Shown: positions 1-64,000 of the stretch, one piece after another | Numbering within the stretch: the first letter of the stretch is position 1 | How the letters are laid out: every line of letters begins with the position of its first letter | Position numbers and translations under genes: made by a program | DNA from: Agelas oroides | Taxonomy: Eukaryota > Porifera > Demospongiae > Agelasida > Agelasidae | NCBI GenBank assembly: GCA_949130485.1 | Contig: OX422183.1 | Coordinates: 4,766,136 to 4,830,135 of the forward strand | DNA: 64,000 nucleotides | Direction of reading: 5' to 3' | Notes under the pieces: generated by a model | Told to the model about the DNA's origin: nothing | Databases searched by the model: none | The model's input: only the letters and a program-made list of their open reading frames with translations

Positions 1-3000
1 GCCAGATAAGTTGGTGTCTCATGTCATGACTCTGGGAGCATTTAAACCTGTGTTTAAGGAGCCACAAGTGCCATTGTTTCAATACTGTTTCCCAAAATTG
101 GAAGCTGCAGACACAATTCCAAAGGTTTTCCTGGTGCTCAAAGACTACTTTTCTTTCTTTAACTACCACATCATTAAGCACATCATAACAACACTTGGTA
201 CAGAAAAAGATAAAGATGGACTACGGAGATACATGGATAATTTCAATCAGTACGCAAAGAGAAGAATCTTTGAATGCCTGACTGAGTTTGGACCAGTAAG
301 TGATGCTGACCATGCTGATATTTTTGTGAAACTTGACTCACAATATGAGAGCTATACTATTACAGAGGTTGAGGGATTCCGTCACAAACTCAGTGAAATC
401 TTACGTGTTTCATCCGAAGGCATTCTGCGACTTTGTCGTGTAAAGGAGGGGTGCATTGAGCTTATATTCCAGGTGCCTTCTTTTGTACAGCAAGAGATAT
501 TTCCACTGTCCACAAAGCAAAAGAATACTCTGAAAGCTGAGGGTGTGATCAAATTTACTTGCGGGGAGTACCAGTTTTCAGACTCTGCTGATAAACCTCA
601 GTATGACAGTGGTACCAATAGTAAGTTTGTGCATGTGACTGCTGTTGTCAAAACTAATTTTAATTTCCATAATCCTCTTTACAGTTGAGGTGGAGGCATT
701 TGAACCAGTGCAGAAGAAACCACGGCTTGATACTGTCACAGAATATGACGGTCTGTGCATGATATCTAACCTGTCAATTAGTGGTATCACAAACCAGTAC
801 TCTGTCAAGGCTCAACTGTGTGATCATTGGTTTTATATTACAGATGTTGATGCCTATGAGCGAGGGAGAAAGAAGCAACTTGATATTGACCAAGACTCAG
901 CCATGGGGCTGAGTCTATCCCCTGGCCCAAATGGAAAAAGTGCTGAGGCAAGCCTCTTTTCAACTCACCTATGATACTTACAGCTATATATTATGTAGCT
1001 ATTCATATTTTCCTCATATGATAGGATCTCGCAAACAAGGGGCTGGATTATAAATCGAAGGAGCAAGGTCTTGAAGAAACATTGTTCTTCCACACAGCTG
1101 TCAGTGGTTGGAGTGATCTTCACAAGGCAGTAACAGAAGGACAGTTAGATAATGTTAGGTTCCTTGTTGAGAAGAAGCACTGTAACCCACTGCAAAAAGA
1201 TCAAGATGGCATTGATGCCATTCACCTGGCAGCAATTGTAGAAAATGTAGAGGTATTCAAGTACTTTGTCACTGAGAGAAACTGCAGCCCAGCATGTCCA
1301 GGCCCACTTGGCTTAACACCTCTTCATTTAGCTAGTCAACTAGACAATCTTGACATGGTCAAGTATCTGGTTCTTGAACAGCAGATTGATCCATTGTGTG
1401 AAGATCAGAATGGAAACACTCCTTTGCATGGTGCTTGTGAAAGTGGCTGTCAGGCAGTTGTTGAGTTTCTTACTTCAGAATTCAAAAGGCACACTCCAAA
1501 TCCAAAAGTTGTGAGTGACCTTAAGAACAAATGGAACAGCACGCCACTTCACAGTGCAGCATCAAATGGTCACTTGGACATAGTGCAATTCCTCATCTCT
1601 GAACAGAATTGTGACCCAAACACTCCAGATAAGCATGGTGGAACTCCTCTGCACTATGCTGCCGAGTCCGGTCATTTGCATATAGTCAAGTATTTGACTG
1701 ATGAGCAAGGCTGCAATCCATCATGTTTGGATGAAGTCAAGTACACCCCACTTCACCGCGCTGCCATAAAGGGACACATGGATGTTGTGAAGTTTCTTAC
1801 TATGGAGAAGCACTGTGATCCAACAAGCAGAGATGCTAATTATCACACTTCTCTACATCTAGCTGTAGTTGGTGGGCATCTGCACATAGTTCAATTTTTT
1901 ATCTCTGATCAGAAATATGACTCAAACCTTTCAGGTCAGTATGGTACTCCTCTTCACTATGCCGCTATATATGGTCAACTGCACATAGTCAAATATTTGA
2001 CTGATGAACAAGGCTGTAATCCATCATGTTTGGATGAAAACAAGTACACTCCACTTCACTGTGCTGCTATGCAGGGACACATGGACATTGTGAAGTTCCT
2101 TACTGTGGAGAAACACTGTGACCCAATGTGTCAAGATTCTGATCAGTGCACTCCTCTACATAGGGCAGCACAAAATGGTCATATAGACATAGTAAAGTTC
2201 CTCACCCTTGAGATGAACTGCGACCCAACACGTAGAAATGCTGACAATGCCACCGCTCTACATCTAGCAGTAATGAATGGTGACTTAAACACTGTCCAAT
2301 TCTTCATCTCTGTTCAGAACTGTGACACAAACATTCTAGGTCAGTATGGTGAAACTCTTCTTCACTATGCTGCTGCATTTGGTCATCTGCACATTGTCAA
2401 GAATTTGATTGATGAACAAGGCTGTAATTCGTCATGTTTGGATGAACACATGTACACTCCACTTCACTTTGCTGCCTTGGAGGGGCACATGGACATTGTG
2501 AAGTTCCTTACTGTAGAGAAACACTGTGACCCAATGTGTAGAGCTTCTGATCAAAGCACTCCTCTTCATAAGGCAGCACGAGGAGGTCATATAGATGTAG
2601 TGAAGTTTTTCACTCTTGAAATGCACTGTGATCCAAACATTTCAGATCATTATGGTAAAATGCCTCTTCACTATGCTGCTGAATGTGGACATCTGCACAT
2701 AATTAAGTATTTGGTTGATGATCAAGGTTGCAATCCATCATGTTTAGATGACCTGAAGCTCACTCCTCTTCACCGTGCTGCAATGGAAGGGCATATGGAT
2801 ATTGTGAAGTTTCTTACTGTAGAGAAACACTGTGACCCAATGTGTACAGATTATGAACAGGACACTCCACTTCACTTGGCAGCAGCACATGGTCATAAAT
2901 GTATAGTAAAGTTCCTCACTCTTGAGATGCACTGTGATCCAACAAGTAGAAATACTAACAACTCCACTGCTCTACATCTAGCAGTAACCAAAGGGCATTT

Positions 3001-4198
3001 AGACTTAGTCCAGTTTTTCATCTCGGATCAGAACTGTGACCAAAATCTTCCAGGTCAGTATGGTAGAACTCCTCTTCACTATGCTGCTGACCTTGGTTAT
3101 CTGCACATAGTCAAATATTTGACTAATGAGAAAAGCTGTAATCCATCATGTTTGGATGATGCAAAATGCACTCCTCTTCACATAGCAGCACAAAATGGTC
3201 ATACAGACATAGTAAAGTTTCTAACTTTTGAGATGCACTGTGACCCAACACGTAGAGCTGCTAACAACATCACTGCTCTACATCTAGCTGCTGCAAAAGG
3301 GCATTTGGACATACTTCAATTCTTCATCTCCGATTTGAGATGTGACCCAAACCTTCCTGGTCACAGAGGTGGAAGTCCTCTTCACTTTGCTGCTCACTTT
3401 GGTCATTTGCACATAATTAATTATTTGATAGATGAGCAAGGTTGCAATCCATCATGTTTGGATGACTTGAAATACACTCCACTTCACTTGGCTACCGTCA
3501 AGGGACACATGGATATTGTGAAATTTCTTACTGTGGAGAAACACTGTGACCCAACACGTAGAAATGCTTACAATGCTACTGCTCTACATCTAGCAGTAGT
3601 AAAAGGACATTTGGACATACTTCGATTCTTCATCTCAGATCAGAACTGTGACCCAAACATTTTTGGTTGGAATGGTCGAACTCCTCTTCACATAGCTGCT
3701 GAGTGTGGTCATCTGAACATAGTTAAGTATTTGACTGATGAGCAAGGCTGCAATCCATCATGTTTGGATGTAAACAAGTACACTCCACTTCATTGTGCTG
3801 CCATGGAGGGGTACATAGACATTGTGAGGTTCTTGACTGTGGAAAAGCATTGTGATCCAATGTCAAAGACTATTTACAACGACACTGCACTTCATTGTGC
3901 CGTCCAGGGTGGTTACTCAGAAGTAGTTAGTTTTTTTATCAATGAGCTGAGGTGCCCTCTAGACATCCCAGGACAACAAAACATGACCCCACTCCAAATG
4001 GCAATATATAACAATCACTCAGATATAGTTAAATTTCTTATTGAAGAGCTGAAGTCTACTCCAGACATCACAGGACACCAAAACACAATCCCACTCAAAA
4101 TGACTAGATTTAATAATAATTCTAGTAGTGCACAATACCTACAGAAGCACAGACCTAGTATAGCATACTATGACAATATATATTCATTGGACTTTTGA
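1..4198 (+). CDS. Death-ANK gene A (5' partial): conserved unnamed domain plus 30 ankyrin repeats
   Basis: Exons as read: <1..620, 685..750, 844..947, 1025..4198, giving 1320 visible residues. Phases agree across all junctions (1, 1, 0). The first exon is cut by the window start and encodes the same unnamed domain that follows the Death domain in gene B (37336-45933), so a Death exon and a 2A-type leader are expected upstream of the window. Two short exons carry a basic stretch (PVQKKPRLD) and an acidic/serine linker. The last exon is a single 3.2-kb block of ankyrin repeats ending at TGA 4196. The third intron (948-1024) begins with GC, not GT, as in gene B. The family role is protein-protein binding by ankyrin repeats; the specific partner and pathway are not visible. 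No membrane segment is seen in the visible part. Strong paralogy with B by eye is the main support; exon ends are inferred from splice consensus. Confidence 0.85.
948..1024 (+). other. GC-AG intron of gene A
   Basis: The exon ends at codon GAG (945-947) and the intron starts GCAAGC; the acceptor is TATGATAG before 1025. Phase 0 on both sides joins the linker exon in frame to the ankyrin exon. The same GAG/GCAAGCCTCT junction is found at 41116-41128 in gene B. Confidence 0.75.
1109..4155 (+). repeat. Ankyrin repeat array of gene A (30 units of about 34 codons)
   Basis: I count 30 units with the ankyrin core TPLHxAAxxGHxxIVKFL. Most fall into four recurring types in fixed order: type I ends CNPSCLD, type II has VEKHCDPMC, type III has LEMHCDPTSR, type IV has FFISDQNCDPN. 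One super-unit is thus four repeats, about 408 bp. In this gene some super-units have lost or fused a member (for example around 1785-1830, 2620-2640, 3170-3190 and 3535-3580), as expected from unequal exchange in register. The last unit (to about 4155) is degenerate. A 39-codon irregular unit with extra residues occurs near 1420-1530, conserved in gene B. Confidence 0.9.
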
Positions 4199-6873
4199 AA
4201 TATAATTTTGAGTTTGCCTACTTTGTTTGCTATATTAAGCTGTGCTGGCTTGCATTCATGTGACATTTTGTTGTGTAGTATATACAGTACACAGTACTGC
4301 ATGAACACATTTCTACAGATCAGTACACAGAAATTAATGGTTAAATGTATACATGTTAGTTTTCTTCATTGTTACAATTTTTCTGGAAACCATGAATATG
4401 ACAGTAGAGAGTAGAACTTGGTCTGATAATGCGATTTTGATTTGCCCTACTTCATCAAGAACTTGAGGACTGAGAAGCAATCTAAGGGTATCCAATTTAT
4501 TTACCTCGGTGTGCATGCTCCTAGACCCCCCTAGCTAGTGCTTGCTCACCTGAACTCCCACTGGGTTACTTGCTCCACACACGCAAATTTTAGGTTATGA
4601 TACCAATGGCATCTTGACACACTCTCTATACGTACATGCATCTGCTCAGGGTTACAACACAGATCATAACTAGAGCTATGATGTTGGGTACCTCCAACAG
4701 AAATGCATTACACTACAGCTGCTTATCAACTCATAGTTATACACTGCACTAATGGTTGATGCCCTTATTTGGTTATAGGGAGCACTATGTTGAAGCAGTA
4801 CAAAATGACTGACTTAGGAATTAAGGTATTGTCCCATTGGAAGTTTGTATCCTTGTCTTGTTCACTATAGCATGTGACAAGTAATTCTTTAGTTAACCTG
4901 GTCTGCAACCTGGCTGATAAATTATTTTTGCTAGGATTGCAAATGCGCTACAATGTTAGCTATGTTTACTAAATAGTTGCACTCGTTACAACTGTTGTAC
5001 ATGGACCACCAACCTGCAAACCTCTATATCATTGGTATTTAGCTCCCCAGCTATGGCTAATCTCTTGGCCAGTATTCATAAATTATTGTAACAACAAGTG
5101 TGTTATACCTCTCTAATTCTTAACCCTTCATAATCGTCTTTATCTAAATACAAATATGTTCATGCTTAGAAATTCTTGCCTCATAAGGAGATTTTGATGG
5201 CATGAGATGAAAATAGAGGAAAGTGCATGAAAAAGCCAACAGTCACTGGAAATTTAACCCAGGACTCCTGGCTTGACCTGCAAGTGCTGTACCACTGAGC
5301 TATGTACAATAACCAGAAACCACCACAGCCCCCACAATCACTGCATGCTGCATGTGGTTGAGTCACTAGAAGTAGTGAAAATGACCAACTGAGGTCTGTA
5401 CTCAGAAACTGCATAAATCAGAAGTAAAGGAGGTCAGTTACATTTGTTGTCATAGTTCAATGCCAGAATTAACCTTTAGAGCATCGATTTTGAAAAATTA
5501 AAGTTCTGGGGAAGCATGTCCCCAGTCTCACCTAGGAGGGGTAGTAGCTAGTAATTGGCCCGTTATCCATATCATGCAATTGAGAAACTCGGTCACACAA
5601 AGTGCTCACATACATAGTTTGCATAGTTCATAATACCTTCATAAAATGTGAGTTTGTATGGCAATTTTAAATAGAAATGAGGCTGTATTTCATTTTGGCT
5701 TCTGTATATACATACACCAGTGCACCTAGGCTATCAAGCAACAATGTACATAGTTATTGTAGTTTATAGTTGCATATTTAAACACTAGTTGGCTTTCTAT
5801 GCATTGTTCACTAGCACTGCATCATCCTAACCTTTACCTCAACCACAAGTGAGGAACGTAGCCACACATAGTACTTGTACAGTTCCACACTTTAAGTAAG
5901 GCAAGTTGTTTTGGTGTGGAGGCCAACTAACAGGAATTTCTTACTGATTATATAACTGGAGGAAACTGACACATTTGTCATCACATGAGCTACACATGCA
6001 CAGATCATGCAACATACTGTAATGCTGGGGTGGAAAAATCTGGATTGTTTAGGCCTTGGAACAAAGCTTAGTGGCCGCTGCAGTTTGTTGTGGAGTCGTG
6101 ATGGGATGGAATTGTGATGGTGAGGCTGCAATGAGTGACAACCGTATTTTACAATTGTGTTTACATGTAGCTATAGGATGATGATGGTGATTGTATTCAT
6201 GCACTTTGTACATGCACTTACACAGTAGATGTGTTAACTTAAATATGTGATCAGAGTACACAGGCCTCCTTGCTCTTAGAGGACATGAGCCTCAGTACAA
6301 GGCTAGTATATGTACATAATGATTGAATGGATATGGGCCACTTACAAGGTGCTTCAATTTAGGCACACAAAATTACGCATGTATGCAAAACACTTGCAAT
6401 GACAGGTAAAAGGTTTTCTCTAATGCATTACTTTCTCATTTAGCCTCGTTCCAGGTTCATTTCCTCTTCTGCACATGAAGAGGCCATGAATGTATATTCA
6501 AATGTGGTTGATGTTTCAGGAACTGGAGTGTTCACATTGTGATGTTTGCTCATGAAGGGTACAATTTAAGTGCTCCCCTAGCTCTCCTGGGTTTTGAATC
6601 ATGCAAGAAAGTTTGCTGGTGTGTCATATAATTCTCTGCCACCACAAACAATATCTAGTGGTATAAAATTATATCGATAGCTAGTATGAACTCATACTGT
6701 TCTGAAAACGTCCGTTTTGTAAACAACAGTTATCAGTCATTCACCATTAGGTGCATCACTTTGCAATTTCATTAAGAAAAATCGTCACTACGCATTTGAA
6801 TTTAATTCTGTAACTACATGAGTACAAAAACAACAATTATGTTGTTGCACTGCAGTATAGTTATTTGTGACAA
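4199..6873. other. Intergenic, no gene seen
   Basis: AT-rich, no open frame above 80 codons that looks coding. A tRNA-like segment lies on the minus strand near 5249-5310 (listed separately). A degenerate relative of the TAGCCT fold-back family may lie at 6444-6490. No clear polyadenylation signal for gene A was identified close to its stop. Confidence 0.6.
5249..5310 (-). repeat. tRNA-derived SINE-like segment
   Basis: On the minus strand it reads TAGCTCAGTGGTACAGCAC (A-box-like, D-arm-like) followed by TCCTGGGTTAAATTTCC (degenerate B box/T-arm). It resembles the segment at 63009-63078, and the stretch AATAGAGGAAAGTG lies near both. The stems are too degenerate for a working tRNA gene; a SINE head is the better reading. 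Confidence 0.4.
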
Positions 6874-7955
6874 TCAGTTAATGAAACCATAGGTGTACAC
6901 AGGTGTTAGACTTCTTGGCTCTTCATTGACTGGCTCTTTGTTTTCTGTTGGCTCAGTAGTTGTGCGTTCTTCTGTGGTAGGTAGCACTGGTTCATACTCC
7001 CCTGGGTTTATCAGCCGGTCTGGCAGGGGATCCAGTATCAGACTCAGTCTCCACACCTTTTTCAGCTCCACTTGTGGGTCAGGTAGCCTGCATACGTCTC
7101 TTCAAAGTTTTGTGAATTCTTTTAAGGCATTGAGTGATGCCTATTTTCTTTGCTAACTTATGGCAAATGTAGAATATCAGTATCATGTGTGGAACAAGTA
7201 ACAGCAGTGTTGATCCCAGAATAATGTATGTTAACAACGGTGATGCGATGAAGAGGTGTTTGCAGGGTTGTTTGTTACAAATGTTAGTATCTCGAGCAAA
7301 AATAGAATAAGAATATCAACATTATTCATGAAGTTTAACTTGTATGGTCTTGTGATAGCATGAAAACAGCAGGCACATGCAAAAGGACACCTTGCATTTC
7401 GGATGTGTGTGCGGGTGATGATTTAGGAACAAGCCCAGTATCAGTATCCTGAGGATGAGGAATGATGCAGAAACCATCCTGAAGTCACGGGTACCATTGG
7501 TTCCATCCTTGTATTGTCCCTGAAATGATTCCATAAGCATGTGCAGAGCATGTCATCTGTGAAATCCACATGAGACGCACTTTCTCAACAGTTTTGTGGG
7601 GTAAAAAATGAGAAGAATCGTTGGAAAAATAACCAACACACAACCAACTATAGCTGCAAATATGGTATACTCTTGTGAATGGCATTCTACAGTTGAGTCA
7701 TAATACAAAACACACTTGCTTAAAACATTAGCATAACTATATACCTCCAGGGATGGTGTGCAACAGGCTGAGCATGAAGGATACAACTAAGATTTTGGAG
7801 AAAGAGAGAAACAAAAATGTTGTGAAACCATTGATTATTGATGCTGTGGAGTCCCATCTCCTCCTGAGCTGAGCAAAATGTCTGTGAAATGGCTTCGGTA
7901 GCCAAACAACTGGTCTGAAGTTGTTGTCATGGAGTTTTATACGCACATACTTAAG
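6874..7955 (-). pseudogene. Broken C-terminal part of a multi-pass membrane receptor-like protein
   Basis: Reading the minus strand from 7946 downward gives RPVVWLPKPFHRHFAQLRRR, then a hydrophobic segment (FLFLSFSKILVVSFMLSLL), a frame change near 7745, then VLYYDSTVECHS and a second hydrophobic segment (AAIVGCVLVIFPTILLIF), a TGA in the position of an expected Trp codon (about 7562), then SFQGQYKDGTNGTRDFR and a third hydrophobic segment. Further down a fourth membrane-like stretch (PLLTYIILGSTLLLLVPHMI, about 7180-7260) and an acidic tail ending VYTYGFIN at 6874 follow in other frames. The order resembles the C-terminal membrane module of large invertebrate surface proteins that I recall but cannot name. 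At least one frame shift and one nonsense codon argue for a pseudogene. The 5' end stops abruptly near 7955. Confidence 0.5.
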
Positions 7956-8960
7956 GTGGCACGCTACCCTGTATTTTCAAGGTTGCCAAACCTGGAATCC
8001 AAGCTGATGGGCTTCTTTGTCTTCTTATAGTTTTAGCGAATAGCCAGTTTTTTAAGTCTTCATCCGTTCACTGTCCGTAAAATTGGGGATTTTCCCCATT
8101 TCCTGTCGGCATTGGCATCCAATAATCAGTTTATAATTAAGTTAGTTAAGATGTGGCCTGGCAGAACCCCTCATGTGGTGGTTGGAACTTTGAAGATAAG
8201 CTTAGATCGACTTTAAAAAAAAAAAGAAGGAGTTTAGTAGAGTGCTGTAGTGTCAGTAGCTGTGAGTAGTGTGTAATGCCTGCTTGTGAAAGCCAGCTTG
8301 CGTCTAGAAGCAGCAGAAAGGCCACAGTGGCCAAGACAATACGGTGGGTTGGTTTGGCTATGTGTAAAGAATTGGTGGGTTGAGGGGAGGGGGAGATAAG
8401 GTTAAAGGAAGGAAGGGGACCCGACAGGAGAGCATTAAGCTCTGATGGCCAAGTGTTCTTCATGTGGTTGACTTTGTCTGTGTCGGAGAAAGGGGCAATC
8501 TCGCAGAGATTTAAGCAGGACCCAGTTGGCATCAGCCTTGCTTGCCTCCCAGGCTTCATCAAGCGGATGTCAGGGTACTGGGGGAAGAGGCAATTACAGT
8601 GAACCACAATGCGTTTCTAGAGCCTAGACGACGGAGGGATTTCTTGACCGGCAGTGTATGCTTGGGTATTCAACGAAGTGTGGCACGAATATCATCCTCC
8701 GAGCAGCTCTTTCTAGTCCCCCAAATGATGCGGAAGAGATGAGAGTTACGGGGCTGAGTATCTCATGTAAATCTATGTAGAAATGCGCTTGGAGTGGTCT
8801 CGTACCCAGACCTCACCCAGCTCACGCAAGGAGAAACGGCCTGGTGTTACATGTCAGAAGCGGAGCGACCAGGCACTTATCGCCCACGCCACTTGGGGGT
8901 GGGTGCGAGGGGTCCGCCACGGCGCGCCTCGGCGTACGAGATTTCGAAATCCACTGGATT
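7956..8960. other. Intergenic, no recognised gene
   Basis: A 153-codon minus-strand frame (8146-8607) is open but I recognise nothing in it, and its codons do not look constrained. A poly-A run (8215-8225) lies inside. GC content rises from about 8780 on towards the minisatellite and the Rab35-like promoter region. Confidence 0.4.
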
Positions 8961-9375
8961 TTAGAGTGGATTTCCGGATTTCAGAGTGGATTTCTGGATT
9001 TCAGATTGGATTTCTGGATTTCAGAGTGGATTTCTGGATTTCAGATTGGAATTCTGGATTTCACAGTGGATTTCTGGATTTCAGATTGGATTTCTGGATT
9101 TCAGAGTGGATTTCTGGATTTCACAGTGGATTTCTGGATTTCAGAGTGGATTTCTGGATTTCAGATTGGAATTCTGGATTTCACAGTGGATTTCTGGATT
9201 TCAGATTGGATTTCTGGATTTCAGATTGGAATTCTGGATTTCACAGTGGATTTCTGGATTTCAGAGTGGATTTCTGGATTTCAGATTGGAATTCTGGATT
9301 TCACAGTGGATTTCTGGATTTCACAGTGGATTTCTGGATTTCACAGTGGATTTCTGGATTTCAGTTTGGATTTCT
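8961..9375 (+). repeat. 20-bp minisatellite, about 21 units
   Basis: Unit TCAGAGTGGATTTCTGGATT with four variants (AG/GT, AT/TT, CA/GT, and one with AATTC). The variants alternate in a loosely ordered pattern rather than at random. Because the unit is 20 bp and contains no stop in any plus frame, all three plus frames stay open through the array, producing three overlapping spurious open frames. The motif GTACGAGATTTC occurs just before (8934-8945) and just after (9385-9396) the array. Confidence 0.95.
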
Positions 9376-9725
9376 GCCGATGGTGTACGAGATTTCTTTC
9401 GTGACGGACCCCTCGGGTGGGTGTTGGTGGCTGTATGGGGAGTTCCCTTTCCGGCGAGTCTAGTCCGGGAAGCTACGCGAGACTAAGCTAGACAGAGACC
9501 AGACTCTCAGCACGGGGAGTCTGAACCGCGAGACTACACATCTGCCACAAACATACCTTCCGCCCTGACTTCTTTACCGCACTGCTTACTTGTTCTCGTA
9601 TATGCCAGTACGTAGAGGGAGGGTTAACAGATTACGCAAGCGCGCATATCCATGTGTAGTTTTATGACGTAACCTCATGGAGCTATGTGAACTAAGACCT
9701 CTGTTCTGGCGAGGGTAGCTAAAGA

Positions 9726-12700
9726 ATGGCGAGAGAGTACGGCCATGTATTCAAACTCCTACTCGTAGGCGACTCCGGTGAGTTGATCCCATGTGCTTGT
9801 GCTGATGAGGCGTGGCAGATGCGGGATGGCCAAAAAGATAACTCAGCGGCTAGAGAGCCGGTGTCAAGTGAATATGGGCATCCCCAAATATACGCATCCC
9901 GGATGCGTATTTTCACGTAAAAATCGGCATCCCGATGCCTATATTTACGTGAATATAGGCATCCGGGTGCCCATTTTCATAGTGAAAATAGGCATCCCGC
10001 TGTGAAAATAGGCACCCCATGCAAACATTGAAATTTTACCCATTCTAAGAATGAGTGTAGGCGTCCCTGTGTAAAAGAAGGCATCGCATGCAGATTTTGC
10101 CTGTGAGTACAGTATCCCTATAAGGCATCTTATGCATTCGGTAAAACTTTACACGTAAATGTAGGCATCTGGGTACTTCTACTTAAATGAAAATAGGCTT
10201 CCTAGCTAATGTATATTCACTACACAAACCACGCTGCATGCTAGATGACTTCAAAACATCCTGGCATATCCGGACCTGCAGATTGTGTTCATCAGACACT
10301 GTTGAAACTGAATTTCATTTTGTTATGTTGTGTCCAGCTTTAGATCATTTACGTTCTACCTTTTTCAGTTGCCTATCCGACTTAGATAACTCTTTTACCT
10401 CCCTTACCCTTATTGATAAATTTAAGTACATCCTTAGTGCAAATAATCATTGTAGAATAATTGGGAAACATTTGTATAACCTGTATAAAACTAGAATCCA
10501 GCTTTTAAATCTGTAATATCTGTATACTTAACCATTATTTTGTACCCGTTTGTAGTGACTCATAGGCCTAATCAGGCCGGGCATCTCGCGTGTCACTCTA
10601 ATAAAATATTTCATTCATTCATTCATTATACACAATAATTGTACAAAAATGAAGTGAAAAGTTAGCTACAGGTTGAACAATACCAAGTGTATGTCAGGTA
10701 CATTATAGTATATTGTGAGCTTATCCTAGTTCCACTACTAGTCCAGGAGCTGATGCAGCCACTTTGTACTGCTGATAGCGCAAGTAGTTGTAAATGGCAT
10801 CTGAATGAGAACCTCCTATCAGCACCTTGCTCGTCAGACTGCAGCTCTTCACTAATCCCTCGATCTTCAATTTCTACTTCCAGTCTGTCCGGGTATATGA
10901 TCTCTACTACCCAAATTGTCCACTTTATCTTGGCCATTCTGCACCTGACATGTTTATAAAACTGACTGTATCCGCCAGTGTCGTACGGGTCATCACGGTC
11001 ACCGCCGTTTGCGTGCTAAAGGGGGTTCCTATAATTACGACGGGGTCCCTAAAATCACGTAAAAATGGGAACCCCGGGATGCCCATATTTACGGGGTGTG
11101 TATATTTTCATGACACCGGTAGTGGAAATTAAATTCTAGGATCGATAACTTCTGATGCGGGATGGCCAAAAAGATAATTAGCCTAAATATTCTCTCTACG
11201 CAGCTAGTGGGTGGGAGTTTATCTACAGTGTCTGTGGGGGATGTTGAGAGGTCAACCTTTATTGCCTATGATTTTATCTATCACAACATTTATCAGTCAG
11301 CTGTTTACCCCTAGAATTATTCCCCCGCTTGTGTTACTGTTCAACTGTTTGTGTTCTGCAGGAGTTGGGAAAGTGGACTTACTATTGAGATTTGCAGACT
11401 ATCATTTCTCAGGTATGTTCTTGGGTACTCCTCTCAGCTTTATTAAGTGTCTGTTCTAGGTAAGGCAACTCTCAGTTTGTGGGTGTATTCAGTGCCGTAG
11501 GGCAGGGCACAGCATGGGCACACTACGTTTGTGAGAATTTCTGTGTAAAAGCAAAGAAGCACCTAAGGGAGTCTTGGGGTATGCTCCCCCAGAAAATTTT
11601 GGAATTTTTGAGCATCCCAGGTCAGTTCTGACACTATTTTAGGCCATACCATCACCTTGAATCGGGAGCACTTCCCACTATGCCTTCAGTACGGATCTGT
11701 GCATGTTGTAAAGGCACTTCATTACTTCGGTAAACTCACGTGCAGTGAGATCAGGGGAGCATATGAGACCTCATTATTCTGAGGATACACATAGCTATAC
11801 TGCGTTGCTAGATTTCAAGACATTTATGTATTTTTAGAGTCCGATCATAGTCAACAACGGTACTTTTGGTGCTGATAATTTGCAGGCGTGCCTGGGGTTG
11901 GTAGGGCACTGCCTCTGGATGCTAGGGCATGTGTCCCAGCACTGGGCATATTGTCTGTTCCCCATCATGCCTCAAGCACTTCAGGATGTTGTCAATGCTC
12001 ACTTTCCTTTCTAAAGTGAGCGGTATTTTTCCAGGGATGTCTTAATTAGAGTGCCCACTGTAATAAAGCCATCTTGTGTATCTGTATTTGTGCAAAACTG
12101 ATTCTCTTTTGTATGTACAGTAGGCAACATCTATTTGTGGTCTTTTCCTTCCAATCTAGACAATGAATGCAGCCTTCTGATTGACTATAACATAGCCAAA
12201 TGTTATCTATTGTTTGCCCTCAAGTTACATCTATATGTACCAATCAGGTATCCATGACATGCTGTTGAGCAACTCCACACATTCAGATTTTTCAGTCACA
12301 ATTGTTGGGCAAACTTTCAATTTTTTCACCTTAACTAGACTGATTCCTGTTTCTATTTGCCAGTAGCTAGCAGTGACTGCTAGCATTGTGCGTGATTTCT
12401 CAGTGAGTGTGATGCCCATATAAGTCCTCCCTTTGATAATGGAATAGTACAGGAATTGGTGAAAGTGTTGGATAATTAGTGCTGTTGACTAACCAACATT
12501 GTGAGAGAGCTGGAACCAGCCAAGGCCTCTGGTCTCTGCCACTTAATCAGACTTATGTGCTCCTCTTGCCCAAGGACCCATTGGCTCAGTAGTACATGTA
12601 AGAGTGTCTGATTAGGGTTTTGAAGGCCCTGGGTATGATTCACAGCTTGGTTTTTGCCTCTTTCCAAAGCTCACATCAATGGACTCACTTGCTGACGCAA

Positions 12701-15330
12701 TACACTCATAGTACCTATAGTTGAACCTTCTCTCCTCAAAATAAAATACCATCAAGCTTCATGTTTCTAAGTAACCGCACCCCAAGATGCTCATAAGAGG
12801 TTAGTGCTGCAGGTTTACCTTGGGTCGAACACTTTAGAGTTCAGTGCTATACGTAGGTAAAATGTTTGTTAGTAGGCTTTAAGAAAACAAAGTTCACTGC
12901 TACTTAGCTACAAGACCTGAAGTAGAAGGCTTTAGAGATCAGGACTTGGTGTTGCAAATTTACCTGAAGTATAGAGTTCAGAGTTTTGTGGCTTCTTAAA
13001 AAAAGCTTTACCCTCAAGGGAGGAGCCAGACATCAGTTTATCAATCGTGAATAGCAAGGCACACCTTCACCTGCTTTATACTTGCGCATTACGCGCGTAA
13101 TATTAGCCCGAAGCACATTAGCGCGTTCAATACACATAGCAATGATTTTATACGTAGGTATATTGAACGGGTGACATCACATAAGTGGAATAATCGCTTC
13201 GGGAGTCGCTGTGAGGAGTGACGATGGTGTAGCTGGTGAAGGGAGAACTGTTGAAGTTTCATTCATGGGGTAAGTGCACCATGCCAATAACGAATATCAA
13301 CTCAGAATGGATGTCTAACGCTTCCTCTGGCCTGTGAATTATATTAATTATACTAGAAAATGTAGAACATTGTGGGGGCGAGCCTGAGCAAGCTGATACA
13401 GGCTGTATCCTGGCAAACTGAAATGGGTGCCAGGAGAAGGCTTCTATGTCCCTGTGTAGTCTGCCCCCTGCCCAGGGGAAGGCTTGTCTGTCCTCTGTGT
13501 AGTCTGTCCCCTGGTACTGGGTGCCAGGGAAGGCTTGTTTGTCTACATGTTGTCTCCTGGTGTTCTTAGAGAGGCTCCAGAATCCAGGGGCATGTCAGTG
13601 GAGTTTGTCTTGTGTATGGGGTAGGACAGCTGCAGTCAGTGTGGATACATATGCATGGACTAAGCTTTACACTAAAATCATGAGCTGAATTTCTGGCGTT
13701 TATAAGTGCCGTTTGTGCATGGCCCTTACCTCGGAAGCAACCTCAACCACCATGATCGAAATTTGTACTGCCTGTGGGCAGCCTGCCGTTCATGATCTGT
13801 AGCAGCACATACAAAAAAGGAGTAAGTTGCCATGCGTGCTTCAACTTCAGTCGTCTCAGTTCCGGGTCACCGACGCTGCACTCTGGCAATAGCCCTTCAC
13901 CTACCGAGTGCATGAGCTCGATCTTCGTAATATTGAATTTTAACGCGCTCATTTAAAATTTACGGTATATGGCTGCAAGCAAGCAAGCAAGCAAACATAC
14001 ACACGCACGTGCGCAATGCAGTCCCGCTAGTGTGGGGCTCGCTCAGGCTCGCCCCAATTAATTATATTATACGAGCAAAGTAACTGCACCCCAAGATGCT
14101 CATAAGAGGTTAGTGCTGCAGGTTTACCTTGGCTCGAACACTTTAGAGTTCAGTGCTATATGTGGATAAAATGTTTGTTAGTAGGCTTTAGGAAAACAAA
14201 GTTCACTGCTACTTAGCTGCAAGACCTGAGTAGAAGGCTTTGGAGATCAGGATTTTGTGCTGCAAATTTACCTGAAGTAGAAAGCCTTAGAGTTCCGAGT
14301 TTTGTGGCTTCTTAAAACCCTCAAGGGAGGAGCCAGACATCAGTTCATCAATCGTGAATAGCGACACGCTTTCACCAGCTTTATACTCATGCCTTACGCA
14401 TGTATTATTATTACGGTAGCGCGCTCAATACACGTAGCAATGATTTTATACGTAGGTATATTGAATGTCTGACGTCACGTAAGTGAAAAAATCGCTTTGG
14501 GAGTCGCTGTGAGGGGTGACGGTGGTGTAGCTGGTGAAGGGAGAGTTGTTGGTGTACCAAAGTTTCATTCATGGGGTAAGTGCACCATGCCATTAATGAA
14601 TATCAACTCAGATTGGATGTCCAACACTTCCTCTGGCCTGTGAATTAAAGTGGGTCCTTGCATCTACATGCTTCACTGTAGCCTCCTCCCCGGCTTTTGC
14701 TGTACAAGAGAAAAGCTGGAGAGGAGCCTGGGAACAGGGCTGCTTCACTGACTAAATACATTATATGGACAGTACAAACTCAGTTCTGAAATCAACTCAT
14801 ATTTACCATACCACTTACAGGAACATATATAACAACTATCGGTGTTGATTTCATGGTCAGGACAATTGATGTGAATGGGGAGAAGGTGACACTACAGATT
14901 TGGGACACGGCCGGGCAGGAGCGATACAAAGCCATCACATCAACGTAAGATGAATTTGTTTGTGATCCTACTTGTTGTACGCTGTGGTTCCAATGTATGT
15001 AGTGGAAGTATTGGGAGAATGTTAAGTATAATCACGATCATGTTGATTGAAAACAACCCCCCCCCCCCCCCCCCCCCCCCTCCCTCCCCCAAAAGAAGGA
15101 ATGGAGAACTCTTATTTTGCTTTGCTTTATTGCTTGCTGTTTCTTTTTATGTTGCCTGCATGAGTTATGTACTCCTCTGTGTCATTTCACATTGTGGGAA
15201 GGTTTTTGTGGTCAATGTTTGTCTTCCCCTTGCAGTGGTCTCCTTCTTAATGTTTTGTATCCTCTTGTCATGTTATGTTCACACACGCATGCACACACAC
15301 ACACACACACACACTCGTACACACACACAT

Positions 15331-15423
<93 letters not shown>

Positions 15424-16089
15424 ATTACACATGCACATGTACACGCCCACAAGCACACACATACAAAGTGATGGGTAAGCCACCTACAGGTTATGGCTTC
15501 CCACTGGTGCTTTAATGTGAATCTGCCTGTCACAGGTGGGGGGGGGGGGGGGTGGCTACAAATGTATGACTTCCCACAAATTGTTAAAAAAAAGGTGTTT
15601 AACCCTTATGAAGTAAACACATGTCAAGTGAAGAGAAACTGGAAAAAAGATACACCAAGTAATCCACTTTGATCTACTCAGAAAATATAAACTGAGGTTT
15701 GCTAGCTTGCTTGAATTTACCTACTTTTAGAGATACCATAGTCTCACAAAAAAGGGCCCATGGACAGTATACATTACTTTGTGCTCAGACAAGGGGCGGG
15801 GCGGATATTTGTAACATTGCTGCATTTTGCCACGCCCATGTTTATATTATCGCAACCTTCAACAGGATATTGCACAGCAACACACCCAGTACAAGCTTAA
15901 TTCAATTTAGTGTCTGTATCTCTCAAGTATGTGTGGCTTCACATAAGTGGACAATGTGTTATTAGCACAAAATGTATACTGCTGATTTAGCTACCTTTGC
16001 AAGCAGTACAGCACAGTGCTGCAACCACAGTTACTTAATTGGGGCGAACGCAGCGAGCCCCACACTTGTGGTGAAAACGGAAAATTGTC

Positions 16090-16120
<31 letters not shown>

Positions 16121-19100
16121 GTATATATATATAGACAACAATATATGTAGGTATGTTTGGTACGTGTGTATTCCGTATATGCGTTCTGCCCTATTTGTGC
16201 GCGATGCAATACTTCCGCATTGCACATTGGGTTCATGTAATACTGCTTGCTCAAGAGACAGGACTAGAAAGGCTGAACAGTGGGAGTCAACGCAACAGGG
16301 ATTTGAAAACAGTGAGGAAAGGGCGGCACTACTAGCGAGACCGAGACTGATTATTGACGGCGTGCTTCGTGACTCTGCCACAAGCGGGGAGTGCTCAGTG
16401 TACAGAGCGATCAGCTTGTGAGAATTCGAATCACAGAGGCCTGCGTGACTCGATCAAATATGAGCAACAGCTAGAGAAGAGCTTGTGGAACTCCATACGA
16501 CAACTCCAGTAATTGTGCTCAGGAAATGAGCTGACAATATAGACTACATCAAAAAAGACCTGGCTCCATACTCCATAGCTGAGAGAATCCTGATTCCACA
16601 GCTCTATGGGCTCAGCAAATATCCACTATATAGACATGCACTTGAGGAGACAGTGCCGAAGTGTGGAGTCACAGGAAACCAAATATTATGGAATATACTT
16701 GTTCGTACTAAGCTGTTGAACCCTCACCCTTGACTTGCAACTCTTCAGGCCAATTGCTTGGAGACTAAATTTGTTGCCTACAGCTGTAGCTACTACCCCA
16801 CTGTAACGACACAGAGTGTGTACACCAGACCAGAGAACGAGTCGTCTCCAGCAAATGAGCTTTGCGCAACAGATGAGACTGACCCATGAGACTCCGGATC
16901 AGAGAGAGGCCCGTCTCGAGCAAATGAGCATTGAGCAACAGTAATGACACAGAGTGTGTACAACGAACCCAAGATGAGCCCATACCCAAGTTATAATTAT
17001 TGTTCCTTTGAACACTGACATACATTTGATACCCTAGCCTCTTCCCCAGGCATTTTCTGCCTCCAGTTTTACAGGCTACAGTTGGTGGGAAAGACCTGGG
17101 AATGAGACTATTGTTATGTGAGACCATAGATAATAGAGACATCTCTATTACCTATGGTGAGATGTATGCAAGTGGGAAAAGGTAGTGCTATGAAACGCTA
17201 ATGCACCATGCAACTCCCTCACGCTCGCCCCACAATGCACTGCATTTCCCTAGTATAATGTTAGTTTAGCTTTGTGAAGTACTTCACACATCAGTGCTTA
17301 AGTGGGTGCCTAATTGAATTTGTATGCACTACTGGGGCTTTGAGGTTTTGGCTGCAAGCTACTCACGCTGCGAATGTAGTAGCTATACTAGAAAATGTAG
17401 AACATTGTGGGGACGAGCCTGAGCAAGCAGCTAAGATACACATGAATAGATTAAGCTTCACACTGAAACAATGAGCTGAATTGGTAGCGTTTATGAGTGT
17501 CGTTTATGCACGACCCTTACCTGAAGTGATCTCAACCTAGCATGCAGCTGCCGTTGATGGTCGGTCCGTAGCTGCTGTGACAAACAAGAAGTAAGGTGCC
17601 GTGCGTGCTTAAACTTGAGCTGTCTCCGCTACGGTTGCCAATGCTGCACTCTGGGTAGTAGCCCAGCATTGCCATGCCATGCCCTTCACCTATTGAGGCT
17701 AACTACTAAGTGCATGAGGACGTTCAATTTTCGGGAAATATTTAAATGCGCAATTAAAATTTACGGTATATGGCCACAAGCAAGCACGTACGTACGTACA
17801 GTTGTATACACACACATCTGCGCAATGCGGTCCCACTAGTGTTGGGCTCGCTCAGGCTCACCCCAACAAAATATCAAGAGTCTGCTGGTACTTTTTGGAG
17901 AGGAACAACACAATTACATGCAAAGTTACAGACAAGCGGCAGCGTTCTAACATTCCAGGAGAAGGACTCGAAGTTCCATGCATCTTTAATTTTACTGGCA
18001 AACCTAGTCATATAGAAAAGCTAATCAGAATTTTTCAGAAGCTGCCACAGTGACTTTTAGATATTGTAATAGTACCTATATCACATCATTTTCTGTGTAA
18101 CTATAGCATTTGAAAACTTTTCGCACAAGGTCAATTGGGTGGGCGCTTTTTGGAGTAAACTTTAGACCTTTGTAGGAAGTTGAAGCAATAATGGGGGGTG
18201 GGCGGATATTTGATACTAGGCCCTTTTTTGCAGGACTACAGTATAGGCAAGAACAATTTCAGCGAACTGTTGGGAAGAAGCTAGACGAAGCATTACATAT
18301 ATAACTAGCTAAAACCTCCAACAAACATAGATATGCAAAACAGCTTTGAGGTTAGAAGGTAACTACTGGAAATGATTATTAAATCCTATGTACGTAGATA
18401 AGGTTAAGATGAACAGCGGACACATCTGCTCACATGTTGAAATAATCAACAATGCAACGTAAAATTCATGCTGGACTACTTATACACGGGGAGTGGCCCA
18501 CCACTATCCACAGCTAGTGTGGGTCAGGAAATTAAAGGGGCCAAAACCCACAGCTAGGAAACCTACATAGCCTGATATCATTGTAGTGGAAGTCCCCTGA
18601 TGACGAGGACACTAACTGAAACATTTTTGCTATGTCATGATTCTTACTTACATGTATCATAACTGGACTCTCACTATATTGTTCATCACTGCGTAATATG
18701 GAGAACGGATGATATGACTATGTGAGGAGAACACTCAGACATTATCAAGAAAGAAATGTGTGGGCATTTTTGGTCTGACACCTGTGAGAGAACAGATGAG
18801 TATTAGTACTGCACGATATTGAAATTTTGCATATCAATTATTGTGGACTCCATAGTAACAATATATTGATATATTGGTTCCCAGAGTACGGTGACACGAC
18901 CTTACCGAGACGACAAACAGCTAGTCCCAGGTAGAAATCGACCGTTGTGTATTTCGACCACGTTAAGTGCTGTAGCGCAAAACTTCAAGAGCAGGGCTCA
19001 TACACGCTACATAGACTTATCAGGTATTCATGCATCTTCGCTGCCCATATGAGCCCCGCTCTTAATGGAAGTTTTGCGCTACAGCGCTTCGAACGCGGTA

Positions 19101-20379
19101 ACATGGTCGAATTGTGCAACGGTCAATTTCCACCCGATCGGAGAAATGCGCATGCGCATCTCAATAATCGCTATATAGCGATATATTGATACGCTAGCGA
19201 GCCGTATTGATATAGGTATTGAGTAAGTAGCTAGACCAATATATTGGAATATCGTATTATTGTGCCAGCACTAATGAGTACCCTACTTAACCCTTATTTT
19301 GATTTTCTCTTATCCGCCAAACACACACACACACACACACACAGGTATTACCGAGGAACACATGGGGTTATTATAGTGTATGATGTCACAAATGGAGAAA
19401 GTTTTGTGAATGTTAAGAGGTGGTTGCAGGAGATTGACCAAAACTGTGACAATGTTGCCAGAATTCTAGGTAAGTCAGGTGCATGGTTTAATGTACAGGA
19501 GGGAAGGGCCGGGGGTAGTAGGATTGTTGTCGAGGAAAGGATGTGATGAGAAAAGGAGGTTTACGTGCAAGGGTAGGATATGTAAAGGAAAGGATATGGG
19601 AGGGGAATCAGTAAGGTGGGGGGAAAAAGGAAGAGATCTGAATAGATTTCAGTTTGTGTACATCAAAGAGTTCATTGGCTGCCAAAATGGTATTCATGTA
19701 GAGTGGTTTACAATTACTAAAGGAAAGGATAGTACTCAGTAGCTGTGAGTTTTTAGAACTATTACTACTGGGTGTCCTTACACATACAAACATCACCCCT
19801 CACCTATTTCCATATACCCCCTGTCCCTCACACACATCCTCACCCCTCCTGCACCTCAGTGGGAAACAGGAACAATTGTCCAGAGAAAAAGGTAGTCCAG
19901 ACTGAAGATGCTCATAAGTTTGCAGACCAGATTGGCATAGAGTTGTACGAAACCAGTGCAGAGGAAAACATCAATGTCAAAGAGGTGAGAGTGCATACAA
20001 TGACATGTCATGAAAATTTGCGTGCATGTCAAGAGTGTGCACTCCTGGTAATACCCATATTTGGAAATTGGAAGTAAAATGTTTTTCAACTCATCACTGA
20101 CTTCTATTTCACGCCTTCTCTTCCCTAATTTCTCTCTCCCACCCTCTCCTCCACTTCCTTTAATTTCCATTTTCTTCCCACCCTCTCGCTTCTTGTTCAT
20201 CATCTTTCTTCCCACTCGCTCTTCCTTTTTCCTTTTGCTTCCTTCTTTCGCTTTCTCATCTTCACTCCCTCCCTCCCTAGGCATTTTATGCAATCACACG
20301 GCTTGTCCTGCAAAGAAAGAGAGAGAGCATAAAAGAGTCAGAGACAAGGGGAGGTATGATTAAGCCAAAAAAAGAATAA
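9726..20379 (+). CDS. RAB35-like: Rab35-like small GTPase with degenerate nucleotide motifs
   Basis: Six exons: 9726..9777, 11362..11412, 14821..14944, 19345..19469, 19860..19984, 20281..20379; 576 nt, 191 residues, all junctions in phase with GT-AG sites. An in-frame TAA at 9720 precedes the ATG. The order of motifs and residue numbers match human Rab35: start [18 protein letters not shown], switch I ITTIGVDF (T40), DTAGQE (Q67), [24 protein letters not shown]. Rab35 normally cycles on plasma membrane and endosomes. Here four key places differ: P-loop GVGKV (Val22 where Ser/Thr binds Mg), NRNN at 120-123 instead of NKxD, SAE instead of SAK at 150-152, and a C-terminus ending MIKPKKE without the usual prenylated cysteines. 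It may be a pseudo-GTPase or a decaying paralog; identity of the family is secure, activity is not. A cryptic donor in the last exon could give another C-terminus. Confidence 0.88.
9818..11178 (+). repeat. Direct repeat of about 22 bp bounding an inserted block in Rab35-like intron 1
   Basis: GATGCGGGATGGCCAAAAAG occurs at about 9818 and again at about 11154, each followed by ATAA. Between them lie degenerate units of AAATAGGCATCCCG type (9870-10180), the LINE tail and a second block with related GGGATGCCCATATTTACG sequence (11070-11100). The repeated ends suggest a duplication that accompanied insertion or a segmental copy. Confidence 0.5.
10187..10626 (+). mobile_element. 5'-truncated non-LTR retrotransposon (LINE) tail
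   Basis: The open frame 10187-10516 holds [27 protein letters not shown]: the CxxC...H....C motif found after the reverse transcriptase in several LINE clades. The frame ends at TAA 10514, followed by a short 3' region and an (ATTC)n tail at 10611-10626, typical of LINEs that end in a microsatellite instead of poly-A. The reverse transcriptase core is absent, so this is a dead 5'-truncated copy in intron 1 of the Rab35-like gene. Confidence 0.7.
12777..13340 (+). repeat. Repeat family R1, copy a
   Basis: Starts GCACCCCAAGATGCTCATAA and ends near CTTCCTCTGGCCTGTGAATTA. Nearly the same sequence recurs at 14086-14646 and in an inverted pair at 26230-27550. No open frame; probably a non-autonomous mobile element. 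Confidence 0.75.
13365..14056 (+). repeat. Repeat family R2, copy a, with inverted ends
   Basis: Left end GGGGGCGAGCCTGAGCAAGC, right end GCTCGCTCAGGCTCGCCCC, which are inverse complements. It sits exactly between the two R1 copies, flanked by similar AATTATATTA-type sequence. Further copies at 17385-17866 and 56083-56520. No transposase seen. Confidence 0.7.
14086..14646 (+). repeat. Repeat family R1, copy b
   Basis: Same start (TGCACCCCAAGATGCTCATA) and end as copy a with scattered substitutions and a small deletion near 14310. Confidence 0.75.
14679..14741 (+). mobile_element. Short fold-back element (TAGCCT family) with 9-bp target duplication
   Basis: 63 bp, begins TAGCCTCCTCCCCGGCTTTT and ends GGGAACAGGGCT. 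The arms pair around a short loop. GCTTCACTG lies directly before (14670-14678) and directly after (14742-14750), a perfect 9-bp duplication. Confidence 0.7.
15055..15554. repeat. Cluster of simple repeats: poly-C, (CA)n, poly-G
   Basis: Poly-C at 15057-15080, interrupted (CA)n from about 15282 to 15422, poly-G at 15539-15552. All lie in intron 3 of the Rab35-like gene. The long open frames read across the CA tract are low-complexity artefacts. Confidence 0.95.
16038..17240 (+). repeat. R2-like element, copy d (uncertain limits), with (TA)n
   Basis: Left GGGGCGAACGCAGCGAGCCCC, right CCCTCACGCTCGCCCCACAA, reminiscent of the R2 ends. Contains an AT-rich (TA)n tract at 16089-16134 and a coding-like plus frame (about 16180-16420) that I do not recognise. 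Confidence 0.4.
17035..17110 (+). mobile_element. Older TAGCCT fold-back element
   Basis: Begins TAGCCTCTTCCCCAGGCATT and ends CCTGGGAATGAGACTA. Flanking 9-mers (TTGATACCC, TTGTTATGT) agree only in part, as expected for an old copy. Confidence 0.45.
17385..17866 (+). repeat. Repeat family R2, copy b
   Basis: Starts with TACTAGAAAATGTAGAACAT and GGGGACGAGCCTGAGCAAGC; ends GCTCGCTCAGGCTCACCCC. Internal sequence such as GCGTTTATGAGTGTCGTTTA matches copies a and c. Confidence 0.7.
18931..19133 (+). mobile_element. Fold-back element in Rab35-like intron 3
   Basis: Arms of roughly 65-80 bp: left GTAGAAATCGACCGTTGTG... and AGTGCTGTAGCGCAAAACTT; right AAGTTTTGCGCTACAGCGCT and CAACGGTCAATTTCCAC. Related inner sequence (CACTACAGCGCTTCAAGTGT) occurs at 35759-35778. 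Confidence 0.7.
19321..19344 (+). promoter_or_regulatory. (CA)n directly at the 3' splice site of Rab35-like exon 4
   Basis: A pure CA run reaches the AG at 19343-19344 with no ordinary pyrimidine tract in the last 20 bases. Exon 4 nevertheless joins in frame (AC + G). Confidence 0.7.
20103..20280 (+). other. Very long polypyrimidine tract before the last Rab35-like exon
   Basis: About 175 bases, strongly C/T-rich, ending CCCTCCCTAG. It serves as the acceptor tract and is far longer than usual. The purine-rich complement creates a spurious lysine/glutamate-rich minus frame. Confidence 0.85.
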
Positions 20380-20380
20380 A
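20375..20380 (+). terminator. AATAAA overlapping the Rab35-like stop codon
   Basis: The stop TAA (20377-20379) lies inside AATAAA. A polyadenylation signal here would give a very short 3' UTR and supports the gene ending at this exon; not proven. Confidence 0.4.
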
Positions 20381-21289
20381 TAGCAGTCCATACACAAGTT
20401 GCCCAAATGCAGTAACCTAACGTGAGATAAAATAAGCAGCTTCAGTATTTACATGCACACAACACACTATAATTATATGGAATTCAAAGTTTGACTTGGT
20501 TTCTCTGAGAGCAAAATTGGATCATCCGCATTCTACATCGAGAGAAAAATTGACTAGGCACAGTCAGGATTTCCTTTATGTATTTCAAGCGAGCTAGTTA
20601 ACTGCATGCATGCATTTATATTTAATGTTACATTTGTGTCTTATTCCAAACATACGTACAATGAAAAGAAATAACTGTAACTTGCCATGAAGGACCAAGT
20701 GCATGCATGTCATTACACAGTGTGTGTTGTCTAATGGATAAGGTGTCAACCCCTGAATGTGGGTGTCATGGATTTGCAAGTCATTTATTTTGGGGCTATA
20801 CCACTATTGATGGCCTGGTTCAATAAGTGAAACACTAAATAGATTGGAGGTTGATTTAATCCGAAAATGTAGTCTCATGCAGTTGCAGTCTGGGTGTCCA
20901 CTTCCTTTTGCCATGGTTTAGGATCACATCCTTGTCCATTCAAGGATTCCAGCAAAACAAGAATTTGGTTGCAAATGAAATTCTTTATGTAATTGCATGC
21001 TTGTGCCAAAAAGTGAACTCTGGCTATATTCATGCACTATTGGATGACCTCTACAAATGTTCTTGTACCATGGTGCATGGGTGGATGAAAGATACCGCCT
21101 AAGTGTACAACTGTCATGTGCCCTGGGTTGTGGTTAATTTCATAAAATGATTTTTAAGAGAGCTCACCAGAAAAACAACAAATAGCTTGTTATTCGCTTT
21201 ACTTTGTTCATAGCGATGGCTAATGTTGCAGCACATAGTTTGCAAGCTCCAGTACAACGGTGATTTCCAACCGCTTACTAGGACGCAAG
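20380..21289. other. Intergenic, no gene seen
   Basis: AT-rich; no coding-like frame. A degenerate tRNA-like stretch (GTCTAATGGATAAGGTGTCA, 20730) was noted but has no matching T-arm. Confidence 0.5.
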
Positions 21290-21560
21290 TTTTGGACCAC
21301 TCAAAATCTGATGGATTGTAGGGTACTTACTACTGTCCTTTTTCCTGAGCAGTTCGATAGTAAACAAGGATAACCACTTTGCAAGCCTTTTGTCGTCTTC
21401 CGTCTTGAGAAATGACACTAGGACATTTCTCGCTGCAACGTGTTGGTTGCATAATTTCAGTGATCCACTCACTGGCACTCAGAGTCAGAGCCCGCAGAGC
21501 CCACTGTTCGCTCTTCTGCGTTTTCTTTGGAACGACACCCTCCAACATCCTCTCCAGGGC
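21290..21560 (-). pseudogene. Decayed fragment resembling the ZMYM2/QRICH1-type (Crypton-derived) domain
   Basis: Minus strand: KKTQKSEQWALRAL (about 21510-21550) and, after a frame change near 21420, DDKRLAKWLSLFTIEL then LRKKDSSKYPTIHQIL (21310-21405). This matches the pattern I recall for the region before tyrosine-recombinase-like domains: W-alanine motif, KWL..F..E.RK.DG..YP..TI..L. Two frames are needed, so it is broken. Family call is from memory and moderate. Confidence 0.4.
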
Positions 21561-23511
21561 CTTGTAGCAGAAAGGTGACTCTATCCCTGCGATGTGAGAG
21601 CCGGATCTTGGGCTCTAGGACTGCAGCGAGCGTCACTATCACGATGCAAGTGACTGCCAGTGAGTGTGGCCAGACCCAAACCAAGACTGACAGTGAGTGG
21701 GCCAATCATGCGGGCTCTATGCTCCTGTTCTCGTGACAGTGATGCAGATGCGAGTGTTGTCATAGTTCTCGCCGAGAATCTTCGCCAATGGCTCAACCAG
21801 TTATGAAACTACTCCAGAGACACTAGTAAATAGTCACAGCAGTCTTGGAATGAGACCAAGACAAGACTACACTCACATCCTAAATGACCGTGTTAGCTAG
21901 TGTGCTATAGCTGAAGTCCGATGCATCAGTACCCGGCTCTCACATTGCTTAGAGACAGTCACCCTTTGGCTACAAGGCACATTCGTGAGTCAGTAAGGCA
22001 CTAGACACTGATAGGCGGCTTTTCTTCTCACTTCTGTACTTTGGTTTCCGCACTTCAGCGTTTTCACTTGCCCTTGGCCAAGGTCCTGCAACTGAGATTA
22101 CCCATCTTAGGTTAAATCACCTTCCACTTCCACAGTGAATCATGCCTTTCTATTCATGGCAAGTGTCAAGCAGATACTGTCTTATCATCCTTCAAGCCAT
22201 TGCTGATAAAAAAACTAGGTTCTCCACACAAACTTTATGTGTGAGGTAGACTTGAAAAAAGTTGTCTATAAATACGTAAGTGCAGGCCTCATGCAGTAAT
22301 GAATCCTGATTCACTGGTGAATTTTTTCAATAGCCATTATTCTTATTTAATGTCCATACATTTACCCTAATGGAAAGAAATGCAAATATTTCCAAATTGG
22401 ACTATTATTGATCTAGTAAACCCTAATTAGCCCTTACCAACAACAGGCATAAATTGCACTCGCTATTGCTCGTGCAATTATACTTTGTCTGTTACTTGTG
22501 CAATTGTTTACTCATATGAATGTTTAGGTCACAACAGCATTGCATTAGCTACTATTTTGTTAGAAGTGTGGTGAAGAATGAGAGTACATTAATTTGAAGT
22601 ATAATGGAGCAATTACCAAGCAGAAATGGAGATAATAATCAGATGGCTCAGGGGAGCAAATTACATGTATATGTCATCACAGATAGCCAGCTTGCTGATT
22701 TTTGAGTACCAATACATATGCTGCTAGTAGCTGCTAATACCTACAACTAGGAGTATGCATGTGTATGATGCCTTGTGCCACGCCATGTGTCAGTGTGTCT
22801 ATGCGCATTGCGCATGTGGGTGGGGCACGCGGAGCAAGTGTCAGAAATTGTGCGCTGCTGGTTTAGTACAAGTGGGAACCAAAAGAACAATACCTGGCTT
22901 GTGAAGACTCTCCAGTGCGTGTTTTCTACTTTTGAACTCCTTGTTCTCTTCTTGCTCTCTTGGTTTCTACGGTGGACTGACCTCTTTGCTTTTTTCTTTC
23001 TCAGAGTCACCAGCTGTCGGCTGCGTTCAGCACTCGTTTCTGCACTTGACTCTGCCAAATATGTACGTTGCGAAGGCCCCAGCCGCACTGTCCTCCCCGT
23101 CCTCCATCGCCAAGAAATGTTGTCCCCCCCAACTCCGTCCTCCATCGATGTCCTTGTGTTATGCATGTTTCATTGATGCCCGATTCCTGAGCGTGAGCGT
23201 AAAATTGACATTCCAAGCGTTGAGCGCAAATTGACATTCCTAAGCATGACTGCAAACTCACATTGCTAAGCGTAACCGTCACATACGTACATACATACAC
23301 ACATCCTGAGAATAGATCCCTCATTCAGAGCCTTGTGCTGATGCGCTCAGCAATTACTGACTGCCTTATGTAAACTGGCCCCAGTTTTCATGGTGAAGGT
23401 GTCCAGACAAGATTTGGTTTGGGGACGAGTCTAGACTTACATGTGTGTAGCTACAAATATAAGCCTGATAAGAATACAGCATGAAGATAATGAACTGTAA
23501 GAGCCAATGTC
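21561..23511. other. Intergenic, no gene seen; fold-back around 21580-21975
   Basis: The stretch near 21555-21605 (GGCCTTGTAGC..., ATGTGAGAGCCGG) reappears inverted near 21930-21980 (CCGGCTCTCACAT, GGCTACAAGGC), so this is probably one ~420-bp inverted-repeat element. CpG-rich patches at 22790-22850 and 23000-23130 hold open frames without recognised domains. Confidence 0.4.
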
Positions 23512-23533
23512 ATGCAGCTTCCGAGAGAATCAG
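23512..23533 (+). other. Tentative first coding exon of the pseudocaspase gene
   Basis: ATG at 23512 encodes MQLPRES plus one base and is followed by a perfect donor CAG/GTAAGT. The one-base overhang matches the phase needed at 24411. An in-frame TGA lies at 23491. Short, so chance remains possible. Confidence 0.45.
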
Positions 23534-26500
23534 GTAAGTATTGCTAAACCTGCTGTAAAAAAGCTGCATGTGATTTGCAATACAGAGCCATGATAATAGT
23601 GGATCAAAAAACAAACACACACGCCACTAACAACTCCAGGACTTGATCATCCCAGCACAAAATGCAGAAACCCTCTTGTAAGGGTTACCTAAAATAGAGA
23701 AACAAAGCAACGTCAGTATCACACAACTACTGAATAACCCTGATATCACCTGCCAACCAACATTTACATCAACTCAGACCAGCCGTAACTGCCCATACCC
23801 CCGCCCCTCCCACTTCTCTCCCCCTTTCTTTACTCTCACACTCCCCTTTCTATTCCTTCCTCCTCCCCTTCCTCTCTCCCTCCTCCCCTTCCTCTCTCCC
23901 TCCTCCCTTCCCCCTTCTCTTTTACCCTCTTCCCAGGGATAGGTTATTGACTCTATTTCCAGAAACCTACCACTGTAGCTATGTGACGCCCACACATTAT
24001 CATATCAAGAAAACAACAGAAAAAAGTTGAAATAACATCACAATGCCTTTACACCATCCCTGCATCTTGTGCCATTTCACCAACTATGCACCATCCTATT
24101 TTCATATGGTAAACTCCACCACACTCAACAATCTAACAACATAGCTCAGCTTTTATGACTCAGTACTGCTCACTCCAGAGCCTTTCACAAACCATATCTG
24201 CCATGCTCAGCAGCAATAACATTCACAGCAAAGCCCACTCTCTATGCACATTGCATTGTTGACAAAATATCACAAGATGTAGGGATGGTGTTGTGCTGTC
24301 ATTCCCATCTTGTTTCGTTTCCCCTAGGTTATCCCTGCATGTGCTTGTTTTCATTAGGTGTAATTATGTTACATAGATCCTACGTCTTGTATTTTATGGT
24401 GTGTACACAGGATCAGGTGGACGAAGACCAGTAACAGCTCGACAACAGAGTAAGAAGTTAGACATAACTACACATGGCAAACCAGTGCAAAATGAAGCTG
24501 TAATTCAACATCCAAGTGATATTCCAATGTTTCGCATGTTAGCACAAAATCGTGGTGAGCATCAGCCCAAACTGCAACTAAAAACAAACGTTATGAGAAT
24601 GTATCCTAACCCTCTCTCACTACCAAAGTCTACCAGAAAGTTTTATCCAATGAACTCTCAGAAACATGGTGTTGCCCTCATCATCAACAACAAGAAGCTT
24701 TCTGAAGATAGCACCTATGAGATGGCAGATTGTGATGAACTAAACCTCGCTGAAACGCTAAAGTTTCTGGGGTACCATGTTCTAAAAAGGCAGACATGTA
24801 ACCATGATGTAATGGTGAATATCTTTGAACAGATTGACAGATTAGATCCAGTCATGAAATCAGGTGGTATCGATTCCTTTATCTGCTGCATCCTCTCACG
24901 TGGTGATGAAGAGATGGTGTATGGGGCAGACAACAAGCCAATGGAATTGAGAAGGATACAGGAAATGGTTAGAAATTGCAAACTCTTCAAGAAGTTGCCA
25001 AAACTGTTTTTTATCCAAGCATACTTGGGAAAACAGTTAGATCCAACAAAATATCTTTCTCCATCAAGACACAGTGATTTCTATTTCAGCTGTGCTGTTA
25101 CCTCAAGTGAGCAGCCTTTTCGTGATCCTAAAAAGGGGTCATCTTATATCACAGAGCTGTGTAAGGCTCTTTGCACACACAGCACAGACATGGTCTTGAG
25201 TGACATTCTAAAAAATGTGGGCACCATTTTGAAAGCTAAACTTAGCAGTCACAATCAACTGCTGAAAGAAGATAACCAACTGAAGAAAGCAGTATACTTT
25301 TTTCATGGTAAGGCTTATATTTTATTTGTGAAAACTGCTAATGAATAATGTCTGTACCTACACTACGCCTATGAGTAATGCATTTTTAGTGGCTCCTCGA
25401 ATAAGGTGGTAGGCTTATTTTCAAATGTATTCACTCAAAAGTACATTCGCCCTTGGGCATCAGCCTACATACCGTATGCATAAATTTTCTAGTCATTATA
25501 GCTGTACATATGCAACAACTCTGCAATGCGAGATTTATGTATATAGCCTACTGTAGCTGCTAGGCATGTATCTATGTTAAGTATGGTTTTTGATTTTGGA
25601 ATCAAATTATGTAGACCCCAAGCTACGTATGTGGTCTCTTTTATTCTTCAGGTGCTGATGCATCATCTCTCAGTAGTATAGGACATCACCTCAGTGGCAA
25701 GGAGCTTCTTGCCCTTCCAGATATACTGCAGGAGCATGTGATAGACAGTTTGAAAAAGATTGGGTTGGATCTAAAGGCAATTGGAGATACACAAACAACT
25801 ATTGAAGAAGTGCAGAGTCTGCTACATTCATTAGAGCAACATGAAGTTGCATCCAGTCTGAGGCAACGCCTTGACTCAGGTAAGCATTTAACTCTTTAAC
25901 CGAGTGTACTTGTCATGCAAATTTGGCTGCATGTTATCAGTTGGCACAATCTGTTTCAAAGATATGTTTTCCTAGCAAAATGGGCAGGATATAGGGGGAA
26001 GTGGGCAGGCATAGTCACAAAGTAGTGTGCACTTGGTGGGTGTCTTGGCTGGGATAGAAAGGCCTTGGTTGACACTGGCCTGCCCATTTCCTTTTTAGCA
26101 CAAAATGGCACAGAAACCACTCCTGCGCATATTCAATTTTATATCATCCCTACCTTTGTTTGCATTCTTTTTTGGCATGCCATCCTTACAAATTTTAACA
26201 TTTCTAATGACCTTGTTACTGTACCGAGCCACACCCCAAGATGCTAAGAAGAGGTTAGTGCTGCAGGTTCACCTTGGCTTGAACACTTGAGTTCAGTGTT
26301 TCATAGGTAAAAGCTTTGTTCGTAGGCTTTAGTTCACTGCTACTTAGCCAAATAGCACGAGAGCGATCGTCCAAATTAACTTAGTTCATAAGGCTTCTCA
26401 AGGGAGACAGCAGTTTATCAATCATGAATGGAAATGCTCGCCTTCAACAGTTTTATACCAGCAAGATACATGTGTATTACCGTAATTCGCTCTTTCCTCT

Positions 26501-29500
26501 TTGTAAAAACAAAGAAAACGTACAAATTTAACAACGAAAATTTTTCCGCGTTGGTTGGCTCCCTGCTACACACAAGCACTTACCCAATTGCTGTTGCCCA
26601 TAAATCCTTGTATACGTGGTAGCATCTAACACAACAAGCCATCTCTTATCTATCTATCTATCTATCTATCTATCTCTTTGGCACGCAGTGCGATCTCCTT
26701 AGTTAATGCCCACCACACGCGACTTGTAAATTATTTTCGTTCAATTTGGTCTGTGCGAAAATTATTTTACGTGAATATTTTTTGGACAAAAAATTTACTA
26801 GACGAAAGAAAGCAAATTGCGGTATTAGTCCAAAATACAGTAGTGCACTCAATACACAATAATGATTTCATACGTAGTATATTGAACGCATGATGTCATG
26901 TAAGCATGAAAATCCCTTCTGGTGCTGCTGTGAGGGGTGAGGGTAGTGTAGCTGGTGAAGGGAAGCTTGTTGGTGTACCAAAGTTTCATTCCTGGGGTAC
27001 GTGCACGATGCCATAATGAATATCCAGTCAGATTGGTTGTCCAACGCTTCCTCTGGCCAATGGGATGGTGCAGTTTTCCCAGGAATGAAATTTTAGTACA
27101 CCAACAAGCTTCTCTTCACTAGCCACACAACCCTCACTCCTAACAGCTGCACCAGAAGGGATTTCAACGCTTATGTGACGTCACGCATTCAATATAAAAT
27201 TATTGCTACGTGTAATGAGAATGTTTCAGGCTAATAATACGCATGTAACGCATGGATATAAAGCAGGTGAAGGCATGCCTTGCTGTTCACGATTGATAAA
27301 CTGATGTCTGCTTGAAGGTAAAGTTTGTTTTATGAAGCCACAAAACTCTGAACTCTATGGCCTTCTACGTACTTCACGTAAATTTGCAGCACAAAACTCT
27401 AACTAAAGTCTTGTAGCTAAGTAGCAGTGAACTTTGTTTTGCTAAAGCCTACTAACAAAGCATTTACCTACGTAGCACTGAACTATTAAAGTGTTTGAGC
27501 CAAGGTAAACCTTCGGCACTAACCTCTTACAAGCACCTTGGGGTGTGGTTAGGCTCGTTACATTGCATGAATCTTATAATGTGCATCTTGGGGTGTAATT
27601 TTGGATGTTAATCTCAAACCTAAACCTAGGAAGATATCTTTCAACTGTAACCACAGCCCCAGAACTTGACACTTTAGTGGTGGTTCCAAGCATGTAACAA
27701 TTTTGTGTAACATTGCCATCTGACGACTGCTCACTTATTGCTACATTTGAATGGAAAGGGGCCGTGCCAGCTGTCAACTTACGATTTCGTGTGTGCACTA
27801 GTCTCACTCCCAGACCAATGACCATGGTCTTTGGTCTGGGATTGCGACTACACGTGTTTCCATGTGTACAAAATAGAAGATTGAGTCCTACACAACCAAC
27901 AGTAGCTGGGCAGTGCTGTGAGCAGTTTTATTGACGAGGGTCAATTTGAAGCTATGAAGACGCTGAGTGGTCATAGAGCTCCGCACTGTGATTAGCATTA
28001 CATTTTTTTTTGGCTAAAATCACGGTGAATACTTGAACTGTTTTCGAAATGTTGAGAAGTCAAAATATAATTACGTTTTGTTGTCTTGGTTCACCGCAAC
28101 AAATGTTCTGCTTCATATCAATTGTTACATTTTCCTTTTCTACCACAGCTCTAGAAAACCAGTCACATTATGCAGCCTATCAACAGGCATTAAAGGAAGG
28201 AGTTGCGATATCATTGAAGTATCTTAAAGTCCTTTTTTTTGGTCCTCCACGAACAGGGAAAACATCTATGAGACGTCGCCTGGTTGGAGAGATTCAGAAC
28301 CTTTCAAATGAACCTGTTCAAGCAAGCACTGGCACAGCAGAAGTCTATGATGTCATTGTCAAGCTAGTTGAAGACAAGATTACCACTTCAACAACTGTAG
28401 TCACGAAGTCCAAGTGGTCAACTGTACAAGCTGTGCTTGGCAAAGAAAAGTGCCCTCATGAGACAGACGTGGATGAAGAATTGCGGATTCTCTACCAGAT
28501 TATTAATGGAGTTGTTCTTACCACTAAAAAAAGATCTCCCGTTCCTGATCCAGTTGATGAGAAAGAAACCCAGGATAAAGCTGCCAAACAGCAACGTCCA
28601 GCTAGAGTGAAAAAAGATAGTATTTTAAGTCCTATCCTTAGGCTAGTTAAATCTTCCAAAGCAGTTAAAATTAATCCCAAACCCTCTGTTCTTCCGGAAG
28701 ACTCATCAGTTGAAGAGCCAGGGTATGGACTAAGTGCCAAAGAATTTGAAGAAATTGAAAAGGCTTTTGCAGCTTTCAGAAAGGTACTGCATGAACCTGG
28801 ACAGGGAGAACTTAAATTATTGCTGGATGGAACTATACTTATGAACATGGTTGACACAGGTGGTCAGCCAGCATTCCTTGAGATGCTTCCAGCCTTGACA
28901 GTTGGCCCAGCACTCTATCTCATCTTCTTCAGGCTCAACCAAAACCTAAAACAGAGATACCAGATACAGTATGTCAGTGAAGACAATGAAAATGTACAAT
29001 TAGATGATTCTTCATACACTGTTGAAGAAGTCATCTTTCAAGCCCTATCAAGCATAGCGTGCTTCAGCTGCACTGCACCCAAGAAAGCCAACATACCTAA
29101 TCCATCTCACGCTGCTATGCTTATGGGTACACACAAGGATCTGCTTGGAAGTGATCCAGAAACTGAAATTAAAGCTAAAGATGGTGAACTTCGAGAAAAC
29201 TTAAGAGATATTCTGGAAACTGAAAGTTTCCTGCGTTATTCATCTCATGATCAACTCATATTTGCAATTGATAACATGACAGGAGATGAAGGAGAGCTGA
29301 CAGAAGTTCGCCAACGCCTAGAGGATATAATCAAGCAGGAGTTTGACGAATTCCACATTCCAGCTTCTTGGCTTATGTTCAACATCTTCCTTCGTAAGAT
29401 GGGTAACCGCACCTTGAGTTTGTTCCAATGTCGCGAGATTGGAGATAGACTGGAAGTAAAAAATACAGATGAAGTACTGTGGTTCCTCCACCACTGTGTT

Positions 29501-32500
29501 GGAACCCTGATGCACTTTCCTGATGTAGAGGAGATCAAGGACGTTGTGATCTGTGATCCTCAAATTGTCTTTGACAGTGTTACAGATATGATTTTGAATA
29601 GCTTCAAGCTTAAGCGGGTAAACAAGACAGCTTGTGACAAGTTTAAAGAAACTGGCCAGTTCTGCTTTAAGGACATTCAGAAGATTGCAAAGAACTCAAA
29701 AAGTGACATCCTCCCCCTGCCGAAACTTATCAAGCTCCTTGAATACCTTAACATCATTGCACCTATCAAACCTGAAGGCCCTTCATGTTCTGGTTTCTCA
29801 ACTACTAGTGGCCTACCACTCATCCCTAGAATTAGCCTACAATCAGATGCCTACCAAGAGCTAATGTACTTCATGCCTGCTGTACTCAAACATGCCAAAG
29901 AAGAAGAGCTACACATGGAACTAAAACCCACAGCTCTAGTCCCCCTCATGACTCACTTTAAGTGTGGCTTCGTACCTGTTGGTGTGTTCTGTGCCATGAT
30001 AGCCAGTCTTGTTGGTCAAAAGGATACCCTTGGCTGGATTCTTCAGGAACCATGTAAACATCAAAGTGGTCCTATTTTGCGCAAGAACAAAGCCACATTT
30101 CGAGTAAATGGTACCTATGATGTCACCCTGATTTCAAAGCCTAAATGGTATGAAATGCACATTGCTTGCATCTCAACTGCAGACAGGGCTGCATTGGTAG
30201 GGATCTGCAGCCATGTTGTAGAAACTGTCTGTGACACTCTTGACCAAGTAATCTCAAAGATGAGGTACAAACAGTATCTTATATCTTCTCCTTCTGATCA
30301 AACACTCTATGAGCTAGGTTTCAAATGCCCAAAACATCCAAATGATAATCACCTGGTCATTAATCGACCAATGAGTGGAGTACAAGCTCCATCACATTCT
30401 GCCAAGTTTCTCTGGTTAAACTACCTACAAAAAAAGTCAATAATGATTTGTCCTCTTGAAGGAGGGAAGGCCATTGATTTCACAGAGGCAAGCTTGCCTC
30501 AGTCTTTTGCTCAACAGAGTCTTGTCTGGTTTGGAAAAGTAAGTCAGTTGTGATATATTTGGCCAGTTATGATACTGTAATTTTGTGTGTGCGTGTTAAA
30601 ACAATCTGCTACAAATTGACATTGTCAATATTTGTGAGAAGTAGTCCAACCCTTATAGCCACGTAAGTACTTATGCAAGAAGTCCAAACTTCACGAAAAG
30701 TTGTGCACAATGCTGGCTTTGCAGGGTGAGAGCTGTCGGTGTGTCTAACTTTGTGCAGATGCGGACTCCAGATAGAACGCATAGATAAAAATTGCATAAA
30801 CAAGTTGTAAGGCCGGATTTTACATCATTTTCTCAATCACATACAACTTTAGCACTACCATACTTGTTTATGCACTTGTCTTACTATACTATTGCAGGCT
30901 CCAAAAATCTCTCCTGTGCTACCTGACTCACTACTTGGTAAGTACACCTGCCACTGCATGCTCATAGTCAATATTAATCACACTGTATTTTGTTGCAGAT
31001 GATCCTCAGTTGCCAAAGATAACGATTTCTCACCTACAACTGATCAGATATTGTCATCATGCCAGTAACAAGCAGGCTTTAAGGCTACTTCAGTGTCTTG
31101 CCCCAAAGTGGAGAAAAGTGGGGGAGATTCTAGGCCTTAATAGAGCTGTGATTCAAGCTATTGAAAATCCTGGATCAGGAAGGGATCCTGAGGATTGCAT
31201 TCGTCAAGTGTTTGTGAAGTGGCTTGACAATGCCCCCCAATTGCCCAATTATTGCCAGTACCCCTTGACTTGGAGGGGGCTTCACAACCTTCTGCTAGAT
31301 TCAGATAATGGTGAAGCAGCTGTTGAGCTAAAGATTGCTCTTTCAAGTCAGTTCAGCACTGTGCGAGGCACTTATGAAGCTACAAGTAAGTGTAAGTGAA
31401 TGACACATGAAGCTTGAATGTGTTTGATAGCAGCCATAAAAAGTTGCCTTTCTGCATATTTGTGGATGTATTACTAATCTATAGTGTTTGCTCACAGATA
31501 CAGCTGCTGGGTGCACTGATCAACTTCATTCTACTGTGGCAGAAGGCATTTCTCACTTGAAACTGTCTGATGCATTGCAGGCTACAGAAAAAAGCCCACA
31601 AAATGGTAATAATGAACTTCTCTACTTTGTTGAGTGCCTATTATTGATCTGTCACTTATTATCTATGCAGCTACTCAGTCACAAGGACAAACCAGCCAAC
31701 CTCATTCCACTACTATTACTGAAGGTGCAACCACTCCTGAAATGCCACCAATTTTCAAGCGAAAAAGTAAAGTAAAATGTTACTAATCATGCAAAGTGTT
31801 TATTATAACGTGCTGTCTCTAGGGTGCATGCTTTTGGAGTTCCATAAAAGTGCACTGTGGTTTGTATGGTTTCTGTGTTAGCTCTACCTATGATCTTAAC
31901 ATGCATAATTTCTTGCTGATTATACAAAGACTAATGCTTTCTTCCTAGGCACATCTACTATTACTATAACCAGCCAACCTCACCATCTGTCATTTATTAT
32001 CTACATAGCTACTCCATCACAAAGGCAAACCAGCTCCACTACTATTACTGGAGGTGATACCACTCATGAAATGCCACCAATTTTCAACCAAAAAAGTAAA
32101 GTGAAATGTTACTAATCATGCAAAGATTAAGTGCTTATTTTAATGTGAGTGCTGCCCCTTTTTGTATAACTAACATCACAGGTAAAGCTAACACATAAAT
32201 GATATAAACTACAGTTCACTTTCTATGGAACTCATGCACTATATGGGCTCTATGCATCATAGGAACCGTATGGTGCATGAGTTCCATGAGTTCCGTGGAA
32301 AGCAGTTTATATGGTTTATATGTTAGCTCTACCTGTGATCTTAACATGCATGATTTCTTGCCCACTATACAAAGACTAATGCTTTCTTCTTAGGCACATC
32401 TACTGATGTGACTTCCCAGACGACTGTATTACATGAACAAACTGACTGGCCTTGTGCTACCAGTACTGCAGAGGTTCAAGAACTCCAACCCTCTGAAACT

Positions 32501-33221
32501 CAACCCTCGGAAACAGTTCCTGTTGTGGCAAGAAAACAAAGTAAATACTGGAATTAGGTTGAGGGTATACAGAACAGCATATGATAGAACATTTCTTGAT
32601 TTTATGCAGTTGGAAACATTCACCCAGAATTCCATCAGTCCATGTCATTTGGCGGGTTCACTGACTTGCTGAAACAAAGAGGAGTTATGGAAAAAGATAT
32701 TGACTTGTTAACAAGTAAGTGACATGCATGTGTAATTATTATGGCTTAAGTGTAGAAGTAGCAACTGTTACAGTGATATTTCACAGTCCATGGATTATTC
32801 CTCTTCACGCATTTTCACTTGCATGTCAGCTGTCAAAATGCAGTATCTCAAAACTTCAGCAAGGGGGGAGTTTAGTACATTCAGTGTTGTTTATTGTACT
32901 TATTAGTATCGGTACTTTTAGTTAACTACCAATTTTGGGTGACTTCAATGGTATAAGACAGCATTAATAAAAAAAGCACTATAATTATGACAATTGTGCA
33001 ACTATGCATCACAGCTGTTTGAGCAAACAGGTATTTTCATGCTTCACAGAGAAGAGAGTGTATGTTAAGCTGGATGTTCTATATCTTGCTGTCTCTCTGT
33101 TGCAGGGGAGTCAATCAATGCTAAAGCATTTTGTATGTTGGGAGAGGAAGAACTTATGGAACTTGGTGTGTCCTTTGGAGGAAGGATGATTCTCAGAAAG
33201 TTGATGAAAGAGTTGAAATGA
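23512..33221 (+). CDS. Pseudocaspase / Roc-COR GTPase / Death / SAM fusion protein
   Basis: Exons: 23512..23533 (tentative first coding exon, in-frame stop upstream at 23491), 24411..25307, 25652..25879, 28149..30538, 30898..30937, 30999..31385, 31498..31605, 31671..31766, 31949..32095, 32394..32540, 32610..32714, 33106..33221; all phases agree, 1560 residues. Domains: caspase-like fold about 90-305 (GVALIINNKK, DSFICCILSRG, KLFFIQAYLG, KKGSSYITELC); P-loop GPPRTGKT at 414-421, DTGGQ at 618, THKD at 710-713, then a COR-like region (ICDPQIVFDSV); Death domain about 1193-1300; Ser/Thr-rich linker; SAM about 1500-1560. The catalytic His is Arg171 and the catalytic Cys is Tyr212, so protease activity is not expected. 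Roc-COR proteins are dimeric GTP-dependent switches; Death and SAM bind partners. Likely a signalling scaffold; exact role unknown. Confidence 0.85.
23765..23940 (-). repeat. Polypyrimidine/polypurine tract
   Basis: C/T-rich on plus with a partly tandem CTCCTCCCCTTCCTCTCTCC unit. The Arg/Gly/Glu-rich minus frame over it is an artefact. Confidence 0.85.
26230..27550. repeat. R1 inverted pair in the pseudocaspase gene intron
   Basis: Plus copy from ACACCCCAAGATGCTAAGAA (26231) to about 27060, then a reversed copy to AGCACCTTGGGGTGTGG (27534-27550). The centre (ATTCCTGGGG ... CCCAGGAATG) is palindromic. A (TATC)n run sits at 26647-26676. The intron (25880-28148) could form a long hairpin. Confidence 0.7.
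27574..27825 (-). other. Open minus frame of unknown nature
   Basis: An 83-codon frame with mixed, protein-like composition (VIGLGVRLVHTRN, CYMLGTTTKVSSSGAVVTVE) antisense inside an intron. No family recognised; may be a relic exon or chance. Confidence 0.2.
31645..32110 (+). repeat. Tandem duplication of a linker exon with its intron edges
   Basis: The exon 31671-31766 (CAACCACTCCTGAAATGCCA) and its flanks (TTATTATCTATGCAG; GTTACTAATCATGCAAAG) recur at 31985-32120 (TTATTATCTACATAG; same 3' flank). Both copies are phase 1-1, so the duplication keeps the frame and lengthens the Ser/Thr/Pro linker between Death and SAM. A further start block GGCACATCTACT occurs at 31948 and 32393. Confidence 0.8.
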
Positions 33222-34122
33222 TATGTGATACTGTTTGTGTTTGTACATTATGCGGTTGTGTTTGATGTTGTATTAGGAAGACATTTACATATACTGGTAG
33301 TATAGTGTTAGAGTTAAGAGTTATAGTTTCTCTCATTTGTGATCATAGCTTCTGTAGTGTTTGGGTTAGCAAGTTAGGGATGTTGTGTAATTTTTTCTTT
33401 TTATTTAGTTTCTGTAGCTGTGTTGACAAGTACCTTAGCTATTTGTGCTTCAGTGCTAGACTCTACCGTACCCTTTGAGATCATACGTATCACTCACTAT
33501 GGTATGACTTGTTTTAGCAATTATATAATATGAGGTCGGTATTACTCTCAAATATGATAGCTCAATCAGATTGCAGAATACTTATCGTGATGAAAGCAAT
33601 GGTATTTTGAATTAGCCAATTTAAAAAAACTTGTCTCACTTGCCATTTGTTTTTGGCAGACTTTGCAGCCTTTTCGGGTTATTTTAAACTTCTTCACAAT
33701 GCTGAATTTGGTCACCTGCACATAGTCAAGTGATGAACAAGGCTGCAATACTGACAAGGTATTAACCTGTCCACTAAAAAGATAGTGTTCTTGAAGTGAA
33801 CTGGTTTGAGGTTTAAAACATTAAGTTGCCACCCACTGTCGTAGATTATCATCTGAGGTGGCGTGATAGTTCATGTCATCCAAAAATGGACAACTAGAAT
33901 CATCCAAAATTGGATGATTGTTTATGCAATCCAAAAATGGATGACCAGAATCATATCCAAAATTGGTTGATTATTGTTTGTTCTCGAGCATTCTGTATAG
34001 AAACTAAAATCATCCAAAAATGGATGGTTGTCGCATATATATCATTAAAAAGTATCCAAATATGCATGATTCCAGACGGTTTATGATCATCCATTTTTGG
34101 AACCAGACCATACCTGCTCTTT
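33222..34122. other. Intergenic; cluster of CATCC/GGATG palindromes at 33876-34097
   Basis: About six copies of ATCCAAAAATGGAT-type palindromes (for example 33876, 33900, 33930, 33956, 34010, 34088) spaced 25-60 bp apart. No gene apart from the ankyrin relic. Confidence 0.6.
33689..33757 (+). pseudogene. Relic of one ankyrin repeat
   Basis: CTTCACAATGCTGAATTTGG, TCACCTGCACATAGTCAAG and TGATGAACAAGGCTGCAAT match a type I repeat of genes A and B, with eight bases missing between the second and third blocks, which breaks the frame. No other ankyrin unit lies nearby. Confidence 0.75.
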
Positions 34123-34123
34123 G

Positions 34124-34222
34124 TAGCCTTGTTCCCAGGCCTCCCTGTTTTTGTTCTTCGGTTTGTGTTCAGTATAGCAAGCTGAAGAGCAAAAAAATGA
34201 GGGAGGCGTGGGAACAAGGCTA
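34124..34222 (+). mobile_element. TAGCCT fold-back element, 99 bp
   Basis: Left arm TAGCCTTGTTCCCAGGCCTC, right arm GAGGCGTGGGAACAAGGCTA. Flanking 9-mers TGCTCTTTG and CACTCTGTG agree at six positions, an eroded duplication. Confidence 0.65.
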
Positions 34223-34286
34223 CACTCTGTGAGTTCATATAATATGCACTAGCTTGTTACCGTAGAAATGAAAGACGTACACTGAA

Positions 34287-35506
34287 GTACCAAACCCTCG
34301 GCGCAGCAGTGCATGTGATTGTACTTGTGTGTTAACTAGAATCGATCACTGTCTCGTGAACAATAGTATCATGACGTTTGCTCTCGAGTTGATATGGCAC
34401 GCTTTTTGATATTAATTCATTCCTAACTGTCTGTCCTCGAATCTGTTCTGACAGCTAGGCACTTGGGCCTAATGTGCAGTACATTGCGGTTATTTGACAT
34501 CATGCAACCTACATTAACACAGCTATGCAATATGACATTGCATTGTGGTCATTACATCTATACTATATTTAGAGCAGCAATACATCATTGTTACTATTTA
34601 TACACACGACACAGCACAGTGACTAAGTTATGACTTAGCAATAATAACTCTCTCATGCTTTGTGCATTCTATCTCGCTCTTTCCTCTGCACAGTTTGCTC
34701 AAAGGTTTCAGAGTCTCTCATGCTTGCCATGCGCATTCTGTTTTGTTCCTGCCTATACAGATTTCCATTAATAGCAGAACGTTAGCATCCGTAAGCTATA
34801 CAGTGATTTATACGGTTAGGGTGGGGTTAGGGTTGGGTTAGGGCTGGTACGTATAGCATACGGATGCTAACATTCTGTCGTTAACGGCTTGTCCTATACA
34901 AAGTTCGCTCACGAGTTTCTGACGCTCTTTCACAGGCCTTGTGCAACTTATCTTTAGCTTTCCTAGCTGATTTCACACTATCTGATTCTACTGATCTCAT
35001 ACGTTTCATAGCTTTCTCTCGCAAATTACACTCTGCTTTTCGTTTGGATCGAAAGACATGATCACAGCGTTCACATGTCTTCCGTCTTACAGGTACAGCA
35101 GCTTTACATTGCGGGCATACCTTTGTTGGAGGCATACTTACTGCCAATGGCCAATAATCGAACTCGCAAAGAACGTCTCTCCCAAGAACAAAATCGCCGC
35201 TAGCCACGTGGTCCAGATTCATATGCAAGCGCGTTTTCCGCGGAGTAAAAAATGGCCGACTTATCATGTAGCCGTACCAACAGGAAACACTCTAGCTTCG
35301 CAACGAAGCATTTTCAGAGAAAATCGCTTAAAATTTTCGACCTTCATCCGCCGCTGAGAAGGTTAGTATCGTTTGTGGCACGAATAATCACGTATAAAGT
35401 GAGATGTTGAGTAACAGACATACAGACAGACAGACAGACAGACAGACACACAGGACCAAGTACCGTAACCCTCGCTGCGCATGTGCGCCGAGGGTTAACA
35501 AATGGT
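34287..35506. mobile_element. Transposon-like block with CCCTCGGCGCA ends and a zinc-ribbon frame
   Basis: Left end AACCCTCGGCGCAGCAGTGC, right end GCATGTGCGCCGAGGGTTA. The minus frame 34881-35267 (128 codons) encodes KVCPQCKAAVPVRRKTCERC (two CxxC pairs, zinc-ribbon-like) and a basic, coiled-coil-like tail. A (GACA)n run is at 35419-35448. The minus frame has an ATG and no visible catalytic domain; it may be the leftover N-terminal part of a transposon protein. Confidence 0.45.
34767..34892. mobile_element. Nested fold-back element with telomere-like core
   Basis: Arms TTAATAGCAGAACGTTAGCA and TGCTAACATTCTGTCGTTAA; also CATCCGTAAGCTATAC against GTATAGCATACGGATG. The loop holds GGTTAGGGTGGGGTTAGGG, telomere-like (TTAGGG)n. 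Confidence 0.7.
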
Positions 35507-35866
35507 AAATGATGAGACTATTACAGGATAAAAGCATTAAATGACCAAGAGTTGAATCTTAATTTGAAAAGTGGGATCACTTCCATGAGAGTTTCTGTTG
35601 GAATATACCTTGAACCAAGGATTTCAGTTCCAGATTTTGTCTCGCAGCTTTTCTCCGTTGAGATTACAATGTAGATGGGACTCATATGTAGCTAGAAGTG
35701 TCAAATATTCATGTATATATCTATGCAGCCTGCATGAGTCCCATCCTTAAAAGTTCTGCACTACAGCGCTTCAAGTGTGGTAACACAATCGAAATACAGA
35801 TAGGCTATATACTGTGATTAACAGGTAGATTAGTACAAAGGAGAGTAGCTATACATAGATGATGGC

Positions 35867-36390
35867 TTATGTATGTTGTATCACACCATGCCCCACCCCT
35901 TGCCACATCCCCTCACCTCCAGGTGAAATACCTCTGATGCTGTCACTGTTGCTCATCTCAGTTGATGTTTCACTAAACACAGACTCACTCCTCCCTCGTC
36001 TCCTTGAATTGTTCATTTCTTCTGGCATGTGTGCCGCATGGTGAGGTGATTTGACCTCAACCCCCACATCCTCCATAGGGTACATCCCATTGTTCATACT
36101 GTTCTCCATGCTCGAGTCCAAGGAGGGACGAATGTAGACTGTCCTCTCTTCACTTGCAGCATCCAGCTTGGGGAGACGACTGTCACTGTGCAGCGACTTC
36201 CCTCGACTAGCTAACAACCACCATGTACGCAATATTCTTCCTCCCCTGCTCACTCTCCTCGGCCAGAGTTACAAAAATATTTCCCCAGATGTCAGTGGCA
36301 GTTGGCTTCCCAGTCACAATTTCAGACAAAGGAGAAGCATGCAGCAATGTTCGTACAGCACCATAGCCGCTGACATTGCATGAGCAGTGC
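35867..36390 (-). pseudogene. Coding-like segment of unknown family with one frame break
   Basis: Minus strand: AVRTLLHASPLSEIVTGKPT, ATDIWGNIFVTLAEESEQ, RKNIAYMVVV, then TAG; shifting by one base at about 36215 continues as ASRGKSLHSDSRLPKLDAAS, ERTVYIRPSLDSS and an acidic-serine tail to a good donor (G/GTGAGG) near 35924. The amino-acid texture is protein-like on both sides of the break. I do not recognise the family. It may be a pseudogene exon or carry a one-base assembly error. Confidence 0.35.
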
Positions 36391-36704
36391 TTGGCCTTTT
36401 AACCTTGCTTCTGGGAAGTGTGTTCCCATTTCCTGGAACCTCATGGGGCGATGGAAAGCTGCCTTTAGCTGTCCATGTGTACGAAGCATTGGTTCAGATG
36501 TGCTGGCTGGTATGTTGGCTTGGGTGGGTGTGTGCCTGGGTGCTTGTGAACACAGAGCTAGCTCTGCTCTGCCAGCTCTGTGTTGTCATCGACACCAAAC
36601 CGACTTCTGAAGACTTCTTAAGCTGCCGCATGGGTCCAGGGTGGCTAACGCATTTGTGTTCTTCCAGGTATGCTCAGTGTAAGCTAGAGCCACAAGGGAG
36701 GTAA
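36387..36704 (+). other. Hydrophobic open frame, doubtful
   Basis: 105 codons with one membrane-like stretch (MCWLVCWLGWVCAWVLV) and many Cys/Trp codons. It follows directly the minus-strand coding-like segment; no similarity recognised. Could be an exon or chance. Confidence 0.15.
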
Positions 36705-36888
36705 TGCCTTGCCATGAAAGTGAGGTTAGGGTGGTTGGAATCGGTGAAGGAAGTAGAGAAGGAGAGAAGTGTGCATGGAGCTAACTATAAGCTATACGCT
36801 TACCCATGCAGCTGCTTACCCAGCTGCTTACCCAGCTGCTTACCAAGTACTAACAAACATCACTGCAGCTAGCTATCGGGGTCAACAA

Positions 36889-36964
36889 TAGTTTGGTTCC
36901 CAGACCCTTCCTGTATAGGTGGGGGGAGCCCCGCCCATACAGGAAGGGTCTGGGAACCAAACTA
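36889..36964 (+). mobile_element. TAG fold-back element, 76 bp, with perfect 9-bp target duplication
   Basis: Starts TAGTTTGGTTCCCAGACCCT and ends AGGGTCTGGGAACCAAACTA; the arms pair almost end to end. GGTCAACAA precedes (36880-36888) and follows (36965-36973). Confidence 0.85.
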
Positions 36965-37335
36965 GGTCAACAACGTTGCAAGGGGAATTCCCATAATTTT
37001 ATGACGTAATCCACCCGAAAAACATCCCCCGGCTGCAAGTTCCTAATCTTCGACCAAAGATTGTAGTGACTCGCAAATTTAGCTGTAGCGTTGACAACGG
37101 ACTTGCTATACTTGAAGGTCAGTTGTAAAAGTAGACTACACTTCCTGTCCATGTCCATGATGATGTGTTACCCACGTCAGTAGCCTACTAGCTAACTATT
37201 GCACATACTCAAGATGGTCGCACCACAGTACAGTAGGTTGACTCGATTTAACACGCGAGTTTTAATGCGGTACGCCGGTAGTAGAAGATTTTGTTCAGTG
37301 CTGAATGATGTTCTGTTCACAGCAACAAGCTGATC

Positions 37336-37729
37336 ATGGGGATTGATCTTGCCACATGGCGGGCTCGAATTGGGCTCAACTACTACCACATGTGTCGCCC
37401 CCTCCAGACCAGGTGGAGAAGCAGTGGTGGTCGGCTGAACCAGCCTGGGGTGGCTGGCTGGGAGGTGGGGGAAGTCATGAATGACACACCGCTGGTACTC
37501 AAAGGCTGCATAACAGTTGTTGCTCTGTCACTGATGCTGCAGTATGTAGTCCATTCCTGTTCCAAACTGAAGGGGAGAGGCAAGGCACACTGCCACCAGC
37601 AAGCAACCATGTCTCAAGTGAGGTGGAAAGTGGATGGTGGGGGGACCCTGCTGCTGAGAGCCATTGTGGTGGTGATACCTCTACTGCTGGTGATGGCAGG
37701 AGATGTGGAAACAAACCCTGGACCTGGAG
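37336..37729 (+). other. Leader exon ending in a 2A-like ribosome-skipping motif
   Basis: Encodes MGIDLATWRARIGLNYYH..., a basic stretch, and LLLRAIVVVIPLLLVMAG followed by DVETNPGP, which fits the D(V/I)ExNPGP consensus in full. Hydrophobic residues directly before the motif are as in cellular 2A-like signals described from sea urchin and sponge NLR-type genes. Donor GGAG/GTAATG at 37730. Confidence 0.85.
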
Positions 37730-40700
37730 GTAATGTTGTGTTAGGAGGCCCAAAGCTAAGGTAACAAAGTAGGCTTTTCAGCATAGGCATGGGAAGATTT
37801 GAGGGGATGCATTGCTGATCCCTGAACATGCAGAAAATGGGAGGATCTGGGTGACTGCCCACCCTTTGGGAAAATTTATGAGGTGTTTCCAGAGCTGGTT
37901 TTGGGCTGAGGGGATGCCCCTCCAGAAAAGCTTTAAAATTTTTGAGATCACACCTTTATTGGCAAGCAGGGATATACAGTCATGGAGATAGAGCTACTAC
38001 TAGTGATAGCAGATTCTGTGTTACTCTTTAACTTTATAATAGCTGCATCAGTGTTCTCGCCAGAATTTACAGGCCAAAAGGCACAAATAGTGTCTCATGA
38101 CCACGCCCCTCATCTTGCACTGCAAAAACAAAGTTGTTATTTTAGCTAAGTATTTGGTTACTACAGTTGCGTGACTATCCTTACTATAAAATTTTATGAA
38201 TGCAGTGCTGGAAAAGATTCATGCAGTGGGAGCTGATGCTTGAGTAAACTTTAATAGCCTCCCACAAAATGTTTTACAAGCACTACATTCTTTGAATTAG
38301 CGTAGGAAGGATAGTCATGCAATTGTAGTAACGAAATAATTTGCTAAAACAGCAAATTTGTTTTTACAGTGTGAATGTAGTGACTGTCAGTACCAAACAC
38401 TTGTTGCATGTGTACCATTGTCAACTAAGTGTTTTGGTTAAGTTCAGTGTTCACTGAGCTCTATATTAGGAGTGCAGATAGTTTTTAAGTTCAGGTAGTT
38501 CAAGTGGCCAATAAAAATATGTTGGTTTTAGGGTCGAGCCGAAGGGCACATTGTTGATTTTGGGCACATGCAATGCCCTTTTGGAAAAGGCCTACACTGC
38601 AAAAACAAGTTAGTTGTTTTAACCTCAGAGTGGTTACCATGGTTGCAGACAAGCTGAAGAGACAGTGGTTATGATAGGTTTGCTTAGGTATGGAAGACTA
38701 TTTGCATAAGGCAACTCAATAGGCAGCTGCCCAGTTCATCTTACAACCACAACACCCTGACAACCCTCAGAACATCTGTGAAGGAGTCATTACAAATGCA
38801 CTTCAAAGTTGCAGTAAGGAACTTTCATGTAACCAGATGAGGGAATCATGGATGTTATGAGGGTTTTCAGTGTATTGTGGTTGTAAGATGAACTGGGAAG
38901 CTGTCCCTTGGGTTGCCTTATTCAATTACTCTTCAATACCAAAGTAAAGCTCTCATAACCACTGTTTCTTCAGTTTGTCTGAAACCAGGGTAACCACTCC
39001 ATGGTTAAAACAACCAACTTGTTTTTGCAGTGTAGCGAGAACCCTGAGCTGCATGTACGTGTTGTGGCCATGCATCTTCATTGTAGTGACGGAATGGCCA
39101 TTTAGTGAACAACAGGCCATGTTGGTCATATAGATGGTGTTGACAGCCTTCTGACTATATCTGAAAGATGTTCTTACTGGTTGACTTGTGGAGTTCACAG
39201 CAATACTTACTCTGCATGCAGCATGGGGGATAATATTGAAGGGAAAAAGAGGGGAAGGGGGAGGGGGTCACATGTCCCAGTGCCCCCCCCCCCCCCCCAT
39301 CCCCAGTTCCTACACTTATGTTTTTGTGTTTTTCTTTCCAAATCAAGAGAGAGATACTAGGCTGTCTATTTGTATATAATTATGTATACTCCTTGCACAC
39401 ATAGAACCAAGCCTGAAAGCAATGCTCAATGAACTTCATCCAGTCCGTGCCAGCTGGTACAAGATTGGACTGCAATTAGACATCCCACATGCTACACTGG
39501 ACTGCTTCAAGCAAAACTACTCAGATCAAACAGATTTAATGTGCGAAATGTTGAAGCATTGGTTAGATACAGCTGTTGATCCATCTCCTTCCTGGGAAGC
39601 AGTTGTCACTGCCTTGAGGTCACCGATAGTAAACAAGAAGATTATTGCTGAACTGCTTGAGTTAAAGTATTGTCCACAAATACAACAAGTAAAGGAGGAG
39701 CCCAGCAACCCTACCAAGGTGGAGAAGAGTGAAGGTCAGGCTACCCAACTGAAAGATCAAAGCAGGCCAACTCATGCTAGTTCTGCACCAGCTTCGGAAA
39801 ACCTTGCCACTAGTGCAGCAAGACACAGTAGCAGTACTAGTCCCCCTCCAAGTGATGGGTCTCAGAAGCCACCGTTTGGCTGTGGGTGTGGCAAGTGCAC
39901 ATTTTTCAGTTTCATAGAGAGGGGCTGTCCAACATCCATCCCCTCAGCAAGCTCCTTCCCCTATCTTAACCTCAGTGGAATCACCCATGAACAGCAGCAG
40001 GAACTCAGGGGAAGGCTGAGGTTTGAGTCTCGAGAGATAATGATGCGGTTTCAGGAGCTTGTGTCTGCAACAATCAAGTCCCTGGTCAGACAGAATGTAC
40101 AACTAGATGAGTTAGTGTCTCATGTTATGACTTTGGGAGCATTTGACCCAGTGTTCAAGGAGCCACAACTGCCACTATTTCAATACTGCTTCAAAGAGTT
40201 GAAAACTGCAGACACTATTCCCAAAATATTCCTGGTCCTCAAAGACTACTTCTCCTTCTTCAACTATGACATCATTGAACACATCATCAAGGTGCTTGGC
40301 GCAGAGGAAGACAAAGCTAATTTGCAAAGTTACAAGAGTACATTCAATCGATATGCAAAACGAAGAATCTATGAGTGTGGACCACATTTTGGACCTGTAA
40401 GTGACACTGACCACACTGATGTGTTTGTCAAAGTGGACTCCCGGTATGACAACTACACTGTTGAAGAGATCAAGGGGTTATGTAACAAACTCAGTGAAAC
40501 TCTTTGTGTTTCATCAGAAGGTGCTTTGCGTCTATGTCGAGTAGAGAAGGGATGTCTTCAGCTCACATTCCAGGTGCCCTCATTTGTGCAGCAGAAGACA
40601 TTTCCACTGTCCAGAAATCAAGAGGGGACTCTGAAAGCTGAGGGTGTGATCAAGCTTACAAGTGGGGAGTACCAGTTCCCAGGTGATGAAGATTAATTGC

Positions 40701-43700
40701 ATGTGCTAAGAAACCTCACCTTGACATTGATGCTAGTGGTTAGTTGGTGCATGTGGCATTGTGGCTATACCTCTGTAAAATCTAATAAATGGGGATACCA
40801 GGGTATTCATTTTTATGTATAACCCTCCTACAGTTGAAGTAGAGGTTTATGAACCAGTGCAGAAGAAACCGCAGATTGATACTGACACAGAATCAGATGG
40901 TGTGTGCTCGATATCTAACCTGTTAGTTAGCTACTAATGTGATGGTATATAATTCCTCAAATAGTACTGTGTCATTGTATAGTCATTCTTTCTATATTAC
41001 AGTTGAAAAATGTGATGTTGGTGAACCAGTGAGAAAGAAACCACGACTTGACACTGACAGAGACTCAGCCATGGGACTCAGTGTGTTTACAGGTGGAACG
41101 AGCAATACATTCTCGGAGGCAAGCCTCTTAAATTTCAAACTATGTATTTCAGATACTGTAATTATTCAAATACTACGTATGATTGAATTTAACGTAAGAA
41201 ATTCCATTTCAGGAATTTATCATGAATCTAATACTGCGTAAGCTGAAGTCTTTATTTATCTACACAAATCCAATTTAGCATAAGATAATGATTGAAGCCA
41301 ACCTCTAACCTTCGTGGCCTTCCTACCGGTCGTACTAACAGTCCTCATAGTTCGGCGAAGTCTGCACACAATTCCAGGAAAAAACCTATACACTTATCTT
41401 GGTGCAATGGTCGCAGAGTTCGACAAAGTATGTACACAAATTGACGAAAAGCCACTGTACACTTACCTAGGCAGCGCAGGACACTTGGTACTGCCTTCAC
41501 CGGTTAATACAAAGTTCATCGAGGTCTGTACACAATTCCAGGAAAAAGCAGCTATACACTTATCTAGCTACGCTTGGTTCAACCTTCATTGGTCGCAGAG
41601 TTCGACAAAGTATGTACACAATTCGACGAAAAGCCACTGTACACTTACCTAGGCAGCGCCTTCATCGGTTAATACAAAGTTCATCAAGGTCTGTACATAA
41701 TTCTAGGAAAAAAAAAACTATACACTTATAACGATTGCGAAAGCCCGTCTTGCACTTCCACCTATAACTTGTGTTTCTGTACACAATTCTAGGAAAAACC
41801 AGCTACCGTAATGAGTCTAATTATTCGACCAAAAAAATTATTTCCTTTCTGGCGTTCGAGGAATACATTAAACGATTTCTCCCGAAAAGGATGGGGGGGG
41901 GGTGTTCGAACAATTAGAGGAAGTGTTCGATAATTAGATCTATAATATCACAGTTAACACAAACACACTATATACATTACTAGTTACTATAACTAGGCCA
42001 GTCCATAGACTGTCAAAGGCTAGTAGACGTTCGGCAACCCCCGTTCGAGCTCCGCAAAGACTGTCGAAGGTTTGTAGACGTTCTCTAACCCCCGTTTGAG
42101 CTCCGCAGAGCAGTCGAAGGGTAGGACACCTTGGCAACCCGCATTCGAGCTCCGTAGAGACAGTCGAAAGCTAGTACATGCATGTTTGGCAACCGCCGTT
42201 CGAGCTCCGCAGTGACAGTATGAGTCTAGTAGATCATTTGGAAATGACTGTAGGAGTCTAGTAGATGTTCGAAGACGACTCTAGTATGCTAGAAGAAGTT
42301 CGGTAACCCTCGCTCTAGCTCTGCAGAGACTGTCGAAGGCTAGTAGACATTCGGCAAACTCCGTTGGAGTTCTGCAAAGACTGTCTAAGTCTTGTAGACA
42401 ATTGGCGACCCCCGATCGAGCTCCGCAAGGTGTAGGTGTTCGGATATTTGAATAAAAATTTCAAACGTGGGTGTTCGAAAGCTTGGAATACATTTTTCCT
42501 GGAAAAGAGGGGGGGTGTTCGAATAATTGGATGGTTCGAATAATTAGACTCATTACGGTATACACTTACTTAGCTTACCAGAGCAGGCCTTCGCGTTTTC
42601 ACATATTGTGATTCTGCATGCATGCACACAATTCTAGGAAAAACCAGCCATACACTTACCTAGCTTACGAGAGCAGGCCTTCGCGTTTTCACGTATTGTG
42701 ATTCTTATGCAATGTAAGATCTAATTTTACGTAAGAAATTCGATTTCAGGAGTTTATGATGAATCCAATCTAACATAAGGTCACAACGTAATTATTCTTA
42801 AGCTTGCGTAGTATTCAAATAATTACAGCATCCCTACTTTGTATTTATGTGGCTACCCTTTTTCTTGTATATGTAGGATCCCCTTGACAAGGAGCTGGAG
42901 GAGCTTGATTATGAGCTCAAAGTGCAGGGCCTTACAGAAGCATCATCTTTCCACAAATCTGGAGGAGGGTTAGAACTCCATCAGGCAGCAGCAGTGGGAC
43001 AGTTGGAGCATGTCAGATTTCTTGTTGAGAAGAAACATTACAGCCCAATGCAGAGAGATCAGAGTGGCATTACTGCACTGCACATGGCAATACTTAAAGG
43101 AAGTATGCAAGTATTGAAGTATTTTATCACGGAGAGCAACTGCAACCCAGCATATCCTGGTCCCCTTGGTTTAACACCCCTTCATTTAGCTAGTCAACTA
43201 GGCCATCTGGATATGGTAAAGTATCTGGTTACAGAACAGCAGATTGATCCAATGTGTATAGATGTAAATGGAAACACACCATTGCATAGAGCTTGTGCAG
43301 GTGGTTGTCAGGAAGTTGTTGAGTTTCTGACTTCAGAACACAAGAAATATATCCACATTGCAGAATTTGTGGGTGATCTCAAGAACAAATGGAACAGTAC
43401 ACCTCTTCACAGTGCAGCAGCAAATGGTCACTTGTGCATAATCCAATTCTTCATTACTGATCAGAACTGTGACCCAAATCTTCCAGGTCAGTATGGTAGA
43501 ACTCCTCTTCACTATGCTGCTGAGCTTGGTCATCTGCACATAGTGAAGTATTTGACGAATGAGCAAGGCTGTAATCCATCATGTTTGGATGAACAAAAGG
43601 AAACTCCACTTCACTGTGCTGCCATGAAAGGGCACATGGATATTGTGAAGTTCCTTACTGTAGAGAAACAATGTGATCCAAAGTGTAGAGAAAATGAGCA

Positions 43701-45933
43701 GAACACTCCTCTTCACTTGGCAGCATACACTGGTCATCAAGACATAGTGAAGTTTCTCACTCTTGTAATGCACAGTGACCCAACAAGTAGAAATGCCTAC
43801 AATGCTACTGCCCTACATCTAGCAGTAAATAATGGGCATCTGGACATACTCAAATTCTTCCTCTCTGAACAGAATTATGACCCAAACATTGCAGGTCAGT
43901 ATAGTAGAACTTCTCTTCACTATGCTGCTCAATTTGGTCATATACACATAGTCAAGTATTTGATTGATGAGCAAGGTTGCAATCCATCATGTGTGGATGA
44001 ACACAAGCTCACTCCACTTCACTGTGCTGCCATGAAGGGGCACATGGACATTGTTATGTTCCTTACGGTGGAGAAACACTGTGACCCAATGTGTAGAGAT
44101 TTGAATTTGAGCACACCTCTTCACTTGGCAGCAAGAAATGGACAGGAAGATATAGTCAAATTTTTGACCCTTGAGATGCACTGTGACCCAACAAGTAGTG
44201 ATGCTTACAATCAAACTGCACTACATTTAGCAGTAAATAACGGACATTTGGGCCTAGTCACATTTTTTATCTCAGATCAGAGCTGTGACCCAAACATTCC
44301 AGGTCAGTATGGTAGAACTGCTCTTCACTATGCTGCTGAGTTTGGTCATCTGCATATAGTCAAGTATTTGACTGATGAGCAAGACTGTAATCCAGCATGT
44401 TTGGATGATAACAAACTCACTCCTCTTCACTGTGCTGCCATGAAGAAGGGAAACATTGACATTGTGAAGTTCCTTACTGTGGAAAAACACTGTGATCCAA
44501 TGTGTCGACATTTAAATCTGAACACTCCTCTTCACATGGCAGCAGGAAATGGACATGAAGATATAGTAAAGTTTCTCACTCTTGAGATGCATTGTGACCC
44601 AACAAGTAGAAATGCTTACAATCAAACTGCACTACATCTAGCAGTAAAGAATGGACATTTAAGCATAGTCATATTCTTTATCTCTGATCAGATATGTGAC
44701 CCAAACATTCCAGGTCAGTATGGTAGAACTCCTCTTCAGTGCGCTGTTCACTTTGACCATCTGCACATAGTCAAGTATTTGATTGATGACGAAGGCTGCA
44801 GTCCGTTGTGTTTGGATAAAAGCAGACTCACTCTACTTCATCGTGCTGCCATGAAGGGTCACATTGACATTGTAAAGTTCCTTACTGTAGAGAAGCACAG
44901 TGACCCAATGTATAGAGATTTGAATCTCAATACACCTCTTCACATGGCAGCGAGAAGCGGACATGAAGATATAGTAAAGTTTCTGACTCTTGAGATGCAC
45001 TGTGATCCAACAACCAGAAATGCTTACAATCAAACCATTCTACATTTATCAGCAGCATATGGAAGTTTGAGCATTGTCCACTTCCTCATCTCAGATCAAA
45101 ACTGTGATCCAAATATTCCAGGTCAGTATGGTAGAACTCCTCTTCACTGTGCTGTTCATAGTGGTCATCTGCACATAGCCGAATATTTGATTAATAAGCA
45201 AGGCTGCAATCCATCAAGTTTGGATGAAAACAAGCTCACTCCACTTCACTGTGCCACCATGAAGAGGCGCATTGACATTGTGAAGTTCCTCACTATAGAT
45301 AAACACTGTGACCCAATGTGTAGAGATGTGAATCTGAATACACCTCTTCACATGGCAGCAGGAAACGGACATGAAGACATTGTAAAATTTCTCATTCTTG
45401 AGATGCACTGTGACCCAACAAGTAGAAATGCTAACAATGATACTGCTTTACATCTAGCAGCTGTAAATGGGAATTTGGATATTGTCCAGTTTTTCATCTC
45501 TGGTCAAAACTGTGATCCAAACATTCCAGGTCAGTGTGGCAGGACTCCTGTTCACTGTGCTGTTCACAGTGGTCATCTGCACATAGTCAAGTATTTGATT
45601 GATGAAGAAGGCTGTAATCAATCAGACTTGGACTTGAATGAGCGCAATGAAACTCTACTTCACTGTGCTGCCATGAAGGGACACATGGAAATTGTGAAAT
45701 TTCTTACTTTGGAGAAACACTGTGACCCAACATTACAGAACATATACAATGATACTGCCCTTCATTGTGCAGTAAGGGCTGGTCACACAGAAATAGTTAA
45801 GTTTCTTATTGAGGAGCTGAAGTGCCCGCCAGACATCCCAGGGCAGCAAAACATGACCCCACTCCAAGTGGCTATGCATGAAAATCTCTCTGATATTGTG
45901 CAATATCTACAGAAGCACACTGTAATGCATTAA
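37336..45933 (+). CDS. Death-ANK gene B: 2A-like leader, Death domain, unnamed domain, 29 ankyrin repeats
   Basis: Exons: 37336..37729, 39405..40682, 40834..40899, 41003..41118, 42877..45933; 4911 nt, 1636 residues; phases 1,1,1,0 agree. ATG 37336 follows an in-frame TGA at 37306. Residues 1-131: leader with two hydrophobic stretches (about 50-72 and 105-121) ending AGDVETNPGPG. Exon 2 opens EPSLKAMLNELHPVRASWYK, a Death-type six-helix pattern (about 132-215), then a Pro/Ser linker, a Cys cluster (FGCGCGKC) and the unnamed domain shared with gene A (about 340-557). Exons 3 and 4 each carry a KKP(R/Q)(L/I)DTD motif. Exon 5 is the ankyrin array, stop TAA 45931. If the 2A-like motif works, the ribosome releases the leader after Gly129 and continues from Pro130, giving a separate Death-ANK protein; otherwise the leader could act as signal or anchor. 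Death and ANK are binding modules; partners are unknown. Intron 4 starts with GC. Confidence 0.86.
38118..38372. mobile_element. Fold-back element in gene B intron 1 (CACTGCAAAAACA family)
   Basis: Left CACTGCAAAAACAAAGTTG, right TTTGTTTTTACAGTGTG. Inner sequence (GTGACTATCCTT) pairs with its inverse near 38315. A stretch similar to the inner part recurs at 51061-51185. Confidence 0.65.
38592..39035. mobile_element. Second CACTGCAAAAACA fold-back element in gene B intron 1
   Basis: Ends CTACACTGCAAAAACAAGTT and AACTTGTTTTTGCAGTGTAG, exact inverse complements. Arms extend inward for over 100 bp with gaps (CAGTTCATCTTACAACCACA against TGTGGTTGTAAGATGAACTG). Confidence 0.8.
39280..39299 (+). 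repeat. Poly-C run in gene B intron 1
   Basis: About 18 C at 39282-39298, a likely sequencing-length uncertainty. Confidence 0.9.
41340..42700 (+). repeat. Diverged tandem repeats filling gene B intron 4
   Basis: Units containing ACAATTCYAGGAAAAA and TACACTTACCTAGC recur at about 41370, 41430, 41530, 41610, 41690, 41780, 42610 and 42635. The edges of the block carry related copies of AAGAAATTCCATTTCAGGA (41200 and 42738). The array is split by the TA-flanked element below. Confidence 0.75.
41806..42558. mobile_element. TA-flanked MITE with internal minisatellite
   Basis: Ends CCGTAATGAGTCTAATTATT and AATAATTAGACTCATTACGG are inverse complements; TA precedes (41804) and follows (42559). Inside (about 41995-42440) is a roughly 52-bp tandem unit with GTTCGAGCTCCGCA and CGAAGGCTAGTAGACGTT, about eight copies. 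Uninterrupted host units AGCTATACACTTATCTAGC (41550) show the empty site. The TA duplication is of Tc1/mariner type. Confidence 0.8.
42961..45924 (+). repeat. Ankyrin repeat array of gene B (29 units)
   Basis: Units 6 to 25 form five consecutive super-units in the strict order I-II-III-IV (types as in gene A), without loss. Units 1-5 and 26-29 match the ends of the array in gene A one to one. Minus-strand open frames over this block are shadows of the repeat. Confidence 0.9.
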
Positions 45934-46116
45934 GCTATAGCTATGATGAAACAGCTTGAAGTCATTAAATAGACGCTTGAAATATGGACTGTTCACTGTG
46001 CCCAGACATTTTCTGTGCCTGTGGTGATACCAAATCTTACTCTTGATGTTCAGCCTGCTGTACTATATACAATCATATGCAGATATCTGCCCACAAGGTA
46101 TACACCACAATCTTAA
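45934..46116. other. Gene B 3' flank
   Basis: ATTAAA at 45964-45969, about 30 bases past the stop, is the best candidate polyadenylation signal. Confidence 0.35.
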
Positions 46117-46346
46117 TATGAAGGGCTGAGAAGCAAAGTGGTCTAACCCACAAATGTTGAGTTAGCCCCCCCTAACATGGGAATACTCTTAAAATGCATT
46201 TCAGAAGCTGCCGAACATTCAGGAATTTGAAATTCCTGACCACATGTTCATATGGTATGTATGGTTTTTATTGCATATTTGCACAATTCATACAATTTCC
46301 AATACATGATTTTGGGTTAGACCACTATGCTTCTCAGCCCTTCATA
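46117..46346. mobile_element. Fold-back element (TATGAAGGGCTGAG ends)
   Basis: Left TATGAAGGGCTGAGAAGCAA and AGTGGTCTAACCCA; right TGGGTTAGACCACTATGCTT and CTCAGCCCTTCATA. About 33 bp of paired ends, 230 bp in all. A lone copy of the end (CATGAAGGGCTGAAG) is at 48810. Confidence 0.8.
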
Positions 46347-46894
46347 TGTAGATGTGCTCATCTTAATCACTCTTATTTGGACGAACATTTGGTGATAGTC
46401 TAGACCATGACGTATTGTGTAATTCCATATAGCCATGAAATTACAGTTGTCATTGGCGAATGGAATCTATCTTGCGATGAACAATGCCAATTCAAGCTAG
46501 CTGACACACCAATATTTATACTATAGCTACATACTGTATATGAAGAGCCTTTTTGTCGCATATGGCTGAATACATAATAATATGCATCGATCATCAACAT
46601 ATTCTAGTAACCACTGTGACAGTACAACTGCTATATGTAGCGATGCATGTCACACAGCACTTCTCATGACATGGACTAGTGCAGCACAGACAGTAACATT
46701 TGTAGAAATAGGAGAATGAGGGTCAAAATTAATGTGTGGGTGAGAGTAACTAAGTTAGGGGATAAAATTGAGAATGCCCTAACCATCACATATTAAGCAA
46801 GTGTTATGTTTACATATGAATTGATTATTGTGAGATTGTATTAAGTTAGAAGGTATACTGAAAAGTGATACACACACATAACCTGTCCTTGTAG

Positions 46895-47645
46895 CACACA
46901 CACACACACACACACAGCCCCCCCCTCTCTCTCTCTCTCTCTCTCTCGCACGCTATTCTACAAAAGTAAGTTAAAAGCAGCTGACTAGGAGCCTGTAGCT
47001 ATAGTTGTGGGTGTAATTTTGTTGTAGTTGGTAGTGTAGTAAGTATATAGACGCTTGTCACAGTAAACAACAACATACTTGTGTTTACTAAGAGGAAGTG
47101 ATGTAAACAAAAGACAGAAAACTTCTGTATATGGATCAGTAAACTATAATTACTGTTTTAAAAGAACCTGCCAAACTGCCACAGGCTAAACTAGTCAGAG
47201 CAGAACTAGCGAAAGAAAAGAGAAAAAATGTTGCAGCTGTGGATGCCCGGGTATTCCAAATTCCACTTTTTACTGGCTTGTCTCTTGCACACCCTCATCC
47301 ACTTTATAACGTGCAGTCTCATCTTATCATCCACATAACCTTCCTTTGAATTCTAGCACTTAACAACCTCATCTCCCCTCGTCTCCTCTGAACTGCTTTT
47401 TGATACTCTAAAATTATTCTAGTCATGCAGTTTAAAAGCATGTGGATCTATAATTTTGAGCAGTTGTTTTGTCTGTTTGCATTATGACCATGTATTGTTG
47501 TTTACATTACACTGATCTTGAAGCAATCACATGCAGTTTCAGTTTGTATTTATCAATCATTTGCAATCATCAGTTGTGGATGATCAGTTATATAGAGGAG
47601 ACCGTCATAGAGCAGAAGAGGTGTAGCCAAGAGTGGTCCTGGTGT

Positions 47646-47684
<39 letters not shown>

Positions 47685-47692
47685 TGTGTGCA
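46895..47692. repeat. Simple repeats (CA)n, (CT)n, (TG)n
   Basis: (CA)n 46896-46916, (CT)n 46925-46947, (GT)n 47641-47692. Confidence 0.9.
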
Positions 47693-49510
47693 TAAGGACA
47701 TATCAGTATATGTGCAATGCATATGTACCAAACATGTTTGTCGTTGTGAATGCTTGAATTTATGTTGATCATTACAAGTACAAACTATATAATATACAGC
47801 CTCAAGCTCACATGGAACAGTGGAAGGCACATACGAGTAGTCAACTGGAAATTATTTTTCAAACCTGTCAGACCTCAACAAACCTGATTGACTGTAGCTC
47901 AGTTTATGGAGGATGTTAAGCCAACTGAGCTCAACAATTAATGGTCACTCACCTGCAAGATCAATAATGTTGTCGAGAGATCGATTCCTTTTTGATACTG
48001 TAAGGTTTCTTGAGAAAGGAAACCAATACAAGTCCCACATAAGGATGTAACATAATAGTCCATTGGTCATTGTTTCTTTAAATTTGCATGCCCTTCTTCT
48101 CAAATGCACCTATTACGTATGGTCTGTTATCTGTGTCATGCATGTGTGTGTTGGTGATGATGGCATGTTTTCCCAGAGAATCTTTGGCTAGGTTTTATAA
48201 TGAAGTTGGTTACCTTGTGTATTGCACAGAGGAGGGCAGACAAAGATGAGCTTTGCGGGTCATCACTAGTTGATCTTTGATAAAGAGTGGATAATTTAAT
48301 GCATGGTATAGTCAGTGATTTATGGTCAATAACCACCTGACTCTGAGGGTGGAACCCAAGGACAAGATTTTGTAAGCCAAAAATCCTGTAGCTACCATTT
48401 ATTGTTATGCAATTTGATTGGTCCTCATTTATATATTTGATACACCACCAGGCCTATTTATCATACTCAGTTTACCCAAGGTGTAGTCTATCAAGCCTCA
48501 CCCTCCAGCAGAGTGAGATCTAGCAGATGTCATTAGTATTCATGGTTCACAGCTTGTACTAAGGTAGTAGTAGTCTTACATACTGAACCCAAGGTGTTGC
48601 TATTGTCTGCAATACTAACTGCTAGACCCTCTCTCACTTTGCTGGAGGGTGAGAGAGGGTCTGGCTTGATAGACTACCCGAGGTGCAGCAGAGGGTATAC
48701 GAACAATTAGTTGAAGTTAGTGGAATACATCCAACTTATACCACATTGAGTCAGTATAGCATTAAATGTTAAACTGGGTTGTATGTGTGTAAGTGTAATC
48801 TAATTCTACATGAAGGGCTGAAGTACATTACCCACTATACTCCTGTACTCATCCAATGAAATGCTTATAAAGTGATGTAATGTGGTATGAGAAACAGAAT
48901 CTACATTTTACTGTCAGTTTATATAATACCCACTTGTTACTATAGAAACAAGGGTAAATACAGACTCTTGCAGGACAAAAAGTGACCAAGTGTTGAATCG
49001 TGACTCGAAACATGGGACCTCTTCCATGAGAGTTTGTCTGTTGAAAAGACATGTATATACATAGGTAGATATTATTATTACTGTGAGCATGCATAAAAGA
49101 TGCTAAAGTTAGATGGTACTGTGAAGTGATACATTTGAATGATGACTGATAAATACAAACTGAAACCGTGATTGCTTCAAGATGAAGATGTATGTAATAT
49201 AAAAAATAAACAATATATTGTCAATACAATGACAAAAACAACTGCTCAAAATTAAGCTATTTAAAGTCACTAGAACAATTTTTAGAGTATCAAAACAGTT
49301 CAGAGGAGAGGAGGGGAGATGAGGTGTGTAAGTGCTAGAAGGACAGGTTATGTGTATGGATGATCAGTTGTAGAGCTAGGAGAGGAGGGGAGATTAGGTG
49401 TGTAGGTGCTAGGACAGGTTATGTGTGTGGATGATCAGTTGTAGAGGAGACTGTCATAAAGCAGAAGAGGTGTAGCCAAGAGTGGTCCTTGTGTGTTGTG
49501 TGTGTGTGTG
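47270..49510. repeat. Mixed inverted and direct duplication
   Basis: 47330-47560 recurs inverted at about 49135-49350 (for example GATACTCTAAAATTATTCTAG against TTTTTAGAGTATCA; ATTTATCAATCATTTG against a diverged inverse). In addition 47577-47650 (GTGTAGCCAAGAGTGGTCCT) recurs directly at 49432-49500. No coding sequence seen. Confidence 0.55.
48483..48677. mobile_element. Fold-back element (GTAGTCTATCAAGCC ends)
   Basis: Left GTAGTCTATCAAGCCTCACC, right GGCTTGATAGACTAC; inner CACTTTGCTGGAGGGTGAG pairs with CTCACCCTCCAGCAGAGTGAG, shifted by an extra block. Confidence 0.75.
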
Positions 49511-49519
49511 TGTTGCAAT

Positions 49520-52500
49520 TTTTTATAGGCTGCACATACTATGCCAACATGCATACACATTTATGCCAAGGAGATAAAAAAAGTATTGGAGGACAGATAG
49601 GTCAACATTCCTGTCTTGTTTGGTGTGGCAACAGTAAATAAGCAACTTTAAGAGGCTGTGACAAATCCCATGCAGCTGATGGCCTATACAAGCCACATGT
49701 AATGAATACTAGGTCAACATTCCTGTCTTGTGTGAGGTGGTTTTGAGGTAAAAGCAAATTTAAGCAGCTGAAATATTCCTATCCTTAAACCATACATAGC
49801 ATGTTTGTATAGCTACATGAAATTGTATAATTATTCCAATTGACATTTACTGTATGTAAATGCTGCTTTTCTTGAATCTCTCAGGCATCCCAGCATAGCT
49901 CATGAACTCCAGCGTTGGCTAGCTGAAATAGTCTTGTGCAGTCGGTAACTACACTATATAAAATCTACATTTAATGAGGGACTTATGGGTCACTGATCGT
50001 TTATGCACACATTCAAAAGGCTATTGGTTATTCACATACGCAGTGTAATATGTCAAAACAGGTGGACAGCCGGTTTGTTTATCAAAACATGTTCCAAGGA
50101 GCCATCACAACCGGACCCTCCAACACTGATGGGAATTGTAAAGTTAATGAAGCAATTCTATATCCAATGTATGTACACACATGCGTAACTGCAGGCATGC
50201 AAGACCAGGGTGTAATGGGATGGTCAATAAAGGTACTAAGATGAATAACAGTGACACAGTACATATACTCGGCATACACAAAATATATATACATCAATAA
50301 AATGATGGGACAGCATACTTTACATGCATTGAGTACATATTATACTACTGAACTTCAATGTAGTACTCTAAGAAAAGATGATGTTATTGTGACCAAACAT
50401 TTGTTATTTTTGTTGCATCAATGAACAGTTGAAATGTGCAGAGATACCTCTGTGAGTTTGTTAAGAATTCTTGTATTCCCTATAGCTAGAGCACTACAGC
50501 TGCTGGGGGAGAAGTACATATGTGGTATCTTCTGTAAATGAATATTTGTACACAGTCCATGCTTATGGAATGTGCACCTTGTCAAACTAAAACTACTTCA
50601 CGATGACTCTAGGGCTATCTATAATAAATGACCCAAATGATGTTATTTCAGTTGTGCAAGTGAATAAGATGCTTGGTAACATCTCCAAACTCCCAAGGCA
50701 CGGATGTTTAGTGAATGCAAAATCCCCAGAGCATGGACTACAAATATTCATTTACAGATGATACCATGTGTACTTGTCCCCAGAAGTTACAGTGCTCTAG
50801 GGAATACAAGAATTCTTAACAAACTCATGGAAGTATCTCTGCACATTTCAACTGTTCATTGATGCAACTAAAATAACAAATTTTTGGTCACAACAACATA
50901 ATCACTTCTTAGAATGCAACAGCTTTTTGTTACAGAAGAGTGTGATCTATAGATCAGATTGTCAATCAGTCACAGTATGAACGAGAGTAGTCATGTTCAA
51001 CTTGTCACAGAGAAGAGTATGATGTATACATGATTAGAAAAACTAGATTCCCATGACTTTTGGAAAAGAATTTAGCAGGAGCTAGCTGATACGTGAGTAA
51101 ACTTCATTAACCCCGCACTAAATATCCGTACTACATTCTTTGACTTAGCATGGGAAGGATAGTCATCCAACTGTAGTCAGCTTAGTTTGCATGCAACTAG
51201 AGCAAATTTACCAGTATATCCACTGAGTGAGTTCCATTCCAAAATAAACATGAGGTGTTTTTATAATTTTACCATTCACTACAGGGCCACCAAGGCAATC
51301 TGAGAGTGAGCGGCACCAGACTCAGACATCATTCCTGTAGCATTACTTGCTAACTTGTGCATGTGACAAGAGTATGATGTATACATGATTAGACCTCCAT
51401 ACCAGGCCTAGGAGGTTAATTTATATCTAAAATGTAAAATGAAATAATATTTTACATGGGTAGGGATGGGGGGGAGTGGTCCACCAGAAGAATATGTTTC
51501 ACCTGGACTGTGTGGTTTTTTGCCCTAGCAGTAATGTACCTCCTTGGCAGCTGTTCCAGCTACCAGCCCTAGGTGTTGGAAGCTGGAACAGCATTACTTT
51601 ATTGATGCCCGTTTCAGCCATGCAAATTATCTAGTGGAAAAGTCACAGGAAGTTGCTGCATTTGGTACTTACCTGAACTGTGTAGTCAAGTGGCCCAGGA
51701 TTGCAATACGGGGCAGACATGACGCATTTACAGTATATGTGGGGATGTCCCTGCTAGCAGATTTATACCCATTATTTGAATGTGATTTTTATGGATAATA
51801 GAAAGTTTGTAAATACAATTTGTAATGCTAAACTAGCTATAACAGTTAAAATTCCACCCAGGGGCTGTGGGCCTTGAGTAGTTCACTGAGGGTGTAATCA
51901 CCTGCCTCATATTTTTCTTTAATAGTAGCAAGTCTTTTCTCATGGTTTCTGTACTTCCTTCTCCTCCTCTTGGGCAGTCCTCCGGCATGCAGATAACTGC
52001 ATCAGGCTGATTTTTGTGACTGCCTGCTCTGACTGGAAGAGGGTGACTGCTTCGTATATGTTGGGGTGGGCCTTTCCAGCCAATCTGCAGTTCTCCAGTT
52101 GAGGGTATACTTGTATCCTTGGTGTATAAGGGATTGAGCTCCTCTGATTGTAGTGATGAATTCCATTGCTGCTAGTAGAATATCCCTGTAGACATCACCA
52201 TCCTTTATATACTAAGCTTGGGACAGTCAAAGGCACTTATTAAAGCCAAATGATCAGTCAATCCTAAGTCAAAAGTACTTGCTGGGACAGTCAAAAATGC
52301 TAACTAGAACTGTCATAAGAAAATCAAGAGTACCAATCAAAGCAGTTAATGGACCAACTATCACAGTCACATATCATTATTGGTATAAAATTTAGACGAA
52401 ATGAGACATGTGTCAATTTCATTAGACGAAATGGGATTAGACGAAATGGGAAGGCACCTGCATGCAGACTTCCCGCCCGCAAGAAGTATTTGAAAGATTT

Positions 52501-52639
52501 TTTTGAAAGATTTATTTCACCAAATGATGAAAGGGATATGAGCATGAGGTACCAGACCTATATGTAGGCTCATCCCAGAAATAAAAAATAAAAAGAAAAC
52601 AACAACAACAACAAAAAAAAACATCCTAGACTGTAATAC
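49520..52639. other. Intergenic, no recognised gene (repeats apart)
   Basis: Open frames at 51544-51798 (84 codons) and 52349-52567 (72 codons, RRNGIRRNGKAPAC, PARKKYLKDFFERFISPNDE) are short; the second ends just before an A-rich tail (52579-52623) and could be a retrotransposon end. Nothing else is supported. Confidence 0.4.
50368..50923. mobile_element. Palindromic element with arms near 200 bp
   Basis: Left CTAAGAAAAGATGATGTTAT, AAGAATTCTTGTATTCCCTA; right TAGGGAATACAAGAATTCTT, ATAATCACTTCTTAG. The arms are near-complete inverse complements around about 150 bp of spacer. Confidence 0.8.
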
Positions 52640-53090
52640 AAAGACAAATATTTTCTAAACAAGACCTGGATTCTGAGCAAAAATAACAAAATTAGGAAGG
52701 GAATTCCATGCAGGCACAACACGGTTAAAAAAAGAGAACTTAAAACATTTAATTAGGCAGAACTGAATCTGTAACTTCTGGTTGTGACTGGATCTAGTTC
52801 TTAAACAAAGACCGGGTGAGAAATAATATGTCAACATCAGTGAAACCATTTATGTACTTGTAACATGTGACCAGGTCCTTGATCCTCCCACGTTCCTCCA
52901 GAGACACCAATCCCAATACACACAGTCGGGTCTCATAGTCCATATCTTGGTATCCTAGGATTGCCTTTTTCACATGCCTCTGCACCAACTCGAGTATCTT
53001 TCTTGGTGTGTGGGCTCCATACAGGTGATGCATATTCAAGTAATGGAACCACAAGAGATTTTTATGATCATATGACCAGGTGCGCACGTG
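52640..53090 (-). mobile_element. LINE tail, CR1/jockey-like, decayed
   Basis: Minus strand: LELVQRHVKKAILGYQDMDY, ETRLCVLGLVSLEERGR, KDLVTCYKYINGF, then after a frame change near 52810 SHNQKLQIQFCL, FSFFNRVVPAWNSLPN. This order is the standard region after the reverse transcriptase in CR1/jockey-type LINEs. Beyond its 3' side a (GTT)n/T-rich tract follows (plus coordinates 52575-52622). Frame shift and 5' truncation mark it as dead. Confidence 0.7.
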
Positions 53091-53159
53091 ACCTCAATGT
53101 CAAGCCGCGGCCAGAGGACTGGGAATGAGGCTAGTTCAGGCTAAGATCTTCCCTTCATC

Positions 53160-53191
53160 TAGCCTGGTTCCCGGCGCCGAGAACCAGGCTA
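53160..53191 (+). mobile_element. 32-bp TAGCCT fold-back element with perfect 9-bp target duplication
   Basis: Starts TAGCCTGGTTCCCGGC and ends GCCGAGAACCAGGCTA, almost a pure palindrome. CCCTTCATC precedes (53151-53159) and follows (53192-53200). Confidence 0.85.
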
Positions 53192-53769
53192 CCCTTCATC
53201 ATCCAATCAAACTCACTTTCCGGAGAAATTGACCTGGCCTCTTACTAATTTTTCTAACTTACACTGGACAGATTTTTAACATAATGTGTTTGCAGAGTTC
53301 ATGGCATTAGAAATGTGTGCATGGTCTTGTGTACCAACTGCAACAGTCATGAGGTTGATACCTAATATGGATGGGTATAGCTAGCTATATCTCCTGTTTG
53401 ATAGTGGTTTGAGATGGCTATACATTCCAATGAGAAAATTATCTATATTCTTGAAATCATTCCACCGGTTACTTGACCATCAGGCACTTTTTCAACAGCG
53501 TAGCAGTGTAAGATTGCCTCATTATGAGGCCACTCCAAGTTTATCTCCAGTTTCTCGCATGTCCTAGTACTACAGTTCAATGTGATATTGCTACCTAGTA
53601 ATTAGTTGATTTATTGATGGTAGACAAAAGCATCTATAATTATGGCCCACCAATTAAGGCATAATATGGTATGCCCAGTTGTTAATTTCAAATGGATATG
53701 TATGAGGCTATCATTTTCTGTGTACAGTGTTGAAAAAGCATTACCTATATTTTGTATGATATTATAGAC

Positions 53770-54522
53770 GGGTGTCTCTAATCGCTGGACTGGAATATGG
53801 AACGGAACGATGGAATGGAAAATAGAATGGAACAGTGAACATACACAGTTATAGCTAACTCGTGTAACTGGCACTGCTCAGTCTAGGTTGAACTACATAC
53901 TGTATCTTTAGGGCTGTTATCTCATCGCAGAAGCTTTATGAGCAAGTACAGCATTGCCCACCTTCATGCTTCTATATCCAAGTATGGTACCGTTCCTGGC
54001 TCATCATCAGATGCTTTGTTATTGTAGTCTTGCACAGCCAGACTCTCGAACGAAAGACAAGGGTCTGGCTTTGCAAGACTATAGCAGTATAGTTATAGTC
54101 TTCGTGGACAAACTTGAATGTGATGGCAGAAATTAGCGCTCGATCCTCAGTCTCTTCGCTTCGGTCTTTGTCTGTGCAACTTGATCCTCGGTCGCTCCTA
54201 GGTCTCACAACCTTAGTAGCAGTATTCCTTGACAGTAGTAAGTGTGGCTCCTATGCATGGTACTGTAGCTAGTCTTCGGGGACCCCGAGTTCTGACCGTG
54301 ACATCATGATACCAGACAAGGAAGAATGCTGGCAACATGCATTGAACTTGCTCATATAGCCTCTGCGGTGAGATAAGAGCCCTAGACACATAGTAGCTAG
54401 CTCAACCTTGAAGAACAGCGCCAGTTACACGAGTTAGCTGTAACTACATACATTCACCGTTCCATTCCATTTTCCATTCCACCGTTCCATTCCATATTCC
54501 ATTCCAGCGATTAGAGACACCC
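53770..54522. mobile_element. MULE-like element with about 110-bp inverted ends
   Basis: Ends GGGTGTCTCTAATCGCTGGA and TCCAGCGATTAGAGACACCC (the right one with an extra C before the G). Arms continue with GGAATATGGAACGGAACG-type pentamer-rich sequence and ACACAGTTATAGCTAACTCG against CGAGTTAGCTGTAACTAC. Flanks TATTATAGAC (53760-53769) and TATTATGGAC (54523-54532) differ at one base, a 9-10 bp duplication as in Mutator-like elements. A separate hairpin (TAGTCTTGCACAGCCAGACT against GGTCTGGCTTTGCAAGACTA) is nested at 54024-54083. Confidence 0.7.
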
Positions 54523-54532
54523 TATTATGGAC

Positions 54533-56082
54533 TGGGTCATTCCATGTCAAATCAACACAAAAAAAATCCTTACCCTCACCAATTTACTTGGTTTTTACAC
54601 AGTGTCTGTTGAGATATTAATCCACAGTGAATTTCAGCATTCTACGTTGTATGGCTTTAGAGTTAGGACCAGACGAAAAATTGATTTTTCGGAAATTTTT
54701 AGCTTACCCGTTGTCACTAAATCAACCATAACTTTGACTGAGATTAACTTTAAGACTTACAACTTACACCACTTGTAGCTCATAAAATTTCCTTTCGTTT
54801 TTTTTTTTTCGTTCAAGTATATCCCATAAAGTTCGGGTCAAAGATCATCATTAGTGCACTTTGACCTTTGCTTTCTCAAAAATAAATATTTTAATTCTGA
54901 TGAATTTTTTTTCCAAATGTTGTTTGGGTCCTCTCCAAGTGGTATTAAAATGGTTTTGGGACTGACATGGGATTGGGAGATATGTGACAGAATGTAATGG
55001 CAGTTAGGGGAGATGTACTGTCAAGCATTCCTATAGTTACCTGATGGTGGTTCATTTTGATTGGTATGGTGGTGGATACCTTTGTAAACATGACATGACA
55101 AAATATCCATGATTCCATGGTTGGTATGTGATGTCCAAGTGGTAGTTGCCATGGTTACTAGATCAGTTATCTCCTCTAGAGAGCAGTTCAGTGCTGTTGA
55201 AATGATGACCATTCATTTTGTTACAACATGCTTAGGCTCTCCCCACAATGTTTGCATTTCACTAATATAATAGGGCTGGAAATTTTGATTTAGCTGTTTG
55301 ATAGCTAAGTGATTAAAATAAGATTCAGCTTGGTGGATTTGTAGGTAGCTTACTCAGTGATAATGTCATGGAAAAATTGCAATCACTGCTGCAGGGCCTT
55401 CTTACTGGTGATAGAAAGGTATATCAGAAGGCAAGATCCTTGCTGAATTCATGGACACTGAGTCTGAGTTGAAACTTGCTCCGAGTGTGAGTTAAAGCTT
55501 GGCAAAGTACGTAGCACCTGCATGGAAAAGGTGCCTGCACTAGCTGTGATGTGGAGTTCTTCTCACATTTCTAGAAAGGCTGGCTGCTTGCTTACTGTTT
55601 ATGCTTGAATTCTTTGAGAAGTGGCTTTTTGTTGTCAGCAGCAATCACTAGCTCTTGTGAAGTGCACATGTTCCCACACGTCTTTGATCAAACTATGTAG
55701 TATACGAAAACATGATACAGAGGGGGAAGGTCTGGAAGATCTGACCACATGCATGGCAGCAGGTAGACAGAGGACACACAGTGGGGAGGCAGGGAGAGCG
55801 GGTGTGAGGATCTCGAGGCCCTTTCCTCTAATATTCATTGGAAGATGGAACATTCACAAAGCAGGATGAATACTGCTTACTGTTAGGCATGAAATATTAT
55901 GGTCGGGCACTACCCTGTGCATGTTTACCCTCTATCCACCTGATTTCAAAGCACATGACTACCCTTCATAATTGTGTATTGCAAGCAAATAGAAACTTAA
56001 GGCAACACAGGCCAGGTATCAAGACTACACCACCACTCATGAAATTGTGAATCATATATACTAGTGAGATGATTCATCATCA
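54533..56082. other. Intergenic, no recognised gene
   Basis: The longest frames (54527-54778, 83 codons; 55635-55853 minus) show no recognisable domain. AT-rich with poly-T at 54799-54809. Confidence 0.5.
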
Positions 56083-56515
56083 TGGGGTGAGCCTGAGCAA
56101 GCAGCAAGCTGCTGATTTACTACTTTGTTATGGCACACAGCAGGATTTGTCATTGTCGACTGTGCCAAACTTAATAACGCATATAAGTAGCTAAGTCCTC
56201 ACCACAGATGATATATAAGTATCACATATGCCAGCCATTTCTCCAGCCAGGGCAGCTAACGTAGCTGCACATGCATGGACTAAGCTTTTACACCAAAATC
56301 AGGAGCTACATTTCTCGGGCTTTTATGAGTGCCGTTTATGCATGGCCCGCTACCTGAAGCGACCCAGTCAACCACCGTCCATATTAAATTTGTACCCCGT
56401 GTGAGCGGCCTGCCGTCGTCGGTAGAAGCACAAACCAGTGCCATTCATGCTTCAACTTCAGTCGTCTTTGCTCCGGGTCCCCGACGCTGCACTCTGACAG
56501 TAGCCCGGCCTCCAC
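56083..56515 (+). repeat. Repeat family R2, copy c, truncated
   Basis: Left end ATGGGGTGAGCCTGAGCAAGC; internal GCATGGACTAAGCTTTTACA and GAGTGCCGTTTATGCATGGC match copies a and b. The expected right end is missing; a TAGCCT fold-back element follows instead. Confidence 0.65.
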
Positions 56516-56564
56516 TAGCCTCGTCCCCGGCGCGCCCTAACCCTCCGCGCCGGGTACCAGGCTA
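56516..56564 (+). mobile_element. TAGCCT fold-back element, 49 bp
   Basis: TAGCCTCGTCCCCGGCGCG ... CGCGCCGGGTACCAGGCTA. Flanking 9-mers do not match. Confidence 0.6.
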
Positions 56565-57624
56565 TTTTGCAGTGTGCATTTGTGCACTACATTGCTGTAC
56601 ACTGCAATCTAACTATGCACCAAGGGTCAAACATTGTTGAAATTGTCGACAATGTGTGTTGAAATCAGGTTTAAAAATGAAGCTATTTTATGTTTGTTCA
56701 ATGTGTTTATGTTCCTATGCTAGAGGCAAAAATTTATTCTCGGACTGATATATTTTCGGACCTCAGACTTCAAAGGTCTAAGCACGGTAGCAACTGTGCC
56801 AGATCATCAGAGCAACAAGACATGCTGGGGCTGGGATAGTTTTTGATACCCAAAACTATTGTAGTACGCGGGGATAGAAAATTACATCCGAAAATACATT
56901 GTAAAACAATGCATAACTTCTTTGCCGCCTCCTCCGAAAAGGAAAGACTAAAATATTTGCCTTTCCATTGACCTTGCCTATGAGCCCATACCATGCTGCA
57001 GCAGTTGCCAAATTTGGCTAGCGATGTGATATAACAGACTTGTCTGCTAGTAGATGCTTGAACAGATGTAGTATTTCTTTTGCTAAATCCCGGGTAGAAG
57101 ACTGTTTGGAGTTGAATTTCAAGTATATATTATCAACATTAGCCACCTATCCTACAGTTCTTATGTCTGCTGGACCTCTGCACACGCAATAAGAGCGCAA
57201 CATTTCGTAAGTGTCCGAGCATCAATTAGTTCCTCTATCTGTAAATTTGATGAAGTCCTTTATGTTTGTGTAATCTATGCATGTGACAAATTTCTAGCAG
57301 CAGAATTAGCAGAAATTATGAAATTGTGCATGCTTTAGAGCTTCAAATTGAACCCTCACTATGCATGCACATATTCAGATTATCCATACCTTCTGCAATG
57401 TCTTAATATATTTACCTAGGTTGATTGCACCATTAATGCTGTGTTCTTATGTTACATATCAAGCAAAATTCTCATTTCTATACTGTCGCACTTGCATACG
57501 AAACCAGTCTCATACTGCAAGCTCAGGGTATGAGGAGAGCCTGGGTAGGAGACTATGATACACTTCCCCAATTTATTTCCAGTGTAAAGACTACACGTAC
57601 AAAAATTAATTTAATGTACTGGTA
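56565..57624. other. Intergenic, no gene seen
   Basis: Only short frames without domain signatures. Confidence 0.5.
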
Positions 57625-57742
57625 TTTGCTTTGACCTTGCAAAATAACAAGGCTGTGCATATGAATATAATTATAGCTAAATGGGAACCTAACCACATTA
57701 TGTCACAGCTTTTTGGTTTGTATTTTGCAAGGTCAACGCAAA
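57625..57742. mobile_element. Fold-back element (TTTGCTTTGACCTTGCAAAA ends)
   Basis: Left TTTGCTTTGACCTTGCAAAA, right TTTTGCAAGGTCAACGCAAA; 22-bp ends with one mismatch, 118 bp in all. Confidence 0.75.
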
Positions 57743-57949
57743 CAGCACTGAATACAGACATCCTTCTCAGATCCATAATCCTGTACTATCATCTCCAAGC
57801 TGGATAAAGGTTGCATTTGACTGATATTCACTTGTTCAATTGATGTCATAGAATTAGTGTGTGGCTACAGTACTCAATGACAGATAAACTATCCCCTACA
57901 TAGAACTCCCTCAAACTATCTTCCTGGCACTTATGAGGTAGTGTTCAAC

Positions 57950-58015
57950 GGCCGTCTACAATCACTGGACTGGACTAGTGGACTGGACTGATGGACTGGA
58001 CTGGTGGACTGGCAC
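57950..58015 (+). repeat. GGACTGGACT tandem tract
   Basis: Units of TGGACTGGACTGATGGACTG type, preceded by GTCTACAATCACTGGACTGG, which resembles the end of the MULE-like element at 53770. Confidence 0.7.
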
Positions 58016-59968
58016 TTTGTACGCTTTCTAACGAGATTCACTCGCCTATGGAGTTTCTCTGTGGCTATACTGTGGTCCTGGGGCAAATAATTTACTAGGC
58101 CTTCAGTATTAGTGAAGGTGTACCCAGCATGTAATGGATTTCTCATCCCATATGTTATAGTGCAGCAGTGCACAGCAGGTTTGGTAATTATGCACCGAAC
58201 ACAAGAGTGTTGATCAGTCATAGATAGAAATAGAAAATACAATTCAAGATTTTTTGTTGCACAGAGTACACAAAACTTAGGCCTCCATACTGATCACGTT
58301 GATTAATAGGCTGTGAGGCTGCTCTGAGATGATAGTCTGTTTTCCCCTACACAGCTGCCAGAAATGCATCCCTTCTCTGATATTCAATACTGACTAGTTT
58401 TAATACTATACTGATACCATGCTTACTTGTTCTCTTTTCCGTTGACGTGCTGTATTCTCTCTGAATGCATGCTTGTATGCTTGTATGCAGAGATTCGGTG
58501 CAGTTAAATCTCGTAAAGAGAGGGTTAAAATCTAAATTTGGGGTAAACCCGTAATTTTTTTCACACTTGTACCATGGCTGTAACCATTGGACCAATCAGA
58601 TTGCTTTATTGGAGGTTTCTAAATCTCATAGACACCTCCTAGGAGGTTTCTAAATATTTAGACACTCTTCTCTGAGGGTACTGTCTTCAAAGCATTTACA
58701 TTTACAGTCAATAAATATACAGTAAGCAAATATAAGTATACAGTAAGCTAAGATGGTATGCAGAAGTAAACAATAAACAACTGAGATGTTTACATCGTTG
58801 TTGCACTGTGAAAAACCTGCTTCTGTGGTGATCGTACTGTATTCTGAAAGGTCCAGAATGATCGCGAAGAGTTCGTGCGCTTCGTTCCCAGACCACGGGC
58901 ACGCGCGCGCACGGGGAGGCGCACGATGAGGTAATGGGGCGGAGTTTAGTCAAACGATCCTCGGCCTAGCCTAGCGTGTCTTGGGTCTGTCGTTTGACAC
59001 AGAGGATTGTCGAGTACGTCCTCGAGTGGGCAGTTGCTGCTTGTTCACTCTCGCTTACTTGACAGAGGAGTTTGTCGATTCAGGTAACTCGCGGTCGTTC
59101 GCGCCGGCTCCGTTTCACTTGACACAGTCGAGCTCGTTCAGTTGCTGCGCTAAGTTTCCAGGAGTTCCGTTTCTGCCACCTTTCAGAGATCTTTCTAGTA
59201 CTGCAAATTGTGTAAGCCCACGACAAACTGTTCGCTTTTTATACCCTGCTACTACGTGTATGCATATGATCTACGATTTGCGATATCCTGGTACTAGCGG
59301 TGCGACTGTGTCAGGGATGACGTCAGGATTTTTGCCTAATTAGCCCTCTCAGCATTATCGGAGACTGTGGGCGGAGGTTTTTCCCTCTACCACACTCGCA
59401 GGCCTCACTCCACCCTGCAGCGTTTCTACCTCAAGTGGCACACACATCAGTATAGTGGGTTCTTTTCCAAGATTGATTGATTAGTGTCAGAAAATGCGAT
59501 TCTGCCATAGTCATAATAATTTAAATTTAGCTATGCCTGAACAACGCTTAATTACCGACGCAAAAGCTGCTCATACATCTTGTGGGCTAGCATACTTAAG
59601 TCGATAATGACTTACGTTATTTGCATTTCTTCTCCCAAAGGGGCATGTGGTGCTGATTTGAGTCCAAGCAAATGCATACATGTATGAAAGCAGTAGCCTG
59701 GTTGGCTGAATCCCCAAAAGAGACATTAATATGTCAAAAGTTCTTCAGTGATGAGTATAGTTTCTTGCTGTTGTGTAGGCGTTTACATTCTAACTATAAA
59801 ATATCACGAGATCACTTATTTTTGCTATCTTGAAGTAATATAATGCAGCAGACTTATTGTGTACCCAGATGTATTATAGTTATTATATGGACGTTGAAAG
59901 TGATTCATATACAGTGCCATAATACTAACTACATGACTGTACAAAACGAAAAGAAAAAAGAACAAGTA
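58016..59968. other. Intergenic; GC-rich patch at 58855-59200
   Basis: The patch is CpG-rich (GCACGCGCGCGCACGGGGAG) and contains an open plus frame 58981-59343 (120 codons) with no recognised domain and a donor-like CAG/GTAACT at 59082. It could be a promoter with first exon of an unseen gene. Confidence 0.3.
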
Positions 59969-60950
59969 TCACTGGAAGGAACGATGACGGGATTTAGGAA
60001 GTATTGGCTTTCTTCCATGTCGATAACACTTGGCAGTGTACAAATTACGTCTTCTAACCATTCTATGCAAGTAAAAGAGATGATGAGTCTTTGTCATGGA
60101 ACACACAATGTGTTTAAATCGTCCCAACCATGTGAATGTTTGTTCCCCAGCCTGTGTATTAAATGAAGGGTGGGCTTCCTTAAGTGGTCGAGGAGAATAG
60201 GTGGTATGACACAGTGGGTTTTTGTGATTTCGTAAATGAAATGAGTCAATGATTTTATTCATGTTTAGCCACACCTTATCAAATGGAGGAGGCAAAGGCA
60301 AAGGCTTCCGTGCAACCTGCAGATTGCACAGGTTGCACATACTGTCATACGCTAAGTAATATTTCTTTGTGTCAGCAGAGTGAGGTTGTAGTAGAGCGAG
60401 TAACCATGTCACAAGAATGAAGAAGACTTGACTGGGTCCCTCCGATCTATATTGAATGAGAAACACAGTGGTGTAGTTTCACCTTAGTGGTGTATTGTAT
60501 GATCTAAGTATGTGATGTACATGTACTGGAGAGCTGACATAGTAAGTGGCATAAAGTTAGCTTTGTTCATGATTAAAGCAGGTTCTCTTACTTGTAGAGC
60601 GGTTGCCATGCCTCAATATGACCTCCAGCTCTAACCACAAATTGGTGTCCTCTCGACCATCTCCTCAGCCTCTTTGTTTCCCCAATATTCTTGCTGCACT
60701 GAATGGAGCCGTCAGATGAGACTACTGCATCAAGCAGCATTTGGGGATTTTCATGCAGCAGTTTTGCTGTACCTGTAAGCAAAATTGTATTCTATGCAAT
60801 ATTTAAGAGGTGGAGAGAAGCTGGGAATGTGTATATATACCTTGTGAGGTAGCAGCTGACTCTCCTACATCAGCAGTCGTGGCTTGGAGAACATGGTCCA
60901 TGTTTCCTTCATCGTGGCTATTACACTCATCAGGAATTAATAATGTACGT
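59969..60950 (-). CDS. KDZ-like transposase remnant or domesticated gene, 5' incomplete
   Basis: Minus-strand exons: about 60950..60841, 60772..60592, 60446..59969; phases 1 and 2 agree with good GT-AG sites, stop at 59969. Sequence includes RRWSRGHQFVVRAGGHIEAW, QPLYKSEGPSQVFFILVTWL, YYLAYDSMCN, IDSFHLRNHKNPLCHTTY, FNTQAGEQTFTWLGRFKHIV, HHLFYLHRMVRRRN. The D, H/C and E-rich motifs and their order fit the KDZ-type transposase-related proteins I recall from invertebrates. About 256 codons are visible without a stop. The upstream part is missing or interrupted by the inverted repeat that begins near 60990-61139. Whether it is a live transposon gene, relic or host gene cannot be told. Confidence 0.5.
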
Positions 60951-61907
60951 TAACTTAATGACGTGATGAAACTTAGGCTCAGGTTCGCATAGTCTTGTGC
61001 CCAGACCCAGAGGAGGTAGTGCAGGTATACGGATTTTGTATACGTACGTTACGTCTTCCGGTGATATCCGTTATGATAATCGGAGTTATGCGGTTGTCGT
61101 ACAACGAAAGAGCTGTGCCAGACGGCAGATTTCGGCACCATCTGTTCCAAGCTGTGTTCATGCGAACGACCTATCCTTCAAGATATGTGTATTTCAGGTG
61201 GTCAAGGGTCCACACAGCTGTCGAGACCGCTGTTACGGTTCCCGTCGGTATGTGAGAACGCTGTAAAAGCCGGGTCCAGCTTCAAGCCTCTGAAATTGGT
61301 GAGATTCAAGCGCCAATAGCGCATGAACGCAGGGTGCTATCAAGACCGGACTTGCACCAGATTAAAGATCTTTTTCTGTGCTTTCTGAAAATCCTCACAT
61401 GATGGGGTGACATCCCCATTAGATTTGGAGCTATAAGCCCGTTGAGTTAACCATGTTTTGTGGTTTTGGTGTGCATGGGTAACTTTGTCCAATCGTATCT
61501 CCTGAACCCTACCACCTATGGACATGAGACTTGAACCGTTGGATGCAGCAAAGATTGAAGTTTATAAGGGTATGTAAAAGTATTGTGACATCCCCATCAG
61601 ATATGGAGCTGTGAGCCCGTGAAATAAACCATTTTTCATGATTTTGATGCACACGGGTAAATTTGTGTGACTGTATCTCTTGAACCCTTCCCTCTACAGA
61701 CACGAAACTTGTACCATTGGATACAGCAAAGGTTGAGGTTTATAAAGACGTGTTCAAGCATAGTGACATCCCTGCCACAATTGGAGCTGTGAGTCCTTGA
61801 AGTAAACCATGTTTCATGGTTCTGTACGCATTGGTAATTTTGTGTGACCATATCTTCTGAACCCTACAACTTAAAGACATGGAACTTGTACCGTAGGACA
61901 CAGCAAG

Positions 61908-62890
61908 GATTGGCATTTATAAGGATGTGCTGAAGTATCGTGACATCCACATTCGATTTGGAACTGCGAGCCCATGTGTTGGTTTTGGTATGTACGCATT
62001 GGTAATTCTGTGTGACCATATCTCCCGAACCCTACAAACTGTGGACATGGAATTTGTATTGTTGGACACAGCAAGGACATGCAAAAACTTAGCATGAACC
62101 CTAGGGAGGTGTACATTATGCCGGCATCATAATTAGTAGCCTTGAGCAAACGAGCATAATTCTTAAAACCTGGAGCATAATACGTAAAATTTAGAGCATA
62201 ATAAAGTGATTTTACGAAGAGGCTACACGTGCTCTTACAAAGTCATTAGTCACTAGTTGCTGACTTGACTACAACGAGAGTTCCACCTCAGCCAACGGCA
62301 AATCCAGTGATCAACAGCTTGCATCTATGTCCACTGAGTCTGAGTTTTGCAGGAGTTTGTCACTTAGTCACGCAAGCCACACCCTCTGCAAAAGGTGTGG
62401 CTTGCGTGACTATTTGTTGCTGTCGCCAGCGAGATTCAGATGTCTGCATTTTGCACAATTCTATTGTATATTGAAGAAAGACCAATATTACGTCAGCATA
62501 ATTTCAGCATAATCAGTACTCTTTTAGGCATAATAAGCTAGAAATTTAGGAATTGTGGAATAGCATAATTAGACAATTTTGAACATAGTGTACATGTTGC
62601 TTAATAAGCCCAAACAGTTAGGATTGTACTGAACATTTAAACTGAATTGCATTTTGTTTACTGGAACACTTTAAACGAGATAGATACATGCTCAAGGCTA
62701 GTGATACACTGACTTAGGCTGACCCATCCGTCACCTGACATACATTTACATCAGCATACAAGCCTGTAATATATATCAAACATCACAGTACTTTAGCATG
62801 AACATCAGTCTCTCATTGTGTATTACTACACTATTGAAATGCAATAGCTATCAATTTTGCTCTGACTGGAACTGAACAATGTTTGGTGAT
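61908..62890. other. Spacer of the large inverted repeat, no gene
   Basis: Contains the fourth 177-bp unit (to about 62085), several GCATAAT words and a short palindrome CACGCAAGCCACACC / GGTGTGGCTTGCGTG at 62369-62409. Confidence 0.6.
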
Positions 62891-63132
62891 TATTATGCGT
62901 TCTTGGTTTCTACGATTGGACGCAGCAAGGACTAAGCACAATAAAGGAATTTAAGATGTTATGAGGCAATAATAGAGGAAAGTGAAAGGGCCAGGAGTTG
63001 AACCGTCTGGCTGTCATGGCTCAGTGGCAGAGCACTGGCAGCCCAAGCCAGAGGTGTCCTGGGTTCGGCTAAATTCCTTTATTGTGCTTAGTCCTTGCTG
63101 CGTCCAATCATAGAAACCAAGAACGCATAATA
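62891..63132. mobile_element. Fold-back element with tRNA-like core in the inverted-repeat spacer
   Basis: Arms TATTATGCGTTCTTGGTTTC and GAAACCAAGAACGCATAATA, about 65 bp each. The core at 63009-63078 reads GGCTGTCATGGCTCAGTGGC (A-box-like) and CCTGGGTTCGGCTAAATTCC (B-box-like). Confidence 0.7.
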
Positions 63133-64000
63133 AAATGCGCTCTTGTAGAAACATATTAGCTTATTAGAGTGTTCCTGAAAACAAATGCAATTCAATGCAT
63201 GGATGTTCAGAGGCACACTACAAATACAAATTGCTTGCTGTGTCCTACGGTACAAGTTCCATGTCCATAAGTAGTAGGGTTCAGGAGATATGGTCACACA
63301 AAATTACCAATGCGTACAGAACCATGAAACATGGTTTACTTCAAGGACTCACAGCTCCAATTGTGATGGGGATGTCACATGCTTGAACATGTTTTTATAA
63401 ACCTCAACCTTTGCTGTATCCAATGGTACAAGTTTCGTGTCTGTAGAGGGAAGGGTTCAAAAGATACAGTCACACAAATTTACCCGTGTGTATCAAAATC
63501 ATGAAAAATGGTTTATTTCACGGGCTCACAGCTCCATATCTGATGGGGATGTCACAATACTTTTACATACCCTTATAAACTTCAATCTTTGCTGCATCCA
63601 ACGGTTCAAGTCTCATGTCCATAGGTGGTAGGGTTCAGGAGATACGATTGGACAAAGTTACCCATGCACACCAAAACCACAAAACATGGTTAACTCAACG
63701 GGCTTATAGCTCCAAATCTAATGGGGATGTCACCCCATCATGTGAGGATTTTCAGAAAGCACAGAAAAAGATCTTTAATCTGGTGCAAGTCCGGTCTTGA
63801 TAGCACCCTGCGTTCATGCGCTATTGGCGCTTGAATCTCACCAATTTCAGAGGCTTGAAGCTGGACCCGGCTTTTACAGCGTTCTCACATACCGACGGGA
63901 GCAGTAACAGTGGTCTTGACAGCTGTGTGGACCCTTGACCACCTGAAATACACATATCTTGAAGGATAGGTCGTTCGCATGAACACAGCTTGGAACAGAT

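Follow-up and report, generated by a model that had tools for sequence, protein, structure and literature searches.

A locus of the sponge Agelas oroides, contained in a stretch of 64,000 nucleotides that we refer to as the window, raises the question of what a caspase domain does once its catalytic residues are lost and a Roc-COR GTPase, a Death-like region, and a SAM-like region follow it, apparently in the same gene. Dead caspases are already known, as are Roc-COR-Death proteins; the caspase-Roc-COR-Death-SAM combination was not found in the literature searched.

Exon structure of the locus

Ten exons on the forward strand at 24411-33221 form a single reading frame, 1503 residues long, whose sole stop codon is terminal. 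Exon A (24411..25307) encodes an N-terminal linker and the caspase domain (Pfam stretch 24668-25240), exon B (25652..25879) a 76-residue linker, and exon C (28149..30538) the Roc-like GTPase and COR region. The 40-base linker exon D (30898..30937) leads to exon E (30999..31385), which holds the Death-like region (Pfam stretch 31094-31231, below cut-off), followed by linker exons F (31498..31605), G (31671..31766), and H (32394..32540). A SAM-like region begins in exon I (32610..32714) and ends in exon J (33106..33221) with the stop codon. The preliminary description had given the same span, but 24411 is a splice acceptor and not the start of the gene. By eye, a conserved AG/GA acceptor precedes exon A in all five copies of the gene, so that at least one further exon lies upstream. 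A DNA search for missing 5′ exons in the 10.4 kb upstream was swamped by a high-copy repeat. Downstream of the stop codon, only one polyadenylation-like hexamer falls within 1.1 kb, 0.8 kb away.

Four paralogs with identical exon order lie within 260 kb on the chromosome of the window copy (C1). Both ends were mapped for 35 of the 40 exon-by-paralog cells, each with AG and GT (the stop taking the place of the donor in exon J), and mapped exon lengths are equal across paralogs or differ by multiples of three. Of the other five cells, three concern exon A, whose 5′ end did not map in three copies, and two concern exon J, cut off where the fetched stretch of two copies ended; a protein search shows exon J to be present in both. 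Judged by sequence, exons A to J very probably constitute a single gene. The earlier proposal of one gene joining a pseudocaspase to Roc-COR, Death-like, and SAM-like regions finds good support in the five copies, whose exons and phases agree, with the qualification that Roc and Death score below cut-off and the SAM-like end is unmatched.

The GTPase motifs described previously can all be read in frame in exon C: the P-loop GPPRTGKT (28241..28264), the switch II motif DTGGQ (28853..28867) about 200 residues after it, and the G4 motif THKD (29129..29140). The assignment to Roc is less firm than these motifs, with the Pfam model scoring 16.7 bits in the window copy against a cut-off of 27 and with the five copies absent from the 133 rows that a Roc search of the whole genome listed after scoring 150 of 307 candidates. 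Directly after Roc, a COR-A match at 29360..29773 reaches 27.2 bits (E 4.1e-6; Pfam cut-off 35.3). The COR-like region that had been proposed thus falls short of the threshold in the window copy, but COR-A searches across the genome give 30.3-35.5 bits for the five copies, two of which (35.5) exceed the cut-off, as do no fewer than five further members of the exon C family at 37-40 bits. The Death domain is likewise weaker than described, a Death-like region in exon E at 14.7-14.8 bits and below the Pfam cut-off of 22.6, and its profile search retrieved PIDD and RIPK1 chains at E 0.75 and 0.81 only. The SAM domain does not stand as a Pfam family (no family at E ≤ 0.1), and the SAM-like end is a putative assignment read by eye. 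A profile search of the exon C GTPase against the PDB returned nothing significant, the best hit being a leucine-rich-repeat protein at E 0.049; a single-sequence AlphaFold model of the GTPase-COR region, almost all-helix at pLDDT 37.2, was set aside. No kinase or leucine-rich repeats were seen in the ten exons, and no relative turned up in viral_contigs.

The caspase domain and its catalytic positions

The caspase fold blocks reported for exon A are borne out by a Pfam Peptidase_C14 match of 86.3 bits (E 3.3e-24; cut-off 21.4) and by a phmmer search of the PDB, which returned 142 distinct sequences at E ≤ 0.01 with caspase-3 as the best (9.5e-18). A single-sequence AlphaFold model of the domain, used solely for a Foldseek look, has a mean pLDDT of 38.8; at that low confidence its matches, at TM about 0.5, are to CED-3, caspase-8, and caspase-3, with c-FLIPL at rank 20, in agreement with the sequence.

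Direct reading confirms both substituted codons of the preliminary description, CGT (Arg) at the catalytic His position (24899..24901) and TAC (Tyr) at the catalytic Cys position (25022..25024). The two losses differ in distribution: Tyr replaces Cys in all five copies, within the longest invariant run PKLFFIQAYLGKQLDP, and Arg replaces His in two, the remaining three retaining His (CAT). Two copies, that of the window and one paralog, combine Arg with Tyr, the other three paralogs having Tyr only, and the His-Cys dyad of active caspases is found in none of the five. As no copy retains the nucleophile, the domain is predicted, with little room for doubt, to be proteolytically dead. In caspases, P1-pocket roles are assigned to Arg residues of the large and small subunits. 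The Arg of QACRG is lost here and, by our reading of the alignment, so is the large-subunit P1 Arg, but the small-subunit Arg (QPFRDP) is retained in all five copies; the P1-pocket Arg previously thought to be missing thus appears to be missing from the large subunit only. In the alignment, the intersubunit linker is also reduced in length relative to that of the dyad-bearing paralogs. The last strand, which forms the dimer face in caspases, is kept as QLKKxVYFF in all five copies.

Copies, relatives, and selection

Across nine of the ten pairs of copies, dN/dS is 0.31-0.46 for exon A and 0.25-0.36 for exon C; the tenth pair consists of near-identical twins, whose identity in exon A reduces the number of independent exon A sequences from five to four. 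With an exon A frame open in all five copies at a synonymous divergence of 0.18-0.40, the dead caspase domain looks constrained at the sequence level. This constraint may be partly relaxed, since exon A exceeds exon C in the three closest copies (0.38-0.46 versus 0.25) and the Death-like exon E reaches 0.39-0.81. The invariant run around the dead Cys site, at 16 residues the longest in the caspase exon, lends weak support to constraint, as a run of this length arises anywhere in 9% of column shuffles.

The genome contains 32 C14 places, 21 of which correspond to 20 other genes that could be read. By eye, all 20 keep both catalytic residues and none shows the Cys-to-Tyr change; some of them (on C10, C19, C4, and C22) are distant from caspases, and six places were unread for the dyad (three on C8, C5:3153583, C2:22753712, and C2:22771776). 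In a tree that left out p4949 (equal to p4865 in exon A), two of the six C5 genes, and the C2, C10, C19, C4, and C22 genes, the dead copies form one clade with support 100 on a long branch. Cys was probably lost first and His later; in p4865 and p4949, the Gly following His is changed to Cys. Tandem DEDs followed by a caspase occur in two genes at C15:957-963 kb, which are candidate partners. An exon-by-exon DED search of the whole genome gave 49 places, none on C1.

Known systems, proposed role, and competing accounts

The analogy with cFLIP drawn earlier proved closer than stated. In the available part of one account, FLIP(L), termed the only human pseudo-caspase, carries Arg and Tyr in place of the catalytic His and Cys, and thus matches the sponge protein in its inactive caspase fold and in the same His-to-Arg and Cys-to-Tyr changes, with partner binding presumed for the sponge protein (PMC7586951). 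The match may be due to chance, as each change is one of two residue-changing transitions. FLIP differs in that tandem DEDs precede its caspase domain and no GTPase is fused to it, whereas the sponge chain continues with Roc-COR, Death-like, and SAM-like regions. No FLIP-type tandem DED is present in the ten exons, although the exons still missing at the 5′ end could encode other adaptors; with no DED place on C1, recruitment would differ from that of FLIP. We infer an origin separate from that of FLIP, which was not part of the tree, and the comparison suggests an independently evolved counterpart of this vertebrate cell-death regulator.

The non-vertebrate counterparts of FLIP(L) encountered here are few, namely a coral double caspase and a mosquito decoy. 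The latter is reportedly CASPS18, and we know of no fused switch in it. The mosquito caspase-like decoy (Bryant et al. 2010, as cited in PMC3141678) is reported to be an inactive paralog that enhances an active caspase; the sponge copies are likewise inactive caspase paralogs. Caspase-X of the coral Acropora millepora, according to the section consulted, combines active and inactive caspase domains modelled like caspase-8 with c-FLIP, another invertebrate case in which an inactive domain is proposed to influence its active counterpart (PMC4715348). There the active partner resides in the same chain; in the sponge chain a GTPase region adjoins the dead domain instead, and no domain of that chain was recognised as an active caspase. 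Among Roco/AP-GTPase proteins, Death domains are found in DAPK1 and MFHAS1-like architectures. The sponge protein resembles these in the order of its Roc-like GTPase, COR, and Death-like region and departs from them in its dead caspase in front, in its P-loop-to-DTGGQ spacing, and in the ten exons showing neither kinase nor leucine-rich repeats. Extracts of one study describe AP-GTPases as switches in bacteria and metazoa and name caspase among the partner domains of Amphimedon TRADD-N proteins (PMC8195603), and the abbreviations of a Dysidea avara NACHT architecture figure include CASc and COR (PMC12909245). The portions seen of these two texts, figures and supplements aside, contain no caspase-Roc-COR-Death-SAM chain (PMC8195603, PMC12909245).

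The reading we prefer, at a probability of about 0.55, is that the caspase fold serves as a non-proteolytic arm of a Roc-COR scaffold, binding an active caspase and tuning its activity. The gene would encode one intracellular signalling protein, running from the upstream exon(s) through the dead caspase, a linker, the Roc-like GTPase/COR, the Death-like region, and a further linker to the SAM-like end. Action by pairing is proposed because the last strand QLKKxVYFF is kept: the dead domain would pair with a catalytically active caspase in the same cell and raise or block its activity, as modelled on FLIP(L) acting upon caspase-8. By this analogy, partner regulation of the FLIP type has about an even chance of being correct. 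Roc-COR could act as a GTP-dependent switch that exposes or clusters the caspase arm, although we rate GTP control somewhat below even odds; partner recruitment or oligomerisation would fall to the Death-like and SAM-like ends. For the protein as a whole, we infer a scaffold role. More tentative is the idea of a GTP-switched pseudocaspase, in which an invertebrate lineage reached the FLIP solution on its own, with the same Arg/Tyr pair, and coupled it to a Roc-COR switch with death-fold ends; the dead caspase would then be either an output arm tuning a caspase-8-like enzyme or an integrated decoy through which an assault by microbes on caspases is sensed. If the preferred reading is true, caspase control by inactive partners would be a repeated invention that includes an early animal lineage, and GTP state and caspase dimerisation would be testable together in one polypeptide.

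Two accounts would remove the fusion or the inactivity. Caspase-like exons ending apart from a Roc-COR gene that starts near exon C would fit the long intron 2 (2.3 kb in the window copy, 9.2 kb in two copies) with its one ATTAAA, as well as the occurrence of the GTPase exon elsewhere without a caspase. Such a pair of adjoining genes is nevertheless quite improbable: phases agree, splice sites from the exon A donor to exon C are kept in the five copies, and intron 1, scanned for polyadenylation-like hexamers, has none. Exon A also splices in frame into exon B, which belongs to the Roc-COR gene because three of the seven relatives with fetched upstream DNA have it ahead of their GTPase exon as well. 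That Tyr or a neighbouring Cys has taken over catalysis is scarcely credible; the retained small-subunit P1 Arg and the His kept in three copies would suit such activity, and the universal loss of the nucleophile, the lost large-subunit P1 Arg, and the shorter intersubunit linker tell against it.

The remaining accounts accept a dead domain in a Roc-COR gene and differ over its use. Plant immune receptors carry integrated decoys, and by analogy the dead caspase might lure microbial factors that target caspases by binding or cleavage, with Roc-COR-Death-SAM as the alarm. The front module of this very large Roc-COR family may be exchangeable; as expected of such a module, the GTPase exon occurs elsewhere in the genome without a C14 place upstream (57 of 219 candidates scored, some genes counting as two places). 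The COR-A family is also greatly expanded (132 places, 98 over cut-off), and a comparison of the window copy with p4982 gives 58% identity for intron 1 but 98% for intron 2, as if the front had its own history. A decoy is still unlikely, given that dN/dS over the whole caspase exon gives no sign of positive selection, that the inactivation site is the longest invariant stretch of that exon, and that relatives have no confirmed alternative front domain, the L043 frame matching no Pfam family. Somewhat less likely again is a relic, in which a formerly active caspase lost its Cys and is carried along without a present role. The single dead clade on its long branch, the probable loss of Cys before His with a Gly-to-Cys change next to His that looks like drift once activity had gone, and a stop codon within the GTPase exon of paralog C1:4865714 would all agree with decay, but exon A is open in every copy with dN/dS below 0.5 at appreciable synonymous divergence, and the 16-residue run points, weakly, the same way.

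Several other arrangements around C14 places and GTPase exons were inspected. The C14 place at C2:3445092 was not counted as a fusion, as it lies 3′ of its GTPase and keeps SGHG and DACRG. A frame lying 5′ of the relative on C7 was rejected as a Death domain, having no Pfam match, and the second of the Death-like frames in the C2 stretch likewise has none. A RIG-I-like helicase precedes one GTPase exon and may represent a second fusion.

Gene structure and copies

The ten exons (A–J) of 24411-33221, all with consensus splice sites, join into a single 1503-residue open frame with one terminal stop, as expected from the in-frame joining of a caspase-like exon with downstream domains claimed in the preliminary description. 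In this 259-Mb genome, where the window occupies C1:4766136-4830135, a search showed the caspase exon to have four close paralogs, each lying on sequence C1 and all inside 260 kb: p4982 (C1:4982622, 84% identity to the window caspase exon), C1:5049511 (82%), and p4865 and p4949 (C1:4865714 and C1:4949877, 76% each and mutually identical there). The regions of the last two (L013-L016) are duplicates 84 kb apart, with exon C differing at 3 of 2369 bases. In all four paralogs the caspase exon is followed, in unchanged order, by exon B, the exon for GTPase and COR, and the C-terminal exons. Both ends were mapped for 35 of the 40 exon-by-paralog combinations, every one bounded by AG and GT (the last exon by its own stop), with lengths that match or differ by multiples of three nucleotides. 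In three of the remaining combinations it was the 5′ boundary of exon A that went unmapped, and in two it was exon J, which lay past the end of the fetched stretch but was detected by protein search. Intron 2 ranges from 1.7 to 9.2 kb, and agreement of exons and phases across five copies with so variable an intron is, judged from sequence, the behavior expected of a real gene. In all five copies exon A opens at an acceptor (AG|GA, read by eye) of shared phase, and at least one exon, not found in this analysis, therefore lies further upstream.

The caspase domain and its lost dyad

Assignment of exon A as a caspase is firm, with 86.3 bits to Pfam Peptidase_C14 (C14; cut-off 21.4) and caspase-3 as the best PDB match (9.5e-18). 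Both codons reported for the catalytic dyad are present: CGT at 24899-24901 (Arg for His) and TAC at 25022-25024 (Tyr for Cys). Because Tyr occurs in all five copies, with an identical codon, and Arg only in the window copy and C1:5049511 (the other three keep CAT), the nucleophile was probably lost before the His. The proposed loss of the P1-pocket Arg holds for the large-subunit residue, but the small-subunit P1 Arg is retained in all five copies. The final strand (QLKKxVYFF) is likewise retained in all five, and the linker between the caspase subunits is short.

Genome-wide, C14 matches 32 places, including the five dead copies; 21 others (20 genes) keep His and Cys by eye, so that the dyad reading covers 26 of the 32. 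A tree built from 17 of these sequences groups the dead copies in a single clade (support 100), set off by a long branch. COR-A is absent within 25 kb downstream on the same strand at all 27 other C14 places, one of which, on C2, has COR-A 11.6 kb upstream. Since these places lack a downstream COR-A and all readable ones keep the dyad, Roc-COR fusion and Cys loss coincide in this genome, as far as examined. A caspase frame at C3:12960653-12961309 (L006) keeps His and Cys and carries one TGA between the subunits.

By its substitution pattern, the dead caspase domain appears to be still under constraint. Pairwise Nei-Gojobori dN/dS over the five copies (ten pairs) was 0.31-0.46 for exon A in nine pairs (dS 0.18-0.40), the tenth being identical twins, and exon A has no stop codon in any copy. 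The same nine pairs gave 0.25-0.36 for exon C; values were higher for the Death-like exon E (0.39-0.81) and noisy for short exons, with two pairs >1. C1:4865714 carries one stop codon inside exon C. The longest invariant run of the caspase domains (16 residues) surrounds the dead site, a mild point given that 9% of column shuffles yield a run that long at any position.

Downstream domains and origin of the fusion

The downstream domains named in the preliminary description fared unevenly. P-loop, DTGGQ, and THKD motifs all occur in exon C, but the Roc model scores 16.7 bits against a cut-off of 27, and the five copies are absent among the matches listed in a genome-wide Roc search (at least 133 matches; 150 of 307 candidates scored); the three motifs and the COR that follows them suggest a GTPase. 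For COR-A, the window copy reaches 27.2 bits, under the Pfam cut-off of 35.3, but the region is supported at family level because the whole-genome scan gave 35.5 bits in two of the five copies and 37-40 in no fewer than five further members of the exon C family. Exon E is Death-like at ~15 bits but below the cut-off (22.6), and with a five-sequence profile of this region PIDD and RIPK1 chains scored no better than E 0.75 and 0.81. Exons I-J read as SAM-like but returned no Pfam match at E 0.1; the only backing for this reading is conservation of the SAM-like exon in eight C1 genes, always with a COR-A place ≤5 kb upstream.

Roc-COR expansion in this genome is very large, with at least 65 places matching the GTPase exon at E 1e-5 (219 candidates, of which 57 were scored; some genes contribute two places) and 132 COR-A places, 98 of them exceeding the cut-off. 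COR-A places often occur in runs on C20, C3, and C1. Exon B lies upstream of the GTPase exon in three of seven relatives with upstream DNA examined (C2:3455931, C6:7916062, C2:3647144), and because these three have no C14 place within 25 kb upstream, the caspase exon was probably a later addition to the front of a pre-existing exon B-Roc-COR gene. Compared with p4982, the window copy (window 25308-28148) shows 58% identity in intron 1 and 98% in intron 2, a sharp divergence change within the gene; its intron 2 is 61% identical to that of C1:5049511. This pattern suggests that gene conversion or exchange acted 3′ of the caspase part, and it leaves room for a decoy, in which the dead caspase at the front would be a sensor baiting microbial factors and the remainder an alarm.

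At C2:3445092-3458303 (L022, L039, L040), a GTPase relative is accompanied by a Death-like exon that scores 15.9 bits, under the cut-off, and ~11 kb further 3′ lies an intact C14 frame (SGHG, DACRG), representing either a single gene in reverse order or mere neighbors. Cysteine-rich frames upstream of exon B in the C6 relative (L042:771-1545), which we take by eye to be CXXC-zinc-finger-like, have a similar counterpart in the C2 stretch. A RIG-I-like helicase frame (C1:8359152-8361449; L041:3453-5750), with DEAD, Helicase_C, and RIG-I_C-RD above Pfam cut-offs, ends ~0.7 kb before a same-strand relative of the GTPase exon (from C1:8362161). Immediately ahead of the helicase stop, a donor-like GTAAGA matches the GTPase acceptor in phase (by eye). 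The existence of four more RLR frames, 761-789 residues long, argues for the helicase as a separate gene.

Proposed function and neighboring features

FLIP(L), which is inactive and acts by pairing with caspase-8, has Arg and Tyr at the two dyad positions that bear them in the window copy (PMC7586951, PMC11121540). Coral caspase-X (PMC4715348) has one active and one inactive domain and was modeled like caspase-8 pairing with FLIP. Because these proteins work or are modeled that way, the likeliest role, by analogy, is that the dead domain would control an active caspase by forming a heterodimer with it, Roc-COR serving as the switch for that control; pairing, GTP control, and oligomerization are all inferred. 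The shared Arg/Tyr pair makes the FLIP-type analogy drawn earlier suggestive but does not prove it, each change being one of two residue-changing transitions; the GTP gating proposed with it is conjectural. We regard the protein as a pseudocaspase perhaps functioning like FLIP and do not place it in the FLIP family. Two tail-to-tail genes at C15:957149-962882 (L004, L038), both of which combine two DED places with a caspase place, are possible partners. Their arrangement is caspase-8-like, the second displaying QACRV instead of QACRG.

No description of a caspase-Roc-COR-Death-SAM chain was found among the titles and abstract openings that searches of the open-access literature listed. Kaur et al. 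2021 (PMC8195603) describe AP-GTPases as switches and list caspase among partner domains of expanded TRADD-N proteins, and a figure legend in a D. avara NLR paper names both CASc and COR (PMC12909245).

Within the window, long ankyrin-repeat frames flank the gene (1025-4195 and 42877-45930; 26 and 27 Ank stretches), and a Death domain above cut-off lies within 39380-40693. A high-copy repeat of ~1.2 kb (~16036-17255) recurs at ≥30 places of ≥1 kb with 93-99% identity (39 of 8299 candidates scored). A small-GTPase match to the Pfam Roc model, with one stop, occupies 14823-14990. A Rab-like frame (by eye) lies at 19757, in the stretch 19757-20916, and the sequence of 19836-20916 recurs just upstream of p4982, where exon A follows within ~0.2 kb.
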